DNA of 64,000 bases from Streptomyces sp. SID13031 (GTDB lineage Bacteria > Actinomycetota > Actinomycetes > Propionibacteriales > Kribbellaceae): assembly GCF_010548305.1 (NCBI RefSeq), contig NZ_JAAGLV010000021.1, positions 62,001-126,000 on the forward strand, in the 5' to 3' direction. This document shows, piece by piece, positions 1-64,000 of the stretch. A program made the position numbers and the translations under genes. Below the pieces are notes generated by a model, which was not told the DNA's origin, made no database searches, and saw only the letters and a list, made by a program, of their open reading frames with translations. Each line of letters opens with the position of its first letter. Positions within the stretch are counted from its first letter, which is position 1.

Positions 1-1294
1 CCGGTATGCCGGCGACCAGAGCGCTCCCGGTGTTGCCGTAGACCGTCTGGCCGGTGATCGACAGGGGCTGGAAGTCCTTGTAGAACGAGGTCTTCTTCGC
101 GGTGAAGTTGATCATGCACTCACCCCAGGCAGCCACCTTGTGGGTGTCGTCCGGCAGCCATTGCCAGCCGGCCGCCTGGTTCGGTGCCGCGGTCGGGCAG
201 GTCGCGACGATGGCACCCGTGTCGGTGGTGTTCACCGTCGGGATCACCTTGTCGGCGGCCGCGGTCTTCCAGATCACCAGCACGCGACCGGGGCTGGCGG
301 CAACGATGTGGTCGATCGTCGTCGCGCCTCTCGGCTTGGCAGGGGTCAAGGTGACCTCGTCCTTGCCGGGCTGGTCCCAGTACAGCGGACCGCTGTACCG
401 CGCCAGCAGGGCCTTGTCGCCGTCGGCCAGCAGCAGGGTGCTGCCCCGGCGCGGGGTCGGCAGCGCCTTGAGGTCGCCACCCGATACGACGCTTGCGCCG
501 CCCTCACTGCCCAGGATGACCAGCGGCGACGGACCGAAGAACTGGACTTCGGCCGAGTTCGGCAGCTCCAGCTCGATCGCCTCGGCACCGTCACCGGCCC
601 AGTAGTACAGGGATTCCGGCGCGACCACGGCCACTACGGACTTGCCGTCGACAGTGGTGTAGACCGGAGTCTCCGCGCCACGCGGCACCTTGTCCTGCCA
701 GAGCACCTTGCCGTTGCTGTCGAAGACGGCGATCTTCTCGTCCGGCGTGATGATCGCGACCTCGGTGCCTTTGGGCGAGACGGCGGGGTTGGTGCCCTCC
801 GCGAGGTTCACGGTCCAGCTGGCGTTGGCCGTCCAGCCCGGTGGTACCGGCCGCGCAGCGAACTGGTCCGGACCGACACTCGGCGCGGACAGCTCCGGGA
901 GCTTCGGCGACACGGTCGGTTTGGTGATGTCGTCGGACGGCGGCCGCAGGACGACCAGATAGATCACCGTCGCCGCGATCAGTACGCCCGCCAGCGCGGT
1001 CGCCACGATGATCGGCCAGATCGGCTTGTTGCTCTTGGGATCGATCTCGACCGACTCGACCTGGCCGTCCGGGTGGATGATCAGCGGCCAGGACGCGCCG
1101 TCCGACTCGACCGCCGTCGCCTTGACCGGCCGGCCCAGCTGGGCGGCCCGCTCACTGACGAGCTGGATCGCCGCCTGCCGGGGGTCGTGGTGATTCACCG
1201 GATGACTGCGGCCGGCGATCTTCACCTCGGCGTTGTGGTCGTCGTACAGCCGGATCGTCACCTTCGGCCAGGACGGAATGCCCTTCTCAGCCAC
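1..1294 (-). CDS. Membrane-anchored protein with extracellular beta-propeller-like domain (partial, 3' end outside window)
   Basis: The reading frame runs open from a GTG at 1294 to the window edge (431 codons), so the C-terminus is missing. The start is supported by GAGAGG a few bases upstream. Residues 1-90 form a hydrophilic cytoplasmic domain, 92-115 are one strong membrane segment, and the rest is outside the cell. The outer part has repeated short beta units (for example 'AVSPKGTEVAIITPDEKIAV' and 'VLWQDKVPRG') like a PQQ/WD-type propeller. It is transcribed away from the secretion-like operon starting at 1543, so it may be an accessory or sensor protein of that machine. The propeller call is inference from repeat spacing; no catalytic motif is visible. 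Confidence 0.7.
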   Translation of the reverse strand, partial: MAEKGIPSWPKVTIRLYDDHNAEVKIAGRSHPVNHHDPRQAAIQLVSERAAQLGRPVKATAVESDGASWPLIIHPDGQVESVEIDPKSNKPIWPIIVATALAGVLIAATVIYLVVLRPPSDDITKPTVSPKLPELSAPSVGPDQFAARPVPPGWTANASWTVNLAEGTNPAVSPKGTEVAIITPDEKIAVFDSNGKVLWQDKVPRGAETPVYTTVDGKSVVAVVAPESLYYWAGDGAEAIELELPNSAEVQFFGPSPLVILGSEGGASVVSGGDLKALPTPRRGSTLLLADGDKALLARYSGPLYWDQPGKDEVTLTPAKPRGATTIDHIVAASPGRVLVIWKTAAADKVIPTVNTTDTGAIVATCPTAAPNQAAGWQWLPDDTHKVAAWGECMINFTAKKTSFYKDFQPLSITGQTVYGNTGSALVAGIP

Positions 1295-1542
1295 GGTGAC
1301 CTCTCATTCCAGCCACAAAACTCCCTCGTTAGACCTTCTCCGACCAGGCCGTTCTAGCATGTCGTCCGCCCGTAACTCATGCTTCCGCCCGATGGCATGC
1401 CAATACGCGAGCCGGCCCGGCTCGTCTGACCCCGACAAGGGGGTAGAAACATCCTCGCCTGTGGATGGGTCACGCCAGTACACCCGGATAGCGAGAGAAT
1501 ACTGTGGGCGACAGCCCGTGACACGCCGCGAGAGGAGGGGCG
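1295..1542. promoter_or_regulatory. Divergent promoter region of the secretion-like locus
   Basis: This 248-base gap separates the minus-strand anchored protein from the plus-strand operon. It contains no credible gene. A GAGGAGGGG ribosome site lies just before the ATG at 1543. I see no strong palindrome, so the promoters are inferred only from the divergent layout. Confidence 0.4.
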
Positions 1543-2178
1543 ATGACGCAACCGCAGCAGAACCCGTGGACTCGGCAACAACAGCCGGATCCCGCTCTGC
1601 AGGAGGCTCAGCAGGGCCCACCTCGGCCGGCGGACCTGACTCCGCGCGGGCCCGCGACGCCGCAGCACGGCGTGGTCGCGCCTGCTGAGGACCAGCGGCT
1701 GCCCAAGTTCGCCATCCCCGCTGCCGACACCCTCTGGTGGGTGGGCGTGCACGGCGGGTCCGGCGAGACGACGATGTCGCAACTGCTGCCTGGTACCAGG
1801 GCGTCCGGCCATCGCTGGCCGATCCCGCCGCCGCCGGTGCCGACGCCGGTGGTGCTGGTCGCGCGGACCCACGGATCGGGTCTGCGGGCGGCGCAGCAAG
1901 CCGCGATCGAGTGGGCCTCCGGCGTGGTCCAGGGAGTGTCCGTGCTCGGCCTGGTGCTGATCGCCGACGCGCGCGGTCGGTTGCCCAGGGTTCTCGACGA
2001 CTTCGCCGACATCGTCGGCGGCGGTGTCCCCAGGGTCTGGGATATTCCCTGGATCGAAGAGTGGCGAAGGGGGGAGGATCCCACCCCTGACAACACCCCG
2101 GACGAGGTTTTCGAAGTCCTTGAGTCCATCTACGCTCTTCGCGCGTCGAATCCGGCGAGTTACCCCGCCCCTTACTGA
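1543..2178 (+). CDS. DUF6668-like protein with a degenerate P-loop
   Basis: The 211-residue protein has a Gln/Pro-rich disordered N-terminus (1-50) and then a compact alpha/beta domain. At residues 68-77 it reads GVHGGSGETT, which looks like a ParA/MinD-type P-loop in which the catalytic lysine is replaced by Glu. Later segments (VLVARTHGSG, VLGLVLIADARGRLP) fit a Rossmann-like core. It is the first gene of the secretion-like operon and is preceded by a strong ribosome site. I recall similar proteins being named DUF6668 next to SCO6880-family genes; this was not checked. ATP hydrolysis is doubtful given the missing lysine. Confidence 0.65.
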   Translation: MTQPQQNPWTRQQQPDPALQEAQQGPPRPADLTPRGPATPQHGVVAPAEDQRLPKFAIPAADTLWWVGVHGGSGETTMSQLLPGTRASGHRWPIPPPPVPTPVVLVARTHGSGLRAAQQAAIEWASGVVQGVSVLGLVLIADARGRLPRVLDDFADIVGGGVPRVWDIPWIEEWRRGEDPTPDNTPDEVFEVLESIYALRASNPASYPAPY

Positions 2179-2192
2179 AAGGCACCACCGCA

Positions 2193-2462
2193 ATGATGCT
2201 GTTGGCACACCTGATTCCCGACCTGATCATGGGCAACGGCGGCGAGCCACCGCCCGGATCCGAGAAGCTGCTCAAGGTCGTCGACTGGGTCCGCTGGATC
2301 GCCTTCACCGTCTGCATCCTCGGCATCCTGATCGCCGGCGCGATGATGGCCGTCGGCCAGCGCCGTGGCGAGGGTGGCGAGCACGCCGCCCGGCTCGGTT
2401 GGGTCCTCGCGGCCTGCGTCGTGATCGCGTCGGCCTCGCTGCTCGTGGGCGCGCTCAAGTGA
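2193..2462 (+). CDS. Small two-TM VirB2/TrbC-like membrane protein
   Basis: At 89 residues with two membrane segments (about 31-50 and 67-87) joined by a short charged loop (GQRRGEGGEH), the protein has the size and topology of VirB2/TrbC pilin-like subunits. It follows the previous gene by 14 bases and has GAAAGG about ten bases upstream. Position near the head of a type IV secretion-like operon supports the pilin-like reading. There is no clear signal peptidase site, and sequence similarity is too weak to assert a pilus. Confidence 0.6.
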   Translation: MMLLAHLIPDLIMGNGGEPPPGSEKLLKVVDWVRWIAFTVCILGILIAGAMMAVGQRRGEGGEHAARLGWVLAACVVIASASLLVGALK

Positions 2463-2506
2463 CGTTGCTCAACCCGTTCCACCCGGCCGCCGGAGGCTGA
2501 TCCCAA

Positions 2507-3376
2507 GTGGGACTGTTCAGCCGGGACCCTGACTCCGATTCCGGAGACGGCAGCGCCGGGGACGACGGATCCAGCGCCTGGCAGCAGCGCGGATTCGTCG
2601 CCTCAGCGATCGTCGTCGGCGCCGTGGTCGTGTGTCTGGTGGTCTGGCTCTTCGCCCGGGGCGGCAACACCCCGGCGAGCCAGCCGTCGACGCCGACCAG
2701 TAGCACCAGCGCCGTCCCCACCGAGCAGCCCACCGACGACCCCAACGGCCCGCCGGCGACTCCTTCCGGCCCGCAGCCGACCGGTACTGCGACCAGCACG
2801 CCGACCGCGCGCCCGAAGCCGGGTGTCGGCGGCTGCAAGAGCATCAGCCAGAACCAGCGGATCCCCAGGACGACGCCGACCGCGGTGACCTGGGAGTTCG
2901 ACTCGGACATGTTGATCCCGACGCAGCAGGAGGGTGGGCCGGCGGTGATGGACAGCATCGGAGTCCGCTCCTGCTTCGCGCACTCGCCGACGGGCGCGGT
3001 ACTGGCCGCGTTGGTGACCCTCGGCCAGATCCGCAATCCCGATCTGACCCTGCCGGTGCTGCGGCAGCGCTTCGTGAACAACGCGGGCCTCAAAGTGGCG
3101 CTGGCCGAGGGCAAGGCGACGCCGCCGACGCCGGGGCAGACCAAGCAGGTGGCCCAGTTCACCGCCTTCAAGGTGCTCGACTATCTGCCGCAGCGCGCGA
3201 TCATCTCGGTCGCCGTCCGGATCGACGACCGGAACGTGGCCGCGATCCCGGTGACGATGGTCTGGGCAGGCGGTGACTGGAAAGGCTCGTTGCAGACCGA
3301 CGGCAGTTTCAACGGCGCGGTCGAGCCCGACCTGCTGCAGTCGATGACCGGGTACGTCGGGTTCGGGGGCGCGTGA
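2507..3376 (+). CDS. Single-TM protein with extracellular NTF2/VirB8-like domain (putative)
   Basis: This 289-residue protein starts with GTG. A short acidic cytoplasmic tail precedes one membrane segment (about 29-48), a long Pro/Thr/Ser-rich linker (50-105) and a folded outer domain from about residue 118 to the end. The architecture matches VirB8/TcpC proteins of Gram-positive type IV systems. The outer domain (ending in 'DWKGSLQTDGSFNGAVEPD') reads like an NTF2-type fold, but this is inference from pattern only. Its stop codon overlaps the start of the next membrane gene, so the two are translationally coupled. Confidence 0.55.
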   Translation: MGLFSRDPDSDSGDGSAGDDGSSAWQQRGFVASAIVVGAVVVCLVVWLFARGGNTPASQPSTPTSSTSAVPTEQPTDDPNGPPATPSGPQPTGTATSTPTARPKPGVGGCKSISQNQRIPRTTPTAVTWEFDSDMLIPTQQEGGPAVMDSIGVRSCFAHSPTGAVLAALVTLGQIRNPDLTLPVLRQRFVNNAGLKVALAEGKATPPTPGQTKQVAQFTAFKVLDYLPQRAIISVAVRIDDRNVAAIPVTMVWAGGDWKGSLQTDGSFNGAVEPDLLQSMTGYVGFGGA

Positions 3377-4236
3377 TGATCCCGCTGATCAATTGCTGGT
3401 GGCCGCCGAACTGGGACGACTGCATCACCGAGTACCTCGGCAAGGCCGTCAACGTGGCGATCGGCGGCTTCTTCTCGCTGATCTTCGAGGCGATCAAGTC
3501 GATGGTGGTCGCGGCCGTCGTCGCGGTGATGAAGGCAGTCGGCTTCCTGTGGCTCAAGATCGAGTCGCCGGATGTCCGCGGCAACGAGACGATCGGCTTC
3601 ATCACCGGGCACACGTACTACATCCTGGCCTTCATCGCGACGCTCGCGGTGATCTTCGGCGCCATCAAGATGGCCGTCTCGCAGCGCGGTGAACCGGTCC
3701 GCGACATCCTCAAGAGCCTGATCACGATGGCGATGGTGTCGGCCGGCATCACCGGCTTCAGCGCGCTGCTGATCGAGGCCTCGGACGAGTTCTCGAACTG
3801 GATCATCGGCCAGGCACTCGGCGGCCACACCTTCCAGGCCAGCCTGGACGCCAAGCTGACCGACCCGCTCAAGGGTCAGGTCGGGCTGGCGCTGGTGATC
3901 CTGATCGGCATCCTGATGGTGATCAGCGGGCTGATCCAGTTGGCGTTGATGATCATCCGGTTCGGGATGCTGATCCTGCTGATCGGGATCGTGCCGCTGA
4001 CCGCCGCGGCGACCAACACCGAGATGGGGATGATGTGGTTCAAGCGATCGATCGCCTGGCTGGCCGCGTTCGTGATCTACAAACCGGTGGCCGCGCTGAT
4101 CTACGCCACCGCGATCAAGCTGATGTCGGCACCGGCTGACGACACACTCAAGGTCATCACGGGCGTGACGATGATGGTGATGGGAATCGTCGCCCTGCCC
4201 GCGCTGCTGCGCTTCGTCTCCCCGAAGGCGGCTTGA
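3373..4236 (+). CDS. TrbL/VirB6-like polytopic membrane protein, copy 1
   Basis: This 287-residue protein has about six hydrophobic segments and no long soluble domain. It could start at GTG 3373 or ATG 3376, either of which overlaps the previous stop. A middle section (ILAFIATLAVIFGAIKMAVS, QRGEPVRDILKSLIT, EFSNWII) aligns closely with the next gene, making the two tandem paralogues. In type IV systems TrbL/VirB6 proteins form the inner-membrane channel platform. Here that role is inferred from topology and neighbours. Confidence 0.7.
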   Translation: MMIPLINCWWPPNWDDCITEYLGKAVNVAIGGFFSLIFEAIKSMVVAAVVAVMKAVGFLWLKIESPDVRGNETIGFITGHTYYILAFIATLAVIFGAIKMAVSQRGEPVRDILKSLITMAMVSAGITGFSALLIEASDEFSNWIIGQALGGHTFQASLDAKLTDPLKGQVGLALVILIGILMVISGLIQLALMIIRFGMLILLIGIVPLTAAATNTEMGMMWFKRSIAWLAAFVIYKPVAALIYATAIKLMSAPADDTLKVITGVTMMVMGIVALPALLRFVSPKAA

Positions 4237-4237
4237 G

Positions 4238-5743
4238 ATGATCAGGATCGCGCTCTGCGCGGGCAGTTGGTACGACTGCCTGCTGGGTTGGGTCAAGGAA
4301 GCTCTCGGAACCGCCGTCGGAAAGTTGATCGAACTCGTGTTCCAGCCGATTCTCGACGCCCTGGCCGAAGCCGTGGCCAACATGTTCAGCACCATCGCGA
4401 CCTTCTGGGTCTACATCCCCACCCCGGCGGTGGGCAGCGAGGCCACCGGCGCCCCGGCCGGCGACACGGTCGGCTGGATCTGGACCCATACCCAGTACAT
4501 CGCCATCTTCGTCGCCGTCCTCGGCGTGATGGTGGCCGCGATCCAGATGGCGTTCACCCAGCGCGGCGAGAGCGCCCGCGACCTGCTCCGCTCGCTGATC
4601 ACCTTCGGGGTCGCGTCGGCGTTCAGCATCGCGATCGTCCAGGCGCTGGTCGCGTTCGGCGACCAGTTCGCGAACTGCATCGTCACCACGGCGGTGCGGG
4701 GCGCCAACGACTGGCAGTGCGTCGACCTCGACCAGAAACCGGCCGTGCTCGAGGCCGGCAACGGGTTCCGCGACACGATGAAGGGCGTGATGGGCTTCTC
4801 GGCCACGGCCGGCACGGTCGGTATCGGGCTGATGATCACGATCGGCATCCTGACCCTGCTCGCCTCGGTGATCCAGGTCGTGCTGATGGTGGTCCGCAGC
4901 GGGATGCTGATCCTGCTGCTGGGCGTCCTGCCGATCGCGGCGGCGGCGACCAACACCGAGATGGGCAAGGCCTGGCTCAAGCGGATCATCTCCTGGCTGC
5001 TGGCCTTCATCCTCTATAAACCGGTCGCCGCCCTGGTCTATGCGACGGCGATCATGCTGGCGTCCAACAACGGCCACGGGTTCAACTTCGACGACGTGCC
5101 GGACCCGGCCGGACGGCAGATCATGAACATGGTCGTCGGCGTCGTGATGCTGGTGCTCGCCCTGTTCGCGCTGCCCGCGCTGATGCGGTTCATCGCTCCG
5201 ATGGTCGCGGCGACGGCCGGCTCGGCCGGCGCCGGAATGATCGCGGCCAAGATGATCGGCGCGGACAAGATCGGCGAGAAGGTGAGCGACTCCACCAACA
5301 CCCAGGGCGATGGCCCGACCGGCTCGCGGAACGTCGGCCGGCCGAGTCAGCAGCCGTCGAGCCCGAGCGGGTCGCAGAATTCGGCACCTCAGCCCAGCGG
5401 CGGCGGTGGGGGTGGCGGCGGCGGCGGAGGTGGCGCTGGAGGTGGCGCCGGAGCCGGTGCTTCAGGTGGTGCGTCAGGCGGCGCGGCGGGCGGTGCGGCC
5501 GGGGGTGGTGCAGCGGCCGGTGGTGGCGCGGCCGCAGGTGGTGCTGCCGCGGGTGGTGGCGCCGCGGCAGGTGGTGCGGCCGCAGGTGCCGGCGCAGCGG
5601 CGGGTCCGGTCGGCATCGCGGTGGTCGCCACCGCGGCAGCCGTCAAGAAGGGCATCGACGTGACCAAGGACGCGGCCCAGGCGGGCGCGAGCGAGACGAT
5701 CGACAACGACTCGATGGATGAGGGACCAAGTGGCAGCGGCTGA
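4238..5743 (+). CDS. TrbL/VirB6-like polytopic membrane protein, copy 2, with Gly/Ala-rich tail
   Basis: The 501-residue protein starts one base after copy 1. Residues 1-330 repeat its fold: 'FTQRGESARDLLRSLIT' matches 'SQRGEPVRDILKSLIT', and 'NTEMGKAWLKRIISWL' matches 'NTEMGMMWFKRSIAWL'. From about residue 345 the protein changes character: a Ser/Pro/Gln linker, a poly-Gly run and then many GGAAAGG-type repeats up to about 450, before a short charged end. Long Gly/Ala tails on TrbL-like proteins are known in actinobacteria. The tail is probably cytoplasmic or disordered; its function is unknown. Confidence 0.7.
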   Translation: MIRIALCAGSWYDCLLGWVKEALGTAVGKLIELVFQPILDALAEAVANMFSTIATFWVYIPTPAVGSEATGAPAGDTVGWIWTHTQYIAIFVAVLGVMVAAIQMAFTQRGESARDLLRSLITFGVASAFSIAIVQALVAFGDQFANCIVTTAVRGANDWQCVDLDQKPAVLEAGNGFRDTMKGVMGFSATAGTVGIGLMITIGILTLLASVIQVVLMVVRSGMLILLLGVLPIAAAATNTEMGKAWLKRIISWLLAFILYKPVAALVYATAIMLASNNGHGFNFDDVPDPAGRQIMNMVVGVVMLVLALFALPALMRFIAPMVAATAGSAGAGMIAAKMIGADKIGEKVSDSTNTQGDGPTGSRNVGRPSQQPSSPSGSQNSAPQPSGGGGGGGGGGGGAGGGAGAGASGGASGGAAGGAAGGGAAAGGGAAAGGAAAGGGAAAGGAAAGAGAAAGPVGIAVVATAAAVKKGIDVTKDAAQAGASETIDNDSMDEGPSGSG

Positions 5744-7238
5744 CAACATCCGGAGCGTCCCGCGGACGTACGGGAACTGGCGCCAGCCGGCCTCGGCCGG
5801 TATCGGCGGCCTGGGGTCGCTGGGCACCGGCATCATGATGATCGGCCTGGTCATCACCATCATCACGATGACGGCCGGCGGTCTGATCCCGGCGCTGATG
5901 GTGTTGCTGGTCGTCGGCGCCGTCCTGCTGCTGTTGATGACCAAGGACAAACACAACCAGTCCGCACTGCAACGGCTCTCGACCCGTATTGGATGGCAGC
6001 GAGCAAAGATGGCCAAGCACAACGTCTACCGTTCCGGTCCGCTCGGCCGGACGCCGTGGGGCAAGTTCCAGCTGCCCGGTCTGGCGGCGGCCTCCCAGCT
6101 GAGTGAGTACAAGGACTCGTACGGCCGGCCGTTCGCGTTGCTCTTCTACCCGAGCACCCGGCACTTCACGGTGATCATCAACGCCGAGCCGGACGGCGCA
6201 TCCCTGGTCGACGAGGACCAGATCGACGTCTGGGTCGCGCACTGGGGTCAGTGGCTCGCCTCGCTGGGCCACGAGCCGGGCATCATCGCCGCCTCGGTCA
6301 CGGTGGAGAGCGCGCCCGACACCGGGATCCGGCTGCGCCGCGAGGTCCTCAACAACATGCAGGAAGGCAGCCCGGCGATCGCCCGGGCGATGCTGACCGA
6401 GGTCGTCCAGACCTACCCCGAGGGTTCCGCGCTGGTCTCCGCCCGGGTCGCGCTGACTTTCAAGGGCACCGACCGCAGTGGCAAGCGGCGCAAGGAAGAC
6501 GACATGGGCCGTGAGCTCGCGTCCCGGCTCCCGGCGCTGACCCAGAGCCTGAACTCCACCGGTGCGGGTGCCGCCCGTCCGGTCACCGCTCAGGAGCTGT
6601 GCGAGACGATCCGGATCGCCTACGACCCGGCCGCCGCCGGACTGATCGACGAGGCCCGTAGCCAGGGCATGTCGCCCGAGCTCCAGTGGACCGACGTCGG
6701 CCCGGCCGGTGCGCAGTCCTTCTGGGACAAGTACCGGCACGACAGCGCGTGGTCGGTCACCTGGCAGATGACCCAGGCGCCGCGCGGTGAGGTCTTCTCG
6801 TCCGTACTGTCGCAGCTGGTCGGTCCGCACCCGGACATCGACCGCAAGCGCGTCACACTGCTCTACCGCCCGCTCGACGCCGCTACCTCGGCCCGGATGG
6901 TCGAGGCGGACAAGCGCAACGCGTCCTTCCGGGCGAGTACCTCGTCCCGCCCGTCGGCCCGGTCGCTGGCCGAGGCCAGAGCAGCCGACCGGACCGCGCA
7001 GGAAGAGGCCCGCGGTGCCGGTCTGGTCAACTTCGGCATGGTCGTCACCGGCACCGTGATGTCGGCCGAGCAGATCCCCGACATGGTCGCCGCGATCGAC
7101 AACCTCGGCGCGACCGCCCGGGTGTTGCTGCGTCCGGCGTACGGGTCGCAGGACTCCGCCTTCGTGGCGGCGCTGCCGCTCGGGGTCGTGCTCCAGAGTC
7201 ACCTGTCGGTACCGGCCGGCCTCCGGGAATCGCTATGA
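5730..7238 (+). CDS. SCO6880-family protein: VirB3-like membrane hairpin fused to a VirB4 N-terminal-like domain
   Basis: I chose GTG 5730 because AGGG sits six bases upstream; an ATG at 5718 is also open. Two membrane segments (about 33-49 and 52-70) recall PrgI/VirB3. The remaining 430 residues are soluble. The C-terminal part (NFGMVVTGTV, LRPAYGSQDSAFVAALPLGV) strongly resembles the end of the VirB4/TraC N-terminal domain, which in classical VirB4 is followed directly by the ATPase. Here the ATPase is the next gene, 16 bases downstream. I infer a VirB3 plus VirB4-N fusion with VirB4 split in two. The SCO6880 name is from memory. Confidence 0.7.
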   Translation: MAAADNIRSVPRTYGNWRQPASAGIGGLGSLGTGIMMIGLVITIITMTAGGLIPALMVLLVVGAVLLLLMTKDKHNQSALQRLSTRIGWQRAKMAKHNVYRSGPLGRTPWGKFQLPGLAAASQLSEYKDSYGRPFALLFYPSTRHFTVIINAEPDGASLVDEDQIDVWVAHWGQWLASLGHEPGIIAASVTVESAPDTGIRLRREVLNNMQEGSPAIARAMLTEVVQTYPEGSALVSARVALTFKGTDRSGKRRKEDDMGRELASRLPALTQSLNSTGAGAARPVTAQELCETIRIAYDPAAAGLIDEARSQGMSPELQWTDVGPAGAQSFWDKYRHDSAWSVTWQMTQAPRGEVFSSVLSQLVGPHPDIDRKRVTLLYRPLDAATSARMVEADKRNASFRASTSSRPSARSLAEARAADRTAQEEARGAGLVNFGMVVTGTVMSAEQIPDMVAAIDNLGATARVLLRPAYGSQDSAFVAALPLGVVLQSHLSVPAGLRESL

Positions 7239-7254
7239 CCCAACGGGAGTCGTT

Positions 7255-10032
7255 GTGAGCAAGGAAAAGAAGCCGGTCGACCCGATGCGCGGCGGCCGCC
7301 GCCCGATGCCGCGTGGCTGGCCCGGCCCGGCCCGTGGCTACTCGACGTACTTGCAGGCCCCGCAGGAGTGGCGCGGCACGACCGTCCAGGTCTGCGGCAT
7401 GTGGCCGTTCTCGGCCGGCACCGGAAGCCCGATGGTCGGCGTACCGATCGGCCGCAACATCCTCTCCGGCGCCACCATGTGCTGCGACCCGATCAGCTGG
7501 TTCATGCGCGCCAAACTGATCTCCAACCCCTCCGTCTTCGTCCTGGGCAAGCCCGGCTTGGGCAAAGCACTCGACGTCGAGACCTTGATTCCGACGCCGG
7601 ACGGCCTCCGGCGGATGGCGGATCTGCAGCCGGGCGACTTCGTGTTCGGCGCCGACGGGTTGCCAACGGCAATCGTTGCGGTGTCCGAGGTGATGACCGA
7701 TCGTGAGTGCTGGGAACTGACCTTCTCCAGCGGTGAGACGATCGTCGCCGACGCGGAGCACCTGTGGGTGACGGAGACAGTCGAAGACCGCCGACGAGCC
7801 TGGGTCGAGCGGAATGTACCGCGCAAGCGGCTTCCTGCCGGGACGGACACCGACCTTGCGACGGTCGGCGCGGCGCGAACAAGGCTCGGCGCCGAGGCGA
7901 TCTCAGTTCGCGACCTGACCAGGAACGATCAGCGCGCGCGGACGCCTGAGAAGGCGCCGGTGACGACGGCGCGGCTGGCATCCTCGCTGGTCGCCGGCGG
8001 CGAGGCCAACCATGCCGTCCGCGTGATACCAGGACTGGTCCTGCGGGAGGCAAAGCTCGCGCTCGACCCGTACGTCCTCGGAGCCTGGCTGGGCGATGGA
8101 CACAGCGCGGGACCGAGACTGACGACGATGGACCAAGGAATCGTCGAGCGAATCCGAGCCGCAGGTATCGAGTGTGAGCCGGCAACCGGGCATCTGCTCT
8201 ACCAGTTGACGATTCCGGGGACCTACCGACAGAAGGGGGTCGGCTTCACGGCGGTCCTCCGGCAACTCGGCGTACTGGGAGACAAGCACATCCCGACGTC
8301 GTACCTTCGTGCCTCGGATCGGCAGCGTCGAGAACTGCTCGCCGGTCTGCTCGACACGGACGGCACGGTTTCCCCCGCCGGCGGGCAGGTCCAGTACACC
8401 TCGACCTGTCGACGGTTGGCGGAGGATGTGCTCGAGCTCATCGCCAGCCTCGGTTACCGTCCTACCCTTCGAGAAGGCCGGGCGATGCTGGCGGGCCGCG
8501 ACTGCGGTCCGAAGTGGACAGTTGGTTTCACCACCACCGACGAGGTGTTCGGCCTCGAACGCAAGCACGTTGTCCATGCGGAACGGACCATCGGCAATCC
8601 GGCGCGGACCGCGCGTCGCTATGTGGTCGCGGCTCGTAAGGTGGCGTCCAGACCCGTGCGATGCATCCAGGTGGCCAATCCCGACGGCCTCTACCTGGCC
8701 GGACGAACCTTTATCACCACGCACAATTCCACGATCATTCGGCGGATGGCGCTCGGTCTGGCTGGGTACGGGGTTATGCCGCTCGTGTTGGGTGACCTGA
8801 AGCCCGACTACAAGGACCTGGTCGTGGCCCTTGGTGGGCAGGTGATCGAGCTTGGTCGTGGTCGTGGGCATCTGAACGTGCTTGACCCGGGTGAGTCCCG
8901 GCGGGCGGCGCTCCGGCTGACCGGTAGTGCGCGGCAGGCGATCCAGGCCGACGCGCATGGCCGCCGGTCGACGATGGTGTCCGCGCTGATCTCGATCATG
9001 CGGTCCGCGCCGCCAACCGACCGCGAAGAGACCATCCTCGACGAGGCCCTCAAGGTGCTCGACGAGCGCCACGAGGGCACTCCGGTACTCCGTGACCTCC
9101 TGCAGGTCGTCCAGGAGGCGCCGGACCGGGTCCGGGACGTCGCGCTCGACCGGGGCAGCATGGACCGGTACAGGCAGATCACCGAAGGGCTGGAGGCGTC
9201 GCTGATCGGTCTGGTCGGCGGTGGCCGGCTCGGTGAGATCTTCTCCGAGCAGACCGACCAGCCGATGAAGATGGACCGGCCGGTGGTCTTCGACGTCTCG
9301 AACATCGACGACTCCGAGACCAACCTGCAGGCCGCCGTGATGCTGGCCTGCTGGTCCTACGGCTTCGGCGCGGTCGCGGTCTCGCAGGCTCTCGCGGACG
9401 CCGGCCTCGAGCCTCGGCGGCACTACTTCGTCATCCTCGACGAGCTCTGGCGAGTACTACGGGCCGGCCGCGGCCTGGTCGACCGGGTCGACGCGCTGAC
9501 CCGGCTGAACCGGCAGCGGGGGGTCGGGATGGCGATGATCTCGCACACGATGTCGGACCTGCTGGCCCTGGAGCACTCCGAGGACCGGATGAAGGCGAAG
9601 GGTTTCGTCGAGCGCTCCGGGATGGTGATCTGCGGTGGCCTGCCGCGCGCCGAGATGGAGAACCTGACCGCCGTCGTACCGCTGTCCGGCGAGGAGCAGA
9701 ACATGCTGATCGGCTGGCAGGACCCGCCCGCGTGGGACCCGGCCACCGGTGAGGAGGCCGCACCGCCCGGACGGGGAAACTTCCTGGTCAAGGTCGGTGG
9801 CCGCCCGGGCATCCCGGTGCACGTCGGGCTGACCTCGGTCGAGCGCGAGATCAACGACACGAACAAGCTGTGGAAGACGGGCGCCGACGGCCGGCCGCTG
9901 AAGGTGGAGATCGCCGACGACGGCACCGAAGAAGTGGTCGAGGAGTACACCTTCGACGACCCGGCGATGACGGCACTGCCGCCCCCCGACCCGACCACCC
10001 GCGTGGTAGCCAAAACGGGAGTTGACGACTAA
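7255..10032 (+). CDS. VirB4/TraC-like secretion ATPase interrupted by a class 3 intein
   Basis: The 925-residue precursor starts at GTG 7255 with GGGAG five bases upstream. The host protein is 538 residues once the intein (105-491) is removed. The Walker A motif GKPGLGK ends at residue 104 and resumes with Ser492 after the intein, so the intein splits it exactly behind the catalytic Lys. Walker B is VILDE at 726-730, followed by a Trp. Downstream blocks (GLVGGGRLGEIF, RMKAKGFVERSGM) fit VirB4/TraC ATPases. The N-terminal domain of VirB4 appears to be encoded by the preceding gene. The product should power pilus or substrate translocation at the membrane and can only bind ATP properly after splicing. 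Confidence 0.82.
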   Translation: MSKEKKPVDPMRGGRRPMPRGWPGPARGYSTYLQAPQEWRGTTVQVCGMWPFSAGTGSPMVGVPIGRNILSGATMCCDPISWFMRAKLISNPSVFVLGKPGLGKALDVETLIPTPDGLRRMADLQPGDFVFGADGLPTAIVAVSEVMTDRECWELTFSSGETIVADAEHLWVTETVEDRRRAWVERNVPRKRLPAGTDTDLATVGAARTRLGAEAISVRDLTRNDQRARTPEKAPVTTARLASSLVAGGEANHAVRVIPGLVLREAKLALDPYVLGAWLGDGHSAGPRLTTMDQGIVERIRAAGIECEPATGHLLYQLTIPGTYRQKGVGFTAVLRQLGVLGDKHIPTSYLRASDRQRRELLAGLLDTDGTVSPAGGQVQYTSTCRRLAEDVLELIASLGYRPTLREGRAMLAGRDCGPKWTVGFTTTDEVFGLERKHVVHAERTIGNPARTARRYVVAARKVASRPVRCIQVANPDGLYLAGRTFITTHNSTIIRRMALGLAGYGVMPLVLGDLKPDYKDLVVALGGQVIELGRGRGHLNVLDPGESRRAALRLTGSARQAIQADAHGRRSTMVSALISIMRSAPPTDREETILDEALKVLDERHEGTPVLRDLLQVVQEAPDRVRDVALDRGSMDRYRQITEGLEASLIGLVGGGRLGEIFSEQTDQPMKMDRPVVFDVSNIDDSETNLQAAVMLACWSYGFGAVAVSQALADAGLEPRRHYFVILDELWRVLRAGRGLVDRVDALTRLNRQRGVGMAMISHTMSDLLALEHSEDRMKAKGFVERSGMVICGGLPRAEMENLTAVVPLSGEEQNMLIGWQDPPAWDPATGEEAAPPGRGNFLVKVGGRPGIPVHVGLTSVEREINDTNKLWKTGADGRPLKVEIADDGTEEVVEEYTFDDPAMTALPPPDPTTRVVAKTGVDD
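7567..8727 (+). mobile_element. Class 3 intein with LAGLIDADG endonuclease in the VirB4-like gene
   Basis: The 387-residue intein (precursor residues 105-491) begins with Ala and ends in Thr-His-Asn before Ser+1. The class 3 signature is visible: Trp171 in the DAEHLW block, Cys470 in VRCIQV and Thr489 before the terminal His-Asn. LAGLIDADG motifs at 275-282 (LGAWLGDG) and 362-370 (LAGLLDTDG) indicate an intact homing endonuclease. Its splicing blocks are very close to those of the first DnaB intein (both have EVM, DR, C, ELTFS, ADAEH). Codon use is GC-rich like the host gene. Confidence 0.88.
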
Positions 10033-10196
10033 GTGACCCCCATCCGAACTCCGCACACCGTCTCCGGCGCCCAGGCGGGCGCCTCGCGGCGTTGTCGGAA
10101 ACGGACGATGGAAAAGACATCGCCCGCTTCCTCCGCCTTGCGATCCACCCACCTGAACACCGGAGCCGGCGCACGGACTCCGGATGGAGGTCACTG

Positions 10197-13169
10197 ATGG
10201 CCCAAGGCAGGAAGAGCACCGGCCCCGGCGGCCTGTCGGCGGAATCGGTCCTGGTCTTCATCGGGATCGGTCTGTTCGCGCTGATCGTCGGTGGTACCTG
10301 GGTGGCGACCAAGATCGCCGCCGCGATCAACCACACCCGGCCCATCGGCGACCCGATGAGCAACCTGGTCGACCTGATCAACGGCCGGGTCCGCTGGTCC
10401 GGCGCGGCCACCGGCGTACTGATCCTCGAGATCGTCCTGCTCGGGGTGCTCACCGGCGTCGGCTTCTACCTGGTCGGCAAGGCGAGGAACCCCGGCTCCC
10501 GGGTGGACCGCTCCGCGCAGCTGATGTCGAAGCGGAGCGAGATCTACAAGCTCACCCGGCAGGGCGCTCAGGAGATCGCGAACCGGCTCGGCGCCGGGCA
10601 CGCAGGCCCCGGCGTGATGATCGGCCGGACCGTCCGGGACAACCTCGAGGTCTTCGGGTCCTGGGAAGACATGCACGTCGACATCTGGGGTCCCCGGACC
10701 GGGAAAGCGCTGGCAGCGACCACACCGGTTCTGACGCCGCACGGCTGGGTACCGATCAAGGATCTCGCGCGCGGTTGCCGGGTGATCGGCAGCGACGGCC
10801 ACCCGATCGAGGTGACTGGGGTCTATCCGCAAGGGACTCGTCCGGCTTACCGCTTCCGACTGACTGACGGTACGTCGGTCTTGTGCGACCCGGACCACTT
10901 GTGGACCGTCCGACCAAAGATCAGGGCCGACAAGAAGCACCCCGAGGCATGGCGGACGTGGACCACGCGGCAGTTGATTGATCGTGGTCTGCGCCGTATG
11001 AGCGGTGGAGCCAAGTACTACCTTCCGATCGTCGAGCCAGTTCAGTTCGAAGGTGTGCTGGAGCCGGGGCGGCTGATGGAGGCCCCGCCGCCCGACGGCC
11101 GAGGGCACAACCTCAGCGCACCGGCCGACCGCCCGACCCTGCCGGTCGCGCCGTACCTGCTGGGCGTACTGATCGGCGATGGTGGTCTTCGGTCGGCTTC
11201 GATCCGGTTGTCCACGGCAGAGGCCCAGGACCTTCTGCCTTTACTGGCGCCCCTGCTCCCCGCAGGCGTAACGGCGAAGCCGGTCGCGGGGAGCGCCTAC
11301 GACTGGTCGCTGACGTCGGGCCGGACTGGTCCGCGCAACGCCCTGATGGCGGCGATGCGCGAACTCGGTCTGATGGGGCACAGCTCGCTGACGAAGTTCG
11401 TCCCGCCGGCTTACCTGCTGGCCGCGGTCGAGGATCGGCGAGCGTTGCTCGCCGGCCTGCTCGACACCGATGGTTCGATCGATCAGAGGGGGGTCATCGA
11501 ATTCTCGACCTCGTCGCCGCAACTGTCGGAGGACTTCCGCTTCCTGGTGCAGTCCTTGGGGGGAACGGTGACGACAACCCGGCGCGAGACGACCCACGCG
11601 CCGTCGTACCGATCGCTGGTGCGGCTTCCGGCCGACATCCCGGCACCGTTCCGGCTCCGTCGGAAGCGGGAGCGTTGGGACGAGCTGGCGCCGCACCGAC
11701 GGGTCGCCAGGCCGGTGCGCGCGATCGAGTCCATCGAACCCGAAGGTGAGATGGAGATGGTCTGCATCTCGGTTGCGGCTACCGATGGCCTGTTCGTCAC
11801 CGATGAGTTCATCGTCACCCACAACACCACCTCGCGCGCCGTACCGGCGATCCTCGACGCACCGGGGGCCGTCGTCGCGACCTCGAACAAGCGCGACATC
11901 GTCGACGCCACCCGGGACCCGCGGTCGAAGAAGGGACCCATCTGGGTGTTCGACCCGCAGGAGGTCTGCGGCGAGTCGCCGGACTGGTGGTGGAACCCGC
12001 TCAGCTACGTCACCGACGAGGTGAAAGCGCGTGAGCTGGCGGAGCACTTCGTCGCCTCGCAGCGCAAGGAGGGCGCCCAGACGGACGCCTTCTTCGACTC
12101 CGCCGGTACTGACCTGCTGGCCGGTCTGCTGCTCGCGGCCGCGGTCGCGAAGCGCCCGATCACGCAGGTCTACAGCTGGCTCGCCGACCAGCGCAACGAC
12201 GAGCCCGAGCGCATCCTGCGGTCCACTCCGGGCCTGCAGCTGTCCGCGGACGCGCTGTCCGGCGTCATCAACGCTCCGGACAAGCAGCGCGCCGGTGTCT
12301 ACGGCACCGCGCAGCAGAGCGCCCAGTTCCTGATCAACCGCAAGGTCACCCGCTGGGTGATCCCGGCAGGCCCGAACGACAACCGCCCGCAGTTCAACCC
12401 GCACCAGTTCGTCCGCGAGGGCGGCACGCTCTACAGCCTGTCCAAGGAAGGCGCCGGTACTGCGGGCCCGCTGGTCACCGCGTTGACGGTGGCCGTGGTC
12501 GAGGCAGCCGAGGACTACGCCAAGACGTGCCCGATGGGCCGGCTGCCCAACCCGCTACTCGGCGTACTGGATGAGGCGGCCAACGTGTGCCGCTGGAAGA
12601 ACCTGCCCGACCTCTACAGCCACTTCGGCTCCCGCGGCATCGTGCTGATGACCATCCTGCAGTCCTGGGCGCAGGGGATGGAGTGCTGGGGCGAGCGCGG
12701 GATGGAGAAGCTCTGGTCCGCCGCGAACATCCGGGTGTACGGCGGCGGCGCGTCCGACGCCAACTTCCTCGAGCGGCTGAGCAAGCTGATCGGCGACTAC
12801 GACATCCTGTCCAGCTCGGTGTCGTACAACAAGGGTGAGCGCGGGACCAGCAAGCAGACCCAGCGGCACCACATCATGGAGGTCTCCGACCTGGCCGCGA
12901 TGCCGCCCGGTCGCGCGGTCGTCTTCCCGTCCGGGATCCCGGCGACGATGATCAAGACCGTGCCGTGGATGGCGCGCCCCGACGCGGGCTTGGTGAAGGC
13001 CTCGCTGGCCCACCACGACCCGGGTGCGGCACTGACCGCGCAGGGTGGGGCGAACGCTTGGATCGCGGCCGGTCGCCCGGGGACGACGGCACCGGATGCT
13101 CCGGCAGCCCCGTCCGGCCCGCCGGTCCCGATCTGGGAGCAGACCGAGGAGCAGCGTCGTGGATGGTGA
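10197..13169 (+). CDS. VirD4/TraG-like coupling protein interrupted by a class 3 intein
   Basis: The start at ATG 10197 has a perfect GGAGG six bases upstream. The precursor has 990 residues; removing the intein (171-543) leaves 617. Two membrane segments near the N-terminus (about 15-40 and 78-100) precede the ATPase. Walker A is GPRTGK, split after Lys170 and resuming with Thr-Thr. Walker B is LLGVLDEAAN (Asp792, Glu793). VFDPQEVCGESPDWWWNPL and DLYSHFGSRGI are typical TraG/VirD4 blocks. Such coupling proteins feed DNA or protein substrates into the secretion channel. A 164-base gap separates it from the VirB4-like gene, so it may have its own promoter. Confidence 0.85.
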   Translation: MAQGRKSTGPGGLSAESVLVFIGIGLFALIVGGTWVATKIAAAINHTRPIGDPMSNLVDLINGRVRWSGAATGVLILEIVLLGVLTGVGFYLVGKARNPGSRVDRSAQLMSKRSEIYKLTRQGAQEIANRLGAGHAGPGVMIGRTVRDNLEVFGSWEDMHVDIWGPRTGKALAATTPVLTPHGWVPIKDLARGCRVIGSDGHPIEVTGVYPQGTRPAYRFRLTDGTSVLCDPDHLWTVRPKIRADKKHPEAWRTWTTRQLIDRGLRRMSGGAKYYLPIVEPVQFEGVLEPGRLMEAPPPDGRGHNLSAPADRPTLPVAPYLLGVLIGDGGLRSASIRLSTAEAQDLLPLLAPLLPAGVTAKPVAGSAYDWSLTSGRTGPRNALMAAMRELGLMGHSSLTKFVPPAYLLAAVEDRRALLAGLLDTDGSIDQRGVIEFSTSSPQLSEDFRFLVQSLGGTVTTTRRETTHAPSYRSLVRLPADIPAPFRLRRKRERWDELAPHRRVARPVRAIESIEPEGEMEMVCISVAATDGLFVTDEFIVTHNTTSRAVPAILDAPGAVVATSNKRDIVDATRDPRSKKGPIWVFDPQEVCGESPDWWWNPLSYVTDEVKARELAEHFVASQRKEGAQTDAFFDSAGTDLLAGLLLAAAVAKRPITQVYSWLADQRNDEPERILRSTPGLQLSADALSGVINAPDKQRAGVYGTAQQSAQFLINRKVTRWVIPAGPNDNRPQFNPHQFVREGGTLYSLSKEGAGTAGPLVTALTVAVVEAAEDYAKTCPMGRLPNPLLGVLDEAANVCRWKNLPDLYSHFGSRGIVLMTILQSWAQGMECWGERGMEKLWSAANIRVYGGGASDANFLERLSKLIGDYDILSSSVSYNKGERGTSKQTQRHHIMEVSDLAAMPPGRAVVFPSGIPATMIKTVPWMARPDAGLVKASLAHHDPGAALTAQGGANAWIAAGRPGTTAPDAPAAPSGPPVPIWEQTEEQRRGW
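10707..11825 (+). mobile_element. Class 3 intein with LAGLIDADG endonuclease in the VirD4-like gene
   Basis: The 373-residue intein covers precursor residues 171-543. It starts with Ala, ends in Val-Thr-His-Asn and is followed by Thr+1. The signature residues are Trp236 (DPDHLW), Cys523 (MVCISV) and the Thr before the final His-Asn. Endonuclease motifs are LLGVLIGDG (321-329) and LAGLLDTDG (418-426). It is more diverged from the other two class 3 inteins than they are from each other, yet sits at the same point of the Walker A motif. Confidence 0.87.
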
Positions 13170-13533
13170 GCAGGAACTCTTCTACCCGCACGTCGCGGCC
13201 TTCGTCGAGGACCGCCTGGTCTACCTGTACTGCCGGCGGATCGGCCAGCAGTACATGTGGTGCCCGGAGTGGTTCCGGCATGCCGAGGCGCTGAGCCGGC
13301 TCGACTCGATCTGGCGCGCCTGGGAGCACCTGCGGCTCGACCCGGCGACGGGGATGTCGGTCTGGTGGCGCGACCACGCAGACCCGCACATGCAGGCGCT
13401 GCTGGACCCCGACGGCCCGTTCGCGGCCTGCCGCGGCGTGCACAGCGACTACCCGATCCCACCGCTGCCGGTCGAAGAGCCGCCCGCCGGTCTCTTCTTC
13501 GACCAGCGTCAACCCAACCTGCGCGGCATCTGA
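13159..13533 (+). CDS. DUF4913 family protein
   Basis: The 124-residue protein starts at GTG 13159, inside the end of the coupling-protein gene, with GAGGAG seven bases upstream, so the two are coupled. The block 'MWCPEWFRHAEALSRLDSIW' followed by WEHLRLD and the WWRDHADPH segment is the DUF4913 signature as I recall it. Many conserved Trp and His residues suggest a compact soluble fold. DUF4913 genes are usually the last gene of this type of actinobacterial locus. The molecular role is unknown. Confidence 0.75.
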   Translation: MDGEQELFYPHVAAFVEDRLVYLYCRRIGQQYMWCPEWFRHAEALSRLDSIWRAWEHLRLDPATGMSVWWRDHADPHMQALLDPDGPFAACRGVHSDYPIPPLPVEEPPAGLFFDQRQPNLRGI

Positions 13534-13550
13534 CAGTACGGGTCAGCGCG

Positions 13551-13598
13551 GGCGACTGATGCGACCGTACTGCGGCCGCACGCCGGGGATCAGTCGCC
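13551..13598. terminator. Putative bidirectional terminator between convergent genes
   Basis: GGCGACTGAT (13551-13560) and ATCAGTCGCC (13589-13598) form a perfect 10-base inverted repeat around a 28-base loop. It lies between the end of the secretion-like operon and the convergent gene whose stop codon sits in the right arm. There is no T-tract. Confidence 0.4.
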
Positions 13599-14195
13599 GA
13601 TGCCGAAGTTTCGGAGGGCCTTGGGGTCCTGGTCCTTCAGGCGGCGTTGACGTTTGAGGTTCTTGCGGGCGACCGGGGGCTCTTCGGGCGCGTTGCGGAC
13701 AGCCTCCGCGGCGGGCGGCTGCTCGGCCCGGCTGCGTTGCTCGCGAGCTTCCGCGGAGTTCCAGTCGGCCCGGCGGTCGTCGTCGGCCGCGCTGCGGTAG
13801 CGGGAGTCCGCCCTCGCCTGGGCCCGCTCGGCGGCCAACAGGTCGGCAGCCGACTGAGGGTCGTCCCGGCCGGTGGCGCCATCGCGCAACCGCGCTGCCT
13901 GGGCTATTTCGTCGTGGCCCAGCAATCGCTCGTCGGCTGCCCGGGCACGCAAGTAGCTGTGGTTCCGCTCGGCGACGTCGGCGCGGCGCATCGCGTCGGC
14001 CAGCTCGGCGTCACTGTCGCGCTCGACCTGTCGACGGGTGTCCCGGAGTTCGCGCTCCTCGAGTGCGTCCAGCTCAAGCTCCTCGTCGACCTGCTCCCGA
14101 TCCGCCTCGGCGCGCTGAGCTGCCAGTTCCGCGCCCCGCGCCGGCACCTTGGGCCTCCGCGCGGTGGTCTGCTCGTCGTCGTCCGTGTCGGCCAT
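13590..14195 (-). CDS. Hypothetical highly charged helical protein
   Basis: The 201 residues are dominated by Ala, Arg, Glu, Asp and Gln, with almost no aromatic residues until the end. Heptad-like stretches across about 20-150 predict long helices or a coiled coil. There is no membrane segment, signal peptide or known motif. The C-terminus (KNLKRQRRLKDQDPKALRNF) is basic and may bind nucleic acid. It is convergent with the secretion-like operon. I do not recognise the family. Confidence 0.55.
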   Translation of the reverse strand: MADTDDDEQTTARRPKVPARGAELAAQRAEADREQVDEELELDALEERELRDTRRQVERDSDAELADAMRRADVAERNHSYLRARAADERLLGHDEIAQAARLRDGATGRDDPQSAADLLAAERAQARADSRYRSAADDDRRADWNSAEAREQRSRAEQPPAAEAVRNAPEEPPVARKNLKRQRRLKDQDPKALRNFGIGD

Positions 14196-14263
14196 CCGAC
14201 TCCTTCCACTCGATGCCCACGATGCCGCAAAGCCAGGTCAGCTACCAGGGCGACCGGCGAGGC

Positions 14264-15589
14264 TCAGCGAGTTGCGCCGGTGACCAGCCAGTCGTCGCGG
14301 CGTTCGCGGACGAGCAGGGTCAGCAACCTGAGCAGCATGAACCCACCGAAGGCCCACCACAAGGCGACCACCCCGCCGTCGAGCCACAGCACGCTGAGCG
14401 CCAGTGGGACGTACAGGATCAGCGCGATCACCCCGGCGGCCGCCAGGTAGCGCCCGTCGCCGGCACCGATCAGTACGCCGTCCAGCACGAACACGACTCC
14501 GTTGACGGGCTGCCAGAGCGCCGACACCAACAGGATCGCGGCCAGCGTGTGCCGTACTTCGGGATCGGACGTGAACCACGGGACGTACAGGCCCCGCAGT
14601 CCCCACAACGCGAGCCCGCCGACGATGCCCGAGACCAGACCCCACCACATCATCCGCCGGGTGATCGCTCGCGTCCCCTCGACATCGCCCGCCCCTAGCG
14701 CGCGACCCGTCAACGCTTGCGCGGCGATGGCGATCGCGTCGAGTGCCAGGGCCAGGAACGACCAGAGGGTGAAGGCGACCTGGTGGGCCGCGACGGACGT
14801 AGTACCGAGGGAAGTGGCGACGAACGTCGCGAGGATGATTGCCATCCGCAACGTCAGGGTGCGAACCACCAAAGGGATCCCGGCCTGGGCCGACGCGAGG
14901 ATGCCTGGCCGGTCGGGGCGCAGCTTGGCGCCGTCGCGGCGGGCTCCGCGGACCACCACCCAGACCAGGGCGACGCCTGCCGCGGTTTGGGCGAGTGCTG
15001 TGCCCAGTGCCGAGCCGGCGATGTTCAGGTCGAGTCCGTAGACCAGGACGAGGTTCAGGCCGATGTTGGCGAGGTTGGCGGAGATCGCCACGATCATGGG
15101 CGTCTTGGTGTCCTGCAGACCGCGCAGTACGCCGGTAGCCGCCAGCAGCAGCAACATGGACGGGATGCCTAGGCAGGAGATCCGCAGGTAGGTCACTGCG
15201 TAGTCGGCTACGTCAGGAGACGGGTTGAACGCACTGATAGCCAGTGGGGCGAGCAGTGCCCCGACAACAGCCAGTACTACGCCCAGCAGCAAGGCCAGCC
15301 AGAGTCCGTCGATGCCCTGCGTGAGTGCGCCGCGATGGTCGCCTGCCCCGATCCGCCGGGCCACCGCGGAGGTGGTGCCGTAGGCGAGGAAGACGCAGAT
15401 GCCCACCAGCGTCTGCAGGATCGTGCCCGCGACGCCGAGTGCCGCGAGCTGCGGCGTACCGAGGTGGCCGACGATCGCGGAGTCGGCGAGCAGCATCAGC
15501 GGCTCGGACACCAGGGCGAAGAAGGCCGGCACCGCCAGCCGGAGAATCTCCCGATCCTGCGACCATCCGGTAATGGGCATGGGCCTCAT
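14264..15589 (-). CDS. MATE family multidrug/toxin exporter
   Basis: The 441-residue protein has twelve predicted membrane segments and the MATE pattern of two similar halves, for example 'LVSEPLMLLADSAIVGHLGT' near the start and LRMAIILATFVATSLGTTSVAAHQVAFTLW split across the second half. MATE proteins export drugs or metabolites by Na+ or H+ antiport. The start is either ATG 15589 or ATG 15580; neither has a strong ribosome site. It is divergent from dnaB, an arrangement I also recall from Streptomyces near the ribosomal protein L9 gene. Confidence 0.88.
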   Translation of the reverse strand: MRPMPITGWSQDREILRLAVPAFFALVSEPLMLLADSAIVGHLGTPQLAALGVAGTILQTLVGICVFLAYGTTSAVARRIGAGDHRGALTQGIDGLWLALLLGVVLAVVGALLAPLAISAFNPSPDVADYAVTYLRISCLGIPSMLLLLAATGVLRGLQDTKTPMIVAISANLANIGLNLVLVYGLDLNIAGSALGTALAQTAAGVALVWVVVRGARRDGAKLRPDRPGILASAQAGIPLVVRTLTLRMAIILATFVATSLGTTSVAAHQVAFTLWSFLALALDAIAIAAQALTGRALGAGDVEGTRAITRRMMWWGLVSGIVGGLALWGLRGLYVPWFTSDPEVRHTLAAILLVSALWQPVNGVVFVLDGVLIGAGDGRYLAAAGVIALILYVPLALSVLWLDGGVVALWWAFGGFMLLRLLTLLVRERRDDWLVTGATR

Positions 15590-16015
15590 TGTGCCTGGCC
15601 ACGCCTGTGCACATCCCACCGGACCTGACGGGTTCGAATCTTTTTCTTCTCCACAGTATGGGGACAACGAAACCGCAGGTCAGAGGGCTGTTGTGGAAGG
15701 TTGTCCCCAGATATCCACAGGGATATGCCCAACCTGTGCACACCCGCCACCGGGGTTTCCCACAGGTCTTCCACAGGGGGTGTGGACGACCGGCTACCGG
15801 GGTTCGGGTGAACCGGCGTACGGTCGCGTGACTGACGCCGTCCGCCCGCAGTCTCGGGGGCGAGTCCGCCTGCGGATGCTGTCGGCGAAAGTGTCGGCGG
15901 CGGTGGTTAGGGTTCGATCAGGTGTTCGATCCGGGCCGGTTGGCCGGGTCGGATCGGCCAGGTCGGTTGGCTGGGTCGTGTCAGTGGTCGGGCGTGGGAC
16001 GAGGAGGTCGGACGA
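15590..16015. promoter_or_regulatory. 426-base intergenic region upstream of dnaB with clustered TCCACA words
   Basis: No gene is visible. The left half (15650-15785) contains at least five TCCACA words on either strand (near 15650, 15692, 15714, 15769 and 15781), resembling the core of DnaA boxes, plus CCTGTGCACA twice. The right half (15900-16000) is rich in short GGTCGG/GATCGG repeats. A GAGGAGG ribosome site at 16001-16007 serves dnaB. DnaA binding is inference. Confidence 0.45.
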
Positions 16016-19000
16016 GTGAGCGTTGCGGAGTTCCGCGGGGGGTCGGGTAGCGGCAAGGAAGAGCGCAGCCCGGAGATGGGCTTCGACCGCACCCCGCCTC
16101 AGGACCTGGCGGCCGAGCAGTGCGTGCTCGGCGCGATGATGCTCAGCAAGGACGCGATCGCCGATGTGATCGAGACCCTGCGCGGTACGGACTTCTACCG
16201 GCCGGCGCACGAGGTCGTCTTCGACGCGGTCACCGACCTGTACGCCCGGGGCGAGCCCGCCGACGCGATCACCGTCGCCGCCGAGCTGGCCAAGCGCGGC
16301 GAGATGGGCCGGATCGGTGGCGCGCCATACGTGCACACCCTGGTCGCCTCGGTCCCGCTGGCCGCCAACGCCGGCTACTACGCGCACATCGTCCGGGAGA
16401 AGGCGATCCTGCGCCGCCTGGTCGAGGCCGGCACCAAGATCGTCCAGATCGGCTACGCCGGCGAGGGCGAGGTCGACGACGTCGTCGACCAGGCGCAGGC
16501 CGAGATCTACTCGGTCACCGAGAAGCGCACCACCGAGGACTACGCCCCCCTGAAAGACATCATGGAAGGCGCCCTCGACGAGATCGAGGCCATCGACTCC
16601 CGCGGCGACGCCATGGTCGGCGTCCCGACCGGCTTCACCGACCTCGACGAACTGACCAACGGCCTCCACCCCGGCCAGATGATCATCGTCGCGGCCCGCC
16701 CGGCGATGGGCAAAGCCCTGGCCCTCGACACTCCACTACCAACCCCAACGGGTTGGACCACCATGGGCGACGTCGCAGTAGGCGACGAGCTGATCGGTGC
16801 CGATGGCCGCCCGACCAAGGTCGTCGCCGCCACCGAGGTCATGGCCGACCGCCCCTGCTACGAACTGACCTTCTCCGACGGCAGCACCGTCACCGCCGAC
16901 GCCGAACACCAGTGGGTTGTGGTGGGTGAGGCCGGCGCAGTCATCCGTACGACGGTCGACCTGTGGCGGGCGATGGAATCGGACCCCGGGATGACCCCGG
17001 TGATTCCAGGCTCTGCGCCGAGTGAAGTCGTGGGTCACGGCCTGTCGACCGGACTGCCGGGCGAAGAAGACCGCTGGATCGAGTGGATCGAGCCGGTACC
17101 GAGCGTGCCGGTGCGATGCGTCGAGGTGGCCGCCGAAGACCATCTGTACCTGGCCGGCAAGACGATGATCCCGACCCACAACTCAACGTTGGGACTGGAC
17201 TTTGCCAGGTCGGCGTCGATTAAGCATGGGTTGACTTCGTGTGTGTTCTCGCTGGAGATGAGCCGGAACGAGATCACCATGCGGTTGCTGTCGGCCGAGG
17301 CGAAGGTGCCGCTGCACCACATGCGCAACGGCAAGATGACCGATGAGGACTGGGCTCGGCTGGCCCGCAAGATGGGTGAGGTCTCCGAGGCGCCGCTGTT
17401 CATCGACGACTCGCCGAACCTGACGATGATGGAGATCCGCGCCAAGGCCCGCCGACTCAAGCAGCGCCACGACCTGAAGCTGATCGTCATCGACTACCTC
17501 CAGCTGATGACGTCCGGCAAGAAGGTCGAGTCCCGCCAGCTGGAGGTCTCCGAGTTCTCCCGCTCGATCAAGCTCCTCGCCAAGGAGCTCGAACTCCCCG
17601 TCATCGCCATCTGCCAGCTCAACCGAGGCTCCGAACAACGCTCCGACAAACGCCCCATGGCGTCAGACCTTCGTGAATCAGGCTGCCTCACCGCCGATAC
17701 GCGGTTGATGCGTGCCGACACCGGCGCGGAGATCTCACTAGGCGAACTGCTGGCCGCCGACGCACGGGATATCCCGGTCTGGTCGCTCGACGACCGACTC
17801 AAGCTGGTACCGCGCACGATGACTCACGTCTTCCCGAGCGGTGTGAAAGAGGTCTTCCGGTTGAAGCTCGCCTCCGGCCGGGAGATCAAGGCGACGGCCA
17901 ACCACCCGTTCCTCACGTACGACGGATGGAAGCCGCTCGGCGAGTTGGCGCCGGGCGCACGGCTGGGCTCGTTGCGCCATGTGCCGGCGCCGCTGGAGGG
18001 CAAGCCCTGGGATGACGATGAGGTCACCTTGCTGGCTCATCTGCTCGGTGACGGCTCCTTCGTGAAGAGGCAGCCGATCCGGTACGCCAGCATCGACGAG
18101 GCGAATCTGACGGCTGTTGGCGAAGCAGCTCATCGACGTTTCGGTATCACCCCGATCCGCGATGAGTACACCGCTGCCAGGGTCACGACCCTGCGCCTAC
18201 CCGCGCCGTACCGGCTGGCTCGGGGCAAGCGAAACCCGATCGCCGCCTGGCTCGACGGAATGGGTCTGTTCGGCCTGCGCAGCCACGAGAAGTTCCTTCC
18301 TGAGGGAGTCTTCGGCCTGCCGAAAGAGCAGGTCGGCGCCTTCATCCGCCACCTGTGGGCCACGGACGGTTCCGTCCGCTGGGACGAGAAGTACCATCAG
18401 GGCAGGATCTACTACGCTTCGACGAGTCGCCGCCTCGTCGACGACCTGGCCCGGCTACTACTGCGATACAACATCTTCAGCCGTATCGCCAGGACTAAGA
18501 AGGCGGGCTATCGAGACTCGTACCATCTTCACGTCAGCGGTGTGCAAAACCAGACGCGGTTCTGTCGTGAAATCGGTGTTCACGGCCTGCGTGGTGAGAA
18601 GGTGCGGGAAGTTCTCCAGAATCTTGACGGAATCGAGGCTGCACCGAAGCTTGATACCGTTCCTGTCCAGGTCTGGGATCAGGTCAAGGCTGCACTGCGC
18701 GAACAAGGTATGAGCAAGGTTGCTCTCGGTGCCGCACTTGGAAGAAGCAATACGAACAGCCTATTTGTCGGCGCTCCGACAAGGCAACGTTTGTCTGATA
18801 TCGCGCAAGTACTGGATTCGTCTGCGCTTGAGTTGCTCGCGACAAACGATATTTTCTGGGACTCTATCGTGCAGATAGATAGCATTGGTGAGCAGGAAGT
18901 ATTCGACGCCACGGTCCTCGGCAATCATAATTTTGTTGCAGATGGAATTGCTGTACATAACTCACTGGAACAGGACGCCGACGTCGTCATCCTCCTGCAC

Positions 19001-19147
19001 CGCGAAGATGCCTACGAGCGGGAGTCCACGCGGCCAGGTGAAGCTGACTTCATCGTCGCCAAGCACCGTAACGGACCTACCGCTGACATCGTTGTCGCCT
19101 TCCAGGGCCACTACTCCCGCTTCGTAGACATGGCCCACGACGGCTGA
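16016..19147 (+). CDS. dnaB: Replicative DNA helicase DnaB carrying two inteins
   Basis: The start is GTG 16016, eight bases after GAGGAGG. The 1043-residue precursor leaves a 461-residue helicase after removal of inteins at 234-389 and 557-982, the normal length for bacterial DnaB. The N-terminal domain begins at PPQDLAAEQCVLGAMM. Walker A is 'ARPAMGK' plus Ser390, interrupted by the first intein right after Lys233. Walker B is LIVIDYLQLM. The second intein lies in DLRESG/SLEQDAD, before the conserved VILLHRED block. DnaB is the hexameric helicase that unwinds the replication fork, so splicing of both inteins must be efficient for growth. Confidence 0.95.
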   Translation: MSVAEFRGGSGSGKEERSPEMGFDRTPPQDLAAEQCVLGAMMLSKDAIADVIETLRGTDFYRPAHEVVFDAVTDLYARGEPADAITVAAELAKRGEMGRIGGAPYVHTLVASVPLAANAGYYAHIVREKAILRRLVEAGTKIVQIGYAGEGEVDDVVDQAQAEIYSVTEKRTTEDYAPLKDIMEGALDEIEAIDSRGDAMVGVPTGFTDLDELTNGLHPGQMIIVAARPAMGKALALDTPLPTPTGWTTMGDVAVGDELIGADGRPTKVVAATEVMADRPCYELTFSDGSTVTADAEHQWVVVGEAGAVIRTTVDLWRAMESDPGMTPVIPGSAPSEVVGHGLSTGLPGEEDRWIEWIEPVPSVPVRCVEVAAEDHLYLAGKTMIPTHNSTLGLDFARSASIKHGLTSCVFSLEMSRNEITMRLLSAEAKVPLHHMRNGKMTDEDWARLARKMGEVSEAPLFIDDSPNLTMMEIRAKARRLKQRHDLKLIVIDYLQLMTSGKKVESRQLEVSEFSRSIKLLAKELELPVIAICQLNRGSEQRSDKRPMASDLRESGCLTADTRLMRADTGAEISLGELLAADARDIPVWSLDDRLKLVPRTMTHVFPSGVKEVFRLKLASGREIKATANHPFLTYDGWKPLGELAPGARLGSLRHVPAPLEGKPWDDDEVTLLAHLLGDGSFVKRQPIRYASIDEANLTAVGEAAHRRFGITPIRDEYTAARVTTLRLPAPYRLARGKRNPIAAWLDGMGLFGLRSHEKFLPEGVFGLPKEQVGAFIRHLWATDGSVRWDEKYHQGRIYYASTSRRLVDDLARLLLRYNIFSRIARTKKAGYRDSYHLHVSGVQNQTRFCREIGVHGLRGEKVREVLQNLDGIEAAPKLDTVPVQVWDQVKAALREQGMSKVALGAALGRSNTNSLFVGAPTRQRLSDIAQVLDSSALELLATNDIFWDSIVQIDSIGEQEVFDATVLGNHNFVADGIAVHNSLEQDADVVILLHREDAYERESTRPGEADFIVAKHRNGPTADIVVAFQGHYSRFVDMAHDG
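16715..17182 (+). other. Class 3 mini-intein in dnaB (Walker A site)
   Basis: Only 156 residues long (precursor 234-389), it keeps the splicing blocks but has no LAGLIDADG motif, so it is a mini-intein that has lost its endonuclease. It begins with Ala, has Trp300 (DAEHQW), Cys368 (VRCVEV) and Thr387 before His-Asn, and is followed by Ser+1. This is the class 3 signature. The N-terminal 65 residues closely resemble the VirB4-like intein 9 kb upstream. Confidence 0.88.
17684..18961 (+). mobile_element. Class 1 intein with LAGLIDADG endonuclease and HTH region in dnaB
   Basis: The 426-residue intein (557-982) starts with Cys, ends in VHN and is followed by Ser+1, so it is an ordinary class 1 intein at the DLRESG/SLEQDAD site also used in cyanobacterial DnaB. 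Endonuclease motifs are LLAHLLGDG (672-680) and LWATDGS (780-786). Residues about 887-925 (WDQVKAALREQGMSKVALGA and following) look like an XRE-type helix-turn-helix, probably for target recognition. The last 280 bases are clearly richer in A/T than the flanks, suggesting later arrival than the GC-rich mini-intein. Confidence 0.9.
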
Positions 19148-19188
19148 TCCTGCCGGTCGTACTGCGCGCTGAGGTGGTGGCACGGCAG

Positions 19189-19836
19189 CTAGTCGGTGCT
19201 CGGGTTCCATCTCTTGGCGGAGATGGATTCTTGGGACAGTAGGCGGAGGCTGGCGATGAGGGTTTCGCCGAGGATGGTGCCGATGATGACGCTTTCGGCG
19301 ATCTGGTCGGGGGTGGGGGCGGCGGGGCTCGACGTTACGGCGCTGACCTCCAGGTCGGTGAACTTTTCTACTGCTGTGGCGTAGGAGTCGAGGAAGCTGA
19401 CCAGGTGGTCCTGTTGCAGGGTGCGCAGGGCTGCGATTGTTTCGATCAGGGTGTTGAGGGCGGGGGCATCGGGGTCTACTGACCAGCCGCGGGACCTGAG
19501 TAGTTCTTCGACCTGAGTGGTCGCGGCCTCTCGTGCGTCAGAGGTCGAGGTGAGCTGGCGCTGTGGGGTGATGGCGCGGTGAGCGCGGCCGATCTTGTCG
19601 TGCAGGGTCATGGTGTCCGAGTCCAGGCCTTCCAGCACCTCCTTCACCCGAGCGACCGGTACCTGCGCGAGGTCGACCAGTGCGCGGATCAGGCGCAGCC
19701 GGCGCAGGTGGGTCTCGCTGTACGACGCCTGGTTCGGGCTGGTCAGCTCGCCCGGCGGCAGCAGGTTCTCCCGCAGGTAGTACTTGATCGTGGGCACTGG
19801 CACCCCGGAAACCCGGCTCAACTCGGCGATCTTCAA
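19189..19836 (-). CDS. MerR family transcriptional regulator
   Basis: The 215-residue protein is best started at TTG 19836 (LKIAELSRVSGVPVPTIKYY), because the frame upstream is not protein-like. Residues 1-70 are the MerR winged-helix DNA-binding domain, followed by a dimerisation helix and a 130-residue C-terminal helical domain without metal-binding cysteines. That suggests a MerR-like regulator of organic ligands rather than metals. It is divergent from the DoxX-type gene, and a large palindrome lies between them. Confidence 0.8.
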   Translation of the reverse strand: MKIAELSRVSGVPVPTIKYYLRENLLPPGELTSPNQASYSETHLRRLRLIRALVDLAQVPVARVKEVLEGLDSDTMTLHDKIGRAHRAITPQRQLTSTSDAREAATTQVEELLRSRGWSVDPDAPALNTLIETIAALRTLQQDHLVSFLDSYATAVEKFTDLEVSAVTSSPAAPTPDQIAESVIIGTILGETLIASLRLLSQESISAKRWNPSTD

Positions 19837-19864
19837 CGGCCTTGCCTTTCCCTCGACTGTGATG

Positions 19865-19902
19865 GATAGTAGCAGTATCCGTAAACGGATACCTTCACTA
19901 TC
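19865..19902. promoter_or_regulatory. MerR operator: nested palindrome
   Basis: The inner dyad GTATCCGT-AA-ACGGATAC (19875-19892) is perfect. It is flanked at equal 4-base distances by GATAGT (19865-19870) and ACTATC (19897-19902), also complementary, giving a 38-base two-fold symmetric site between the MerR and DoxX-like genes. Confidence 0.75.
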
Positions 19903-19920
19903 TAAGCAAAAGGAGAGACG

Positions 19921-20478
19921 ATGATCGTCGACCTCGTGCTGGTCGTGGCGACGCTGACCTTCCGCGCGCTGGGGGCTTTCGGCGTACGCCGGTTCGCGAG
20001 CTGGCCGGTGAGCGCGGCGCACGGGATGGCCGTCATGCTGCTGTTGACCGCCAGCGCGCATTTCGTCCCCGCGAGCGTCACGGTGATGCCGAACCACGCG
20101 GACCTGATCCGGATCGTGCCACCGTTCCTCCCATTCGCGGACGCGCTGGTCTACCTGACCGGCGTCCTGGAACTGCTCGGCGCCCTAGGTTTGGTGCTGA
20201 TGGCAACGAGATGGGCAGCCGGCCTCGGGCTCGCTGCGCTCTTCGTCATGTTGCTCCCGGCAAACATCTACGAGGCGATCGCCGACATCACGTTCGCGAA
20301 CGGCGAGCCGGCCAGCCCGCTTTGGCAACGCATCCCCGAGCAGATCCTGTACGTCGCTGTCGTGCTCTGGGTAGCCCGCTCCGCCGACAGCACCCCGGTG
20401 CGCCAGCTGCTCTCGTCACGCCGCAATTCGTCCGTCGAGCCCGCGGAAGCCGCAGTGCCGGCGACCGTCAACTACTGA
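19921..20478 (+). CDS. DoxX family membrane protein
   Basis: The 185-residue protein has four or five membrane segments and the DoxX-type central pattern FLPFADALVYLTGVLELLGA. A GGAGAG ribosome site precedes ATG 19921. DoxX-like proteins are membrane subunits linked to redox or quinone chemistry, with no established reaction for this subgroup. The last 40 residues are a soluble tail. It is first in a two-gene unit probably controlled by the divergent MerR protein. Confidence 0.75.
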   Translation: MIVDLVLVVATLTFRALGAFGVRRFASWPVSAAHGMAVMLLLTASAHFVPASVTVMPNHADLIRIVPPFLPFADALVYLTGVLELLGALGLVLMATRWAAGLGLAALFVMLLPANIYEAIADITFANGEPASPLWQRIPEQILYVAVVLWVARSADSTPVRQLLSSRRNSSVEPAEAAVPATVNY

Positions 20479-20491
20479 AGGAGCAGCACCC

Positions 20492-20899
20492 ATGGAACTG
20501 AGCGACGCGTCCCGGATCATCGCCGGAGCGATCCTGCTCACCATCGTCACGATCCAGTTCGGTGGCTGGTTCCTGACCAAGATCGTCCGCGGAGACATCC
20601 CGATGACGGAGTTCCAGAAGTCGTTCGCGCGGGCTGGTCACGGTCACGCCGGCGTGCTGGTCATCCTGGGCCTGGTCGGTCTGCTGTACGTCGATCAGAC
20701 CGGTCTCAACGGCTTCTTCCTCTGGCTCGGCCGGCTCGGCATCCCGGTCGCGGCGATCCTGATGTCAGGCGGCTTCTTCGCCTCGTCAGCAGGCAAGGAC
20801 CGAACCAAGCCGAACCAGTTCATCTGGATCCTCGGCCTGGGCGCCCTGTCCCTCGCGGCCGGCGTCATCACCCTCGGCCTGGGCCTGATCACGGCCTAG
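20492..20899 (+). CDS. Four-TM membrane protein, hypothetical
   Basis: At 135 residues with four hydrophobic segments (about 7-27, 51-68, 77-98, 109-133), it follows the DoxX-like gene by 13 bases with GGAGCAGC upstream of ATG 20492. A His-rich turn, AGHGHAG, lies before the second segment. It is likely co-expressed with the DoxX-like protein. I do not recognise a named family. Confidence 0.65.
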   Translation: MELSDASRIIAGAILLTIVTIQFGGWFLTKIVRGDIPMTEFQKSFARAGHGHAGVLVILGLVGLLYVDQTGLNGFFLWLGRLGIPVAAILMSGGFFASSAGKDRTKPNQFIWILGLGALSLAAGVITLGLGLITA

Positions 20900-21132
20900 G
20901 CCGAGGCCAGCCGCCCGCCCACGGTCCGCATCAGCTCGGCAACCTCCGCGCTGGCCTCCAGGGTGTAATCGATGCCAAGGGCAACCACTGCGGCGACGTA
21001 CTGGATCAGCAGGACGGGGGAGCCGGCGCTGAGCCGGAACTCGCAGACGTCCTCCCCGAGCGGCGTGATCGACCCCGGCGTACCCCGGAAGAAACTCCCG
21101 CGGAGCACCTCGGCCGGCACCTGCACCACCAT
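20896..21132 (-). pseudogene. Probable remnant of a WYL-type regulator (C-terminal domain only)
   Basis: This 78-residue frame (VPAEVLRGSF, EDVCEFRLS, ALGIDYTLEASAEVAELM) resembles the last domain of WYL/YafY-type regulators, in which a 'LGVDFEV..P.EL...L..LG.R' pattern ends the protein. The helix-turn-helix and WYL parts are absent; the upstream sequence is the GrpB-like gene. It may be a degraded copy or a small stand-alone protein translated after the GrpB-like gene (16-base gap). The domain match is from pattern memory. Confidence 0.4.
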
Positions 21133-21148
21133 CCGGACACTGGGCCGA

Positions 21149-21643
21149 TCAGCTGAGCAGTTCCTCGATCAACGCGCCCTTGCCGTCGACGTAGGCGGAG
21201 CGGTCGACCCGCAGCAGCGGCGCCAGCTCCCGCTTGAGCTCGGCGTACCGGGCCAGCGCCTCGGGGTCGGTCCGCAGACGATCCCGCAGTACGAGGTGAT
21301 CCCGGTGCGCCTTGTTGCCTGCGACAACGACGTACAGGTGGTGATAGCGGACCGCGTCAACCGGCATCCGGAATGCCTCCCGGCCGGCGATGCCGAGGTC
21401 GCCTTCATGCTCGTAGCCGCCGGCTGCCAGGGCGGCGACTGCCGTGGGTACCTGCTCGGCGGTCGGCACGACCACGTCGACATCGATGATGGGTTTGGCG
21501 GCAAGACCCGGTACTGCGGTACTCCCGACGTGCTCGATCTCTGCGGGCAGCCCAGCGAGCAGTCGGTCGAGGGACGCCCGGAGCTCGTCGAACCAGGCGG
21601 GCCAGCGATCGTCGTACGGGACGACTTCGGCGGGCGGGATCAC
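21149..21643 (-). CDS. GrpB/UPF0157 family nucleotidyltransferase-like protein
   Basis: The 164-residue protein shows the GrpB pattern: VVPYDDRWPAWFDELRAS, then EIEHVGSTAVPGLAAKPIID with the HxGS motif and paired Asp residues (IDVDVVV) of the nucleotidyltransferase fold, then HHLYVV and HRDHLVLRDRLR. The enzymatic substrate of this family is not established. Its start overlaps the stop of the RidA-like gene by four bases, so the two form a minus-strand operon. Confidence 0.85.
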   Translation of the reverse strand: MIPPAEVVPYDDRWPAWFDELRASLDRLLAGLPAEIEHVGSTAVPGLAAKPIIDVDVVVPTAEQVPTAVAALAAGGYEHEGDLGIAGREAFRMPVDAVRYHHLYVVVAGNKAHRDHLVLRDRLRTDPEALARYAELKRELAPLLRVDRSAYVDGKGALIEELLS

Positions 21644-22035
21644 AAGGCCGCGGTGACGTCGATCTCGACCAGTTGGCCGGGGAAGCCGAGTTGGGCGACG
21701 CCGAGGAGGGTGCTGGCGCTGGTGAAGGCCGGCGCGAGCGGCGACTCGTTGAGCTGCGTCCAGACTGCGCTGAGCTGCTCGCGGACCGGGCTGGCCACGT
21801 AGATGACCGTCCGTACGACGTCCGTGGGGGTGGCGCCGGCCGCGTCGAGCGCGACCAGGATGTTCTGGATCACCTGCTCGGTCTGGCCGGTCAGTCCACC
21901 CTTGGCCAGCTCACCCGACGGCTGCAGCGGGCACTGCCCCGCCAGCATCACGAGCTCGTCAGCGCGGATCTTCGTCACGTGGTGGTAGCCGGGAGTCGCG
22001 TGCAGGGCCGGGGGATTGCTGCGCTCGATCGTCAC
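21640..22035 (-). CDS. RidA/YjgF family protein
   Basis: The protein is about 131 residues and typical of the family: GQCPLQPSGEL, LTGQTEQVIQNILVALDAAG, DVVRTVIYV and the end GQLVEIDVTAAL. RidA proteins hydrolyse reactive enamine/imine intermediates. The usual catalytic Arg of true RidA (in an 'R.VY' context) is not evident, so it may belong to another subgroup. The start is uncertain: GTG 22035 has GGGAGG directly abutting it, and TTG 22047 is also open. Confidence 0.82.
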   Translation of the reverse strand: MTIERSNPPALHATPGYHHVTKIRADELVMLAGQCPLQPSGELAKGGLTGQTEQVIQNILVALDAAGATPTDVVRTVIYVASPVREQLSAVWTQLNESPLAPAFTSASTLLGVAQLGFPGQLVEIDVTAAL

Positions 22036-22097
22036 CCTCCCGAGCAAACGCGATCAGCCGCGCACGCGTCAACGGGATATCCCCAGGCCACGCCGCG

Positions 22098-22454
22098 TCA
22101 GCCGGCGATCTCGTTGTTCCACATCCGGAACATCACGCACTTGCCGCGCTGGTCGAGCGTCACCGTCCACAGGTTCGAGAACGTCCCGAGCTCGCGATAC
22201 ACCCCGGTACCACCGATCGCCGCCGTATCGCCGGTGATCGTCAGGATCGACCACTCGAATTCCCATCCACCCGCCTGCCAGTCCTGCCGGCTGAGCCACC
22301 CCTCGACGATCGCGTCCCGGCCGATCCAGTCGGTGGCATAAGGCCACTCGTGATACTCCGCCGCCGGCGCGAACAGCGCCCCGATGTCCGACGCATCGCC
22401 ACTGCGCCAAGCCTTCACGTAGTCCTCGACCCATCGGGTCACCCGCTTCTCCAT
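22098..22454 (-). CDS. NTF2-like/SnoaL-like small protein
   Basis: Starting at ATG 22454, it is 118 residues. The order of a helical start (WVEDYVKAWRSGDASDIGAL), YHEWPYATDWIGRDAIVEGW and the WEFEWSILTITGD strand pair is typical of the NTF2-like fold. Members act as isomerases, hydratases or ligand binders; no catalytic residues can be assigned here. It stands alone on the minus strand between the RidA-like gene and a hydrolase. Confidence 0.7.
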   Translation of the reverse strand: MEKRVTRWVEDYVKAWRSGDASDIGALFAPAAEYHEWPYATDWIGRDAIVEGWLSRQDWQAGGWEFEWSILTITGDTAAIGGTGVYRELGTFSNLWTVTLDQRGKCVMFRMWNNEIAG

Positions 22455-22520
22455 ACCCCGAGCATGCCGCGTCGCAGCCCGACCAGGCAGACCGAGTCTT
22501 CCTAGGTGCGCCGCACCCAC

Positions 22521-23348
22521 CTACCCCTTCGCGAACTCCTTGATCAGCTGCCCGAGCAGCGCCGGCTGGTCGAGCGGTACCAGCGTGTACGAGTCGCCCA
22601 CCTCGACATACCGCCCGCGCGGCAACAACTCAGCGAGCCGCCGCCCATGCTCAACCGGCATCACCCGATCCTCGCCGGCCCACACCACCAGCGCAGGCCG
22701 ATCAAACAACGGCAACCGCTCAGCCGCTTTGACCAGCAGCCTCCGATCGGCAAAGGCAGCGCGTAGTACCCGTACTACGTCCCGCCGGATCTCCGGTTGT
22801 CGCAGCAACGGTCGCACCCACCGCGCGGTAGCCGCGTCCCCCCGCTTGGTCAGCCACCCGAAGGTGATCGGCAACCGCCGCACTGCCTTCAACCGCAACT
22901 GCTGCAGGAAGACACCGAGCAACCCAGGCGACAGCTTGCCCACCACCGCAAGCGTCCTCCCGGTCAACCCGGGTGGCAGGTTGTCGAAGGCCTCGCACGA
23001 CACGAGCACGATCCGCCCGATCCGCGGCGAATCGATCAACAGCTGGACGAGCGCCCCGCCGGTGTCGTTGCCGACGAGCGTGACGTCCTCGAGCCCGAGG
23101 CGCTCGAGGAACTCCTCGACCAACCGCGCGACGCCAGGCAACGACAGGTCGGCATCAGCGTTCATCGCCCGCCGATGCGCTCCCAGCGGCAGCGTCGGTA
23201 CTACGCAGCGGTGGTTGCTCGCCAGTTCGGCGACCGGGCCGTCCCAGAGCGTGCTGTCCATCAGCAGCCCGTGGAGCAGGACGATCGGTGAGCCGGCGCC
23301 GAGGTCGTCGTACTCGATGGTGCCCGCGGAGAGCGCGACCTCGTTCAT
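22521..23348 (-). CDS. Alpha/beta hydrolase with Asp nucleophile, lacking the usual catalytic His
   Basis: The 275-residue protein starts at ATG 23348. It has the oxyanion motif LLHGLLM, the nucleophile elbow VGNDTGG (Asp, as in haloalkane dehalogenases and epoxide hydrolases) and an acid near WAGEDRVMP. Where the catalytic His is expected (usually GxH before a PLDQP block) the sequence is VGDSYTLVPLDQP, with Tyr/Thr and no His. The family may have changed chemistry or the protein may be inactive. It partly overlaps the remnant at 23345. Confidence 0.78.
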   Translation of the reverse strand: MNEVALSAGTIEYDDLGAGSPIVLLHGLLMDSTLWDGPVAELASNHRCVVPTLPLGAHRRAMNADADLSLPGVARLVEEFLERLGLEDVTLVGNDTGGALVQLLIDSPRIGRIVLVSCEAFDNLPPGLTGRTLAVVGKLSPGLLGVFLQQLRLKAVRRLPITFGWLTKRGDAATARWVRPLLRQPEIRRDVVRVLRAAFADRRLLVKAAERLPLFDRPALVVWAGEDRVMPVEHGRRLAELLPRGRYVEVGDSYTLVPLDQPALLGQLIKEFAKG

Positions 23349-23609
23349 GCCGCTTGCCGGTTGACGGCTACGAGGTGCTTGTTCAGGAAGGCGAGTTCGG
23401 CCCCGACGGCGGCTTCGTGTTGTTCCAGGAAAGGAGCGTAGTGGCCGCCGGGGAGGCGGAGGAGTTGGGCGTTGGGGGCTTGGTCGCCGGTAGAGCGTGA
23501 CGCGGAGAGCGGACCGGGCGGCGATCGCCTGGATCCAGTTGGTCCCGGGGTAGTACCAGGCCGCACACTCGGCATCCCCGCTGACGAACCGCACCTTCTC
23601 GCGTTCCAT
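23345..23609 (-). pseudogene. Internally deleted alpha/beta hydrolase remnant
   Basis: Starting at ATG 23609, one frame reads MEREKVRFVSGDAECAAWYY, a good hydrolase N-terminus. The end of a hydrolase (LLRLPGGHYAPFLEQHEAAV, with the catalytic His before Tyr) is in a different frame at 23480-23345. The 200 or so residues between, including the nucleophile, are missing. An internal deletion with frame change explains this best. Confidence 0.6.
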
Positions 23610-23715
23610 GGCGCACCCCACCTCTGGCAAGAGTCTCTCGATGCCAGAAGTGAACCACCTGGTTCGCAAGCTGTCCAGACAAACTCCGCCAGACAACTCC
23701 GCCAGACAAAATCCG

Positions 23716-24327
23716 CTAGACGGTGGCCTCCTCGTGATCGAGGGCCCGCCCCAACGCTGCGAGACCGGCCTCGATCCCCGGCCCGTCGCCGCTCGTCCGC
23801 CACTCGACCAGGAAGCCGCGCAGGGTGGCCAGAACGAACTCGGACACCTCGCACTTGCGCTCGTCCCCCCACTGCGGCGGGCAGAGCGAGATCAACGCCG
23901 GCAGATAGCGCGTCGACGCGGTGCGCGCCAGTTCGGCGTACCGGCCGGGGTCGTACATCGCGAGCCCGATCGCCTGGTCGAGCACCCACGACTCCTCGCC
24001 GACGAGTACCGGCCAGATCGCCAGTACTCGGCCCGACAGCGTAGGGCTGGCCAATCCGGCCGCGGTCAGGCTCCGGTCGATCCGTCGCTCGCGAAGCTGG
24101 AGCACGGCCTGGGTGAGCAGGTCTTCGGGGCCGTCGAAGTAGTAGAGCAGCACCTTGTGCGTCGTACCGGCGGCCCGGGCGGCACGGCGGAGCGAGAAGT
24201 CCACCAGCCCGTTGACCCCGACCTCGTCGGTGACGCGCTCGAGCAACTCACGCCGCCGCACCTCGCCACGCGCCGACCCAGCCGAGCGCCGATAGCCCGC
24301 CTTCTCCGGAGCAGTCTCTTCGTCCAC
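23716..24327 (-). CDS. TetR family transcriptional regulator
   Basis: The protein is 203 residues from GTG 24327 (a TTG at 24330 is also open). The N-terminal helix-turn-helix is seen in RRRELLERVTDEVGVNGLVD followed by SLRRAARAAGTTHKVLLYYF. The C-terminal ligand domain is helical. No ribosome site is visible and the start lies next to a palindrome, suggesting leaderless autoregulated expression. The target may be the divergent XRE gene or the hydrolase remnant region downstream. Confidence 0.85.
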   Translation of the reverse strand: MDEETAPEKAGYRRSAGSARGEVRRRELLERVTDEVGVNGLVDFSLRRAARAAGTTHKVLLYYFDGPEDLLTQAVLQLRERRIDRSLTAAGLASPTLSGRVLAIWPVLVGEESWVLDQAIGLAMYDPGRYAELARTASTRYLPALISLCPPQWGDERKCEVSEFVLATLRGFLVEWRTSGDGPGIEAGLAALGRALDHEEATV

Positions 24328-24330
24328 CAA

Positions 24331-24350
24331 CGAGACAGTAGCTAATCTCG
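24331..24350. promoter_or_regulatory. Palindrome between divergent TetR and XRE regulators
   Basis: CGAGA and TCTCG form a 20-base dyad with a 10-base centre, filling most of the 28-base gap between the two start codons. It is a likely TetR operator controlling both genes. Confidence 0.5.
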
Positions 24351-24355
24351 GGTGT

Positions 24356-25123
24356 GTGAACGACTTAGGCGAGTTCCTCCGGGTACGCCGCGCGCAGGTC
24401 AGCCCTGAAGAGGCGGGGTTGCCCGTGTCGGGTGCGCGCCGGGTTGCCGGGCTCCGGCGGGAGGAGGTCGCGGTGCTCGCCGGCGTGAGTGCCGACTACT
24501 ACACCCGCCTCGAGCAGGGGCGGGAGCGGAATCCCTCGGGTCAGGTCGTGGACGCCATCGCGCGCGCCCTCCGCCTCGGGCAGAACGGCCGCTGGTACGC
24601 CTACCAACTGGCCGGTCTCGCCCCGAGGACCGACAAGCCGGACTCGGAGGAGGTCGCCCCGGAACTCCTGCAACTGATGGACAGCTTCGAGTCGGCCGTT
24701 GCCTACATCATCAATCGCCGCCTGGACATCCTTGCCTGCAACAACCTCGCCGACGCCCTCCTGGCGCCATTGGCCAACCCGCACGCGATGATGCACTCGC
24801 TCTTCCACGACCCCGCGGCCCGCGAACTCTTCGACGACTGGCCGACGACGGCGAGAGATTCGGTCGAAGCGCTCCGCCTGGCCTCACCCGACGACCCCAC
24901 GGCCGGCCGCCTCGTCGACGAACTCATTGCCAGCAGCAACGAATTCGCGGAGTTCTGGAAAGACCACGGCGTCAACAGCCTCGGCAGCAAGGTCAAGACC
25001 TTCAACCATCCGGTGGCCGGCCGGCTCACCCTGACCTATCAGACCTTCGACGTCCAAGCGGCCCCCGGCCAGTCCCTCATGGTCGGCACCACCGATCAGG
25101 ACTTGGCGAAGCTCCTGACGTAG
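24356..25123 (+). CDS. XRE family regulator with MmyB-like ligand domain
   Basis: The 255-residue protein has an N-terminal helix-turn-helix (GLRREEVAVLAGVSADYYTR, LEQGRERNPS) and a PAS-like MmyB domain from about 105 to the end, typical of a large actinobacterial family in which the C-terminal domain is thought to bind a small, possibly fatty, ligand. These regulators usually sit beside a dehydrogenase or hydrolase gene. Here no such partner is directly adjacent. The start GTG 24356 has no ribosome site, so a leaderless transcript is likely. Confidence 0.88.
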   Translation: MNDLGEFLRVRRAQVSPEEAGLPVSGARRVAGLRREEVAVLAGVSADYYTRLEQGRERNPSGQVVDAIARALRLGQNGRWYAYQLAGLAPRTDKPDSEEVAPELLQLMDSFESAVAYIINRRLDILACNNLADALLAPLANPHAMMHSLFHDPAARELFDDWPTTARDSVEALRLASPDDPTAGRLVDELIASSNEFAEFWKDHGVNSLGSKVKTFNHPVAGRLTLTYQTFDVQAAPGQSLMVGTTDQDLAKLLT

Positions 25124-25527
25124 CGCTTCTGCCACGGCGTTTCCACGGCCTTGGGGTGGTAGTTCGCCCGCACATAGGCGACAGCGTCGCGCGGCTCGAT
25201 CCCGTCGAGAACGGCCAGGCACGCAAGCGCAGTACCGGTTCGCCCGCGCCCGCCTTCGCAAGCGACCTCCACCCGCTCGGAGGCCGCCCGGGCAAGCACC
25301 TCCACCAAAGCCTCCCGAGCCTCACGGTCATCAGCCGGCAACCGAAAGTCCGGCCACCGCACCCACCGCGACTCCCACTCCACCGCCGGCGGCTCCTCGC
25401 CCAGCAAATACACCCCGTACGACGGCAGCGCCCCGCCAGGCAACCCGTCTCGCAACCCACGCCCCCGCACAAGCCGCCCCGAAGGCAACTTCAACACCCC
25501 ACTCTGTCCCGCCACCCACATCTCCAC
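25096..25527 (-). CDS. Protein-tyrosine phosphatase family protein
   Basis: The 143-residue protein contains the phosphatase P-loop CEGGRGRTG (C-x5-R) at about 90, preceded by Ala rather than the usual His. A plausible general acid lies in the DFRLPADD loop. The size fits small actinobacterial PTP/dual-specificity enzymes. It overlaps the end of the XRE gene convergently by 28 bases. The substrate is unknown. Confidence 0.75.
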   Translation of the reverse strand: MEMWVAGQSGVLKLPSGRLVRGRGLRDGLPGGALPSYGVYLLGEEPPAVEWESRWVRWPDFRLPADDREAREALVEVLARAASERVEVACEGGRGRTGTALACLAVLDGIEPRDAVAYVRANYHPKAVETPWQKRYVRSFAKS

Positions 25528-25570
25528 CCCCCGACGCTAACCCGCCCCGACGCCAGCGCGCCCCGGACGT

Positions 25571-25653
25571 CTGAGGGGTTAACCCTCCAATGGGTGGGTT
25601 GCCCCCTCGGGATCTGGCTAGGCAACCCACCGTCTGGGGGGTTAACCCCTCAG
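25571..25653. repeat. 33-base imperfect inverted repeat (REP/BIME-like)
   Basis: Arms at 25571-25603 and 25621-25653 pair at about 29 of 33 positions around a 17-base loop. Each arm contains GGGGTTAACCC, itself nearly palindromic. It lies between the end of the LysR gene and the start of the phosphatase gene. The rest of the 262-base gap is G-rich and contains no gene. Confidence 0.75.
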
Positions 25654-25789
25654 GCGTCGGCGAGTGGTGAGCGGGCGGGCGAGCGAGGGGCGGGCGAGCG
25701 GAGGCGAGGGGGTGGGTCGGTGGAGGTGGGGTGAGGTGGTGATGCGGAGTTCTGTGGACGTCGAGAAGAGGTGGAGTTTCTCTGGGTGT

Positions 25790-26689
25790 CTACTCAAAGA
25801 ATACGTCGCGTTGGTGATGTATCAACAAATCTAGCAACGCGGTCACCGCCCGGCTCGGACGCTTGCCGCTCACCGTGATCACGGACAGCGTCCAGCTCAG
25901 ATCCGCGTCCACCAGCCGCAGCCGGGCCACGCCGGGTGTCTCGTTCAGTTCCATCTCCGGTACGACCGCCACCCCGAGCCCCGCGCGCACGTAGTCCGGC
26001 ACGGTGGTCAGGTCGGGTACCTCCACCTGAACCCGCCGAGGCAGCCCGGCCAGGTCGAAGGCGCGATCCACTGCCGTCCGGTTGCCGAAGCCGCGCAACA
26101 TGTCCACGAACCGCTCACCGGCCAGATCCGTCAACCGAACCTCAGTCGCCCCGGCCAGCCGATGCGACGACGGCACCAGTACTGCGAAGCGCACGGTCGC
26201 CAGCTCGCGTGACTCCAGCCCGGTCAGCTCCGGCTGACTCAACCCGACCAGTGCCACGTCGAGCCGGCCGTGCCGTACGTCGTCGGCCAGCCCGCTCGAC
26301 CCGGTCGGCGAGGTCGTCACCTGGACGTCGACCAACGGGTACCGCTGGTAGAACGAACCGAGCAGCGACGCCAGATCCACCAGGCCGAGCCTCGTCATCG
26401 TGCCGATCCGCACACTACCCCGCAGTCCGGTCGACGCCTCCTCGACCACGGCGCGCGCCCGATCCAGCGCATCCAGCGCCGCTTTCGCCTCGGGGAGCAG
26501 CGCCTCGCCGGTGTCCGACAACTTCACTCGCCGGGTGGACCGGTCGAACAGGGTCGTCTTCAGATCGGTCTCCAGCGCCCGGATCGCGGCCGAGACGGTC
26601 GACTGCACAGTGAACAGCCGTTGCGCCGCCCGGGTGAAGCTCAGTTCTTCCGCGACGGCGACGAAGTACTCGAGCTGCCTGCTGTCCAT
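25790..26689 (-). CDS. LysR family transcriptional regulator
   Basis: The 299-residue protein starts at ATG 26689 (MDSRQLEYFVAVAEELSFTR). The LysR helix-turn-helix (RAAQRLFTVQSTVSAAIRAL) is followed by a periplasmic-binding-type effector domain from about 90. It is divergent from an MFS exporter, with a T-N11-A type palindrome in the 82-base gap, so it probably controls that gene and itself. Confidence 0.9.
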   Translation of the reverse strand: MDSRQLEYFVAVAEELSFTRAAQRLFTVQSTVSAAIRALETDLKTTLFDRSTRRVKLSDTGEALLPEAKAALDALDRARAVVEEASTGLRGSVRIGTMTRLGLVDLASLLGSFYQRYPLVDVQVTTSPTGSSGLADDVRHGRLDVALVGLSQPELTGLESRELATVRFAVLVPSSHRLAGATEVRLTDLAGERFVDMLRGFGNRTAVDRAFDLAGLPRRVQVEVPDLTTVPDYVRAGLGVAVVPEMELNETPGVARLRLVDADLSWTLSVITVSGKRPSRAVTALLDLLIHHQRDVFFE

Positions 26690-26697
26690 ACCGTCAA

Positions 26698-26716
26698 TTA
26701 TCGGCAGAGGCGATAA
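26698..26716. promoter_or_regulatory. LysR-type operator
   Basis: TTATCG-N7-CGATAA is a perfect dyad nine bases from the LysR start codon and about 55 bases before the MFS start. The size and layout match LysR recognition sites. Confidence 0.65.
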
Positions 26717-26771
26717 GACAGTGCAAGAAGATTCGTTGGACTCGATAGATCTCAGCGAGCACCCTAGAGAT

Positions 26772-28007
26772 ATGACAACTCTTTCCGGTCCCCGCGCGCT
26801 CGACAAGGCCGGTACGCCCGTCCGGTTCGCGCACGGCGCCGGCTTCTGGGTGATCGCCGTCGCCTTCTTGACGACGATGGCCTTCTCGACCGTTCCGACG
26901 CCGCTCTACGCCATCTACCAGCGCCGGGACGGCTTCCCGACCTTCCTCATCACGGTCATCTTCGCCGCCTACGCGGTCGGCGTGATGGTCAGCCTCTACC
27001 TGGCCGGCCACGTCAGCGACTGGCTCGGCCGTCGCCGGGTGGCGCTGGTCGCAGTACTGGTCGAGGCGCTCGCCGCGGTGGTCTTCCTGCTCTGGCAGGA
27101 CGTGCCCGGGTTGCTGCTCGCCCGCTTCATCAGCGGTGTCGGCGTCGGCGTACTGACGGCCACCGCGACGGCTCACCTGTCCGAGCTGCGACGGATCTCC
27201 CGGCCCGATGAGGACCCGAGCCACTCGGCGCTGATCTCCTCGATGGTCAACCTCGGCGGGCTCGCTTTCGGGCCGCTCATCGGTGGGTTGCTCGCGGAGT
27301 ACGGGTCGAAGCCGCTGGACCGGCCGTACGAGTTGTTCCTCGTACTGTTGCTGCTGAGCGCCGTCGGCATCGCGTTGGTGCCCGAGACGGTCGAGCGGCT
27401 GGAGGAGCGTCCGGCGTACCGGCCGCAGCGGGTCGCGCTGCCGAGTGCCGCGAAGCCGCAGTTCTTCGCGTCGGCCGTCGGAGCGTTCGCGGCGTTCGCA
27501 ATCTTCGGGCTGTTCACCTCGCTCGCGCCGACGTTCCTGGCCGGCACCCTGCACCACACCTCGCGGCTGCTGGCCGGTGTCGTGACGTTCGCGGTCTTCG
27601 TCGCGGGAGCGGGCAGCCAGGTGGTGTTCGTGCGGTTCAGCCGCCCGCAGCAGCTGCGCCTCGGCCTGGTCCTCATGTCGGTCGGCCTGGTCGGGATCGC
27701 CGTCGGCGGCCTGATTCCCAACCTGTGGCTGTTCGTCATCGGTGGCGTGATCGCCGGTGCCGGCGTCGGTCTCGTCTTCCGCGGCGCCGTCGCGACCGCG
27801 GCCTCGCTGGCCGACTCGGGTTCGCGCGGTGAGGTGCTCGCCGCACTCTTCCTGATCGCGTACGCCGGACTCGCGGTCCCGGTACTCGCCATCGGTGTCG
27901 GTGTGGCCGTGCTCCCGGCCCAGGTCGCCCTGCTGATCTTCTCGGCGATCATCTTCGTCCTGGTCAACGTGGCGGGCCAGCGGATGCTCAAGGCCAACCA
28001 GGCCTGA
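26772..28007 (+). CDS. MFS transporter
   Basis: The protein is 411 residues from ATG 26772 with twelve membrane segments. The MFS motif A appears between segments 2 and 3 as GHVSDWLGRRRVAL. The N-terminal part (TTMAFSTVPTPLYAIYQRRD) is typical of a drug-exporter subgroup of actinobacteria. It is expected in the cytoplasmic membrane, exporting small molecules by proton antiport. Control by the divergent LysR protein is likely. Confidence 0.88.
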   Translation: MTTLSGPRALDKAGTPVRFAHGAGFWVIAVAFLTTMAFSTVPTPLYAIYQRRDGFPTFLITVIFAAYAVGVMVSLYLAGHVSDWLGRRRVALVAVLVEALAAVVFLLWQDVPGLLLARFISGVGVGVLTATATAHLSELRRISRPDEDPSHSALISSMVNLGGLAFGPLIGGLLAEYGSKPLDRPYELFLVLLLLSAVGIALVPETVERLEERPAYRPQRVALPSAAKPQFFASAVGAFAAFAIFGLFTSLAPTFLAGTLHHTSRLLAGVVTFAVFVAGAGSQVVFVRFSRPQQLRLGLVLMSVGLVGIAVGGLIPNLWLFVIGGVIAGAGVGLVFRGAVATAASLADSGSRGEVLAALFLIAYAGLAVPVLAIGVGVAVLPAQVALLIFSAIIFVLVNVAGQRMLKANQA

Positions 28008-28028
28008 TCGTCAGCTAGCCTCCCGTTC

Positions 28029-28742
28029 GTGACTGAAATCGAGGCGGGTCAGGTTCAGGTGGGGGAGCTGGGGGCGTATCTCGCGCGACCGGTGGGTGCT
28101 GAGGCCGGGCCGGGAATGCTGTTGCTGCCGATGATCACCGGGATCGGCGAGCAGCTCCGGGCCTGGGCCGACGAGCTCGCCGGGCGGGGGATCACTGCGC
28201 TGGTCTGGGATCCGTTCAAGGGACGTAGTACCGACAACTCGACACAAGACGAGCGGGTGGCCCTGCTCCTCGGACTGGACGACGACACCGCCCTCGCCGA
28301 GCAGGTCGCGTTGCTGGACCATCTGCGCGGCGAGCTCGGCTGCACCAAGGTGGGCTCGATCGGCTGGTGCCTCGGTGGCCGGTTCGTCTTGTTGCTGGCG
28401 GCAAGGGATCACCGGCTCGCGAACGTGGTCGGCTTCCACCCGACGGTGCCGTCGGAGCTCCGGCCGAACCAGACACACGACGCGATCGCGGACTCGACCG
28501 GGATCACCGCGCCGGTGATGATCGTCTACCCGGGCGCCGACGCGGCAGTACCGGTCGCTGACTTCGAGGCGCTGCAGACTGCGTTGCAGAGCAGGGATGT
28601 CGGCGCGACGATCACCCACTTCTACCCGGGCGCAGACCATGGTTTCACCGATCGATCCAGGCAGGACAAGGCGGTGAACGCCGACGCCTTCCAGGTCTCC
28701 TGGCCGCAGGCGCTCGCGTTCATCGACGCCACCACCGCCTGA
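28029..28742 (+). CDS. Dienelactone hydrolase family protein
   Basis: The 237-residue protein has the family nucleophile elbow GWCLGG (Cys), an Asp in VYPGADAAVP and His in YPGADHGF, completing a Cys-Asp-His triad. Dienelactone hydrolases open lactone rings in aromatic catabolism, but many members have other ester substrates. The start is GTG 28029, 21 bases after the MFS gene, so it may be co-transcribed with it. Confidence 0.88.
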   Translation: MTEIEAGQVQVGELGAYLARPVGAEAGPGMLLLPMITGIGEQLRAWADELAGRGITALVWDPFKGRSTDNSTQDERVALLLGLDDDTALAEQVALLDHLRGELGCTKVGSIGWCLGGRFVLLLAARDHRLANVVGFHPTVPSELRPNQTHDAIADSTGITAPVMIVYPGADAAVPVADFEALQTALQSRDVGATITHFYPGADHGFTDRSRQDKAVNADAFQVSWPQALAFIDATTA

Positions 28743-28746
28743 AGCC

Positions 28747-29736
28747 ATGGCACAGGGGCATACCCGCAACGCTGGGCTGAGCCGCCGGATGAACCGCTTC
28801 TTCCGGCGGACCGCCCCCACCCCGGAGCTGGTCGCCAAGGAGTACGCGAAGCGGTTCATCACCGGCCCCGACGGGTTGCGCTGGCGGCAAGGAGCGCGCT
28901 TCGCCGTCTCCGTGCTCAATTCCTTCCCCGCCCCACCACCCCGGTCGATGCCTGCCGACAACGAGGCCTGGCTGCTCGAACGCACGCGCCTGATCGTCGA
29001 CACTCTCGTCCTGCCCGACCATCGGCCGGGGGAGTTCCACCCCCTGCTGCTGTCGAGCAGCAACCAGGCGCCGCTGGACGACCCGATGACTCTCGACCGC
29101 GAGCGCCAGCGCAACTACACCGAGATGCATCTCGGCATCCACACGCCGAATCTGACCGCGCTCGGCCGTCGCATCCTCGCCGCAGAACCGCTGCTGCGGA
29201 CGGGAATCGTGCACCTGATCCCGAACTACGCTGACCGCTCAACGACGTACACGGACTACCGCAAGGCCGACCGGTCGGATCCGAGCCCTCGCCCGCTGGC
29301 GCCCACCTTCGTCCTCGCTGACCGTCTGTTCGTCGACGCAGGCCAGGTGCCGCCGGAGAGTTGGGCGGTCAAACACCTGATCAGCACCCAGATCCCGTAC
29401 GTCGAGGGCGTCCAGCCGCTCGAATTCGACCGAACCCTCCAGGCCGGCTGGTCAGGCTTCGAGACCTACCGACGACAGCTGCGGACGGCGTACGCGACCC
29501 CGTCGAAGCTGCCCGCCCTGCTGGCCACCGCAGAATCCGTACTCCGCTCCCAAGACCGCTTCCGTGGCCGGGTGAGAACCGTGCCGGCCACCTTGGTGAG
29601 CGTGGACCACGGCGCCTTCGCGAACGCATACCTGCCATCGCGATCCACTGGCGACCTCTGGAACCGCATCGCCGAGCCGCCGGTCTTCGAGCCTTACCTC
29701 CCGTCGACCGACCTGGCCTGGATCCTCGACCGCTGA
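28747..29736 (+). CDS. Hypothetical protein
   Basis: A soluble 329-residue protein beginning four bases after the hydrolase stop, so probably in the same operon. There is no membrane segment, signal peptide or motif I recognise. Composition is balanced, with well-spaced hydrophobic blocks (for example FAVSVLNSFPAPPP, GIVHLIPNYADRSTTY, WAVKHLISTQIPYVEGVQPL), so it is a real folded protein. Function unknown. Confidence 0.6.
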   Translation: MAQGHTRNAGLSRRMNRFFRRTAPTPELVAKEYAKRFITGPDGLRWRQGARFAVSVLNSFPAPPPRSMPADNEAWLLERTRLIVDTLVLPDHRPGEFHPLLLSSSNQAPLDDPMTLDRERQRNYTEMHLGIHTPNLTALGRRILAAEPLLRTGIVHLIPNYADRSTTYTDYRKADRSDPSPRPLAPTFVLADRLFVDAGQVPPESWAVKHLISTQIPYVEGVQPLEFDRTLQAGWSGFETYRRQLRTAYATPSKLPALLATAESVLRSQDRFRGRVRTVPATLVSVDHGAFANAYLPSRSTGDLWNRIAEPPVFEPYLPSTDLAWILDR

Positions 29737-29745
29737 GCCGCCCAG

Positions 29746-30687
29746 TCAGGCCGCTGTGCTCGACCGGCGATGGGCCGTCGGGCTGGTGCCGCGGACGCGT
29801 TTGAAGGCGACGCTCAAAGCGAACGCGTTGGCGTAACCGACCTTGCGCGCGATCGACTCGACCGTGTCCGTCGTCTCGCGCAACAGGTCCGCGGCCAGCG
29901 CGATCCGCCAGCCGGTCAGGTAGGCCATCGGCGCCTCACCGACCAGCCCGGTGAACCGCCTGGCCAGGCTCGCCCTCGAAACCCCGGTGCGATCGGCCAG
30001 CTCGACGACACTCCACGGATGCGCCGGCTCCTCGTGCAGCAGCCGCAGCGCGAGCCCGACCACCGGATCGCTCTGCGCCTGGTACCACCCCGGCGCGTGC
30101 GACTCGGGCCGAGCGAACCACGCGCGCAAGGTGGTGATCAGCGCGAGGTCGAGCCATCGGTCGAGTACGGACTGCTGACCCGGTTCATCCCGCTGGATCT
30201 CGCCGAGCACCATGTCCATCACGGGCCCCGCGACGTCCGCGGCCGGCACCACCAGTACAGATGGGAGAGCGGCGAGCAGTCGGCGGCTGACGTCGCCCTC
30301 GAGCTGATAGGTGCCGCTGACAACCATCGCTTCACCGTCCGGCCGGGCGCCGTAGGTCCGGACGCCGAGCCGGGCGCTGTAGTCAATAGGGGCCCCAGGC
30401 AACGGTTCGCAGATGCCGAAGGGGTGGATCCGCAGGTTCGGCTCGGTGTCCGGCTGGTCGGCGACGACGTACGGCTCCGGGCCGGACAGGACGGCGACGT
30501 CGCGCTCCTCCATCCGGACCGGCGCCTGCCCGGCGCGGATGATCCACGCCGAACCGCGAACGAGCGTCGCGAGCGCGAGTGGCGCCTCGTCGACGATGTG
30601 CAGGCCCCACGGCGGATCCAGGATCGTCAGGTTGAACACGCCGCCCCGCGCACGGGTGCCGGCGAGCAGATCATCGAGGACGTCCAT
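29746..30687 (-). CDS. AraC family regulator with cupin-type sensor domain
   Basis: The 313 residues split into an N-terminal cupin-like domain (about 1-190; FNLTILDPPWGLHIVDEAPL is typical of this subfamily) and a C-terminal pair of helix-turn-helix motifs (SVVELADRTGVSRASLARRF and VESIARKVGYANAFALSVAF). Such proteins usually activate or repress a neighbouring oxidoreductase gene. It is divergent from the NmrA-like gene at 30781. Confidence 0.9.
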   Translation of the reverse strand: MDVLDDLLAGTRARGGVFNLTILDPPWGLHIVDEAPLALATLVRGSAWIIRAGQAPVRMEERDVAVLSGPEPYVVADQPDTEPNLRIHPFGICEPLPGAPIDYSARLGVRTYGARPDGEAMVVSGTYQLEGDVSRRLLAALPSVLVVPAADVAGPVMDMVLGEIQRDEPGQQSVLDRWLDLALITTLRAWFARPESHAPGWYQAQSDPVVGLALRLLHEEPAHPWSVVELADRTGVSRASLARRFTGLVGEAPMAYLTGWRIALAADLLRETTDTVESIARKVGYANAFALSVAFKRVRGTSPTAHRRSSTAA

Positions 30688-30718
30688 ATCCAGAAGCCTA
30701 CCCCACCAGTGAGACGCT

Positions 30719-30755
30719 CAGACATCGAATTGCGCCAGACAGCCATGGTTTGTCT
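30719..30755. promoter_or_regulatory. Candidate AraC-type binding repeats
   Basis: CAGACA occurs at 30719-30724 and 30736-30741 as direct repeats 17 bases apart, and its inverse TGTCT at 30751-30755. The spacing fits two AraC half-sites in the 93-base divergent gap. Confidence 0.4.
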
Positions 30756-30780
30756 CATCCAGCCGCGATGAACTTAAGCC

Positions 30781-31629
30781 ATGACAACAACGACACCGAT
30801 CCTGATCATCGGCGGCAAAGGCAAGACCGGCCGCCGCGTCGCAGAGCAACTCGACGCCCGTGGCGTCCCCTACCAGCTGGCCTCCCGGTCGAGCGAGCAG
30901 CGCTTCGACTGGTACGACGAGACCACCTGGTCGCCGACCGTCGCCGGCATCGACACGGCCTACCTCGCGCCGCCCGTCGGCCCGACCGGGCTCACCCGGG
31001 CCGGCGAGTTCATCAAGCAGGCGGCGGCCGAGGGGCTGCGCCGGGTAGTTCTGCTGTCCGGCCGTGGCGTCGGCAGCCCGGGTCGCGACTTCGCGGTCTA
31101 CGAGAGCAGCGTCGAACTCGAGAACGCTGTCCGGGACAGCGGCGCGGACTGGACCATCGTCCGGCCCGCCTGGTTCGCCCAGAACTTCAGCGAGGACTTC
31201 CTGCTCGACTACGTGCTCGGCGGCGAGATCCGGGTGGCGGCCGGCAACGGCGGCGAGGCGTGGATCGACACCAACGACATCGGCGACGTGATGACGGCGG
31301 TACTGCTCGACGAGCGGCACACCGGCGAGGCCTACTCGCTGTCCGGGCCGCGCACGCTGACGATGGCCGAGGTCGCCGCCGAACTGTCGGCGGTCAGCGG
31401 CCGCCCGATCAGGTACGTCGACCTGGAGCAGGAGCAGTTCGTTGCCGAGCTCGTCGGCTACGGGCAGCCGCTGGAGGACGCGGAGGCGGTCCGCGATCTG
31501 TTCGCGGTGATCCGCAATCATCGTTCGGAGTACGTGTCGGAGGGCGTCCAGCAGATTCTCGGCCGGGCCCCTCGCGACTTCGCAGACTGGGCGCGGGAGA
31601 CCGCGCAGACCGGAGTGTGGTCCGCATGA
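30781..31629 (+). CDS. NAD(P)H-binding NmrA-like oxidoreductase
   Basis: The 282-residue protein has an N-terminal Rossmann motif, IIGGKGKTGRRVAEQL, and the conserved blocks of atypical short-chain dehydrogenases (GLRRVVLLSGRG, WTIVRPAWFAQNF, WIDTNDIGDV). It resembles NmrA-like or ergot-type NAD(P)-dependent reductases. It is first in a three-gene unit with four-base ATGA overlaps, probably controlled by the AraC protein. Confidence 0.85.
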   Translation: MTTTTPILIIGGKGKTGRRVAEQLDARGVPYQLASRSSEQRFDWYDETTWSPTVAGIDTAYLAPPVGPTGLTRAGEFIKQAAAEGLRRVVLLSGRGVGSPGRDFAVYESSVELENAVRDSGADWTIVRPAWFAQNFSEDFLLDYVLGGEIRVAAGNGGEAWIDTNDIGDVMTAVLLDERHTGEAYSLSGPRTLTMAEVAAELSAVSGRPIRYVDLEQEQFVAELVGYGQPLEDAEAVRDLFAVIRNHRSEYVSEGVQQILGRAPRDFADWARETAQTGVWSA

Positions 31630-32159
31630 ACCTGACCAAGATCCTCATCCTCGTGGGACTCGTCGGCAGTGCGTTGATGGGCGGCCTGTTCTTCGCCTTC
31701 GGTACCTCGGTGATGAGCTCACTGCAACGGATGCCGGCCGGCCAGGGCGCCACCGCGATGAACCTGATCAACGTCAGGATCCAGAACCCGCTGTTCCTGC
31801 TGGTCTTCTGCGGCACCGCGCTGGTCTGCGTGGCGCTCGCGATCCTCGGCTTCGTCAAGGACAGCCCGGGCAAGTGGTGGCTGCTGGCCGGCTCGCTCCT
31901 CTACCTGGTCGGCGTCATCGTGGTCAGCTTCGCCGTCAACATCCCGCTGAACGACCAGCTCGCCGCCGTCGACCCGAACACCGCGGCCGGTGCCGCGGAA
32001 TGGCTGAACTACCTGGCCAAGTGGAACCCCGCCAACAACCTGCGCGCCATCACCAGCACCCTCGCGGTCGTCGCCTTCGCCCTGGCTCTGCACGCCGGCA
32101 ACTCAGCTCAAGCCGACTCCCATCGCCCGGCCTCCTCGGTCAGTACTGTCGGGGCATGA
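31626..32159 (+). CDS. DUF1772 (anthrone oxygenase-like) membrane protein
   Basis: Starting at ATG 31626, overlapping the previous stop, it has 177 residues and four membrane segments. The pattern LVGSALMGGLFFAFGTSVM at the start, MNLINVRIQNPLF and WNPANNLRAITSTLA at the end are the DUF1772 hallmarks. Some members act as anthrone oxygenases or electron-transfer-free oxygenases in polyketide maturation; here the substrate is unknown. Confidence 0.85.
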   Translation: MNLTKILILVGLVGSALMGGLFFAFGTSVMSSLQRMPAGQGATAMNLINVRIQNPLFLLVFCGTALVCVALAILGFVKDSPGKWWLLAGSLLYLVGVIVVSFAVNIPLNDQLAAVDPNTAAGAAEWLNYLAKWNPANNLRAITSTLAVVAFALALHAGNSAQADSHRPASSVSTVGA

Positions 32160-32998
32160 CCGACTTGCTCAACGTCAACGGCGTCGAGTTGTGCGTCGAC
32201 ACCTTCGGATCCCCCGTGGACCCAGCGATCCTGCTGATCCACGGGGCTTCCGCGTCGATGGACCACTGGGAGCCCGCGTTCTGCGAGCGCCTCGCGGCCG
32301 GCCCGCGGTACGTGATCCGCTACGACCACCGCGACACCGGCCAGTCGACCAGCTACGCGCCGGGCAAACCGGAGTACACCGGAGCGGACCTGGTCGCCGA
32401 CCCGATCGGCATCCTCGACGCACTGGGGATCGGCAAGGCACACCTCGTCGGTATCTCGATGGGCGGAGGTATCGCGCAGCAACTCGCCGTCGAGCACCCC
32501 GACCGGGTTGCCTCCGTCACCATGATCGCGACCAGCCCCGGCGGACCGGACCTGCCACCACCGACCGACAAGATCCGTGCCAGCTTCTCCGAGGACACAC
32601 CGCCGACCGGCTGGTCCGACACCGAGAGCGCCCTCGACGAGCTGATCAAGAGCGACCGCCTCTACGCCGGTTCACTCCCGTACGACGAGCCCGCCCGGCG
32701 CGCGCTCTACGCCAAGGCGCTGGCCCGGACCATCAACCCCGACTCGGGGGCGAACCACTGGACGCTCGACGGCGGCGACTCGATCCGCCACCGCCTCCGC
32801 GAGATCGCAGTACCGGCCCTGGTCCTCCACGGCACCGAGGACCCGCTCTTCCCACCCGCCCACGGCGAGGCGCTCGCCCGCGAAGTACCGGGTGCCCGGC
32901 TGCTGATCCTCCCCGGCGCCGGCCACGAACTCCCCGAACCCACCTGGGACGTGGCGATCCCTGAGATCCTGGCGTTGACCGCTCGCCGTACCAGCTAG
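32156..32998 (+). CDS. Alpha/beta hydrolase
   Basis: The protein is 280 residues from ATG 32156, overlapping the DUF1772 stop by four bases. Triad elements are GISMGG (Ser), LHGTEDPLFP (Asp) and GAGHELPEP (His). The layout 'DTFGSPVDPAILLIHGASAS' and YDHRDTGQST is typical of the aclacinomycin-methylesterase/RdmC-like group. Together with the reductase and DUF1772 gene it could form a small aromatic-polyketide tailoring or detoxification unit; that link is inference. Confidence 0.87.
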   Translation: MTDLLNVNGVELCVDTFGSPVDPAILLIHGASASMDHWEPAFCERLAAGPRYVIRYDHRDTGQSTSYAPGKPEYTGADLVADPIGILDALGIGKAHLVGISMGGGIAQQLAVEHPDRVASVTMIATSPGGPDLPPPTDKIRASFSEDTPPTGWSDTESALDELIKSDRLYAGSLPYDEPARRALYAKALARTINPDSGANHWTLDGGDSIRHRLREIAVPALVLHGTEDPLFPPAHGEALAREVPGARLLILPGAGHELPEPTWDVAIPEILALTARRTS

Positions 32999-33008
32999 GT
33001 TTCAGGTC

Positions 33009-33329
33009 ATGGAGCCGCTCATCTTTGCCCACGCCGACGTCCATCTGCAGGTGGAGCACGGGATCCTCGAGGTGTTCATGCGGAATCGGATCATCGGGTC
33101 GTACCGGGCGCCGGTGAAGTGGGTGAAGGTGCGGGCGGAGACCCGCAAGGGTGGGCTGACGCGGTTGCACTTCGGCAACATCAAGGAGCTGGACGAGCCG
33201 CTGTACGCGGGTTTGACGGGCGCCCAGCACCTGCTGACCAAGGTCGAGATCGAGACCGCCGACGAGCCGCGGTACCGGGCTTTCTTCAGCGAGCTTGCCC
33301 GGCAGGCCGATCGCCGGGTCGGTGGATAA
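33009..33329 (+). CDS. Hypothetical protein
   Basis: This 106-residue protein starts ten bases after the hydrolase. It has alternating hydrophobic residues in several beta strands (VHLQVEHGILEVFMRNRIIG, RLHFGNIKELD) followed by a C-terminal helix, resembling a PH-like or beta-barrel small domain. No family is recognised. Confidence 0.6.
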   Translation: MEPLIFAHADVHLQVEHGILEVFMRNRIIGSYRAPVKWVKVRAETRKGGLTRLHFGNIKELDEPLYAGLTGAQHLLTKVEIETADEPRYRAFFSELARQADRRVGG

Positions 33330-33353
33330 CTTCGGGTTGGGCTGACCGGTAGC

Positions 33354-33797
33354 GTGGCGAGCGTGATCACCATCGAGCGCGTTGTCACCGTGGAGAAGTC
33401 CGTCGAGAGCGTCTTCGCCTACCTGTCTGACTTCGAGACCACCACCGAGTGGGATCCCGGCACGGTGTCGACGGTGAAGGTGGAAGGCGACGGCGGGCCG
33501 GGGACGAAGTACCAGAACAAGTCCTCGTTCGCGGGCCGGGAGACCGAGCTCGAGTACGTCGTGCAGCAGCGTGAGGCGGGTCGGGTCTTCCAGCTCCGCG
33601 GCGAGAACAAGACCGTCAGCGCCCTCGACACGATGTCCTTCCGCAGCACCGACGACGGCGGCACCGAGGTGACGTATCGCGCCGAGTTCGAGTTCAAAGG
33701 CGTCACCCGGCTGATCGAGCCGCTCTTCAAATCGCAGTTCAAGAAGCTCGGCGACGAGGCCGAAGAGGGTATACGCACCGCGCTCCAGAAGCTCTGA
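33354..33797 (+). CDS. SRPBCC family protein
   Basis: At up to 147 residues it shows the START/SRPBCC pattern: VTVEKSVESVFAYLSDFETT near the start, a beta-grip core and a long C-terminal helix (FKKLGDEAEEGIRTALQKL). Members bind hydrophobic ligands. It may start at GTG 33354 or GTG 33363. It lies 24 bases after the previous small gene. Confidence 0.82.
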   Translation: MASVITIERVVTVEKSVESVFAYLSDFETTTEWDPGTVSTVKVEGDGGPGTKYQNKSSFAGRETELEYVVQQREAGRVFQLRGENKTVSALDTMSFRSTDDGGTEVTYRAEFEFKGVTRLIEPLFKSQFKKLGDEAEEGIRTALQKL

Positions 33798-33864
33798 AAG
33801 TAGTGCAGGCGCTACTCCGGTTGGGGTGACTGCGGGATGGGCCGGGCGGGTTGATCCGGACAGG

Positions 33865-33886
33865 GTTGGAACTACTCGATTCCAAC
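33865..33886 (+). promoter_or_regulatory. Hairpin/dyad in the leader of the esterase gene
   Basis: GTTGGAA (33865-33871) and TTCCAAC (33880-33886) are perfectly complementary and end six bases before the GGAGG ribosome site of the following gene. It could be an operator or a leader hairpin. Confidence 0.45.
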
Positions 33887-33902
33887 TCTCCGGAGGACTT
33901 TG

Positions 33903-35216
33903 ATGAAGCGGCTCCTGGCGCTCCCGGCCCTGCTTGTCGCGGCGGCGTTGCCACTGTCGACGGTGACCGCGACCGCGGCACCCACACAGGTCAACCCAGT
34001 GCCTGCGCTGACCGCGGCGGCGCACCCGATTCGTAGTACCGCTGCGACGAGCAGCCTGCGTGACCTGACGCCGCTCGCCGCGATGGTCGGTGACGCGCGC
34101 ATCGTCGGGCTCGGCGAGGCGACGCACAGCTCGAGCGAGTTCCTCACGCTGAAGCACAAGATCTTCCGCTCGCTGGTGGAGGAGAAGGGCTTCACGACGT
34201 TCGCCCTCGAAGCCCCGTGGAGCACCGGGCTCGAGCTCGACCGGTACATCGTCAGCGGGGTGGGCGATCCGCGCGAGATCATGCGGCGCGAGTTCCAGGA
34301 CGCGTACAAATTCTGGAACGTGCAGGAGTACCTCGACCTGATCGAGTGGATGCGCTCCTACAACCGCACCCACGCCCGCAAGCTCCACTTCGTCGGCGAT
34401 GACCTCGGCTACGCGAGCCCAGCCCTGCTCGACCGCGTCACCAGCTATGTCGGCAAGACCAGCCCGGCGCTGCTGCCCGAGATCAAGAGCCTGTACGCCG
34501 GTATTCGCTCCGATTCCGAGTACGCCGCCTGGTCCGCGGCGTACTTCACCAAGCCGCTCGCCGAGCGGGTCAAGCTCGCGGCGGGCGCCCAGCGGGCCGT
34601 AGTACTGGTCGAGTCGTTGCCCGCGAGCCCCGAGCGGACCTGGGCGGCGCAGCATGCCCGGGCGATCTGGCAGGTGGCGAAGTTCTACTCGTTCGACATC
34701 ACGGACCCGAAGGTGACGCCGAAGGCGATGTACTTCCGGGACGAGTCGATGGCGGCCAACACCGCGTGGTGGGCCCGCACCACCAGGGCCAAGGTCGTGC
34801 TGTCGGCGCACAACGGCCATATCGCCCTCGAAGCCGGGTCGCCGGCCGATTATCCGAAGACTCAGGGGCAGTTCCTCCGCGAGCAGTTCGGTCGTGACTA
34901 CGTGACGGTCGGGACGTCCTTCGACCACGGGTCCTTCAACTCCCACAACACCGCTGACGGTCAGCTCCGCGTCTTCACCGTGCCGCCGGCGGCGAAGGGC
35001 AGCAACGAGTACACCCTCGACAAGGTGCCGTACCGCGACTACCTGATCGACCTGCGGCGCCTGCCCGGCAACACCCGCGACTGGCTCGACGTACGCCGGC
35101 CGACGCGCGACATCGGCACCGGCTACCCCACCCCCGAGCTGCCGATCCGCCTCGCTCCTTCGTACGACCTCCTGATCCACCTCAACCAGGTCTCGGCGGC
35201 GCACCTCCGCTTCTGA
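33903..35216 (+). CDS. Secreted erythromycin-esterase-like protein
   Basis: The protein is 437 residues from ATG 33903, six bases after GGAGG. Residues 1-26 are a Sec signal peptide (KRLLALPALLVAAALPLSTV, cleavage near ATAAP). The mature part has the Ere family core: GLGEATHSSSEF (Glu and His), FALEAPWSTG, RREFQDAYKFWNVQEYLDLI and VVLSAHNGHIA. Ere enzymes hydrolyse macrolide lactones, but the wider family is functionally diverse and most members are uncharacterised. Extracellular location is unusual compared with the cytoplasmic resistance enzymes. Confidence 0.87.
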   Translation: MKRLLALPALLVAAALPLSTVTATAAPTQVNPVPALTAAAHPIRSTAATSSLRDLTPLAAMVGDARIVGLGEATHSSSEFLTLKHKIFRSLVEEKGFTTFALEAPWSTGLELDRYIVSGVGDPREIMRREFQDAYKFWNVQEYLDLIEWMRSYNRTHARKLHFVGDDLGYASPALLDRVTSYVGKTSPALLPEIKSLYAGIRSDSEYAAWSAAYFTKPLAERVKLAAGAQRAVVLVESLPASPERTWAAQHARAIWQVAKFYSFDITDPKVTPKAMYFRDESMAANTAWWARTTRAKVVLSAHNGHIALEAGSPADYPKTQGQFLREQFGRDYVTVGTSFDHGSFNSHNTADGQLRVFTVPPAAKGSNEYTLDKVPYRDYLIDLRRLPGNTRDWLDVRRPTRDIGTGYPTPELPIRLAPSYDLLIHLNQVSAAHLRF

Positions 35217-35264
35217 CCGCAGGACCCCGAGGCCGGTTGCGGCCTCAGGGTCATCGGGCGTGGA

Positions 35265-36077
35265 TCAGTCAGCCGACCGCAGCATCATCCGGATGCCGAC
35301 CGTCAGGCCGAGCGCGACAGTGACCAGCGCGGCGAGCCAGCCCCAGAGGACTGCCGTCGAGGTGAGGTCACCGGCGAACAGCGTCCGCTCGGCGTCGACC
35401 AGGTAGGACAGCGGGTTGAACTTCGACGCGACCCGCATCCACTCCGGCCCGGTCTCCAGCGGCAGCAGCATCCCGGACAGGATCATCAGCGGGAACAGGA
35501 ACGTCTGCTGCACCACCCAGAACATCCACTCCTGTTTGCGGACCGCGATCGCCAGCGCATAGCTGAACGAGCCCAGCCCGACCCCGAACACGGCCAGCAG
35601 CACCAGCCCGACGATCGCGCCGCCCAGGTGCAGGTCGAAACCGAACGGCGTCATCACCGCGATCACGATCACCGCCTGCCCGAACAGCGGCACCATCTCC
35701 TTCAGCGCCCGCCCGATCAGCAGCGACGAGCGGGACAGCGGCGTCACCAGCATCCGTTCGTGCGCGCCGGTCTGGAACTCGAAGAGCAGGTTCGACCCGG
35801 TCGTCGACGTACCGAACAAGGTCGTCATCACCAGGATGGCCGGCACGAACCACTGCCAGACGCCACCGTCGAGGGAGCCGCCGAGCGAACCCGCGAGCAG
35901 CGGACCGAAGAGGGCCAGGAAGACCAGCGGCTGGATCATCCCGAAGATCAGCGAGAACGGGTCGCGCAGGACCGGCTTCAGCTCCCGCCGCATCACGATC
36001 GCGGTGTCCCGGAAGAGGTTCCGGTTCATCGGCCTGACGGCCTGGTGGGTCACGGTGGGAACGGTGAGCGTGCTCAT
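35265..36077 (-). CDS. ABC-2 type transporter permease
   Basis: The 270-residue protein has six membrane segments and the ABC-2/DrrB layout (REL, DPFSLIFGMIQPLVFLALFG; MLVTPLSRSSLLIGRALKEM). It overlaps the end of the ATPase gene by four bases (ATGA). It forms the membrane part of a daunorubicin-type exporter. Confidence 0.9.
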   Translation of the reverse strand: MSTLTVPTVTHQAVRPMNRNLFRDTAIVMRRELKPVLRDPFSLIFGMIQPLVFLALFGPLLAGSLGGSLDGGVWQWFVPAILVMTTLFGTSTTGSNLLFEFQTGAHERMLVTPLSRSSLLIGRALKEMVPLFGQAVIVIAVMTPFGFDLHLGGAIVGLVLLAVFGVGLGSFSYALAIAVRKQEWMFWVVQQTFLFPLMILSGMLLPLETGPEWMRVASKFNPLSYLVDAERTLFAGDLTSTAVLWGWLAALVTVALGLTVGIRMMLRSAD

Positions 36078-37048
36078 GCTGCGGCCTTTCCGGTGGAGTC
36101 GGCCTCGCGCAGGCTGCGGCCGGTGAGATTGAGGAAGACGTCATCGAGCGTCGGCCTGAGTACCTGGGCGGCAGTAACCGGTACTGCGTAGTGCTGGCTC
36201 GCCGCGATGAGCTCGGGCAACGCCTTCGGCCCGTCCGCGACGCGTACGGTCAGCCGGTCGCCGTCTCCAACCACTTCTCTTGCGCCGGGCAACTTGTGCG
36301 CCAGCTCGGCGAGTTGCGAAAGGTTGCCCGGCGCAACGGTCAGGACGAGCTGGTCGCCAGCCAGATCGGCCTTCAGCGCATCGGCGGTGTCGTCGGCGAT
36401 CACCTCGCCGTGGTCGACCACGACGACCCGCTCGGCCATCGAGTCCGCCTCGTCCAGGTAGTGCGTGGTGAGTACGATCGTCATCGAGTACTGCTCGCGC
36501 ATCCGGAGGATGTGGGCCCACAGGTTGGCCCGGTTCTGCGGATCGAGCCCGGTCGACGGCTCGTCCAGGAACAACAGCCCGGGTGCGTGCACGAGCCCCA
36601 TCGCGACATCGAGCCGGCGGCGCTGGCCACCCGACAGTTCGGACACCTTGCGCTTGGCCAGCTCGCCGAGCTCGAGCGAGTCCAGCAGCTCGTCGGTCCG
36701 CCGCTTCGCCGATCGCGGGTCGAGGCCGTAGATGACGCCTTGGCCGTAGAGCTCGTCGCGGACCCGTTGCGAGTGGCCCGCGCCGTTGCCCTGGCCGACG
36801 TACCCGATCTGCCGGCGTACCCGGCTGGGGTCGGCCGTGACGTCGTACCCGGCGACCTTCGCGGTACCGGAGGTCGGGGCGATCAGGGTGGTGAGCATCC
36901 GCAGCATCGTCGTCTTGCCTGCGCCGTTCGGGCCGAGCACGGCGACGAGTTCGCCCGGCTCGACGTCCAGGCTGATGCCGCGGACCGCGTGCACGGTCTC
37001 GGTGCGGCTCACCACGAAGTCCTTGGTGAGCTCTCGGGTGCTGATCAC
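36074..37048 (-). CDS. DrrA-like ABC transporter ATP-binding protein
   Basis: The 324-residue protein starts at GTG 37048 with AAGGAG six bases upstream. Walker A is GPNGAGKT, the signature LSGGQRRRLD, and Walker B LLFLDEPSTGLD. The DrrA-type C-terminal extension ends in RPTLDDVFLNLTGRSL, characteristic of drug-exporter ATPases. It pairs with the ABC-2 permease downstream and is divergent from a WYL regulator 88 bases away. Confidence 0.92.
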   Translation of the reverse strand: MISTRELTKDFVVSRTETVHAVRGISLDVEPGELVAVLGPNGAGKTTMLRMLTTLIAPTSGTAKVAGYDVTADPSRVRRQIGYVGQGNGAGHSQRVRDELYGQGVIYGLDPRSAKRRTDELLDSLELGELAKRKVSELSGGQRRRLDVAMGLVHAPGLLFLDEPSTGLDPQNRANLWAHILRMREQYSMTIVLTTHYLDEADSMAERVVVVDHGEVIADDTADALKADLAGDQLVLTVAPGNLSQLAELAHKLPGAREVVGDGDRLTVRVADGPKALPELIAASQHYAVPVTAAQVLRPTLDDVFLNLTGRSLREADSTGKAAA

Positions 37049-37136
37049 GGTGTCTCCTTCGTTGGGGGCCTGACACCGACGACATTTCCAGCAGTAGAGG
37101 ACAGGTTCTGGCCGGTACTCGTGGCAATCTGAAGTC

Positions 37137-38105
37137 ATGTCCGAAACCTCCGCTCGGCTCCTCTCGCTGCTGTCCCTGCTACAGGCCCGCCGCGACTGGC
37201 CGGGCGCGCTACTGGCCGAAAGGCTGGAGGTGAGCCCGCGTACGGTCCGCCGCGACGTGGATCGCCTGCGCGACCTCGGGTATCCGGTCCGCGCGAGCAA
37301 GGGCCCGGACGGCGGCTACCGCCTCGACGCGGGCGCCGACCTGCCCCCGCTGTTGTTCGACGACGACCAGGCGATCGCGGTCGCCGTCGCCCTGCAGACC
37401 GCGACGACCACGGTCACCGGCATCGAAGAGGGCGCCCTGCGCGCGCTCGCCACGGTCCGCCAGGTGATGCCCGCGCGCCTGCGTCAACGCGTCGACGCGC
37501 TCCAGGTCACCACCATCGACCGGTACGCCGATTCGCGCCGCATCAAGGTGGACTCCAACCACCTGATCGCGATCGGCACCGCAGTACGCGCCCGCGAAGT
37601 ACTGCGCTTCGACTACGCCTCACCCGACGCGCCCGCGGGGGAGTGGGTGCCCCCACGCAAGGTCGAGCCCCACCACCTGGTCACCTGGGGCGGCCGCTGG
37701 TACCTGGTCGGCTGGGACCTGGACCGCAACGACTGGCGAACCTTCCGAGTCGACCGCATGCTCCCCAAAACCCCGACGGGCCCCCGATTCACTCCCCGAG
37801 AACTCCCCGCCCCCGACGTCTCGACCTACATCTCAACCCGCTTCCAGAGCCAGAACCAATGGCCCTGCCGAGGCACAGCAATCCTCCAAGCCAAGGCCGC
37901 CGACATAGCCCGCTGGGCCGGCCGCGACGCCCTGGTAGAAGAGGTCACCCCCACCACCTGCCGCCTAACCCTCAACGGCTGGTCCTGGACCGGCCTAGCA
38001 GCCACCTTCGGCATGTTCGAGGCCGCCATGGAGTTCACCACTCCACCCGCCCTGAAAGAAGCAGCCCACCAACTAGCCGCCCGCTACACCACCGCAGCGA
38101 CCTAG
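37137..38105 (+). CDS. YafY-like WYL-domain transcriptional regulator
   Basis: At 322 residues, it has an N-terminal DeoR-like helix-turn-helix (LLAERLEVSPRTVRRDVDRL), a WYL domain (about 140-215, with GGRWYLVGWDLDRNDWRTFR) and the C-terminal domain of this family. WYL proteins sense nucleic-acid or small-molecule ligands. It likely regulates the divergent ABC exporter. Confidence 0.88.
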   Translation: MSETSARLLSLLSLLQARRDWPGALLAERLEVSPRTVRRDVDRLRDLGYPVRASKGPDGGYRLDAGADLPPLLFDDDQAIAVAVALQTATTTVTGIEEGALRALATVRQVMPARLRQRVDALQVTTIDRYADSRRIKVDSNHLIAIGTAVRAREVLRFDYASPDAPAGEWVPPRKVEPHHLVTWGGRWYLVGWDLDRNDWRTFRVDRMLPKTPTGPRFTPRELPAPDVSTYISTRFQSQNQWPCRGTAILQAKAADIARWAGRDALVEEVTPTTCRLTLNGWSWTGLAATFGMFEAAMEFTTPPALKEAAHQLAARYTTAAT

Positions 38106-38261
38106 CAAGCGCTACGACAAAGGACGGGCTCCACCCGGCTGCCTGCCAGCGGGGTCACCCCGGCATCGCCCGCCTGAGCCACCCCGACCCACCTAACCAG
38201 CGAGGCTCCCGTTGTCGCCGGATCTCCGAGAGCAAATGTGCCGCTAGGTACGGATCAAACA

Positions 38262-38297
38262 TTGACGTAATGATTGTATCAATCTATTTTTAAGAGA
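38262..38297 (+). promoter_or_regulatory. Sigma-70-like promoter giving a leaderless fic transcript, with embedded palindrome
   Basis: TTGACG (38262-38267) and TATTTT (38285-38290) are 17 bases apart. Transcription about seven bases after the -10 box would start at the ATG of the Fic gene. GATTG-TAT-CAATC (38272-38284) is a perfect dyad in the spacer. The 190-base gap upstream is unusually A/T-rich and has no gene. Confidence 0.6.
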
Positions 38298-39433
38298 TGC
38301 TCTTCCCGACGCCTGCGCTCACCGCCGCTGACGAACGCGTTCTGGCTGAAATCGACCGGATGCGGGACGCCTTGCGCCATCAAGTCCGCGCGACGCCCAC
38401 CAAATGGACGGCTGGTCTGCGGAAGTTCCTGACCGCGGACGCCGTTGCCGGGTCGAACTCGATCGAGGGCTTCAAGGTGTCGACGGTTGATGTCGAGGAC
38501 CTGATGGCGGGTGAGCGCGATGTCGAGATCTCCGATGAGAATCGCGAAGAGACCCTGGCCTACCAACGCATGATGACCTATCTCCAGACGTTGCACGATG
38601 TCGAGGATTTCACCTACAGCAAGGGTTTTCTCAACGCGCTGCACTGGATGCTTCAAGGGCATCGGCACACTTCCCGCAAGCCGGCCGGGCAATGGCGCAA
38701 GGGGGCTGTCTACGTCACCGACGTCCGCGATCCCAGTATCGCGGCCTATACGGCGCCCCCCGCCGACGAACTCCCGGCACTGATGGCGGAGCTGGTCGAC
38801 TGGCTGAACGCGGAAGACTCCACGCACCTACTGGTCCGGGCGGCGATGGCACACCTGCAACTCGTCTCCATCCATCCATGGGCTGATGGCAACGGCCGGA
38901 TGTCTCGCTCTCTGCAGACCTTGATGATCGCGCGGGAAGGCGTGCTGGCGCCTGAGTTCTCCTCTATCGAGGCGTGGCTCGGTCGCCCCGGCAACACCTG
39001 GGAGTACTACCGGGAGCTCACCCTCCGCGGAGCCGTCTACCTTCCCGATCAGGACGTCGCCGGCTGGATTCGTTTCAACCTCATCGCCTATCACCAGCAG
39101 GCACAAACTGTTCAGAGTCGGCTCGACCGTTCGGCACGCGCTTGGACGGCGCTTGGCGACTTCGTCAAACAGGCAGGTCTCGACGAGCGGCTGGTCACCG
39201 CGCTGCATGACATCGCCATGGCCGGACGAGTCAGACGCTCCCGCTACGAACAGTCCGAGGGCCTCAACCGGCAACAGGCGCAACGTGATCTCAGAGACCT
39301 CGTGACGGCTCAATTCCTCCAGCCGGTCGGCCGTACCCGGGCCCGCTACTACATCGCCGGTTCGCGCTTCCCGGAGCCGATCCTGGAGATCGCCGGCACG
39401 CCGATCACCCTGACGAATCCCTACGGTTCCTGA
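38297..39433 (+). CDS. Fic family protein (class II, self-inhibited)
   Basis: The 378-residue protein has the Fic active site HPWADGNGRMSR at about 193-204, with Trp replacing the common Phe. An N-terminal inhibitory motif S53-xxx-E57-G58 (SNSIEG) fits the (S/T)xxxE(G/N) rule of class II Fic proteins. The C-terminal 90 residues (SRYEQSEGLNRQQAQRDLRD) look like a winged helix. Fic enzymes transfer AMP or related groups to protein hydroxyls. No antitoxin gene is next to it, in line with built-in inhibition. Confidence 0.9.
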   Translation: MLFPTPALTAADERVLAEIDRMRDALRHQVRATPTKWTAGLRKFLTADAVAGSNSIEGFKVSTVDVEDLMAGERDVEISDENREETLAYQRMMTYLQTLHDVEDFTYSKGFLNALHWMLQGHRHTSRKPAGQWRKGAVYVTDVRDPSIAAYTAPPADELPALMAELVDWLNAEDSTHLLVRAAMAHLQLVSIHPWADGNGRMSRSLQTLMIAREGVLAPEFSSIEAWLGRPGNTWEYYRELTLRGAVYLPDQDVAGWIRFNLIAYHQQAQTVQSRLDRSARAWTALGDFVKQAGLDERLVTALHDIAMAGRVRRSRYEQSEGLNRQQAQRDLRDLVTAQFLQPVGRTRARYYIAGSRFPEPILEIAGTPITLTNPYGS

Positions 39434-39478
39434 CGTCAGTACAGGCTGGGATCGAGTGGTGAGGAGATGGCGTAGCGG

Positions 39479-40438
39479 TCAGCTCTTCGGCTGGGTTGCG
39501 AACCGGTCGATTGCGGTCAGGACCAGGTCGGAGACGCTTGCTTTTCCTGCGCCGTGGCCGGCGTCGGTGACGATGTGGAGTTCGGCGTCCGGCCAGGCCT
39601 GGGCTAGTCGCCAGGCGGTGTCGGGTGGGCTGCTGATGTCCAGGCGGCCGGTGATGAGCACGCCGGGGATGCCGGCCAGCTTGGGTGCGTCGCGAAGCAG
39701 GGCGCCGTCCTCGATCCATCCTGCGTGACCCCAGTAGTGCGACACGAGCCGCGCGAACCGCAGTCGGAAGGTCGGGTCCTCATAGCGCGGATCCGGCTTG
39801 AAGCCTTGGTACGTCGACACATGCGTGTCCTCCCACTCGCACCAAGCCCTCGCCGCCCTGTCCCGCACGGCTGGATCGGGATCGTGCAGCAACCGGCTGT
39901 ACGCGAGCGCAAGGTTCCCATCCCGCTCCTCCACCGGTACGACGTCCAGGAACCGCGTCCACTCCTCGGGGAAGATCCGGCTCATGTCGCGGGTGATCCA
40001 CTCGACCTCACGGGGAGTCGTGCTCGTCACGCTGAACACCACGATCTCGGAGACAGCCGACGGGTGCTGCTCGGCGTACGCGAAAGCGAGCGTCGCACCC
40101 CACGACGCCCCGAGCACGAGCCACTGCTCGATCCCGAGCTGCTCGCGCAGCTGCTCGATGTCCGCGACGAGATGCCAGGTCGTGTTGGTGCTCAGATCCG
40201 CATCCGGCTCGGCGGCATCCGGCGTACTGCGACCGCAGCCGCGCTGGTCGAACAACACCACCCGGTACTTCGCCGGATCGAAGAAGCGACGCCAGAACGC
40301 CCCGGCTCCCGATCCCGGCCCACCATGCAGCACCACGGCCGGCTTCCCCTCGGGGTTACCGCAGACCTCCCAATAGACGAGCTGCCCATCTCCCACGTCG
40401 AGCATCCCGCGGTCGTACGGCTCGGTCTCCTGGTGCAT
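39479..40438 (-). CDS. pip: Prolyl aminopeptidase (proline iminopeptidase)
   Basis: The 319-residue protein has all family blocks: LHGGPGSG, FDQRGCGRSTP, the nucleophile elbow GASWGATL, the acid in GRLDISSPP and His in TDAGHGAG. It releases N-terminal Pro from peptides in the cytoplasm. It is divergent from a MarR regulator with a perfect palindrome between, so it is probably the regulated gene. Confidence 0.92.
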   Translation of the reverse strand: MHQETEPYDRGMLDVGDGQLVYWEVCGNPEGKPAVVLHGGPGSGAGAFWRRFFDPAKYRVVLFDQRGCGRSTPDAAEPDADLSTNTTWHLVADIEQLREQLGIEQWLVLGASWGATLAFAYAEQHPSAVSEIVVFSVTSTTPREVEWITRDMSRIFPEEWTRFLDVVPVEERDGNLALAYSRLLHDPDPAVRDRAARAWCEWEDTHVSTYQGFKPDPRYEDPTFRLRFARLVSHYWGHAGWIEDGALLRDAPKLAGIPGVLITGRLDISSPPDTAWRLAQAWPDAELHIVTDAGHGAGKASVSDLVLTAIDRFATQPKS

Positions 40439-40459
40439 CGGGCCTCCGTCGATCGCCTC

Positions 40460-40481
40460 AATCTAACAGTGCTGTTAGATT
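40460..40481. promoter_or_regulatory. MarR operator
   Basis: AATCTAACAG and CTGTTAGATT are perfect inverted arms separated by TG, placed 6 bases before the MarR ATG and 22 bases before the aminopeptidase start. Very A/T-rich for this genome. Confidence 0.75.
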
Positions 40482-40487
40482 ACTCCC

Positions 40488-40982
40488 ATGGAAGGCGCGA
40501 TCGGTACTCGGTTACGGCACGTGCTGGAGTTGCTCGACGGCGATGTGGCGAAGGGTTACGTCGACGCCGGCTTGCCGGAGTACCGGCCGCGGTTCTCGCC
40601 GATCGTCCGGGCGTTGGTTGCCGAGGGCCCGTTGTCGATCCGGGCGCTCGCCGGGGCGGTCGGGGTGACACACTCCGCCGCCAGTCAGACGGTTGCCCAG
40701 CTCAACCGTTCCGGCTTCGTCACACTCGAACCCGGCAAGGACGCGCGGCAGCGGATCGTCCACCTCACCGTCAAGGCGCGCGCGTTGCTGCCGATCATCG
40801 AAGCGGAGTGGCAGGCAACCACCACCGCGCTGGCCGAGCTGGACGCGGAGCTCTCAGTGCCACTCGCTCAGGTCCTCGACGAGGTGGTCGCCGCTGTCGA
40901 ACGCCGGTCGTTCCGGCTACGGATCAGCGAACACACCGCCCAGGGCCCGGATGCCTCCCACCGCGAGAACCTGCGCCACTGA
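40488..40982 (+). CDS. MarR family transcriptional regulator
   Basis: The 164-residue protein has a winged helix in LSIRALAGAVGVTHSAASQT followed by VAQLNRSGFVTLEPGKDARQ, including the DxR-like wing. It should bind the palindrome in its own promoter and repress both itself and the divergent aminopeptidase. Confidence 0.88.
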   Translation: MEGAIGTRLRHVLELLDGDVAKGYVDAGLPEYRPRFSPIVRALVAEGPLSIRALAGAVGVTHSAASQTVAQLNRSGFVTLEPGKDARQRIVHLTVKARALLPIIEAEWQATTTALAELDAELSVPLAQVLDEVVAAVERRSFRLRISEHTAQGPDASHRENLRH

Positions 40983-40995
40983 CGAGGACCACTTG

Positions 40996-41094
40996 TCCCG
41001 AGCGACAGGACATAGTGCCTGTGCTGCGACTATCCGCCGCCCCCGTGAGCGTGGGGCCAGCCCAACCTCCCGACTATGTCCTGTCGCTCGGGAC
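40996..41094. repeat. 99-base element bounded by perfect 22-base inverted repeats
   Basis: Arms 40996-41017 and 41073-41094 are exact reverse complements (GTCCCGAGCGACAGGACAT at the outer left). The 55-base centre has its own small hairpin around CCCCCGTGAGCGTGGGG. It sits between two convergent genes. It may be a MITE/REP-like element, a two-way terminator, or both. Confidence 0.8.
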
Positions 41095-41113
41095 GCTTCG
41101 CCGGCGGCAGTTG

Positions 41114-41785
41114 TCACGCGGCGTCGTGGAAGACAAGGCCGAGGGTGTGGCGGGTTCCTGAGCGGATGGTGCTCACGCCGTGCCGGACCGGTGCGGCAGA
41201 CCAGCCGCGGGCCGACTTCACCGGACGATCGCGCGTGGTGAAGATCAGTCCCCGCCCCTGAGGCAGCAGCGTGACAGTGCCGCGCGACTGCGCTCGCGGC
41301 CGCTGCTCGACCAGCAGGAACTCGCCGCCTTCGTGGTCGACGCCCGGTTTGTTCAGCCCGATCACGATCTGCAGCGGGAAGACAAGATCGCCGTACAGGT
41401 CGCGGTGCAAGGCGTTCCAGTCACCGGCCTGGTACTTGAGCAGGATCGGCGTCGGCTTCGTCTGCCCCGCCCGGTGGCAGTCGTCGAGCCACTCGTCGAG
41501 AGTGTCCGGCCAGGGCGCGGGGCGGTTGAGCTTGGCCGCCCACTCGCGCGCAACCGGGAGCAACTGTGGATAGAACTCTTCCCGAAGCTTGGCGACGACG
41601 TCGGGCAGCGGGTGATCGAAGTACCGGTACTGCCCCGAGCCGAACCGGTAGCGGGCCATGTCGATGGTGGAGCGGAACCGCCGCACCTCGTCGTACAGGC
41701 CGGAGATCTCCTCGCACTGCTTGGGCGTGAGCAGTGGGGGCGTCAGCGCGCAGCCGTGTTCGTCGAGTTCTTCTTTCCAGGTCAT
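41114..41785 (-). CDS. 2-oxoglutarate/Fe(II)-dependent oxygenase
   Basis: The protein is 223 residues from ATG 41785. The iron triad is His-x-Asp in LHRDLYGD and a distal His in VRHGVSTIRSGTRHTLG, with the following Arg binding 2-oxoglutarate. It resembles the prokaryotic HalD/YbiX-like or 2OG-FeII_Oxy_5 group. It is 34 bases downstream of the broken prenyltransferase gene on the same strand. Confidence 0.82.
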   Translation of the reverse strand: MTWKEELDEHGCALTPPLLTPKQCEEISGLYDEVRRFRSTIDMARYRFGSGQYRYFDHPLPDVVAKLREEFYPQLLPVAREWAAKLNRPAPWPDTLDEWLDDCHRAGQTKPTPILLKYQAGDWNALHRDLYGDLVFPLQIVIGLNKPGVDHEGGEFLLVEQRPRAQSRGTVTLLPQGRGLIFTTRDRPVKSARGWSAAPVRHGVSTIRSGTRHTLGLVFHDAA

Positions 41786-41819
41786 ACCAACAGAACGGCT
41801 GGAGCCGGAGAGGTGTGAG

Positions 41820-42739
41820 TCAGAGGACGCCGGTGTAGGTGAGGGCGAAAGTGCCGCAGGGGAGGAGGAACAGGGTGGCGAGGATGACGACACCCTTGAA
41901 TGTCATGCCCGGGCCGATGAAGCGCCGGTATGCCGCGACGAGGACCGGGACCATCACGATCTCCAGCGCGAGCATGCTGCGTGGAATCACCGCATCCAAG
42001 GCCGCCAGTACGACGGACAGCCCCGCCGCCGCGACCCAGAACGCAAACCCCAGCCGGTACGTCGCCCGCGCGCCGAGCCGCACCGCGATCGTCCGGTACC
42101 CCGCCGCGCGATCCGCCTCCAAGTCGGCGAGCGTCGTCGGCAGGTAGAGCCCGATCGCCGCCAACGTCCCCTGCAACGCCATCACCCAAGGAAACCCACT
42201 CAGGTGGGGTTGACCGCAGCCCATCCCGCCAACGGCCCGAACGTCCCCAAAGCCAGCGAGTTCGCCGCAACATCGAATCCGGCCCGAGTCTTCAACCGCA
42301 CCGGCGGCACGCTGTACGCGAACCCCAACGCCACCGCCAGCACGACACCCAACGCAAAGGTCGTCCCCACAAAGAAGGCAACCCCGACCGAAGCCACCCC
42401 GGCCGCGACCGCGAGCCACTTCGCTTCGGCCAACGACACCCGCCCGTCGAGCAACGGCGACTTCGACTTCCGCGGATTGATCAAATCGCCAGGCAAGTCA
42501 TACGCATCATTGATCGCCAACACCGACAACCAGAGCAACGGCCCCATCACCACAGCCCCGACGAGCAAGCGAGGCCAGTCCGCAACCACGGGCACCAGCC
42601 GATGCGTCGCGAGCAGGACCCCGACGTAGTACGGCACTACAGAGACAACCCAGAAGGCCGGGCGCCCCACCGCAAGTACGTCCCGCGCCCGGGGCACACG
42701 AACAAGTCTTGGTCCCACCAATGTGGTCACGTAATCCAC
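41820..42739 (-). pseudogene. UbiA family prenyltransferase with a frameshift
   Basis: The first part (GTG 42739, AGGAG upstream) encodes a membrane protein with the UbiA Asp-rich motif NDAYDLPGD and runs to a stop at 42200. The rest of the enzyme continues in another frame (ALQGTLAAIGLYLPTTLADL with second motif DLEADRAAG) to 41820. The switch is at the GGGG run 42206-42209: one extra base there would restore a full nine-TM enzyme of about 306 residues. UbiA enzymes attach prenyl chains to aromatic or polar acceptors. Either a true null allele or a homopolymer error. Confidence 0.8.
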
Positions 42740-42749
42740 ACTGCTCCTG

Positions 42750-42974
42750 CTACGGCCTAACCGCGTCCCTCCGGCGGGTGAATCGGCTCACTCCTAGGCG
42801 TGGATGTGGGCAAGAACACCGATCTCCAGCGCTACGTTCAGCCGCCCCATCGCCACCGACCCGCGCCACGCCCCCGGCATGCGCCAGCGTCGTCCAGTCC
42901 GCGCCAGACCCGTCCAGCGCCACGCCGTACGGGCCATCGTTGCTGTCAGCAACAACAGTTTCAGTGCTCCGCAA
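42750..42974 (-). pseudogene. Remnant resembling the start of a streptogramin B lyase (Vgb)
   Basis: The frame beginning at 42974 reads DSNDGPYGVALDGSGADWTT then LAHAGGVARV, the first propeller blade of virginiamycin B lyase-like proteins. The frame then loses similarity after about 40 residues, and no further blades follow. It overlaps the end of the ABC-F gene. The rest of the 220-base gap is otherwise empty. Confidence 0.4.
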
Positions 42975-44544
42975 AGCTCTTCTCCTCCAGTTCGAGAACG
43001 CCGCCCCGCCACCTGGACGCGAATCGCCGGTCGTGGCTGACCACCACCAGGGCGCCGTCGTACTGATCGAGCGCCGTCTCCAGTTCCTCCACGAGCACCA
43101 GCGACAAGTGGTTCGTCGGCTCGTCGAGTACCAGTACGTCGTACCGCGTGGTCAGCAACCGTACGAGTGCCAGCCGCCGCCGCTGCCCCGTCGACAGGTC
43201 ACCGACCCGCGTCTGCAACTGGTCGCGCTTGAACAATCCCAACCGGCCAGCGCCGGCGTACAGCATCAGCTCCTGCCGCAAGGTCCGATCCGGCCGTTCC
43301 TCGACGACCTCCTGCGCCAGATACCCGATCTGCCCGCGCCGATCCACGGACCCCGAGTCAGGCGTCAGCCCACCGGTCAGTACTTCGAGCAGCGTCGACT
43401 TCCCGATTCCGTTGGGTCCGGCGATCAACAACCGATCACCCCTCGAAACCTTCACCGATGTCGCCCGCAGCCGGCCCCGTACAGACACCGCGGCCGCATC
43501 GAGCAGCACGCCGGTCGAGCCGGCTGTCCGCAATGCCGCCGTGAAGCGCAGCGGCTTCGACGGCACCGGCGGCGGGTTCTCCTCCAACCGCCGCAGCCGC
43601 TCCTTGGCGTTGCGGATCTTGCTCCGCTCAGCCTCGTTGACGCGGCCGGTCGCGCGGTCGTAGGCCATCTTGTTGTTGTCCGTCATCGGCCGGCCGTAGG
43701 CGACCCGATCAGCCGTGGTCTGCACCGTCGTGCGCATGATGGCGACCTCGTCCTCCCAGACCTGCCGCGCCTGCGTGATCCGGGCCCGCTCGGCTGCCTT
43801 CTCTTTGAGGTACCCCGAGTAGCCGTTGCCGTAGCGCGTCACCTGATGCGTGTCGCCGTCCACCTCGAACAGCGTCGCCGCGACCCGCTCCAGGAACGCG
43901 CGATCGTGCGACACGACCACCGTCGTACCGGCCCGCGACAGCAGGTAGTCCTCCAGCCAGACCGCCGCCGCCAGATCGAGATGGTTCGTCGGCTCGTCGA
44001 GTAGCAACACCTCAGGAGCAGCAACCAGTACTGCGGCCAGGTGCAGCCGCGCCTGCTCGCCACCGGACAGCGTCGCCAGCACCCGATCGCCAGGAAGGGA
44101 CCTCAATCCCAACCCCGCCAGCGCCCGCTGGAACCGCGCCTCGGCGTCGTACCCCTCCCGCACCTGGAACGCGGTCTGCAACTCGCCGTACTCGGTCAGC
44201 CCGGAATCATTGCCATTGGCAAGCAAACCCTCGAGCTCCAGCATCCGGGCCTCGATCGCCCGCAGCTCGGCCAGGGCGAGATCGAGAACCGCGGACACCG
44301 TGAGGTGTAGCGGCAACGGGTTGTCCTGACCGAGAAAGCCGATGCTCTCGGCGACCTCCACCTTGCCGTCGTTGTCGGGCGCATCGATCCCGGCCAGGAT
44401 CCGGAGCAGGGTGGACTTGCCCGACCCGTTCTCGCCGATCAGGCCGCTCACCTGTCCGGGCGGGAAGGCGCAGCTCACCCGATCGAGCACCGGGCGATGG
44501 TCGTACGACTTGGAGATCTCGTGCAAAGACAACTGGCTAGACAT
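42961..44544 (-). CDS. ABC-F family ATPase (antibiotic-resistance type)
   Basis: The 527-residue protein has two fused ABC domains and no membrane segments. Walker A motifs are GENGSGKST and GPNGIGKST; signatures are LSGGEQARL and LSTGQRRRL; Walker B motifs are LLLDEPTNHLDL and LVLDEPTNHLSL. The basic inter-domain linker (about 230-310) reaches into the ribosome in this class. The sequence is of the actinobacterial resistance type (Vga/TlrC/VarM-like), which displaces drugs from ribosomes. AGGAGG precedes the ATG by seven bases, and a short leader ORF lies upstream. Confidence 0.9.
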   Translation of the reverse strand: MSSQLSLHEISKSYDHRPVLDRVSCAFPPGQVSGLIGENGSGKSTLLRILAGIDAPDNDGKVEVAESIGFLGQDNPLPLHLTVSAVLDLALAELRAIEARMLELEGLLANGNDSGLTEYGELQTAFQVREGYDAEARFQRALAGLGLRSLPGDRVLATLSGGEQARLHLAAVLVAAPEVLLLDEPTNHLDLAAAVWLEDYLLSRAGTTVVVSHDRAFLERVAATLFEVDGDTHQVTRYGNGYSGYLKEKAAERARITQARQVWEDEVAIMRTTVQTTADRVAYGRPMTDNNKMAYDRATGRVNEAERSKIRNAKERLRRLEENPPPVPSKPLRFTAALRTAGSTGVLLDAAAVSVRGRLRATSVKVSRGDRLLIAGPNGIGKSTLLEVLTGGLTPDSGSVDRRGQIGYLAQEVVEERPDRTLRQELMLYAGAGRLGLFKRDQLQTRVGDLSTGQRRRLALVRLLTTRYDVLVLDEPTNHLSLVLVEELETALDQYDGALVVVSHDRRFASRWRGGVLELEEKSFAEH

Positions 44545-44610
44545 ACGTGTCCTCCTGACGCGCTGGAACGGACGGCGGTCCCGCGCTGGGACGACCGGTT
44601 CGACGGCGGG

Positions 44611-44622
44611 TCAGAGAATCAC
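44611..44622 (-). promoter_or_regulatory. Possible 3-codon leader peptide upstream of the ABC-F gene
   Basis: AGGAG (44633-44629) lies six bases before GTG ATT CTC TGA, a Val/Met-Ile-Leu leader. A hairpin GTCCC-GCGCT-GGGAC follows at 44592-44578, before the ABC-F start. This arrangement is seen in drug-inducible attenuators of ribosomal resistance genes; function here is inference. Confidence 0.35.
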
Positions 44623-44634
44623 TGCTAGCTCCTG

Positions 44635-44658
44635 CTAATGCGACGAATGTTGCGTTAG
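44635..44658. promoter_or_regulatory. Candidate TetR operator
   Basis: CTAATGCGAC-GAAT-GTTGCGTTAG is an imperfect dyad (8 of 10 pairs) directly in front of the TetR ATG and upstream of the divergent ABC-F gene. Confidence 0.55.
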
Positions 44659-44667
44659 GATCATGAC

Positions 44668-45294
44668 ATGGACGCCGCCCCGAAGGCAAGGCACGCCCCG
44701 GCGCCCGAGAGCGCGCGACCGGGTGGCCGGACCGCGCGGGTCCGCGCCGACGTGCTGGCGGCCGTCGAGGCGGAGCTGGCCGAGCATGGGTACGACGGGC
44801 TGACCGTTGACGGTGTCGCCGCCCGCTCCGGCGTCCACCGGACCACGGTCTACCGCCGCTGGCACACGGTCGACGGCCTGCTGATCGACCTGCTCGCGAT
44901 GGGCGCCGACGACACCTGGGTGCCCACCGAGACCGGCTCGCTCGAGGGCGATCTGGTCGAGCTCAACCGCGAGATCCACGGCTCGCTGGCGACCTCTCCG
45001 TCGCTGACGGTCGCGGTCATCGCAGCGTCTTACCGGACCGCCGAGGCAGCCGCCGCCCTGCACGACTTCTGGAAAGACCGCTATGAGCGGAGCGCGATCG
45101 TCGTCACCCGAGCGATCGAACGTGGCGAGATCCCGCCCGGCACCGACGCCCACCGCGTCCTGCTCACCGCGACCGCGCCTCTCTTCCACCAGCTCGCGCT
45201 GCTGCGGCAGGAGCTGACGGCGGCCGACGCCGAGCGCTACGCCCGCGACGCCGCCGAGTCAGCGAAGGCGGGCATCCTCCGGACGTACCCCTGA
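44668..45294 (+). CDS. TetR family transcriptional regulator
   Basis: The 208-residue protein has a disordered N-terminus, a helix-turn-helix (YDGLTVDGVAARSGVHRTTV, YRRWHTVDGLLIDLL) and a TetR_C-type ligand domain. It is divergent from the ABC-F gene and likely controls it, in addition to any attenuation. Confidence 0.88.
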   Translation: MDAAPKARHAPAPESARPGGRTARVRADVLAAVEAELAEHGYDGLTVDGVAARSGVHRTTVYRRWHTVDGLLIDLLAMGADDTWVPTETGSLEGDLVELNREIHGSLATSPSLTVAVIAASYRTAEAAAALHDFWKDRYERSAIVVTRAIERGEIPPGTDAHRVLLTATAPLFHQLALLRQELTAADAERYARDAAESAKAGILRTYP

Positions 45295-45306
45295 AAAGAT
45301 GAGGGC

Positions 45307-45743
45307 AGCGTCTTCGACGTCGACCTCAAGGCGCCTGGCTGATGGCCCGCGCCGTCCTGCCCCCGATGATCGAGGCCGGCCACGGCGCGATCGTCAACAT
45401 CGCCTCGATCCACTCCCACCTCACCACCGCCGGCATGTTCCCGTACGCCGCCGCCAAGTCCGGCCTGGTCGGCATGACCCGCAGCCTCGCCCTCGACGTC
45501 GCACCCCACAACATCCGCGTCAACGCCGTCAGCCCCGGCTTCATCGCCACCGACCTCCTCGAAGAATTCTTCGACACCATCCCCAACGCCCGCGAATCCG
45601 CCCTCGCAGTCCATCCTCTGGGCCGCATCGGCACCCCCGAAGACGTCGCCGAGGTCGTCTGCTTCCTAGCCTCCCGAGCAGCTGCCTTCGTCACCGGCGC
45701 CAACTGGTCAGTAGACGGCGGCCTAGGCATCCGCTACGCCTGA
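45307..45743 (+). pseudogene. 5'-truncated, frameshifted short-chain dehydrogenase
   Basis: From 45342 the frame encodes the second half of an SDR enzyme with the catalytic residues in place (IVNIASIHS, YAAAKSG with Tyr and Lys) and the normal end (TGANWSVDGGLGIRYA). The preceding FDVDLKAP block is present at 45310-45333 but one base out of frame. The NAD-binding TGxxxGxG half is missing altogether, replaced by the TetR gene end. A 133-residue product would lack cofactor binding. Confidence 0.75.
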
Positions 45744-46000
45744 ATCCCTGACTTCCACCAACTATCGGTAGACCGGGTGTCGCGCAGTGCGTTGGTCGCG
45801 CAGTGCACTTCGCCACCGCCCAGGTGGGCCCAGAAGAAGTCCTCCACCCAATACACCCGTACGCCGTTGCGCCCGAGTGCTCGTTCCGTCGCCTGGCCGA
45901 AGATGTCCCGGCCGCCCACCTTCGGGCCGTGCGGATCCGGTGCTGCGAAGTCCCGCCCGGTCAGCGACAGCCCATTCACCAGACCTGGAGTGCTTGCCCG
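45734..46000 (-). pseudogene. C-terminal fragment of a protein-arginine deiminase family protein
   Basis: About 90 residues match the end of the PAD domain: STPGLVNGLSL, DFAAPDPHGPKVGGRDIFGQ and FFWAHLGGGEVHCATNALRD, with the catalytic Cys in GEVHCATN. The 400 or more upstream residues of a normal enzyme are absent. The frame remains open to 46099 but is not protein-like there. It overlaps the SDR remnant convergently. Confidence 0.7.
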
Positions 46001-46125
46001 CAGCAACGATCTCCATCCGTGGAAGGAGAGGTGCTGAGCTGCGGCCGTCGAGAAGGGGATTTGCCTCATCAGGCAAGTACTGGGTGAGGACGCGCTCAAC
46101 CGGAGCGCGGGGTGAGGAGCTGTTG

Positions 46126-46977
46126 ATGCGCAAGACGAGGATCGCCGCGCTGGGGATCGTTGCGGCGGTAGCGGTCGGAGCTTTCTTCCAGCTTCCGGCC
46201 AGTCCTTTCTCCCGCAACGGCTACCCAGAGCGACCGGAAACCGAGACGTCGACTAGCCAGACGCGTGGCGGCAAGGCCGGCTCCTCGAAGCCGAGCACCT
46301 CGGTCGACCCGGGTGGTACTGACAGCTCCGTAGTACCGGAGACGCCGGCGTCCAACCCGGCGCCCGGGCAGGGCGATCCTGGGATCACGTATCCCGTCCG
46401 TGGCACGGTCAGCTTCACGGTTCTGCCTGGCGACCCAGCCACGATCGGCCGGGCCGGCAAGCTCTACACCTTTCAGCTCGCGATCGAGGGTGGCATCAAG
46501 GGCGTCGATCACGCGGCCTTCGCGAGCTTCGTCCGCGAGACCTATGGCGCACCGCAGGGCTGGGCCTCGGCCGGCAAGTACCGGTTCCGCCAGGTCGGGC
46601 CGGGGGAGACGGCCGACTTTCGGCTGATGCTCGTCACGCCCGCCACTCGTGACACCTACTGCGGTGGCGGCTTCGACCAGTACACGAGCTGCCGGATCGG
46701 CGACCGCGTCATCCTCAATGTGGCCCGTTGGGCCAGGGGAGTACCCAACTACGGCGCCGGCCTGACGACGTACCGGCAGTACATGATCAATCACGAAACC
46801 GGCCATCGCCTCGGCAACGCCCACGAACTCTGCACCGGGGCAGGCCAGCCGGCCCCGGTGATGCAGCAGCAGACCCTCGGCCTGCACGGCTGCACCGCCT
46901 ACGCCTGGCCATACCGGAACGGCCAACGCTACGAGGGCCAACTCGGCAAGTACGACGACCCGACCCCGACCAACTAG
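46126..46977 (+). CDS. DUF3152 protein with metzincin-type zinc motif
   Basis: The 283-residue protein starts at ATG 46126 with GAGGAG upstream. An N-terminal membrane anchor or signal (RIAALGIVAAVAVGAFFQLP) precedes a 60-residue Ser/Thr/Pro linker and a catalytic-looking domain. The motif HETGHRLGNAHE at about 223 fits HExxHxxGxxH of metzincin proteases, followed by a Met-containing turn (APVMQQQ). DUF3152 proteins are secreted actinobacterial proteins of unknown substrate. Confidence 0.85.
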   Translation: MRKTRIAALGIVAAVAVGAFFQLPASPFSRNGYPERPETETSTSQTRGGKAGSSKPSTSVDPGGTDSSVVPETPASNPAPGQGDPGITYPVRGTVSFTVLPGDPATIGRAGKLYTFQLAIEGGIKGVDHAAFASFVRETYGAPQGWASAGKYRFRQVGPGETADFRLMLVTPATRDTYCGGGFDQYTSCRIGDRVILNVARWARGVPNYGAGLTTYRQYMINHETGHRLGNAHELCTGAGQPAPVMQQQTLGLHGCTAYAWPYRNGQRYEGQLGKYDDPTPTN

Positions 46978-47017
46978 AGGGAACGTCGGAGGTGGGCGTC
47001 CAGTACTGGGGATGCGG

Positions 47018-47569
47018 TCAGTTGTGGAGGATGGTCGGGGGGAGTTGGTCGGAGACCGGGGCGGTGATCGCGGCGGACTCGAGACCGTCGGCGACGGTGT
47101 GCAGGAGGCGGATCAGTTGGGCGGCGTCGGCGGGGCCAAGGATGCCGGTGATCACGTCGAGCACCCGGACGGTCAGACCGTCGAGCTGGGACAGCCTGGC
47201 CTGACCCATTCCGGTCACGGTGAGGGCCGGTGAGGTGCGCGCCAGGCCGAGAGCGGCGAGCTCGGCGATGGCGAGCTCTGCCTCGCCCGCGGTGGTGCCG
47301 ACCTGGGCGGCGACAGCCTCGGCGGAATCGCGGCCGTTGGAGATCGCGCTCAGCACGAGCGCGGCCGGCATCTTGATCCCGACGGCGTCCTGCAGTCCGA
47401 GGATGAGTGGATGGGCGTGGCCGCGGACCCGCTCCACGGCGTCCAGCAGGCGGAGTGCCTCGCTGATGTCGCCGATCAGGTGTTCGGTCTGGACGGTAGC
47501 GATCCCGGTCGGTGAAACGACCCGGTCGGGAACCGCCAGGGTCTTGGTGCCGGCGTCTTCGATGGTCAC
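47018..47569 (-). CDS. Hypothetical helical protein, possible winged-helix regulator
   Basis: The 183-residue protein starts at GTG 47569. The centre (ALVLSAISNGRDSAEAVAAQ, TTAGEAELAIAELAALGLAR) reads like a winged helix that splits DNA-binding and wing segments. The rest is helical. It is divergent from a small gene at 47847. No family name is offered. The 277-base gap between them contains no other gene. Confidence 0.55.
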   Translation of the reverse strand: MTIEDAGTKTLAVPDRVVSPTGIATVQTEHLIGDISEALRLLDAVERVRGHAHPLILGLQDAVGIKMPAALVLSAISNGRDSAEAVAAQVGTTAGEAELAIAELAALGLARTSPALTVTGMGQARLSQLDGLTVRVLDVITGILGPADAAQLIRLLHTVADGLESAAITAPVSDQLPPTILHN

Positions 47570-47846
47570 TTCACCAGCGTACGGAGGCCGCGGGGCCGCC
47601 TCGGCGTGTCGTACCTGAGGAAACGCTATGAATTGCGTCTCCCGAAGTAATCGAACAGGCCTTCGAGTGGCGCAGTGAGCCGGGTGAACGACCGGTGAAG
47701 AGATTCTGGACAATTGGCCAGATTTCGTGCGTGACCTTCCGTTCGGCTCGCCCGTTGAACCTGACGTGACGGTGAACACACGGCGCACCGGCACCGCGCT
47801 CGCTCCGCGATCAAGGCCGACCATCCTGGAACTGCATGGAGGACAA

Positions 47847-48077
47847 GTGACAACCGCCACCGCCACCCAGACGTCTGAGCGCCGACGCGTACGAGTCTGG
47901 TTCGGTGAGCACGTGATCGCCGACTACAACGCCGAGCCGGCGTTGGCAGAGCGATACGCACACGCCATGAGCCGTCGTTTCGCCGGACTCCGGGTCACCA
48001 ACGACCCGATGCCCGTCGTGGACCGGCTCCCCGACCCCCTGCCCGGCGAGCGCATGTGGGATGTAGCACCCCGCTGA
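47847..48077 (+). CDS. Small hypothetical protein (76 aa)
   Basis: Starts at GTG 47847 after GGAGGA. The protein is soluble, basic in the centre (HAMSRRFAGLRV) and has a Pro-rich end (RLPDPLPGERMWDV). It is followed by two strong hairpins, the second with a T-tract, so it is a monocistronic unit. Function unknown. Confidence 0.55.
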   Translation: MTTATATQTSERRRVRVWFGEHVIADYNAEPALAERYAHAMSRRFAGLRVTNDPMPVVDRLPDPLPGERMWDVAPR

Positions 48078-48086
48078 CCATTGATC

Positions 48087-48128
48087 GGCGGCAGGCGAGA
48101 GCGGGCAATCTGCCCCTCGCCTGCCGCC
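48087..48128 (+). terminator. Strong stem-loop after the small gene
   Basis: GGCGGCAGGCGAG (48087-48099) pairs perfectly with 48116-48128. The loop contains a further short stem, GGGCA-ATC-TGCCC. No T-tract follows. Confidence 0.65.
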
Positions 48129-48177
48129 CTCAATACCCACTGAAATGCGCCTGATTGAGATGTAGAAAAACATTCAC

Positions 48178-48212
48178 CGTCCGCACCGAACCTCACCGGT
48201 GCGGACGTTTTT
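48178..48212 (+). terminator. Intrinsic terminator with T-tract
   Basis: An 11-base perfect stem (CGTCCGCACCG at 48178-48188 with 48197-48207), an 8-base loop and TTTTT immediately after. It ends 30 bases before the epoxide-hydrolase-like gene. Confidence 0.85.
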
Positions 48213-48242
48213 CTGTCGTCGGCGATCCGTAGGCTGGCTGGT

Positions 48243-49424
48243 ATGGAAAAGGCCGAGTTCGGACTCCCGGAACCGCTACCGACTCTGCCTGGGAACGTGC
48301 TCACCCCGTTCCGGATCGCCATCCCACCAGACGCGATCGACGATCTCCACCAACGGCTGGAGCGGATCCGGTGGCCACGTGAGCTTCCTGGCGACTGGGA
48401 GCGCGGGGTACCGGTCGGGTATCTCCGGGGGGTGGTCGAGCGGTGGCTGGAGTTCGACTGGCGGGTCTGGGAGACGCGGCTCAACGCAGTACCGCAGTAC
48501 ACGACGAGGATCGACGGGCAGACGATCCACTTCCTGCATGCGCGATCGCCGGAGCCGTCGGCCGTTCCGTTGCTGCTGACGCACGGCTGGCCGGGGTCGG
48601 TCGCCGAGTTTCTCGAGGTGATCGGGCCGCTCACCGATCCAAGCCGGTACGGCGGTGACGCCGCGGACGCCTTCCACGTGATCGCGCCATCGGTGCCCGG
48701 GCACGGCTTCTCGGTGCCGCTCGAGGAGCCGGGCTGGGATCACGTCCGCATCGCCCGCGCCTGGATCGAGCTGATGGAACGCCTCGGCTACGACCGATAC
48801 GGCGCGCAGGGCGGCGATACCGGATCGGTGGTGTCACCCCTCGTCGGTCGCCTGGCGCCGGGCCGCGTCATCGGCGTACATCTCAATGGCGGTCTCGCGT
48901 TCCCCGCGGCCGAGCCCGGTGACCTCGACGCGCTCAGCGCGACGGATCAGGCCAAGCTCGCGACGGCCGAGCACTTCCGCGCGACCGGCACCGGGTATGC
49001 CGAGCTGCAGTCGACCAAGCCGCAGACGGTCTCGTTCGCCCTCAGCGACTCACCGGTCGGGCAGCTCGCCTGGATCCTGGAGAAGTTCCACGACTGGACC
49101 GACCCGGCGCGCTCGCTCCCCGAGGACGCCGTCGCCCTGGATCACCTGCTGGCCAACGTGTCCATCTATTGGTTCACCAACACCAGCGCGACCTCCGCCA
49201 ACCTGTACTACGAAAGCCGCGGCTACCCAACGGCATCGAGCGGGGTGCCAACGGGAGTGGCCGTCTTCCCGACCGACCCCGCGATGCGGCACATCCTCGA
49301 ACGCGAACACCACCTCACCCACTGGGCGGAGTACTCACGGGGCGGTCACTTCGCCGCACTGGAAGCCCCGGACCTGCTCGTCGAAGACATCCGCGTCTTC
49401 TTCAGGAGCCTGCGTCAGCAGTAG
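48243..49424 (+). CDS. Epoxide hydrolase family protein
   Basis: The 393-residue protein has an N-terminal EHN domain (FRIAIPPDAIDDLHQRLERI, WPRELPGDWERG) and an alpha/beta hydrolase core. The nucleophile is Asp in GGDTGS, with HGWPGS as the oxyanion loop and a C-terminal His in YSRGGHFAALE. Two Tyr residues for ring opening are plausible in YGAQ and YY segments. It should hydrate epoxides to diols. Confidence 0.9.
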   Translation: MEKAEFGLPEPLPTLPGNVLTPFRIAIPPDAIDDLHQRLERIRWPRELPGDWERGVPVGYLRGVVERWLEFDWRVWETRLNAVPQYTTRIDGQTIHFLHARSPEPSAVPLLLTHGWPGSVAEFLEVIGPLTDPSRYGGDAADAFHVIAPSVPGHGFSVPLEEPGWDHVRIARAWIELMERLGYDRYGAQGGDTGSVVSPLVGRLAPGRVIGVHLNGGLAFPAAEPGDLDALSATDQAKLATAEHFRATGTGYAELQSTKPQTVSFALSDSPVGQLAWILEKFHDWTDPARSLPEDAVALDHLLANVSIYWFTNTSATSANLYYESRGYPTASSGVPTGVAVFPTDPAMRHILEREHHLTHWAEYSRGGHFAALEAPDLLVEDIRVFFRSLRQQ

Positions 49425-50197
49425 GACCGGCACCCGCGGTCAACGCCGTACGAGCGCCGGGTCTTGGCCACCAACGCCACCGGCGAAAGCTGCCGTCCGC
49501 CATGCCAGGCATTGAGGAAACTCTGCGGCGGTACAGCACCCCGCCGGATCCACCAATGCCCAGCAGGCGTAGGCCAACTGATCCCGAAATGCAGATGCGG
49601 CGGCGTCGCCTGAGCGCTGCCGGTCTTCCCGGTCAACCCCAGCGTCTGCCCGGCCCGAACCGCCAGCCCCGGCTTGATCTCCGCCCCGATCGCCGACAGA
49701 TGCGACCCGTAGTACCGAACGCCATCCACCCCGACCACCGAGACCGACAACCCGCCCCGATCCTCGCCGACGTTGGTCTTCGACGACCAGGAATCCACCC
49801 GAGTCACCTCGTCCACCCGCCCGTCAACCGGCGAAACGAACCGGCACCCCTTATCCGCGAAGATGTCCGACGCGGGGTAGTCATGATGACTCTGCGAAGC
49901 ATCTGCCCGACACCCACCGACGGGGAACACGTACTTCGTGGCAGTACTGGTCACCCGTACCGGTGGAACCACCGGGCTCGATGGCTGCTGTGACTGCGGC
50001 TGCTCAGGTGTCGCTGCACCGGTCGGCTCAACCGGCACAGCCACCGTCTTGGTCCGCGTACTACTCACCGGCACCGGCACCGGCACCGGCGAAGGCGCAG
50101 TCGACTTGCCGGACTCAGCCCGATCGAAAGCCCCGGTAGCGTTGAGCACGATCACCCCACTACCCACAACCACCAGGGCCGCGGACAGGAAGGCCAC
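49415..50197 (-). CDS. M23 family metallopeptidase (LytM-like)
   Basis: At 260 residues, the N-terminal hydrophobic segment (about 3-22) anchors or exports the protein, a Val/Pro/Thr-rich linker follows to about 90, and the rest is an M23 domain with zinc motifs HHDYPASD and HLHFG. Such enzymes cut peptidoglycan peptide bridges. The C-terminal end has several Cys and Arg residues. It overlaps the end of the epoxide-hydrolase gene by 10 bases. Confidence 0.87.
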   Translation of the reverse strand: MAFLSAALVVVGSGVIVLNATGAFDRAESGKSTAPSPVPVPVPVSSTRTKTVAVPVEPTGAATPEQPQSQQPSSPVVPPVRVTSTATKYVFPVGGCRADASQSHHDYPASDIFADKGCRFVSPVDGRVDEVTRVDSWSSKTNVGEDRGGLSVSVVGVDGVRYYGSHLSAIGAEIKPGLAVRAGQTLGLTGKTGSAQATPPHLHFGISWPTPAGHWWIRRGAVPPQSFLNAWHGGRQLSPVALVAKTRRSYGVDRGCRSYC

Positions 50198-50215
50198 CCA
50201 CCCAGACAGACCGTC

Positions 50216-50887
50216 TCACTGGAGCCAAAAGTTGTTGACCGCGGCAACCGAGTAGACCGTCTCGCAGGGAATGCCGTTCTGGTCGGCGTCCATCCGCAGT
50301 GGCATGGCGTAGTACCACCAGTAGGCCACGGCTTCAGCGTAGGTCGCCCCCCGGTCGGCGAGCTCCCGGCAGAGCAGATTCGACGTCAGTGGCGCGGCGC
50401 CGGCGACCTCACGCCCGTTCCAGTACTGGCCGATATCGCTGCGCGAATAGACCGTCTCGCACGGGATACCGTTGCGGTCGGCATCCATCTGGTTCGGCTG
50501 ACCGTGCAGCCGCCAGTAGTCGATCGCCGCCACGTAGCTGTACCCCTTGGTCTTCAGATCCCGGCAGAAGAGTCCCGTCGGGAGCGATCGGACGTCGCCG
50601 ATCGCCTTCGGCAAGGTTCGTACTGGCGCCGGCGCCGTCGTGGTGCCTTTGACCGACGGAGCCACGGTCAGCGTCTTCACCGTAACCGGTACGCCGGCCG
50701 ACTGCGGCGTCGACGCCGTCTCCTTGGCCGAGTCCTGCCTGCTCATCATGACGACGAGCCAGGCCAGCAGTACGACCACCACCCCGACCGCGACCCCTGC
50801 CAGGGCAGCCAGCGTCGCGTTCCCGCTGTCCTTGCCCAGGTGGGTGTTCTCGTGACTTTCCGTGACTGAATCCGGTTCTACGCTCAT
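50216..50887 (-). CDS. Membrane-anchored protein with duplicated excalibur-like domains
   Basis: The 223-residue protein has one membrane segment (about 25-47), a Thr/Pro linker and two tandem copies of a 45-residue module. Both contain a Cys-Arg-x-Leu start and a DADxNGIPCETVYS end, a variant of the excalibur DxDxDGxxCE calcium-binding motif. Paired cysteines likely form a disulfide in each module. It lies just upstream of the M23 peptidase gene on the same strand (18-base gap), suggesting a joint role at the cell wall. Confidence 0.8.
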   Translation of the reverse strand: MSVEPDSVTESHENTHLGKDSGNATLAALAGVAVGVVVVLLAWLVVMMSRQDSAKETASTPQSAGVPVTVKTLTVAPSVKGTTTAPAPVRTLPKAIGDVRSLPTGLFCRDLKTKGYSYVAAIDYWRLHGQPNQMDADRNGIPCETVYSRSDIGQYWNGREVAGAAPLTSNLLCRELADRGATYAEAVAYWWYYAMPLRMDADQNGIPCETVYSVAAVNNFWLQ

Positions 50888-51097
50888 GTTTCCCCCCGGG
50901 GCTCATTGAAGACCCGTCGCTCTGCGTTGTCTATGGCCTGGGGGTGGTCGTGGACGGCGAATAGTCAAATGCGACATCGTCGCAAAACAAGGGGTTCCGG
51001 GGCAAGGGGTGGGGGCTGGGGTTCATCCGGACAACATCTGGATGTCATTCGGAAAGGCGATGATCCCGCGGGATTCCGCCATCCGAGAGGAAACACG

Positions 51098-52879
51098 ATG
51101 GGACACACCCACGACCACACCGGCCACGGTCATGGTCACGATCACAGCCACGATCACAGCCATGAGCACGGGCAGGGACACGGTCATGGGCACGATCACG
51201 ACCATCACCACCCGAACACCGAGCTGGACGCGGCCACCACCGCGGCGCTGGACGAGTCGGTTCCGGACAGTGACCTCTCGCCGACCGAGCTGTCGCGCCG
51301 CGGGCTGCTGCGCTCGGCCGGGATCCTCGGTGGAGCAGCGGCGCTCGCCGTCTCCGGTGCGGAGTTCGCTGCCGCGACCTCGCCGACCTCGCACGTGTTC
51401 ACCTCCGGCGGCCGGCCGAACGTCTGGCTCGCGGGGGACCACCACATCCACACCCAGCTGAGCTCCGACGGTATGTACCGGGTGATCGACCAGGCGCAGC
51501 ACGCGGCCGCCAACGGTCTCGACTGGCTCGTCATCACCGACCACGGTGGCGCCACCCACGCCCGGATCGGCGTCGACCTGGTCAACCCGCAGATCAAGGC
51601 GGCTCGGGCAGAGCTGAAAGACACCCTGATCTTCCAGGGCCTGGAGTGGAACATCCCGGCGGCCGAGCACGGCACCGTCTTCGTCGCTCCGGGCAGCCGT
51701 GAGGTCGAAGTACTGAAGCAGTTCGAGAACAGCTACGACGGCAGCGTGAAGAACGCCGGTGCCAACACGCCGGTCAACGAGCAGCTCGCCGTCGACGGCA
51801 TCCAGTGGCTCGGCCAGCAGGTCGACCTCCGCCGGGTCTCGGACGCACTGTTCCTCGCGAACCACCCCGCCCGCAACGGCATCGACAGCCCGCACGAGAT
51901 CCGCAACTGGCGCGACGCGGACCCGCGGATCGCCGTCGGCTTCGAGGGCGCACCCGGTCACCAGGCCGGCGGCCTGCCCGCCGCGATCGGCGCCGGCGGG
52001 GCCCGCGGCCTTTACGGCAACGCCCCGAACGCGAACTCCTTCCCCGGGTACCCGGCCGAGTCGTACCGGACCTGGGGTGGCTTCGACTGGATGACCGCCA
52101 CTGTCGGCGGCCTGTGGGACAGCCTGCTCGCCGAGGGCAAGCCGTGGTGGATCAGCGCGAACTCCGACTCACACGTGAACTGGAACGAGACCGCCCGCCG
52201 ACCCGACGGCTCGGACCAGGCCCAGTTCGACCGAGACGGCCGCTACATGGACCCGGTCTACAGCGGCACGGTCAACCGCACTGCGGCTGACTTCTTCCCC
52301 GGCTACTACAGCCGCACGCACGTCGGCGCCGACAACCGCGACTACCGCGCGGTGATGGAAGGCCTGCGCAACGGCCGGGTCTGGGTCGACCACGGCGCGC
52401 TCGTCAAGGGCGTCGAGGTCGAGGTCCGCGAGGCCGGCAAGACTCGTGGCGAGCCGCTGGGCGGTGCCTTGCACGTACGCCGGGGTCGCGCGGTCGAGCT
52501 GGTCGTCCGGATCACCGCGCAGAACGTGCCGAACTGGTCCAACTTCGTGCCGTCGCTCAACCGCGTCGACGCGATCGTGGGTGCGGTGACGGGTGCGGTC
52601 AGCGACAAGGACACCTTCACGGCGCCCGACACCAAAGTCGTCCGGCAGTGGGACACCTCCGGCAAGCGCGGCATCTTCGAGCTGGTCCTGCCGCTGGGCA
52701 AGGCGGAGACCCCGTACTACGTGCGCGTACGTGGTACCGACGGCAACCGCAGCCAGCCGGGCTACCTCGGTGCAGCGATCGACCCTGCCGGTCCGAAGCT
52801 GGACGTGGTCGGCGACGCAGACCCGTGGGCCGACCTGTGGTTCTACACGAACCCGATCTGGGTGCTTCCGACCAAGTGA
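51098..52879 (+). CDS. Tat-exported PHP-domain phosphoesterase with His-rich leader
   Basis: The protein is 593 residues from ATG 51098 (GAGAGG upstream). Residues 2-37 are extraordinarily rich in His, Gly and Asp (about 17 His). A twin-arginine signal follows at about 66-93 (SRRGLLRSAGILGG). The mature protein has PHP metal motifs GDHHIHTQLSSDG, ITDHGG, LANHP and NSDSH. PHP enzymes hydrolyse phosphate esters with two or three metals. A His-rich segment before the Tat signal is unusual. The 210-base gap upstream has no gene. Confidence 0.87.
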   Translation: MGHTHDHTGHGHGHDHSHDHSHEHGQGHGHGHDHDHHHPNTELDAATTAALDESVPDSDLSPTELSRRGLLRSAGILGGAAALAVSGAEFAAATSPTSHVFTSGGRPNVWLAGDHHIHTQLSSDGMYRVIDQAQHAAANGLDWLVITDHGGATHARIGVDLVNPQIKAARAELKDTLIFQGLEWNIPAAEHGTVFVAPGSREVEVLKQFENSYDGSVKNAGANTPVNEQLAVDGIQWLGQQVDLRRVSDALFLANHPARNGIDSPHEIRNWRDADPRIAVGFEGAPGHQAGGLPAAIGAGGARGLYGNAPNANSFPGYPAESYRTWGGFDWMTATVGGLWDSLLAEGKPWWISANSDSHVNWNETARRPDGSDQAQFDRDGRYMDPVYSGTVNRTAADFFPGYYSRTHVGADNRDYRAVMEGLRNGRVWVDHGALVKGVEVEVREAGKTRGEPLGGALHVRRGRAVELVVRITAQNVPNWSNFVPSLNRVDAIVGAVTGAVSDKDTFTAPDTKVVRQWDTSGKRGIFELVLPLGKAETPYYVRVRGTDGNRSQPGYLGAAIDPAGPKLDVVGDADPWADLWFYTNPIWVLPTK

Positions 52880-53427
52880 TCATCGCCGTCGATGCGGACT
52901 CCGCAGACGCCGTGGAGGCAGAGCATGTCCTCCACGGCCTGCTGGAGTCCGCGACAGGCCCGGTAGTCGCCTGCACCCACGTGGTGCCAGGCGGCCACCT
53001 GGCTGTCTCCATCAGTACCTCGGCTGCCTTCGACCAGACAGCTCTGACCCAGGAGGTCGGCTCGGCCATCATCCGCGCGGGGGCGGCTGAGCCAGAGGTC
53101 GCAGGCCCGAGCCAACTCGTCCGCGGCGCCTACGTAGCCGCAGTAGAGACAGCACTCGGTACGGCGGGCCGCCTGGTCGCGTTCCCCGGTCAGGAGAACG
53201 CCCACGGCACCCTGACGGCAGCAGACCTGCGTGACCGCTGCGGTATCGACCAGGTAGAAGCACTGGGCGGCCTCACCGTCGAGGACTCCACCCTGATCGA
53301 CACCCGCGGCTTCATCCGCCCGATCCGCCGCAACGGCCAGGTAGTCCTCCTGGTCCAGCCGGCCGCCGGCGGCGTACTCATCCCCTTCGAGGTAGAACAC
53401 CAGATCAAGTGCTGCGCTAACCACTGA
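52876..53427 (+). CDS. Hypothetical protein coupled to the PHP gene
   Basis: The 183-residue protein starts at GTG 52876, overlapping the previous stop (GTGA). Beta-rich first half (IIAVDADSADAVEAEHVLHG, VACTHVVPGGHLAVSI) and Cys-Cys-x-x-His at the very end (IKCCANH). There is no membrane segment. Coupling suggests a function linked to the PHP protein, though it has no export signal. Family not recognised. Confidence 0.6.
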   Translation: MIIAVDADSADAVEAEHVLHGLLESATGPVVACTHVVPGGHLAVSISTSAAFDQTALTQEVGSAIIRAGAAEPEVAGPSQLVRGAYVAAVETALGTAGRLVAFPGQENAHGTLTAADLRDRCGIDQVEALGGLTVEDSTLIDTRGFIRPIRRNGQVVLLVQPAAGGVLIPFEVEHQIKCCANH

Positions 53428-53444
53428 CGCGAAAAGCTGGACCG

Positions 53445-55766
53445 TCAGGTGCGGACATCCCAGGAGTCCGAGCTCTGCAGGACTTCTGGGAGCGGGCCGA
53501 TGACGCCCAGGCGCTGGGTGCAGCGCGTCAGGGCGACGTACAGGTCGCGCAGGCCGCGAGGGGACTCGATCAGGATGCCGTCGGGGTCGACGACCAGGAC
53601 GGAGTCGAACTCGAGGCCCTTCGCGCCCGCCACGGTAAGCACGGTGATACCGGCAACGTCGCCGACTGCCTCCTGCACCAGCTCGAGCCGGTGCCGCGAG
53701 GTGATCACCCCGACCTGCCCGTGCTGCGTCTCCTCGTGTGCCACCTTGCTCACGTACGCCGCCTGCTCGGCCGCCGGGACGTCCAGGTGCCAGGGCTTGA
53801 CCCCAGTGGACCGCACTGACCGAGGGGCCTTGGCTGTCGGGTCGACCTCGCGCAGTACGTCCGCAGCGAGCTCCATCACCTCAGCCGGTGTCCGGTAGTT
53901 CAGCGTCAGCTCCGCCAGCCGCCAGCGGTCCCCGAACGTCGGTGCCAGCGCTTGCTGCCAGCTAGTACTGCCGCCGGCAGCACCCGTCTGGGCGACGTCG
54001 CCGACCAGCGTCATCGAGCGCAACGGACAGCGCCGCGCGATCGCGCGCCACGCCATCGGCGACAACTCCTGCGCCTCGTCCACGATCACGTGCCCGTACG
54101 TCCACCGCCGGTCGACCGAGGCGCGCTCGGCCAGCGTGCGATCGTCATCGGCCTCATATCTCGCCGCGAAGGCTTCCGCATCGAGGATGTCCTTCGCCGA
54201 CAACACCTCCGCCTCGTCGTCCTCGTCGAAGTCGGTCGACCCTGATCCGGACAGCACGTCCAGCGAGCCCTGCGCATACGCGATCGCCCGCGCGCGTTCG
54301 GCCCGTTCGCGAGCCAGGTCGCGCCCGTCGTCACCGAGCAGCTCAGCGGCTTCATCGAGCAGCGGTACGTCGGCGGGGCTCCAGTCATCGCCGTACCGGA
54401 GCAGGTGCTCGCGGTCGAGCGCACTGAGCTGCGGCGCCGCCGACGCGAGTCGCTGCTCATCGCCGTACAGGTCGATCAGTAGTTGTTGCGGGCTGAGCAC
54501 CGGCCAAAGCTTCACCAGCAACGCCTGTACTTCGGGGTCCGCGACGACCTCCTTGCGCAACTCCTCCAGGTCGTACTCGTCCAGCAGGTTCTCCCCACCG
54601 AGCGGGTCCTCGCCGATGATGTCGGCGTACTGCGTTGTGAGCAGGTCGATCGTCTCGTTGGCGAAGAACGGCTGGGCCTGGTTGTGCGTCAGTTGCCGGG
54701 CGCGCGCCTTGGCCCGGGTCTCCTCGACCACGGACGGTTCCAGCCGTAGTACGGTCCGGTCGATCGTCAGCTCGATCGGTTGGCCGGGCACCCATTGACG
54801 GTCGGCGACCGCGGTCTTGATCACCTCGGCCATCACCGCACGGCCCTTGACCTCGGCCACCTCGGCGGGCTCCGGCCGGGTCGCGGTCAGGCCCGGGTAC
54901 AGCTCGGCGACGGTGACCAGGCGGACGCCGTCCTCGCCGAGCGACGGTAGTACCTGGCCGATGAACTTCAGGAACGTCGAATTAGGGCCGACGACCAGAA
55001 TTCCGCGCTTTTCCAGTTGACTGCGATGTGTATACAAAAGGAAAGCGGCCCGGTGCAGCGCGATTGCGGTCTTCCCGGTGCCCGGTCCGCCCTGGACGAC
55101 GAGCACACCGGCCAGCTCGGAACGGATGATCCGGTCCTGGTCGGCCTGGATCGTCCGCACGATCGACTCCATCGTGCCGGTCCGCCGGGCGTCGAGCGCG
55201 CTGAGCAGGACCGCCTCGCCGACCACACCGGTACCGGGCTGGGACGCGCCGTCCGCGGTCCGGTCCAGGTCGAGCTGCTCGTCCTGGACGTCGACCACCT
55301 GACGCAACCTGGTCTGGATGTGCCGGCGGCGGACGACGCCCTCGTTCACCACCGCTGTGGCGATGTAGAACGGCCGCGCGGCAGGCGCGCGCCAGTCGAC
55401 CAGCAACGGTTCGTAGTCCTCGTCGTGCAACCCGATCCGCCCGATGTGCAGGACGCCACCGTCCTCGTCGTCGAGCCGGCCGAACGCGAGACCCTCCTCG
55501 GCCGCGTTCAGCCGGGACAGCCTGGCGTTCAGGTCCCGGACCCGGCCGTCGCGCTGGTGCAAGGCTTGCGCGTTCTTGGTGCCGGCCACCTGCTCGTCTT
55601 GCCGGCGACCCTCCGTACGTTCGCGCTCACGGTCGAGCGTTGCGTAGAAAGCCGTCAGGTAAACCTGTTCAGCCTGGACCGGATTCAGCAATTCCAACCC
55701 CTCGTGATAAACTGCACCTCGTTGGTTCCCAGGGCCGATTTCGGCAATTTCTCTGGTAGCAGCCAC
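53445..55766 (-). CDS. HelD/HelR-like RNA-polymerase-recycling ATPase (UvrD-like)
   Basis: The 773-residue protein has an N-terminal coiled coil (about 30-90), the HelD core start GRIGLHDEDYEPLLVDWRAP, Walker A GGPGTGKT, Walker B VIVDEAQELSP, and superfamily 1 motifs (LTLNYRTP; VAGAKGLEFD; LYVALTRCTQ). This is the HelD/HelR architecture, which rescues stalled or rifampin-bound RNA polymerase. I looked for a rifamycin-associated element in the 64-base upstream gap and did not see one. It is divergent from the M4 peptidase gene. Confidence 0.9.
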   Translation of the reverse strand: MAATREIAEIGPGNQRGAVYHEGLELLNPVQAEQVYLTAFYATLDRERERTEGRRQDEQVAGTKNAQALHQRDGRVRDLNARLSRLNAAEEGLAFGRLDDEDGGVLHIGRIGLHDEDYEPLLVDWRAPAARPFYIATAVVNEGVVRRRHIQTRLRQVVDVQDEQLDLDRTADGASQPGTGVVGEAVLLSALDARRTGTMESIVRTIQADQDRIIRSELAGVLVVQGGPGTGKTAIALHRAAFLLYTHRSQLEKRGILVVGPNSTFLKFIGQVLPSLGEDGVRLVTVAELYPGLTATRPEPAEVAEVKGRAVMAEVIKTAVADRQWVPGQPIELTIDRTVLRLEPSVVEETRAKARARQLTHNQAQPFFANETIDLLTTQYADIIGEDPLGGENLLDEYDLEELRKEVVADPEVQALLVKLWPVLSPQQLLIDLYGDEQRLASAAPQLSALDREHLLRYGDDWSPADVPLLDEAAELLGDDGRDLARERAERARAIAYAQGSLDVLSGSGSTDFDEDDEAEVLSAKDILDAEAFAARYEADDDRTLAERASVDRRWTYGHVIVDEAQELSPMAWRAIARRCPLRSMTLVGDVAQTGAAGGSTSWQQALAPTFGDRWRLAELTLNYRTPAEVMELAADVLREVDPTAKAPRSVRSTGVKPWHLDVPAAEQAAYVSKVAHEETQHGQVGVITSRHRLELVQEAVGDVAGITVLTVAGAKGLEFDSVLVVDPDGILIESPRGLRDLYVALTRCTQRLGVIGPLPEVLQSSDSWDVRT

Positions 55767-55830
55767 AAATCCTTGAGTTTATCGCATTTCGCTCTTTGCG
55801 GTACCCGGCCGAAAGGGCACGATCAGGTCC

Positions 55831-57291
55831 ATGACGGTCCACCACATCGTCCCGCCGTACCTGCTCGAACACCTCGAGCGCACCGCGGACGACCCGAATC
55901 TGCGCGCTCGCTACCGCCAGTCGCTGCAGCACGACGCCGTACTCCGGAGCCGCCCCGCCGCTTTCGGGCAAGGCTCTGCCCAGCTTGAAGGCAGCGAGGC
56001 CGGAGCGCGACGGGTCGTCCACGATGCGGAGAACGGCACCTGCCTGCCAGGGACTCCGGCCAGGCGCGAAGGCGACCCGGCCGTCGCGGACGAGACCGTC
56101 AACCGGGCCTACGACGGCACCGGCGCGACCTGGACGATGTTCAAGGAATGCTTCGGCCGCGACTCGGTCGACGGCGCCGGACTGCCGCTGAACTCGACGG
56201 TGCACTTCGACCGTGGCTACGCGAACGCCTTCTGGGACGGCGCGCAGATGGTGTTCGGCGACGGGGACGGCGAGATCTTCGGCGACTTCACCCGCTCGAT
56301 CGACGTCACCGGCCACGAGTTGACGCATGGCGTCACGCAGTACACGGCCGGGCTTGTCTACGAAGGCCAGTCGGGCGCGCTCAACGAGAGCCTCTCCGAT
56401 GTCTTCGGCTCACTCGCGAAGCAGCACCACCTGGGCCAGTCCGCCGCCGAAGCCGACTGGCTGATCGGCGCCGAACTCTTCCGCCCAGGCGTCGCAGGAG
56501 TAGCCCTCCGCTCGATGAAGGCCCCCGGTACGGCGTACGACGACCCCCGCCTCGGCCGCGACCCACAGCCGGCCCACATGTCCGGCTTCGTCGAAACCAC
56601 CGACGACAACGGGGGAGTCCACCTTAACTCCGGCATCCCCAACCACGCCTTCTACCTACTGGCCACAACCCTGGGCGGCAACGCCTATGAGAAGCCCGGC
56701 CAGATCTGGTACACCACCCTGACCTCAGGCACCCTCACCCCCACTACCACCTTCACCACCTTCGCCGAAGCAACTCACAGAACGGCCAGCACCATGTACG
56801 GCCCCACCTCCCCCGAAACAACCGCCGTAACCCAAGCCTGGCAATCAGTAGGCGTCCTCCTCCCCACCACCGCCGAGGTCAGCTCCACCGATGCCAGCCC
56901 TGCCGACGCCGGAACCACCGACACGGCGCGAACCACCGACGCCGAAACGACTGGTACCGAAACCACTGGTACCGAATCCGCCGGCACCGAAACGGCCGCT
57001 ACTGAAACCGTCGGTACCGAAACCGCCAGCACCGCCGACACAGGCGATGCCACCGACTCGTCGAGCGAGCGAAGCGAAGCGGAAGCCCCGCCCGGCCAAT
57101 CAGCCGAGTCGGTCGAGCTAATGCGTGCCGCCAACACCTCCCTGGCCCTCAACACCCCACCGGCCCCACCCGCAACCCCGCCTGCAGCAGCACCATCCGA
57201 GGCGCCCGCGACCCCGCCGACCTCCGCGACCCCGCCGACTCCGGCCGACTCATCGCCGACCCCGCCATCCGCACCCTCGCCGACCGACTAG
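55831..57291 (+). CDS. M4 family (protealysin-like) metallopeptidase with Thr/Glu and Pro-rich tail
   Basis: The 486-residue protein begins with the protealysin-type precursor motif PPYLL (8-12) and no signal peptide. Zinc motif HELTH at about 162, the third ligand in NESLSDVFG and catalytic His in NSGIPNHAFY complete a thermolysin-like site. After about residue 350 comes a low-complexity tail of TETxGTE-type repeats (about 370-410) and a Pro/Ala/Thr end. The peptidase part has normal length. The short propeptide suggests intracellular or non-Sec export. No neighbouring inhibitor gene was found. Confidence 0.88.
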   Translation: MTVHHIVPPYLLEHLERTADDPNLRARYRQSLQHDAVLRSRPAAFGQGSAQLEGSEAGARRVVHDAENGTCLPGTPARREGDPAVADETVNRAYDGTGATWTMFKECFGRDSVDGAGLPLNSTVHFDRGYANAFWDGAQMVFGDGDGEIFGDFTRSIDVTGHELTHGVTQYTAGLVYEGQSGALNESLSDVFGSLAKQHHLGQSAAEADWLIGAELFRPGVAGVALRSMKAPGTAYDDPRLGRDPQPAHMSGFVETTDDNGGVHLNSGIPNHAFYLLATTLGGNAYEKPGQIWYTTLTSGTLTPTTTFTTFAEATHRTASTMYGPTSPETTAVTQAWQSVGVLLPTTAEVSSTDASPADAGTTDTARTTDAETTGTETTGTESAGTETAATETVGTETASTADTGDATDSSSERSEAEAPPGQSAESVELMRAANTSLALNTPPAPPATPPAAAPSEAPATPPTSATPPTPADSSPTPPSAPSPTD

Positions 57292-57414
57292 CGGCCCGCC
57301 GCCTTGCCGACGCCGTACCGTCTCGCGCCGTGCCGTCTTGCGCCGCTCCCGGCGACGTGCGCTCTCGCCGGTCGGGCTTGACCTCAAGGAGGCTTGAGGT
57401 TCTAGCGTCGAGGG

Positions 57415-57952
57415 GTGACTGTGCATCCGCTTCGTCTGGCGTTGGTGGTCCGGAATTCTGAGCCGGGTAAGTTCGGCACCGTTGTGGCTGAGTGGTTTGC
57501 GCGGGAGGTTGAGAGCCGGGACGAGTTCAAGCTCGACCTGATCGACCTCGACCGCACACCTCTGGCCGACCTCCCCGCCCGTATCGACGAGGCGGATGCG
57601 TTCGTAATCGTCTGCCCGGAGTACAACCACGGCTACCCGGGCGACCTGAAGACCGCGATCGACGCAGTACGGCGCCCCTGGTACGCGAAACCGGTTTCCT
57701 TCATCGTCTACGGCGGCCGCTCGGGCGGTCTCCGCGCCGCCGAGCAACTCCGCCAGGTCTTCGGCGAACTCCACGCCGTCACCATCCGCGAAACCCTTAG
57801 CTTCCACCAGCCAACCGACCCCTTCAACCCCCGACGGCACCCCGACCGACCCCACCACCCCACTCGCCGCCGCCACCCTCCTCACCCAACTGGCCTGGTG
57901 GTCCCGCCCCCTCCGCGAAGCCCGCACCACCACCACCCCCTACCCCGCCTGA
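57415..57952 (+). CDS. NAD(P)H-dependent FMN reductase, frameshifted near the end
   Basis: The first 140 residues are a flavodoxin-like FMN reductase: LALVVRNSEPGKFGTVVAEW, the FMN loop VCPEYNHGYPGDLKTAID and FIVYGGRSGG. At the C run 57828-57832 the frame departs from protein-like sequence. One base fewer would give PDGTPTDPTTPLAAATLLTQ then LAWWSRPLREAR, a normal family ending, closing at 57952. As read, translation would go on to 58038 with a Pro/His-rich tail. A homopolymer error or a recent mutation is likely. Confidence 0.78.
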
Positions 57953-58023
57953 CCCCCCCGCTTTGGACACGACCCACCCGCCCAACCCCCACCCAGTCCC
58001 CAATGTCGCCCACGCCAGCCACC

Positions 58024-58076
58024 TTGTGCACGGCCTGAGCGCCGAGCTCCGGCCGAATTGCTCAGGCCGTGCACAA
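58024..58076. repeat. Perfect 17-base inverted repeat
   Basis: TTGTGCACGGCCTGAGC (58024-58040) is complementary to 58060-58076 with a 19-base loop; pairing extends weakly outside. It may terminate the FMN reductase transcript. It opens a gap of about 400 bases without a gene. Confidence 0.7.
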
Positions 58077-58081
58077 AGTTG

Positions 58082-58216
<135 letters not shown>

Positions 58217-58368
58217 CCGCGCCCGTGTTCGCGTCGAGCGCGACCTCAGCCTTGGGGGTGCTGCGTCGCGCCCGCGTTCGGGCGGGCGGGAGCGCGGTGC
58301 CGTAGTACGGGTGAGGCGGAATAGTTGGCGAGGGGCGGCGGTTGGCATTCAACGTGAGTGCTGAAGCG

Positions 58369-59373
58369 ATGCCCCTGTCCGTGCTTGACCTTTCGCCGGT
58401 GCCGACGGGGACTCGTCCGTCCGAGGCGCTGCACGAGACGCTTGAGCTTGCTCGAAGCGCGGAGGCGGCCGGCTACCACCGGTACTGGCTCGCCGAGCAC
58501 CACAACATCTCCAGCGTGGTGAGCACGAGCCCCGAGGTGATGATCGCGGCCGTCGCCGCCGCGACCTCGTCGATCCGTGTCGGCTCCGGCGGCATCATGC
58601 TGCCGAACCACTCACCCCTCAAGGTCGCCGAATCCTTCCGCGTCCTCGGCGGCCTGTACCCCGGCCGCATCGACCTCGGCATCGGCCGCGCGCCCGGCAC
58701 CGACCAGCGCACCGCGCTCGCCCTCCGCCGCAGCCGCGAGGCCCTCGCCGCCGACGACTTCCTCGACCAGTACGCCGAGCTCCGCGCGTACGCCGAGGGC
58801 TTCCCTGCCGGGCACCCGTTCGCCCCGATCTCCGCGCAGCCGGACGACGTCCCGCTGCCGCCCGTCTGGATCCTCGGCTCCAGCGCGTACGGCGGCCAGG
58901 CGGCTGCGGCGCTGGGTACGGGCTTCGCCTACGCCGGCCACTTCGGCACGCTCGATCCGGCGGGTGTCATCAGCTCCTACCGCGAGCTCTTCCAGCCTTC
59001 ACCCGAGCAATCGAAGCCCCACGCGATCCTCGCCCTCGCCGCAATCGTCGCGGAGACGGAAGAGCGCGCCCAAGCCCTGAGCCTCGCGAACCAGCTCTCC
59101 ATGCTCCGCCTCCGCTCAGGCCGCCCGAGCCCGCTTCCCTCGCCCGAAGAAGCCGCCGCGTACCCGTGGTCCGACGGCGAACGCGCAGCCGTCGAGGAGT
59201 GGGCAGGCCTGGTCACCGTCGGCACGCCCGACCAGGTGGCCGAAGACCTGTCCCGCCGAGCCCAATCAGCCGGCGCCGACGAACTCATCATCACCACGAA
59301 CATCCACAACCCTGCCGAGCGCCGCGAATCGTACGACCTCCTAGCCACCGCCTGGGGCCTGAAACCCCGCTGA
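58369..59373 (+). CDS. LLM class flavin-dependent oxidoreductase
   Basis: The protein is 334 residues from ATG 58369 (MPLSVLDLSPVPTGTRPSEA); TTG 58342 and GTG 58354 are also open but the family usually begins at this block. Luciferase-like features are YHRYWLAEHHN, SIRVGSGGIMLPNHSPLKVA, LGIGRAPGTD and VTVGTPDQVAEDL. Enzymes of this group use reduced flavin to oxidise small organics; the substrate is unknown. Confidence 0.9.
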   Translation: MPLSVLDLSPVPTGTRPSEALHETLELARSAEAAGYHRYWLAEHHNISSVVSTSPEVMIAAVAAATSSIRVGSGGIMLPNHSPLKVAESFRVLGGLYPGRIDLGIGRAPGTDQRTALALRRSREALAADDFLDQYAELRAYAEGFPAGHPFAPISAQPDDVPLPPVWILGSSAYGGQAAAALGTGFAYAGHFGTLDPAGVISSYRELFQPSPEQSKPHAILALAAIVAETEERAQALSLANQLSMLRLRSGRPSPLPSPEEAAAYPWSDGERAAVEEWAGLVTVGTPDQVAEDLSRRAQSAGADELIITTNIHNPAERRESYDLLATAWGLKPR

Positions 59374-59598
59374 CCGGGGTGATGCCGAGGACGTCGTACC
59401 GGGCGCCGAAGCCCGGGGCGTGGCGCCGAAGTCCCGGGCGTGGCGGAGAACAGGTACGACCGAACAGTCAACGAACCGAACCGAACCGACCGGTCGCCGC
59501 TGGCCGACGACCTTCGATGCCGCACTGCCGCGCCTGCTGTCCTTCCAACTCAAGCGTATCCAGCTGACTCGCTTCGGGCGGGGAGTTATCCACAGGGG
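59374..59598. other. Intergenic region with a short direct repeat and a DnaA-box-like word
   Basis: GGCGCCGAAG is repeated in tandem within 59401-59440 (two about 20-base units). TTATCCACA occurs at 59585-59593. No gene is visible. Confidence 0.4.
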
Positions 59599-60096
59599 CT
59601 AGGTGTGGGTGCCTCGGACGTGTTCGAAGATGAGGCTGGTTTCGGCGTGGATGACGGCGGGGTCTGCGGTGAGGTGGTCGAGGACGAAGTCGCGGAGGGC
59701 GTCGGGGGACTCGGCCGAGACGTGCAGCAGGTAGTCGTTCGCGCCGCTGACGTGGAAGAGGGACAGTACGCCGGGGAGGCGGGGGGCCGCCGCGCGGAAG
59801 CGGTCGATCTCGTCGCGGGAGTGGGCGCCGATACGGACCGCGACCAGCGCCTGCAGCGGCCGGCCTAGGGCAGCCAGATCCACATCCGCGTGGAAACCGC
59901 GGATCACCCCGCGTTCGCGCAGTGAGCGGACGCGCGTCAAACACGTCGACGGCGCGATGCCGGTCGCCTCGGCGAGGGCGTTGTTCGGCATCCGGCCGTC
60001 GGCCGTCAGCAGCCGGACCAGCTCCTGATCGACCTCGTCGAGCGCAGCAGACACCGGCCGCGGGGCCGGTCCAGGCGTCCGACGATCCTTCGGCAT
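59599..60096 (-). CDS. Lrp/AsnC family transcriptional regulator
   Basis: The protein is 165 residues from ATG 60096. A helix-turn-helix (MPNNALAEATGIAPSTCLTR) is followed by an RAM ligand domain (LQALVAVRIGAHSRDEIDRF, FHVSGANDYLLHVS). Lrp proteins sense amino acids. It is divergent from the PLP trans-sulfuration enzyme and probably regulates it. Confidence 0.9.
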   Translation of the reverse strand: MPKDRRTPGPAPRPVSAALDEVDQELVRLLTADGRMPNNALAEATGIAPSTCLTRVRSLRERGVIRGFHADVDLAALGRPLQALVAVRIGAHSRDEIDRFRAAAPRLPGVLSLFHVSGANDYLLHVSAESPDALRDFVLDHLTADPAVIHAETSLIFEHVRGTHT

Positions 60097-60105
60097 GCCC
60101 CCACT

Positions 60106-60154
60106 GTAGGTCCCATCCACAGAATCCACAGCGTGTGGATAAGCCTGTGGACGA
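60106..60154. promoter_or_regulatory. Lrp/divergent promoter dyad with TCCACA cluster
   Basis: ATCCACA-GCG-TGTGGAT (60124-60140) is a perfect dyad, and further TCCACA words flank it near 60116 and 60146 (inverted). One half is an exact DnaA box (TGTGGATAA at 60134-60142). It lies between the Lrp and trans-sulfuration genes. Confidence 0.55.
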
Positions 60155-60225
60155 ATTTTCTTCGGAACTCTTGCACCAAATCTGCAGAAGATTCCATCCT
60201 CAGGCGTATCCCCGAGGAGGCGACC

Positions 60226-61386
60226 ATGACCCAGCTGGACACCCGCTCCGTACACGCCGGCCGCGACGACCTGACCGCGCTCGGCGTCCACGTCCCCCCG
60301 ATCGACCTGTCCACGACCTACCCGCTGCCCGGCGTGGCGAGCGGCGGAGCCTCGTACGACGCTCTGGCGCTCGGCAACGGCCCCGACGGCGGCAGCCTCG
60401 TGTACCAGCGCCTGTGGAACCCGAATGTCGCCCGCTTCGAGGAGGCCCTCGCCGAGCTCGAGTACTGCGACGGCGCAGTCGCCTTCGGCTCCGGCATGGC
60501 GGCACTCTCCGCTGCACTGCTCGCCACCGTCGTCGCGGGCCGCCCGCACGTAGTCGCCGTCCGCCCGCTCTACGGCGGCTCGGACCACCTGTTGTCCACA
60601 GGTCTCCTCGGTACGACGGTGAGCTGGGTGACCCCCGCCGGTATCGCTGACGCCGTCCGCCCCGACACCGGGCTCGTCCTGGTGGAGACCCCGGCCAATC
60701 CGACCGTGGAACTGGTCGACATCGCCAACGCGGTCCGCCAGGCCAACGGCGTACCGGTGCTGGTGGACAACACGTTCGCGACGCCAGTACTCCAGCAACC
60801 CGCGCAACACGGCGCCACACTCGTCTTGCACTCCGCGACGAAGTACCTGGGCGGCCATGGCGACGTGATGGGTGGAGTAGTCGCAGCGAACGCCGAATGG
60901 ACCGCCCGGCTTCGGCAGGTCCGTGCGCTCACCGGAGGGCTCCTGCACCCGCTGGCGGCGTACGAGCTGCACAGGGGACTGCAGACGCTGCCGGTACGGG
61001 TCCGGGCGCAGCAGACGTCGGCAGCGAAGGTCGCTGACTGGCTGAGCACACACCCGGCTGTGGATGACGTCTACTACCCAGGACTGCCCGAGTGCGACCC
61101 GCTAGGCCTGGTCGGACGCCAGCAGGCCGGGCCGGGTGCAGTGTTGGCCTTCACCACTGCAGGCGGGTACGACGCTGCCGCCCGGGTGGCAGCGTCGCTC
61201 CAACTCATCACTCACGCCGTCTCGCTGGGCGGAGTCGACACCCTCATCCAGCACCCGGCGGGTCTCACCCACCGCCTGGTCGACGAGTCCGCCAAGCCCC
61301 ACGACAACCTGCTCCGCCTCAGCATCGGCCTGGAGGACTCGGAGGACCTCACCACAGACCTGGCCCAGGCACTCACCGCAGGCTGA
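60226..61386 (+). CDS. PLP-dependent trans-sulfuration enzyme (methionine gamma-lyase / cystathionine lyase-like)
   Basis: The protein is 386 residues from ATG 60226 (GAGGAGG five bases upstream). It has the Cys/Met-metabolism PLP family motifs: SVHAGRDD, YQRLWNPNVARFEEALAELE, GSGMAALSA, VDNTFATPVLQQP and SATKYLGGHGD with the PLP lysine at about 206. The end (HAVSLGGVDTLIQHPAGLTH, LRLSIGLED) is complete. Which of gamma-lyase, gamma-synthase or beta-lyase activity it has cannot be settled by eye; the Lrp neighbour suggests amino acid catabolism. Confidence 0.88.
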   Translation: MTQLDTRSVHAGRDDLTALGVHVPPIDLSTTYPLPGVASGGASYDALALGNGPDGGSLVYQRLWNPNVARFEEALAELEYCDGAVAFGSGMAALSAALLATVVAGRPHVVAVRPLYGGSDHLLSTGLLGTTVSWVTPAGIADAVRPDTGLVLVETPANPTVELVDIANAVRQANGVPVLVDNTFATPVLQQPAQHGATLVLHSATKYLGGHGDVMGGVVAANAEWTARLRQVRALTGGLLHPLAAYELHRGLQTLPVRVRAQQTSAAKVADWLSTHPAVDDVYYPGLPECDPLGLVGRQQAGPGAVLAFTTAGGYDAAARVAASLQLITHAVSLGGVDTLIQHPAGLTHRLVDESAKPHDNLLRLSIGLEDSEDLTTDLAQALTAG

Positions 61387-61426
61387 CTCGGCTCAACACA
61401 GCGGCCTCAGCCCGGTACAGGCGACT

Positions 61427-62005
61427 TCAGGCTGGTACCGCGACTGGGTGTTCCAGCACCTTGTCGATGATTCCGTAGGCGAGCGCCTCCTCCGGCGTGA
61501 ACCAGCGATCCCGGTCGGAGTCCGCCTCGATCTGCTCCAGTGGCTGCCCGGTGCGCTCGCTCAGCAGCCTGGCCAGGTCCTTCTTGGCCAGCACCGACTG
61601 CTCCGCCTGGATCTTGATGTCCGTCGCCGTCCCGCCCATCCCGCCGGTCGGCTGGTGCATCATGATCCGGGCGTGCGGCAGCGAGTACCGCTTGCCCTCC
61701 GCCCCGCAGGCCAGCAGCACCTGTCCCATCGAGGCGACCAGCCCCATCGCGTACGTCGCGACCTCGTTGCTGATGAAGTTCATCGTGTCGTAGATGGCCA
61801 GCCCGGCCGACACCGAGCCGCCGGGCGAGTTGATGTACAGCGAGATGTCCGCCTTCGGGTCCTCGGCGTTCAGCAGGATCAGCTGGGCGCACAGGGCGTT
61901 CGCGTTCTCGTCCTTGATCTCGTCGCCGAGTACGACGATGCGCTGCCAGAGCAGTCGCTGGTAGATGTGGTTGTCGAGGGCATTCGGTGCGGTGGTCTCG
62001 CTCAT
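61427..62005 (-). CDS. clpP: ClpP-type ATP-dependent protease proteolytic subunit (ClpP3-like)
   Basis: The protein is 192 residues from ATG 62005. Catalytic Ser in ASMGQVLLA, His in MMHQPTGG and Asp in DSDRDRWFTPEEA are all present, with INSPGGSVSAGLAIYDTM for the substrate channel. It is a single gene, not part of a clpP pair, and is divergent from a PopR/ClgR-type regulator. In Streptomyces the equivalent PopR-controlled genes are clpP3-clpP4; here only one member is seen. Confidence 0.93.
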   Translation of the reverse strand: MSETTAPNALDNHIYQRLLWQRIVVLGDEIKDENANALCAQLILLNAEDPKADISLYINSPGGSVSAGLAIYDTMNFISNEVATYAMGLVASMGQVLLACGAEGKRYSLPHARIMMHQPTGGMGGTATDIKIQAEQSVLAKKDLARLLSERTGQPLEQIEADSDRDRWFTPEEALAYGIIDKVLEHPVAVPA

Positions 62006-62044
62006 GTTCTCCAGCGTCGCCGCCCGGCGCCCGGCAGTCCCGGG

Positions 62045-62066
62045 AATCTGCCCATGGCAGATCTGC
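62045..62066. promoter_or_regulatory. PopR-type operator
   Basis: ATCTGCC-CAT-GGCAGAT (62045-62061) is a perfect dyad matching the TCTGCC-N3-GGCAGA motif I recall for Streptomyces PopR. A third half-site, TCTGCC, follows directly (62061-62066). Confidence 0.75.
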
Positions 62067-62140
62067 CCACCGCAGACCCGGCCGGGGTGGCACACTCGAC
62101 ACAGGACATCGAACCAACGACCTCAAGGGGAGGCCCGGAC

Positions 62141-62497
62141 GTGCTGCTACGCCAGGTGATCGGAAACGTCTTCCGCCGGCTGCGGCGCGAGCGGGGAATC
62201 ACCCTGCGCGAGCTCGCCGAGCAGGCCCAGGTCTCGGTGCCGTACCTGTCCGAGATCGAGCGCGGCCGCAAGGAGCCCTCCTCGGAGATCCTCGCCGCGA
62301 TCTGCCGGGCGCTGGACCTGGAGCTCGCCGACCTGCTGACCGAGGTGCAGTTCGACCTCGCCACCGCGGTCCGCTCCACGCTGCCGTTGCACCTGCAGAC
62401 CTCCTCGATCCGCGTGACCGAGTCTGGCCCGCAGCGAGTGGTCTCCTCGCCCACCGCGTACTCCACCTCTGCCCAAGCCTTCGCCCTGGTCGCCTAG
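62141..62497 (+). CDS. PopR/ClgR-type XRE regulator
   Basis: The protein is 118 residues from GTG 62141, seven bases after GGGGAGG. The helix-turn-helix (LRELAEQAQVSVPYLSEIER, GRKEPSSEILAAICRALDLE) is the ClgR/PopR type. The end AFALVA resembles the hydrophobic C-terminal degron through which PopR and ClgR are themselves destroyed by Clp proteases. It should activate the divergent clpP gene via the palindrome between them. Confidence 0.85.
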   Translation: MLLRQVIGNVFRRLRRERGITLRELAEQAQVSVPYLSEIERGRKEPSSEILAAICRALDLELADLLTEVQFDLATAVRSTLPLHLQTSSIRVTESGPQRVVSSPTAYSTSAQAFALVA

Positions 62498-62523
62498 GCA
62501 GAGCTCGTAACCGGCGCTGCCCT

Positions 62524-62919
62524 GTGATCGAGTACCGCACGCGCTTCCCAGTCGACGATGCTCAGCTGTCCAGCCTGCATGCGCTCGCTTTCGGGCACCC
62601 GGATGAGGTGCAGCCGTGGGCCGTGCGACTGGCGCGGCATGCGCTCACCTGGGTTGGCGCCTTTAGCAACGATCTTCTCGTCGGGTTCGTACAGGTCTGC
62701 TGGGATGGCGGCGCGCATGCTTTCGTGCTCGACACGGCCGTCCACCCGTCGTACGGGCGACAAGGCATCGGCAAGGAGCTGGTGCGCGTCGCCGCCGAGG
62801 AGGCGAAGGTGGCGGGCTGCGAGTGGTTGCACGTCGACTACGAACCGCACCTGGCCGACTTCTACGTGAAAGCGTGCGGCTTCTCGCCCACCGAAGCGGC
62901 CCTGCTCAAGCTCCGCTGA
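62524..62919 (+). CDS. GNAT family N-acetyltransferase
   Basis: The protein is 131 residues from GTG 62524. The acetyl-CoA loop is SYGRQGIGKELVRVA, preceded by FVLDTAVHP and followed by WLHVDYEPHLADFYVKACGF. It is a single-domain acetyltransferase of unknown substrate. It follows the PopR gene by 26 bases. Confidence 0.88.
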   Translation: MIEYRTRFPVDDAQLSSLHALAFGHPDEVQPWAVRLARHALTWVGAFSNDLLVGFVQVCWDGGAHAFVLDTAVHPSYGRQGIGKELVRVAAEEAKVAGCEWLHVDYEPHLADFYVKACGFSPTEAALLKLR

Positions 62920-63787
62920 GTACTGCGGTCAGGCGCTCGGTCGAGATGCAGGAGATCAGGCATCGCTCCTTGGCGTCCCCGAGCAACTCGGCGGTCCAGC
63001 GCGTGAACCCGCCATCACCCAGTTCCACGCCCCCGACGCCGATGCCGAGCGCAGTACCGGAGTAGTAGTTGGATCCCTTGTCCCGCTCAGGATCCTCGCT
63101 GAGGTCGACCTTCAGCGCAGGCCGCACAGTGTCGTCGATGCGCTCCCGTACTGCGGTCCGCGCGAACGTGGTGTACGTCAACTGCGCCTCGTCGCCCAGT
63201 ACGTCGTGCCAGAAGCGCAGGTGATCCACCAGCAGCTCTGCCTCGATCCGCCCCGACCCGGTGTCGCGCGCACTCGACACCAGCGCGAACAGCTGGAAAT
63301 GCGCGGACATCCCCGGCGCATCGACCGCCTGAGCCCGTACCACCCGCTGGCAGGCAGCAAGATCCACGCGCGCCTGCCCCGCGCGCCGCCGGACAGCGGC
63401 CTCGATCGCCAACTCGTTGGTCGGATCACTGGCGACCTCGGTACTGCGAATCGTGCTGACGATCTTGTTCTGGTCGACCGTCGCCACCGCCGAGCAAGTC
63501 CCCAGCGGCGTCAACGGAGACAGCTCTACCCCGGCGAATCGCTCGGGCAGCCGCTCCCACAACCTCGCCTGAGTCTTGACCAACGCCCGCGGATCCACCC
63601 CGGACGGCCGCACGAACCGATCCTCCAGCCACCGCCGCATCACCCGAGCCGGCGTCACGGCGCCCGCCCGCTCACGACTGATCTGGAGCAGAACCGTCTG
63701 CAGTTCCGACGGGCTGAGGCCCCGCTCCAGTGCCTCCCGAGCCCCCTCGGGAATCTTCTGCCACACCCGCTCGCCCACGTCAGCCAT
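62906..63787 (-). CDS. Class II aminoacyl-tRNA-synthetase-like protein (orphan)
   Basis: The 293-residue protein contains blocks reminiscent of the class II aaRS/HisZ catalytic fold: FAGVELSPLTPLGTCS, a central FQLFALVSSARDTG strand, and near the end GGFTRWTAELLGDAKERC then ISTERL, like motif 3 with its Arg. The N-terminus (1-70) is a separate helical region. No anticodon-binding domain fits in this length. It may be a paralogue used for amino acid activation or regulation. It overlaps the GNAT gene end convergently by 14 bases. The assignment is pattern-based. Confidence 0.45.
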   Translation of the reverse strand: MADVGERVWQKIPEGAREALERGLSPSELQTVLLQISRERAGAVTPARVMRRWLEDRFVRPSGVDPRALVKTQARLWERLPERFAGVELSPLTPLGTCSAVATVDQNKIVSTIRSTEVASDPTNELAIEAAVRRRAGQARVDLAACQRVVRAQAVDAPGMSAHFQLFALVSSARDTGSGRIEAELLVDHLRFWHDVLGDEAQLTYTTFARTAVRERIDDTVRPALKVDLSEDPERDKGSNYYSGTALGIGVGGVELGDGGFTRWTAELLGDAKERCLISCISTERLTAVLSGA

Positions 63788-63857
63788 CTAGAGAGCCTGC
63801 CGGATCACCGCCGAAAACGCTTCCCGATTAGTCTCTGTACCTACTAGTCTGTACGGC

Positions 63858-64000
63858 ATGGATGCGATGCAGTATGAGATCTCGTTGCCGGCGGACTACG
63901 ACATGGGGATCATCCGGCGGCGGGTAGAGACCTTCGGGGCGCGGACAGACGACTTCGACGGACTCGGGGTGAAGGCCTACCTGGTGCAGGACTTGGCAAA
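63858..64000 (+). CDS. DUF4865 family protein (partial, 5' end only)
   Basis: Only the first 47 codons are inside the window. MQYEISLPADYDMGIIRRRV followed by DDFDGLGVKAYLVQDL is the DUF4865 N-terminal pattern as I remember it, a family sometimes annotated as putative monooxygenase. The 70-base gap upstream contains TAGTCTCTGTAC and TAGTCTGTAC in tandem, a possible regulator site. Confidence 0.6.
   Translation, partial: MDAMQYEISLPADYDMGIIRRRVETFGARTDDFDGLGVKAYLVQDLA

Follow-up and report, generated by a model that had tools for sequence, protein, structure and literature searches.

Members of the genus Kribbella carry at one chromosomal site a relaxase-less type IV secretion system (T4SS), which probably descends from a conjugation machine that a Kribbella ancestor acquired in a single capture and that has been resident since. 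Because the genus keeps at this site the transfer machinery but not the enzyme that initiates DNA transfer, a plasmid machine has seemingly been captured for a job of the cell's own. We analysed a window of 64,000 nucleotides (contig positions 62001-126000) from an 8.5 Mb genome of this genus, whose nearest named relatives on sequence comparison are Kribbella, on a contig that extends a further 62 kb to the left, together with a sample of 38 Kribbella genomes that includes the source genome.

The plus-strand genes are all co-directional, in the order DUF6668, VirB2-like, VirB8-like, VirB6a, VirB6b, SCO6880-family, VirB4, VirD4 and DUF4913, mostly with overlaps or gaps of no more than 45 bp and with 164 bp ahead of VirD4. 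They are flanked by a divergent 467-aa gene on the left and by orfX, a MATE gene and dnaB on the right. The DUF6668 protein (1543-2178; PF20373, E 1e-14) has the P-loop GGSGETT, which is without the lysine, and by this motif may be ParA-like. The 89-aa VirB2/TrbC pilin-like protein (2193-2462) matched TrbC (PF04956, E 1.2e-5) and T4SS_pilin (PF18895, E 2.7e-5), both just below the curated cut-off. The VirB8-like protein (2507-3376) had no Pfam match, and its model showed one transmembrane helix and an NTF2-like domain; in VIA-align comparisons this model scored Z 7.5 with pIP501 TraM and Z 6.8 with Agrobacterium tumefaciens VirB8, values that unrelated NTF2-like proteins equal. VirB6-like protein b (4238-5743) matched TrbL (PF04610, E 6.4e-6) above the cut-off, and VirB6-like protein a (3373-4236), for which Pfam gave no match, was assigned from its gene order and its 42% identity to VirB6b. 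The SCO6880-family protein (5718-7238; NCBIfam NF042935, E 3.4e-174) is predicted from its position and hydrophobic pattern to be VirB3/VirB4-N-terminal-like. Downstream lie an intein-interrupted VirB4-like ATPase (7255-10032; NF045971, E 6e-5; extein 538 aa) with an intact Walker B motif, VILDE, and an intein-interrupted VirD4-like coupling protein (10197-13169; TraG-D_C PF12696, E 4e-35; PF02534, E 4e-19), the sole TraG-D_C match in the genome. The DUF4913 protein (13159-13533; PF16259, E 3.6e-37) directly follows VirD4, as it does in plasmid relatives. Gene content and order are as the earlier note gave them, with VirB2-, VirB3/B4N-, VirB4-, VirB6- (twice), VirB8- and VirD4-like genes. A role in anti-phage defence was rejected, since PADLOC returned only a weak match of VirB4 to mad8 (7e-5), which we took to reflect the common ATPase fold.

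This gene content bears on the proposal that the locus is a DNA uptake machine like the archaeal Ced/Ted systems, which are chromosomal, relaxase-less derivatives of conjugation systems that take up DNA and contain homologues of VirB4, VirB6 and VirB2 (PMC9905601). However, the block contains no nuclease or DNA-processing gene and retains VirD4, an export coupling protein, and we regard uptake as improbable.

The divergent gene (1-1294 on the minus strand of the window) starts inside the window and ends 109 bp to its left (full gene at contig positions 61891-63294); the propeller that the note described is supported by structure prediction. The AlphaFold2 model (mean pLDDT 80.8) comprised a small N-terminal domain (residues 12-81), a transmembrane helix (94-116) and a beta-propeller (141-467), with Foldseek propeller matches, BamB among them, at E 1e-8 to 1e-6. 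The N-terminal domain is nearly invariant across Kribbella. With the ParA-like ATPase that occupies the same place in plasmid pYJND-1 it shares 41% identity (E 1e-13), and it matched the N-termini of the ParA-like ATPases of mobile relatives at E 1e-13 to 3e-10. As the N-terminal domain is common to proteins in the same place, the partner domain appears to have been exchanged between a ParA-like ATPase and a transmembrane helix with propeller. The model suggests a bitopic topology, and a role as surface sensor or receptor would fit the predicted shape.

The left flank speaks directly to mobility, as a relaxase or integrase just left of position 1 had been named as the finding that would make the locus an ordinary integrative and conjugative element (ICE). 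Neither is there; instead the contig carries rpsF, ssb, rpsR and rplI (named by sequence similarity), a small reverse gene and then the divergent gene. The SCO6880 family was present in all 38 Kribbella genomes, and the order rpsF-ssb-rpsR-rplI-propeller-block-MATE-dnaB was identical wherever the retrieved stretch (12-20 kb around each core copy) reached, which answers the question of conservation across the genus raised in the earlier note. Elsewhere in the order SCO6880 matches were scattered, frequently with more than one to a genome, and the listed genomes of the sister family had none. In three sister-family genomes (G048, G043 and G058) the site is empty: rplI adjoins MATE, which is followed by dnaB. 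This comparison sets the borders of the block at rplI and MATE and not, as had been proposed, at a clean end with DUF4913. The block consequently includes orfX (13590-14195, minus strand), a charged protein of 201 aa that is the last block gene ahead of MATE and is missing where the site is empty. In plasmids, an unnamed gene lies ahead of the relaxase in the position and orientation of orfX; homology between the two was rejected, as the similarity found without composition correction vanished once composition was corrected for. The absence of a visible att site and integrase also held: the longest word shared between the two junctions was 13 bp, equal to the maximum in shuffled sequence, no recombinase was found among the block genes, and ARAGORN detected no tRNA in the 64-kb window.

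No relaxase was found in the block, and a search of the whole source genome for the MOBP (PF03432) and MOBF (PF08751, TrwC) classes, as distinct from MOBQ, MOBV, MOBT, MOBC and MOBH, gave no match. MOBP was detected in one of the 38 Kribbella genomes, adjoining a second, mobile copy in G006, and MOBF in 27. Relaxase-bearing elements are therefore common in the genus, and the resident machine could be a helper channel that moves such elements in trans as they pass through Kribbella; extensive in-trans use of T4SSs has been proposed (PMC3158045). However, 11 genomes (the source and ten others) keep the locus without a MOBP or MOBF relaxase, the mobile copies that we examined bring their own SCO6880, VirB4 and VirD4 genes, and genus-wide retention for the benefit of other elements is hard to explain. 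A helper function is thus unlikely.

The closest known relatives of the locus are MOBP plasmid modules. SCO6880-family matches occurred in 458 plasmid records, and we examined gene order in three plasmids, pYJND-1, pS16-2 and pCBA3105-1. All three showed the Kribbella order of divergent gene, DUF6668, VirB2-, VirB8- and VirB6-like genes, SCO6880, VirB4, VirD4 and DUF4913, followed downstream by the gene in the orfX position, a relaxase and MobC. A hydrolase gene lay upstream in two of them, the third record ending before that region. The SCO6880 proteins of pYJND-1 and pS16-2 are 60% identical to that of Kribbella, and the divergent gene of pYJND-1 shares the N-terminal domain of the propeller protein. 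The plasmids differ in having a relaxase of class MOBP, MobC and, linked to them, a hydrolase of the M23 or C40 type, all missing from the Kribbella block, in having a single VirB6 gene where Kribbella has two, and in having a ParA-like ATPase in place of the propeller, whereas the Kribbella site is fixed and chromosomal. Mobile chromosomal relatives likewise carry a PF03432 relaxase, NikA/MobC, and SLT-NlpC or M23 hydrolases by Pfam. In a phylogenetic tree the Kribbella core copies formed one clade (support 100/99), nested in a clade with plasmid and mobile copies (100/100); their position beside two mobile Kribbella copies was weakly supported (91/65). Distances at the locus followed those of housekeeping genes (Mantel r 0.53-0.78, p 0.001).

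Other T4SS copies were noted in the genus. A second SCO6880-type copy in G005 (L071, L072) has an in-frame TAG, and by eye its neighbours resemble type I-E CRISPR-Cas. Many Kribbella genomes contain a distant T4SS type (L083-L086 and further divergent copies; SCO6880 match about E 1e-95), in several of them with TrwC encoded no more than some 10-20 kb away, and these distant copies are probably mobile elements.

Motor proteins of the resident locus evolve at housekeeping rates under purifying selection, and the envelope-exposed parts evolve fast. Median dN/dS against the window genes, from a simple Nei-Gojobori count on high-GC genes that is usable only as a contrast with control genes, was 0.12 for VirB4, 0.15 for SCO6880 and 0.10 for both DUF6668 and DUF4913, compared with 0.14 for the control rplI and 0.105 for the control MATE. 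On the same count VirD4 (0.32) was less constrained than VirB4, and values were 0.44 for VirB2, 0.47 for VirB6b, 0.48 for the propeller protein, 0.58 for VirB8, 0.64 for VirB6a and 0.64 for orfX. These results contradict a decaying or still mobile ICE passing through the genus. Such an element might be expected from the kinship with mobile plasmids and elements and from the relaxase-bearing second copy in another Kribbella genome; however, the locus occupies one site in all flanked genomes, its open frames are intact, its motors have dN/dS near that of housekeeping genes, its distances are vertical and it has no linked relaxase. Together with the left flank and the empty site, this led us to reject an ICE or mobile island, which we consider very improbable. 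The resident chromosomal T4SS-like machine that the earlier note had envisaged is instead upheld by the fixed site in 38/38 genomes, the empty site in the sister family, the lack of a block relaxase and the purifying selection on the motors.

The exposed, fast-evolving parts also weigh on a developmental role like that of cmdABCDEF (SCO4126-4131) of Streptomyces coelicolor, in which the machine, sited in the membrane of the mycelium or in septa, would serve differentiation, septation or the segregation of chromosomes, possibly by moving chromosomal DNA, and would not export effectors. The cmd cluster is relaxase-less, has a VirB4-like CmdB and kin of SCO6880, and is required for sporulation and the segregation of chromosomes to proceed normally, while its deletion left transfer of an SLP2-derived plasmid unchanged (PMC2782261). 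The source genome has a single SCO6880-family copy, which would suit such a role. However, fast-evolving exposed parts are not expected of an internal machine, and Kribbella has retained VirD4 and DUF4913, which we did not find described for cmd, the likeness to cmd being judged from its published description. In addition, null mutants of other relatives, SCO6878 and SCO6881, are described as having no such defect (PMC2782261). We view a cmd-like role as possible but doubtful.

The machine may also extend over a second chromosomal site. A VirB6 query recovered a further VirB6 gene elsewhere in Kribbella; in four genomes it lies next to a VirB8-like gene and the surroundings are syntenic. A VirB8 probe, an artificial sequence of 81 aa joined from two VirB8 fragments, whose hits were judged by the match itself and by distance to the main locus, found this satellite pair in 18/18 more genomes, giving 22/22 of those examined. 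In the source genome it lies in ordinary chromosomal surroundings at G000:C113:145825-147156 (L133:9825-11156), with the adjoining VirB8-like gene. Where both sites fell on one contig, the pair was in most cases about 245-260 kb from the main locus. The main loci of K. capetownensis and K. pittospori (L094, L104) are without VirB8, VirB6a and VirB6b, VirB2 being followed directly by the SCO6880 gene. We rejected the interpretation that these are broken loci, as both species keep the satellite VirB8-VirB6 pair. Outside Kribbella, two genomes of another family (G161 and G248; L137 and L138) have a separate VirB8-VirB6 pair, located between a gene and ATPases that were named by eye as DUF4177-like and ArsA-like, as a parallel split T4SS; no relaxase was seen among the predicted genes of 40 kb there, a part of which was searched against families.

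Both ATPases of the source genome are interrupted by inteins that split Walker A and that the earlier note had passed over. The nucleotide-binding motifs of VirB4 and VirD4 are whole, on inspection of the sequences, once the inteins are spliced out. The VirB4 intein has 387 aa (7567-8727, plus strand; GLGK/ALDV...TTHN/ST, slashes marking the junctions) and the VirD4 intein 373 aa (10707-11825, plus strand; RTGK/ALAA...VTHN/TT), each with intact LAGLIDADG motifs. The former is present in 5/38 Kribbella genomes and the latter in 1/38, the source genome, and intein-free Kribbella alleles of both genes align without a break. With the motifs HLW, RCIQV and TTHN/S in VirB4 and HLW, VCISV and VTHN/T in VirD4 (the W-C-T pattern), both fall within class 3 (DnaB-like) inteins, which are defined by Ala1, a W-C-T motif and a terminal HN followed by Ser or Thr. 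The VirB4 intein resembles DnaB Walker A inteins: its N-terminal part matched the solved replicative-helicase (DnaB) inteins 6rix and 6bs8, and it is 57% identical over 68 residues to the Walker A intein in the dnaB of the window and 41% identical over its full length to one in the dnaB of G049. The window dnaB (16016-19147) contains two inteins of its own, a mini-intein of 156 aa in Walker A (16715-17182) and one of 426 aa (17684-18961) with a LAGLIDADG-type region.

The nearest VirD4 intein found was that in VirD4 of plasmid pCBA3105-1, 59% identical and in the same place. This likeness suggests intein exchange between plasmid and resident VirD4 copies; origin by local copying from VirB4 was rejected, as the two inteins of the window motors are 25% identical. 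The intein-bearing pCBA3105-1 VirD4 (L166:12001-14964) has no annotated gene in the record's table, and the plasmid is typed non-mobilizable despite an annotated relaxase and mobC. A ParA-like ATPase beside a T4SS locus in G248 (L073:12450-15989) also has an intein in Walker A, which shares 36% identity with that in the window VirD4.

Going beyond the observed gene content, site, distribution and selection, we infer that a conjugative T4SS was captured between rplI and MATE-dnaB in the Kribbella ancestor and inherited vertically since. It would have lost the MOBP relaxase, MobC, the linked wall hydrolase and any recombinase, and kept the pilin-like VirB2, VirB8, a duplicated VirB6, a split VirB4, and VirD4 with DUF4913; a wall hydrolase may be encoded elsewhere in the genome. 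VirD4, probably with DUF4913, would recruit a substrate other than a relaxase-DNA complex, and SCO6880-VirB4 would power its passage through a VirB6/VirB8/VirB2 channel, while the bitopic propeller protein would connect the cytoplasm with whatever the rapidly evolving outer components contact. The most likely substrate would be a protein, directed toward neighbouring hyphae or cells, with protein export in particular having, by analogy, somewhat less than an even chance of being correct. In the source genome both motors would need protein splicing for whole Walker A motifs. As both motors of such strains depend on splicing at the ATP-binding loop, splicing could be an on-off control, and a tentative wider proposal is a permanent device for protein delivery or cell contact, encoded at two chromosomal sites, in which a propeller replaces the ParA-like ATPase and splicing may act as a switch.

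Most known relaxase-less T4SSs come from proteobacteria, Patescibacteria and archaea. The Kribbella locus adds a clear example that spans a genus of free-living, mycelium-forming Gram-positive bacteria; plasmids still carry the donor family, sister-family genomes show the site unoccupied, and the lost genes can be named. It makes it practicable to study the function of a conjugation machine that no longer has a DNA cargo, and may help account for the unexplained cmd sporulation phenotype of Streptomyces. The literature library that we searched held no paper on a Kribbella T4SS locus and none on DUF4913. Guglielmini et al. (2011) defined a MOBless class of chromosomal T4SSs that have no relaxase, which they interpreted as co-option from conjugation, and recorded few T4SSs in actinobacteria (PMC3158045). 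The Kribbella locus belongs with these systems in being chromosomal, relaxase-less as to MOBP and MOBF, in place genus-wide and under purifying selection. Like it, cmdABCDEF is described as chromosomal, relaxase-less and genus-conserved, with a VirB4-like ATPase and partners that resemble SCO6880 and SCO6881 (PMC2782261). The T4SS of Patescibacteria is likewise monoderm-type, chromosomal, mostly without a relaxase and lineage-wide, but it belongs to another lineage with another gene set and an epibiotic lifestyle (PMC12102498). The archaeal Ced/Ted systems are domesticated conjugation machinery too but import DNA, and no recognizable sequence similarity was reported for their components (PMC9905601). 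MOBless T4SSs are thus already known, with cmd as a known actinobacterial relative, and the Kribbella locus is a new form of MOBless T4SS.

Follow-up and report, generated by a model that had tools for sequence, protein, structure and literature searches.

The PHP-domain protein encoded at positions 51098–52879 on the plus strand of the window (the whole stretch of 64,000 nucleotides that we analyzed) carries a histidine-rich leader ahead of its Tat signal, and the same leader recurs in orthologs from many actinomycete genera with its histidines apparently held by selection. We tentatively propose that the leader is a metal-binding extension of the Tat signal on the cytoplasmic side, which would load or check metal before export and would then be lost with the signal peptide, a reading that we regard as quite possible and somewhat short of probable. 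The gene runs from an ATG to a TGA stop and encodes 593 amino acids plus stop. Read from the ATG at 51098, the N-terminus is MGHTHDHTGHGHGHDHSHDHSHEHGQGHGHGHDHDHHHP. The leader comprises residues 1–38 (51098–51211, plus strand) with 18 His, as seen in the reading frame and in the orthologs, with a model confidence of about 30; its His density is 16 in 36 residues, 17 in 37 and 18 in 38. In all six frames of the window it is the most His-dense stretch of 37 residues (18 His), the runner-up being a stretch with 13 His on the minus strand at 5576. It is followed on the same strand by an acidic spacer (residues 39–66, PNTELDAATTAALDESVPDSDLSPTELS, 51212–51295), which is conserved in the alignments, by the Tat signal (residues 67–93, 51296–51376) with the twin-arginine motif in SRRGLLRSAG and a hydrophobic stretch, and then by the two enzyme domains, PHP and C-terminal beta. 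Residues 67–68, the twin arginines, are invariant in 22/22 members of alignment A1 and 32/32 members of alignment A2. The protein thus shows the pattern of a Tat substrate, in which a hydrophobic stretch and a cleavage site, both judged by eye here, follow the twin arginines; likewise by eye, cleavage of the signal peptide is expected near the AAA at residues 91–93. The segment N-terminal of a Tat motif faces the cytoplasm and is lost with the signal peptide. Since the leader precedes the Tat motif, it should by this topology lie on the cytoplasmic side and be removed together with the signal peptide.

A likely ribosome binding site (GAGAGGA, 51085–51091, plus strand) is located 6 nt before the ATG, and a motif resembling a ribosome binding site precedes the leader start in 30/30 orthologs of the genus and in 74 of 79 loci from the named genome collection described below. 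Among codons 2–99 of the gene there is no ATG, GTG or TTG. A start between the leader and the twin arginines is therefore impossible in this gene, and any start downstream of the leader would lose the twin arginines as well. From these features we regard the translation start at ATG 51098 as secure. A start downstream of the leader, which the first-pass annotation had named as the case against its own reading, is thereby excluded for any version that keeps the Tat motif, and the His-rich leader that it had described ahead of the twin-arginine motif proved to be real. We also noticed an atypical codon usage in the leader, given the high GC content of the gene. Third positions have a G+C fraction of 0.742 in the 30 leaders of the genus versus 0.878 for the Gly, Asp and His codons of the gene bodies. 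CAT makes up 99 of 430 His codons in the genus leaders and 22 of 452 in the bodies; in the named loci outside the genus its share is 12% in leaders versus 2% in bodies.

We searched for orthologs in the genus, covering the own genome plus 37 further ones (the search of the whole family yielded the same 38). The genus is probably Kribbella, as the leaders of several loci without a name are identical to leaders from named Kribbella loci. A match was found in 34 of these 38 genomes and a full-length ortholog in 30, the remaining matches being paralogs, fragments or weak hits. All 30 full-length orthologs start with MGH and have the leader in the same position, where 5 to 27 His precede the PN at its end. 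Because the MGH start and the His-rich leader are found at the same place in 30/30 orthologs, the leader goes beyond chance. Matches were present in 54 of 293 genomes drawn from the order (E 1e-30), 41 of 394 drawn from the class and 9 of 396 drawn from the phylum (both E 1e-60), where the three draws overlap and the counts include paralogs. Judged from these searches, the gene is patchily distributed among actinomycetes. The order and class matches were read out for the leader in part. Among the fetched loci 79 were taken and the start was located in 77, with L041 missed by the start pattern and L050 spanning just part of the protein. All 29 loci fetched by the class search (L052–L080) have the leader, with 7 to 15 His. 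In the named genome collection at least 546 relatives were confirmed, and the best 80 of these were taken for leader reading. Every one of the 79 readable loci among these best 80 of at least 546 has 4 or more His before the twin arginines (median 9, maximum 27); L104 is cut by a contig end and was left out of the 79, and for L123 the start was probably set too far upstream. This set covers the nearest relatives and says nothing on remoter ones, and the leader sets of the genus, the class search and the named collection overlap. The genera with the leader in their orthologs include Kribbella, Nocardioides, Jiangella, Streptomyces, Micromonospora, Actinoplanes, Dactylosporangium, Sphaerisporangium, Microbispora, Nonomuraea and Actinomadura. 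The design that the first-pass annotation had proposed to look for in homologs therefore does occur in orthologs of many actinomycete genera.

In order to assess whether the histidines themselves are maintained, we paired genus leaders that match in length and are at least 70% identical, and compared the codons of the 14 resulting pairs; the counts are not independent, as branches are shared among the pairs. At His codons we counted 52 silent changes versus 12 replacing ones (to or from His). For the residues between the histidines the same 14 pairs gave 59 silent versus 75 replacing changes. Nine single-base changes are possible per His codon, of which one is silent. A ratio of 52 to 12, with merely one in nine changes silent, argues that the histidines are kept by selection. 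The codon comparison thus indicates that the leader is under selection and that the His residues themselves are retained.

The enzyme part consists of two domains. A domain of PHP phosphoesterase fold spans approximately residues 108–435 (51419–52402, plus strand), as judged from the Pfam PHP family and from comparison of the model with 2anu and 3e38, and a C-terminal beta-sandwich spans approximately residues 433–593 (52394–52876, plus strand). Pfam PF02811 (PHP) was passed with 29.2 bits versus a cut-off of 26.4. The nearest NCBIfam family, NF038032 (CehA/McbA), matched residues 110–589 with an E-value of 1.1e-16 and 61.2 bits, which is under its cut-off of 80, and was matched by 32/32 members of alignment A2 at E 0.001 or better. 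An AlphaFold model built with 32 sequences reached a mean pLDDT of 73.7, with residues 1–43 below 50; the leader, with a model confidence of about 30, is read as disordered. The model aligned to 2anu with a Z-score of 16.6 (rmsd 2.7, 197 residues) and to 3e38 with 16.4 (rmsd 3.2, 221 residues), and further matches with Z-scores of 11 to 14 were endonuclease Q, PsfC and the PHP domains of DNA polymerases. Searching PDB sequences with alignment A2 gave two weak matches, 2anu (E 0.007) and 4gt2 (E 0.039, profile positions 4–72). The C-terminal domain resembles many beta-sandwiches at Z-scores below 8, a likeness that in the model appears to be only one of common arrangement. H116, H118, D124, H149, E183, H256, D357 and H359 are invariant in alignments A1 and A2; from PHP motifs we take this HxH, D, H, E, H, DxH set to be the ligands in this protein. 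The leader stands before the Tat signal of a PHP protein in which the His/Asp/Glu set of a putative metal site is intact in the alignments, in agreement with the first-pass annotation. Taken as a whole, that earlier reading is partly supported: the existence of the leader, the security of its start, its occurrence in orthologs and its position N-terminal of the Tat signal all bear it out, and the loading or sensing of metal that it suggested is a hypothesis. We take the protein to be a putatively exported and metal-dependent hydrolase of PHP fold, probably a phosphoesterase.

The same genome encodes a paralog, L002 (G000:C113:203954-205576), a Tat-type PHP protein that is 52% identical and begins MTEQQVPEWADPDVPEEALDPQGVSRRGLIRG. 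It has a Tat signal and no His before the twin arginines. L002 retains H116, H118, D124, H149, E183, H191, H256, D357 and H359; at putative metal-site positions D148 is replaced by Glu and H288 by Ser. As a leaderless protein that has both the putative ligands and a Tat signal, L002 shows that the leader is dispensable for the fold or for Tat export as such, and the idea that the leader serves general metal loading of the PHP fold is weakened by it. We built a tree of 69 proteins from an alignment that excluded the leader region. The leader proteins form a clade of 43 rows, each with at least 4 His. Next to it are 20 rows of paralogs (14 from the own genus, 6 from family f22) without any His; since L194 and L203 are the same protein these represent 19 distinct proteins, and L181 was not counted as a paralog. 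Six rows from families f2 and f36 form a side group with 1 to 4 His. When the leader is called at 3 or more His, two changes are needed on the tree. Position 288 is His in 40/40 proteins of the main leader clade and in 3/3 deep members, and Ser or Ala in 20/20 paralog rows and 6/6 rows of the side group. There is a hint here that the leader may go with a changed metal site at D148 and H288, a single event on the tree. By the same weak evidence, one tree event, the metal need of the paralogs may differ (D148 to Glu, H288 to Ser or Ala). Deep relatives with a His leader are L198, L199 and L202, one of them from outside the class according to the kinship assignment used. L198 and L202 join a His leader with the WADP motif of the leaderless paralogs, which hints that the leader may be ancestral and lost in the paralogs.

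Upstream of the gene, three units of 11 nt (GTTCATCCGGA, CAACATCTGGA and TGTCATTCGGA; 51021–51053, plus strand) form a PHO-box-like block that is conserved in the genus and is a predicted PhoP operator. These repeats had not been mentioned in the first-pass annotation. The unit at 51021 fits GTTCAYC exactly; the units at 51032 and 51043 are weak, with more than 2 mismatches each. With one good unit out of three, the predicted PHO box of this gene appears weaker than in the group. Just downstream, a genus-conserved GATGAT hexamer (51059–51064, plus strand) is a possible -10 element. Because a generic sigma-70 scan of 50850–53000 gave no site, we only infer this role. In an alignment of the 30 upstream regions from the genus, GTTCA, ACA and gTCA follow each other in a register of 11 nt and are followed by GATGATC and the ribosome binding site. 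The PHO box of S. coelicolor is described, in the available text of a review, as consisting of direct repeat units of 11 nt with the core GTTCACC (PMC4415409), and two GTTCACCC repeats are used in the same register according to the accessible part of a further report (PMC7244524).

We determined the spacing of unit pairs in 155 upstream regions (156 less L076), a redundant set in which some loci occur twice and five come from the side group with few His. Allowing at most 1 mismatch, pairs were found at spacing 11 in 20 regions and at spacing 22 in 22, and at any other spacing between 7 and 30 in no more than 5. With up to 2 mismatches the numbers were 78 and 73, other spacings giving 15 to 49, versus about 13 at each spacing in shuffled sequences; spacing 16 was likewise raised (49/155). 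In the controls for this redundant set, peaks at up to 2 mismatches occurred on the reverse strand (39 at spacing 30) and in coding sequence (45 at 29 and 54 at 14); at up to 1 mismatch the sole standout was the reverse strand at spacing 30 (9). Control peaks at other spacings are an effect of sequence relatedness, as related sequences will produce them. Owing to the redundancy and the control peaks, we base the repeat claim on 76 non-redundant regions outside the genus. Here up to 2 mismatches gave 36 regions with a pair at spacing 11, 29 at 22 and at most 16 elsewhere (7 to 30), and up to 1 mismatch gave 8, 9 and at most 3, respectively. Controls from the same 76 loci at spacings 11 and 22 gave 4 and 9 for the reverse strand, and 0 and 2 as well as 1 and 4 for coding stretches. 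A pair at 11 or 22 is present in 17 of the 76 regions with up to 1 mismatch and in 49 with up to 2. Within the genus, 17 of 30 regions have a pair at 11 and 25 of 30 a pair at 22 (up to 2 mismatches). The upstream regions of the 20 paralogs, which are few and related, contain no unit pair with up to 1 mismatch and have no peak particular to spacing 11; with up to 2 mismatches we counted 11 at spacing 9, 9 at 11, 9 at 13, 7 at 22 and 9 at 24. The pstS gene of the same genome has GTTCACCGCTC GTTCATCCGGG upstream, matching the PHO-box layout, and pstS is given as a PHO-box gene of S. coelicolor in the available portion of PMC7866108. In S. coelicolor several Tat-dependent proteins, including SCO1906, cluster with the phosphate-starvation response, as stated in the accessible text of PMC2267785. 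The upstream repeats suggest that the ortholog group is probably under PhoP in the phosphate-starvation regulon. In the conserved upstream block, viewed without a profile, no site for a metal regulator was recognised.

In the mechanism that we tentatively propose, phosphate limitation would lead PhoP to switch the gene on, as predicted from the promoter repeats. The disordered His/Asp/Gly tail, joined to the Tat signal by the conserved acidic spacer, would bind divalent metal in the cytoplasm and raise the local metal supply beside the folding PHP domain; it may also mark metal-filled molecules for export. Tat would then export the folded, metal-loaded enzyme, and signal peptidase would leave the tail, together with any metal still held, on the inner side. 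Since Tat exports folded protein, the PHP site should already contain its metals when export begins, and a dense (His-X)n tail in cis seems well suited to hold divalent metal near the folding domain. The wide variation in the number of His (4 to 27) speaks against a defined binding site. We infer that the tail binds metal and loads or checks it, that export depends on Tat, that the signal is cleaved and that PhoP controls the gene, and likewise the nature of the substrate and of the metal; in the open-access literature that we searched, we found no experiment on any member. In a bolder version, which we consider unlikely, the protein would be a Tat substrate with its own metallochaperone in cis, a His-rich extension of the signal peptide that fills or checks the metal site, licenses export and stays inside with its metal after cleavage. 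If true, such a self-chaperoned Tat substrate would join phosphate starvation and metal status within one polypeptide.

Several other explanations have to be weighed against metal loading or checking by the leader. The leader might be a polar low-complexity extension of the n-region that tunes or slows targeting or keeps the precursor soluble, with metal binding being incidental. The low model confidence of about 30, read as disorder, the drift in length and the conservation of the adjoining acidic spacer would agree with this, but for a spacer any polar residue would do, whereas the His are held and the residues between them are freer in the codon comparison; we judge this unlikely. About as unlikely in our view is that the leader binds metal as a cytoplasmic buffer or store and does not load the enzyme, the cleaved fragment returning its metal to the cell. 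The variable number of His suits a buffer better than a defined site, and the leaderless paralog keeps the same putative ligands. However, a store would not need a Tat substrate, and on the tree the leader goes with one ortholog clade of one enzyme. The own genome contains 14 places with the pattern start-X-H-X-H-X-H versus 26 for a reversed control pattern; in the 13 of these 14 that were read (first 90 residues, by eye; L177 excepted) no other Tat protein with a His leader was found, this gene alone having a Tat signal behind the pattern.

A leader acting as a metal (or pH) sensor that gates export, where the apo form blocks Tat recognition and the filled form permits it or the reverse, would have the same anatomy as our preferred explanation, with the conserved spacer linking leader and twin arginines, and SlyD provides an example of a metal-handling protein that can contact Tat signals, as far as the available text of the report goes (PMC11198818). 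The leaderless paralog is presumably exported too, which counts against a gate, and we regard this explanation as quite improbable. We give practically no weight to a misplaced start with an untranslated His segment, or to a chance repeat. An ATG or GTG does occur behind the last leader His and ahead of the twin arginines in 24 of 30 genus orthologs and 42 of 79 named ones, but codons 2–99 of this gene are free of starts, the motif resembling a ribosome binding site precedes the leader start in nearly all loci, and the frame and the His are kept in every genus and named ortholog read. For this gene we rejected a misplaced start on account of the missing ATG, GTG and TTG codons, and a chance low-complexity repeat on account of the conservation of the leader across orthologs and the selection on its His codons.

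Among known systems, CehA/McbA (NF038032) and the PHP phosphoesterases 2anu and 3e38 have the PHP fold in common with our protein, which like 3e38 contains a second domain, but its CehA/McbA score stays below the family cut-off. In the open-access literature searched we found no described CehA/McbA or PHP member whose Tat signal is preceded by a His-rich leader. The His stretches of HypB and of metal transporters serve as metal buffer or store. SlyD, whose C-terminal domain binds nickel, is a binding partner of Tat signal peptides according to the accessible part of the report (PMC11198818). Both SlyD and HypB have a cytoplasmic metal-binding stretch, which is predicted here, and SlyD, within the same limits of the source, contacts Tat signal peptides too; they are, however, separate proteins acting in trans, whereas here the Tat precursor itself carries the tail. 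For the manganese cupin MncA, Tat export of the pre-folded protein lets metal be trapped in the cytoplasm, which resembles the order of events proposed here, but its fold is different and the available text of the report mentions no His-rich leader (PMC4192464). In CutF/CutO, as outlined in the accessible portion of PMC9973294, metal-binding motifs of an exported protein match production to metal, and a Tat signal is present on CutO; in that system a distinct Sec protein works on translation together with a stem-loop, whereas here tail and enzyme are one protein. The Tat-exported phosphate-starvation proteins of S. coelicolor, in the available text of PMC2267785, are comparable through the PHO-box layout found here, and SCO1906, compared by description, would be no more than a candidate ortholog. 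A His-rich leader on a Tat signal was not described in the open-access literature covered (titles and openings of abstracts) and may be described elsewhere. Each part is known; for the combination, a Tat signal with a His-rich leader throughout a large ortholog group, we found no description, though one may well have escaped this search.

One known route by which exported metalloenzymes obtain the right metal is to fold in the cytoplasm and then leave through Tat. A cis-acting, disposable metal-binding leader, if true, would be a further route for exported enzymes. The leaderless paralog of the same fold in the same cell provides a natural control. If the gene belongs to the phosphate-starvation regulon, the enzyme would also be a phosphate-scavenging enzyme of soil actinomycetes that had so far gone unassigned.

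Directly downstream, a frame of 183 amino acids (52876–53427, plus strand) has a GTG start codon overlapping the stop of the PHP gene (GTGA). Pfam gave no match for it at E 1. In 23 of the 30 genus loci (one frame read) the PHP gene is followed by a similar frame with an IIAVDA-type start, and the 183-aa protein may be a translationally coupled partner. On the other side, the divergent neighbor (50216–50887, minus strand) contains Excalibur calcium-binding domains. Further downstream are a relative of the RNA polymerase recycling motor HelR/HelD (53445–55766, minus strand; NF041258, 703 bits, below the cut-off of 1100) and an M4 (thermolysin-type) metallopeptidase with a long tail rich in Thr, Glu and Ala (55831–57291, plus strand).
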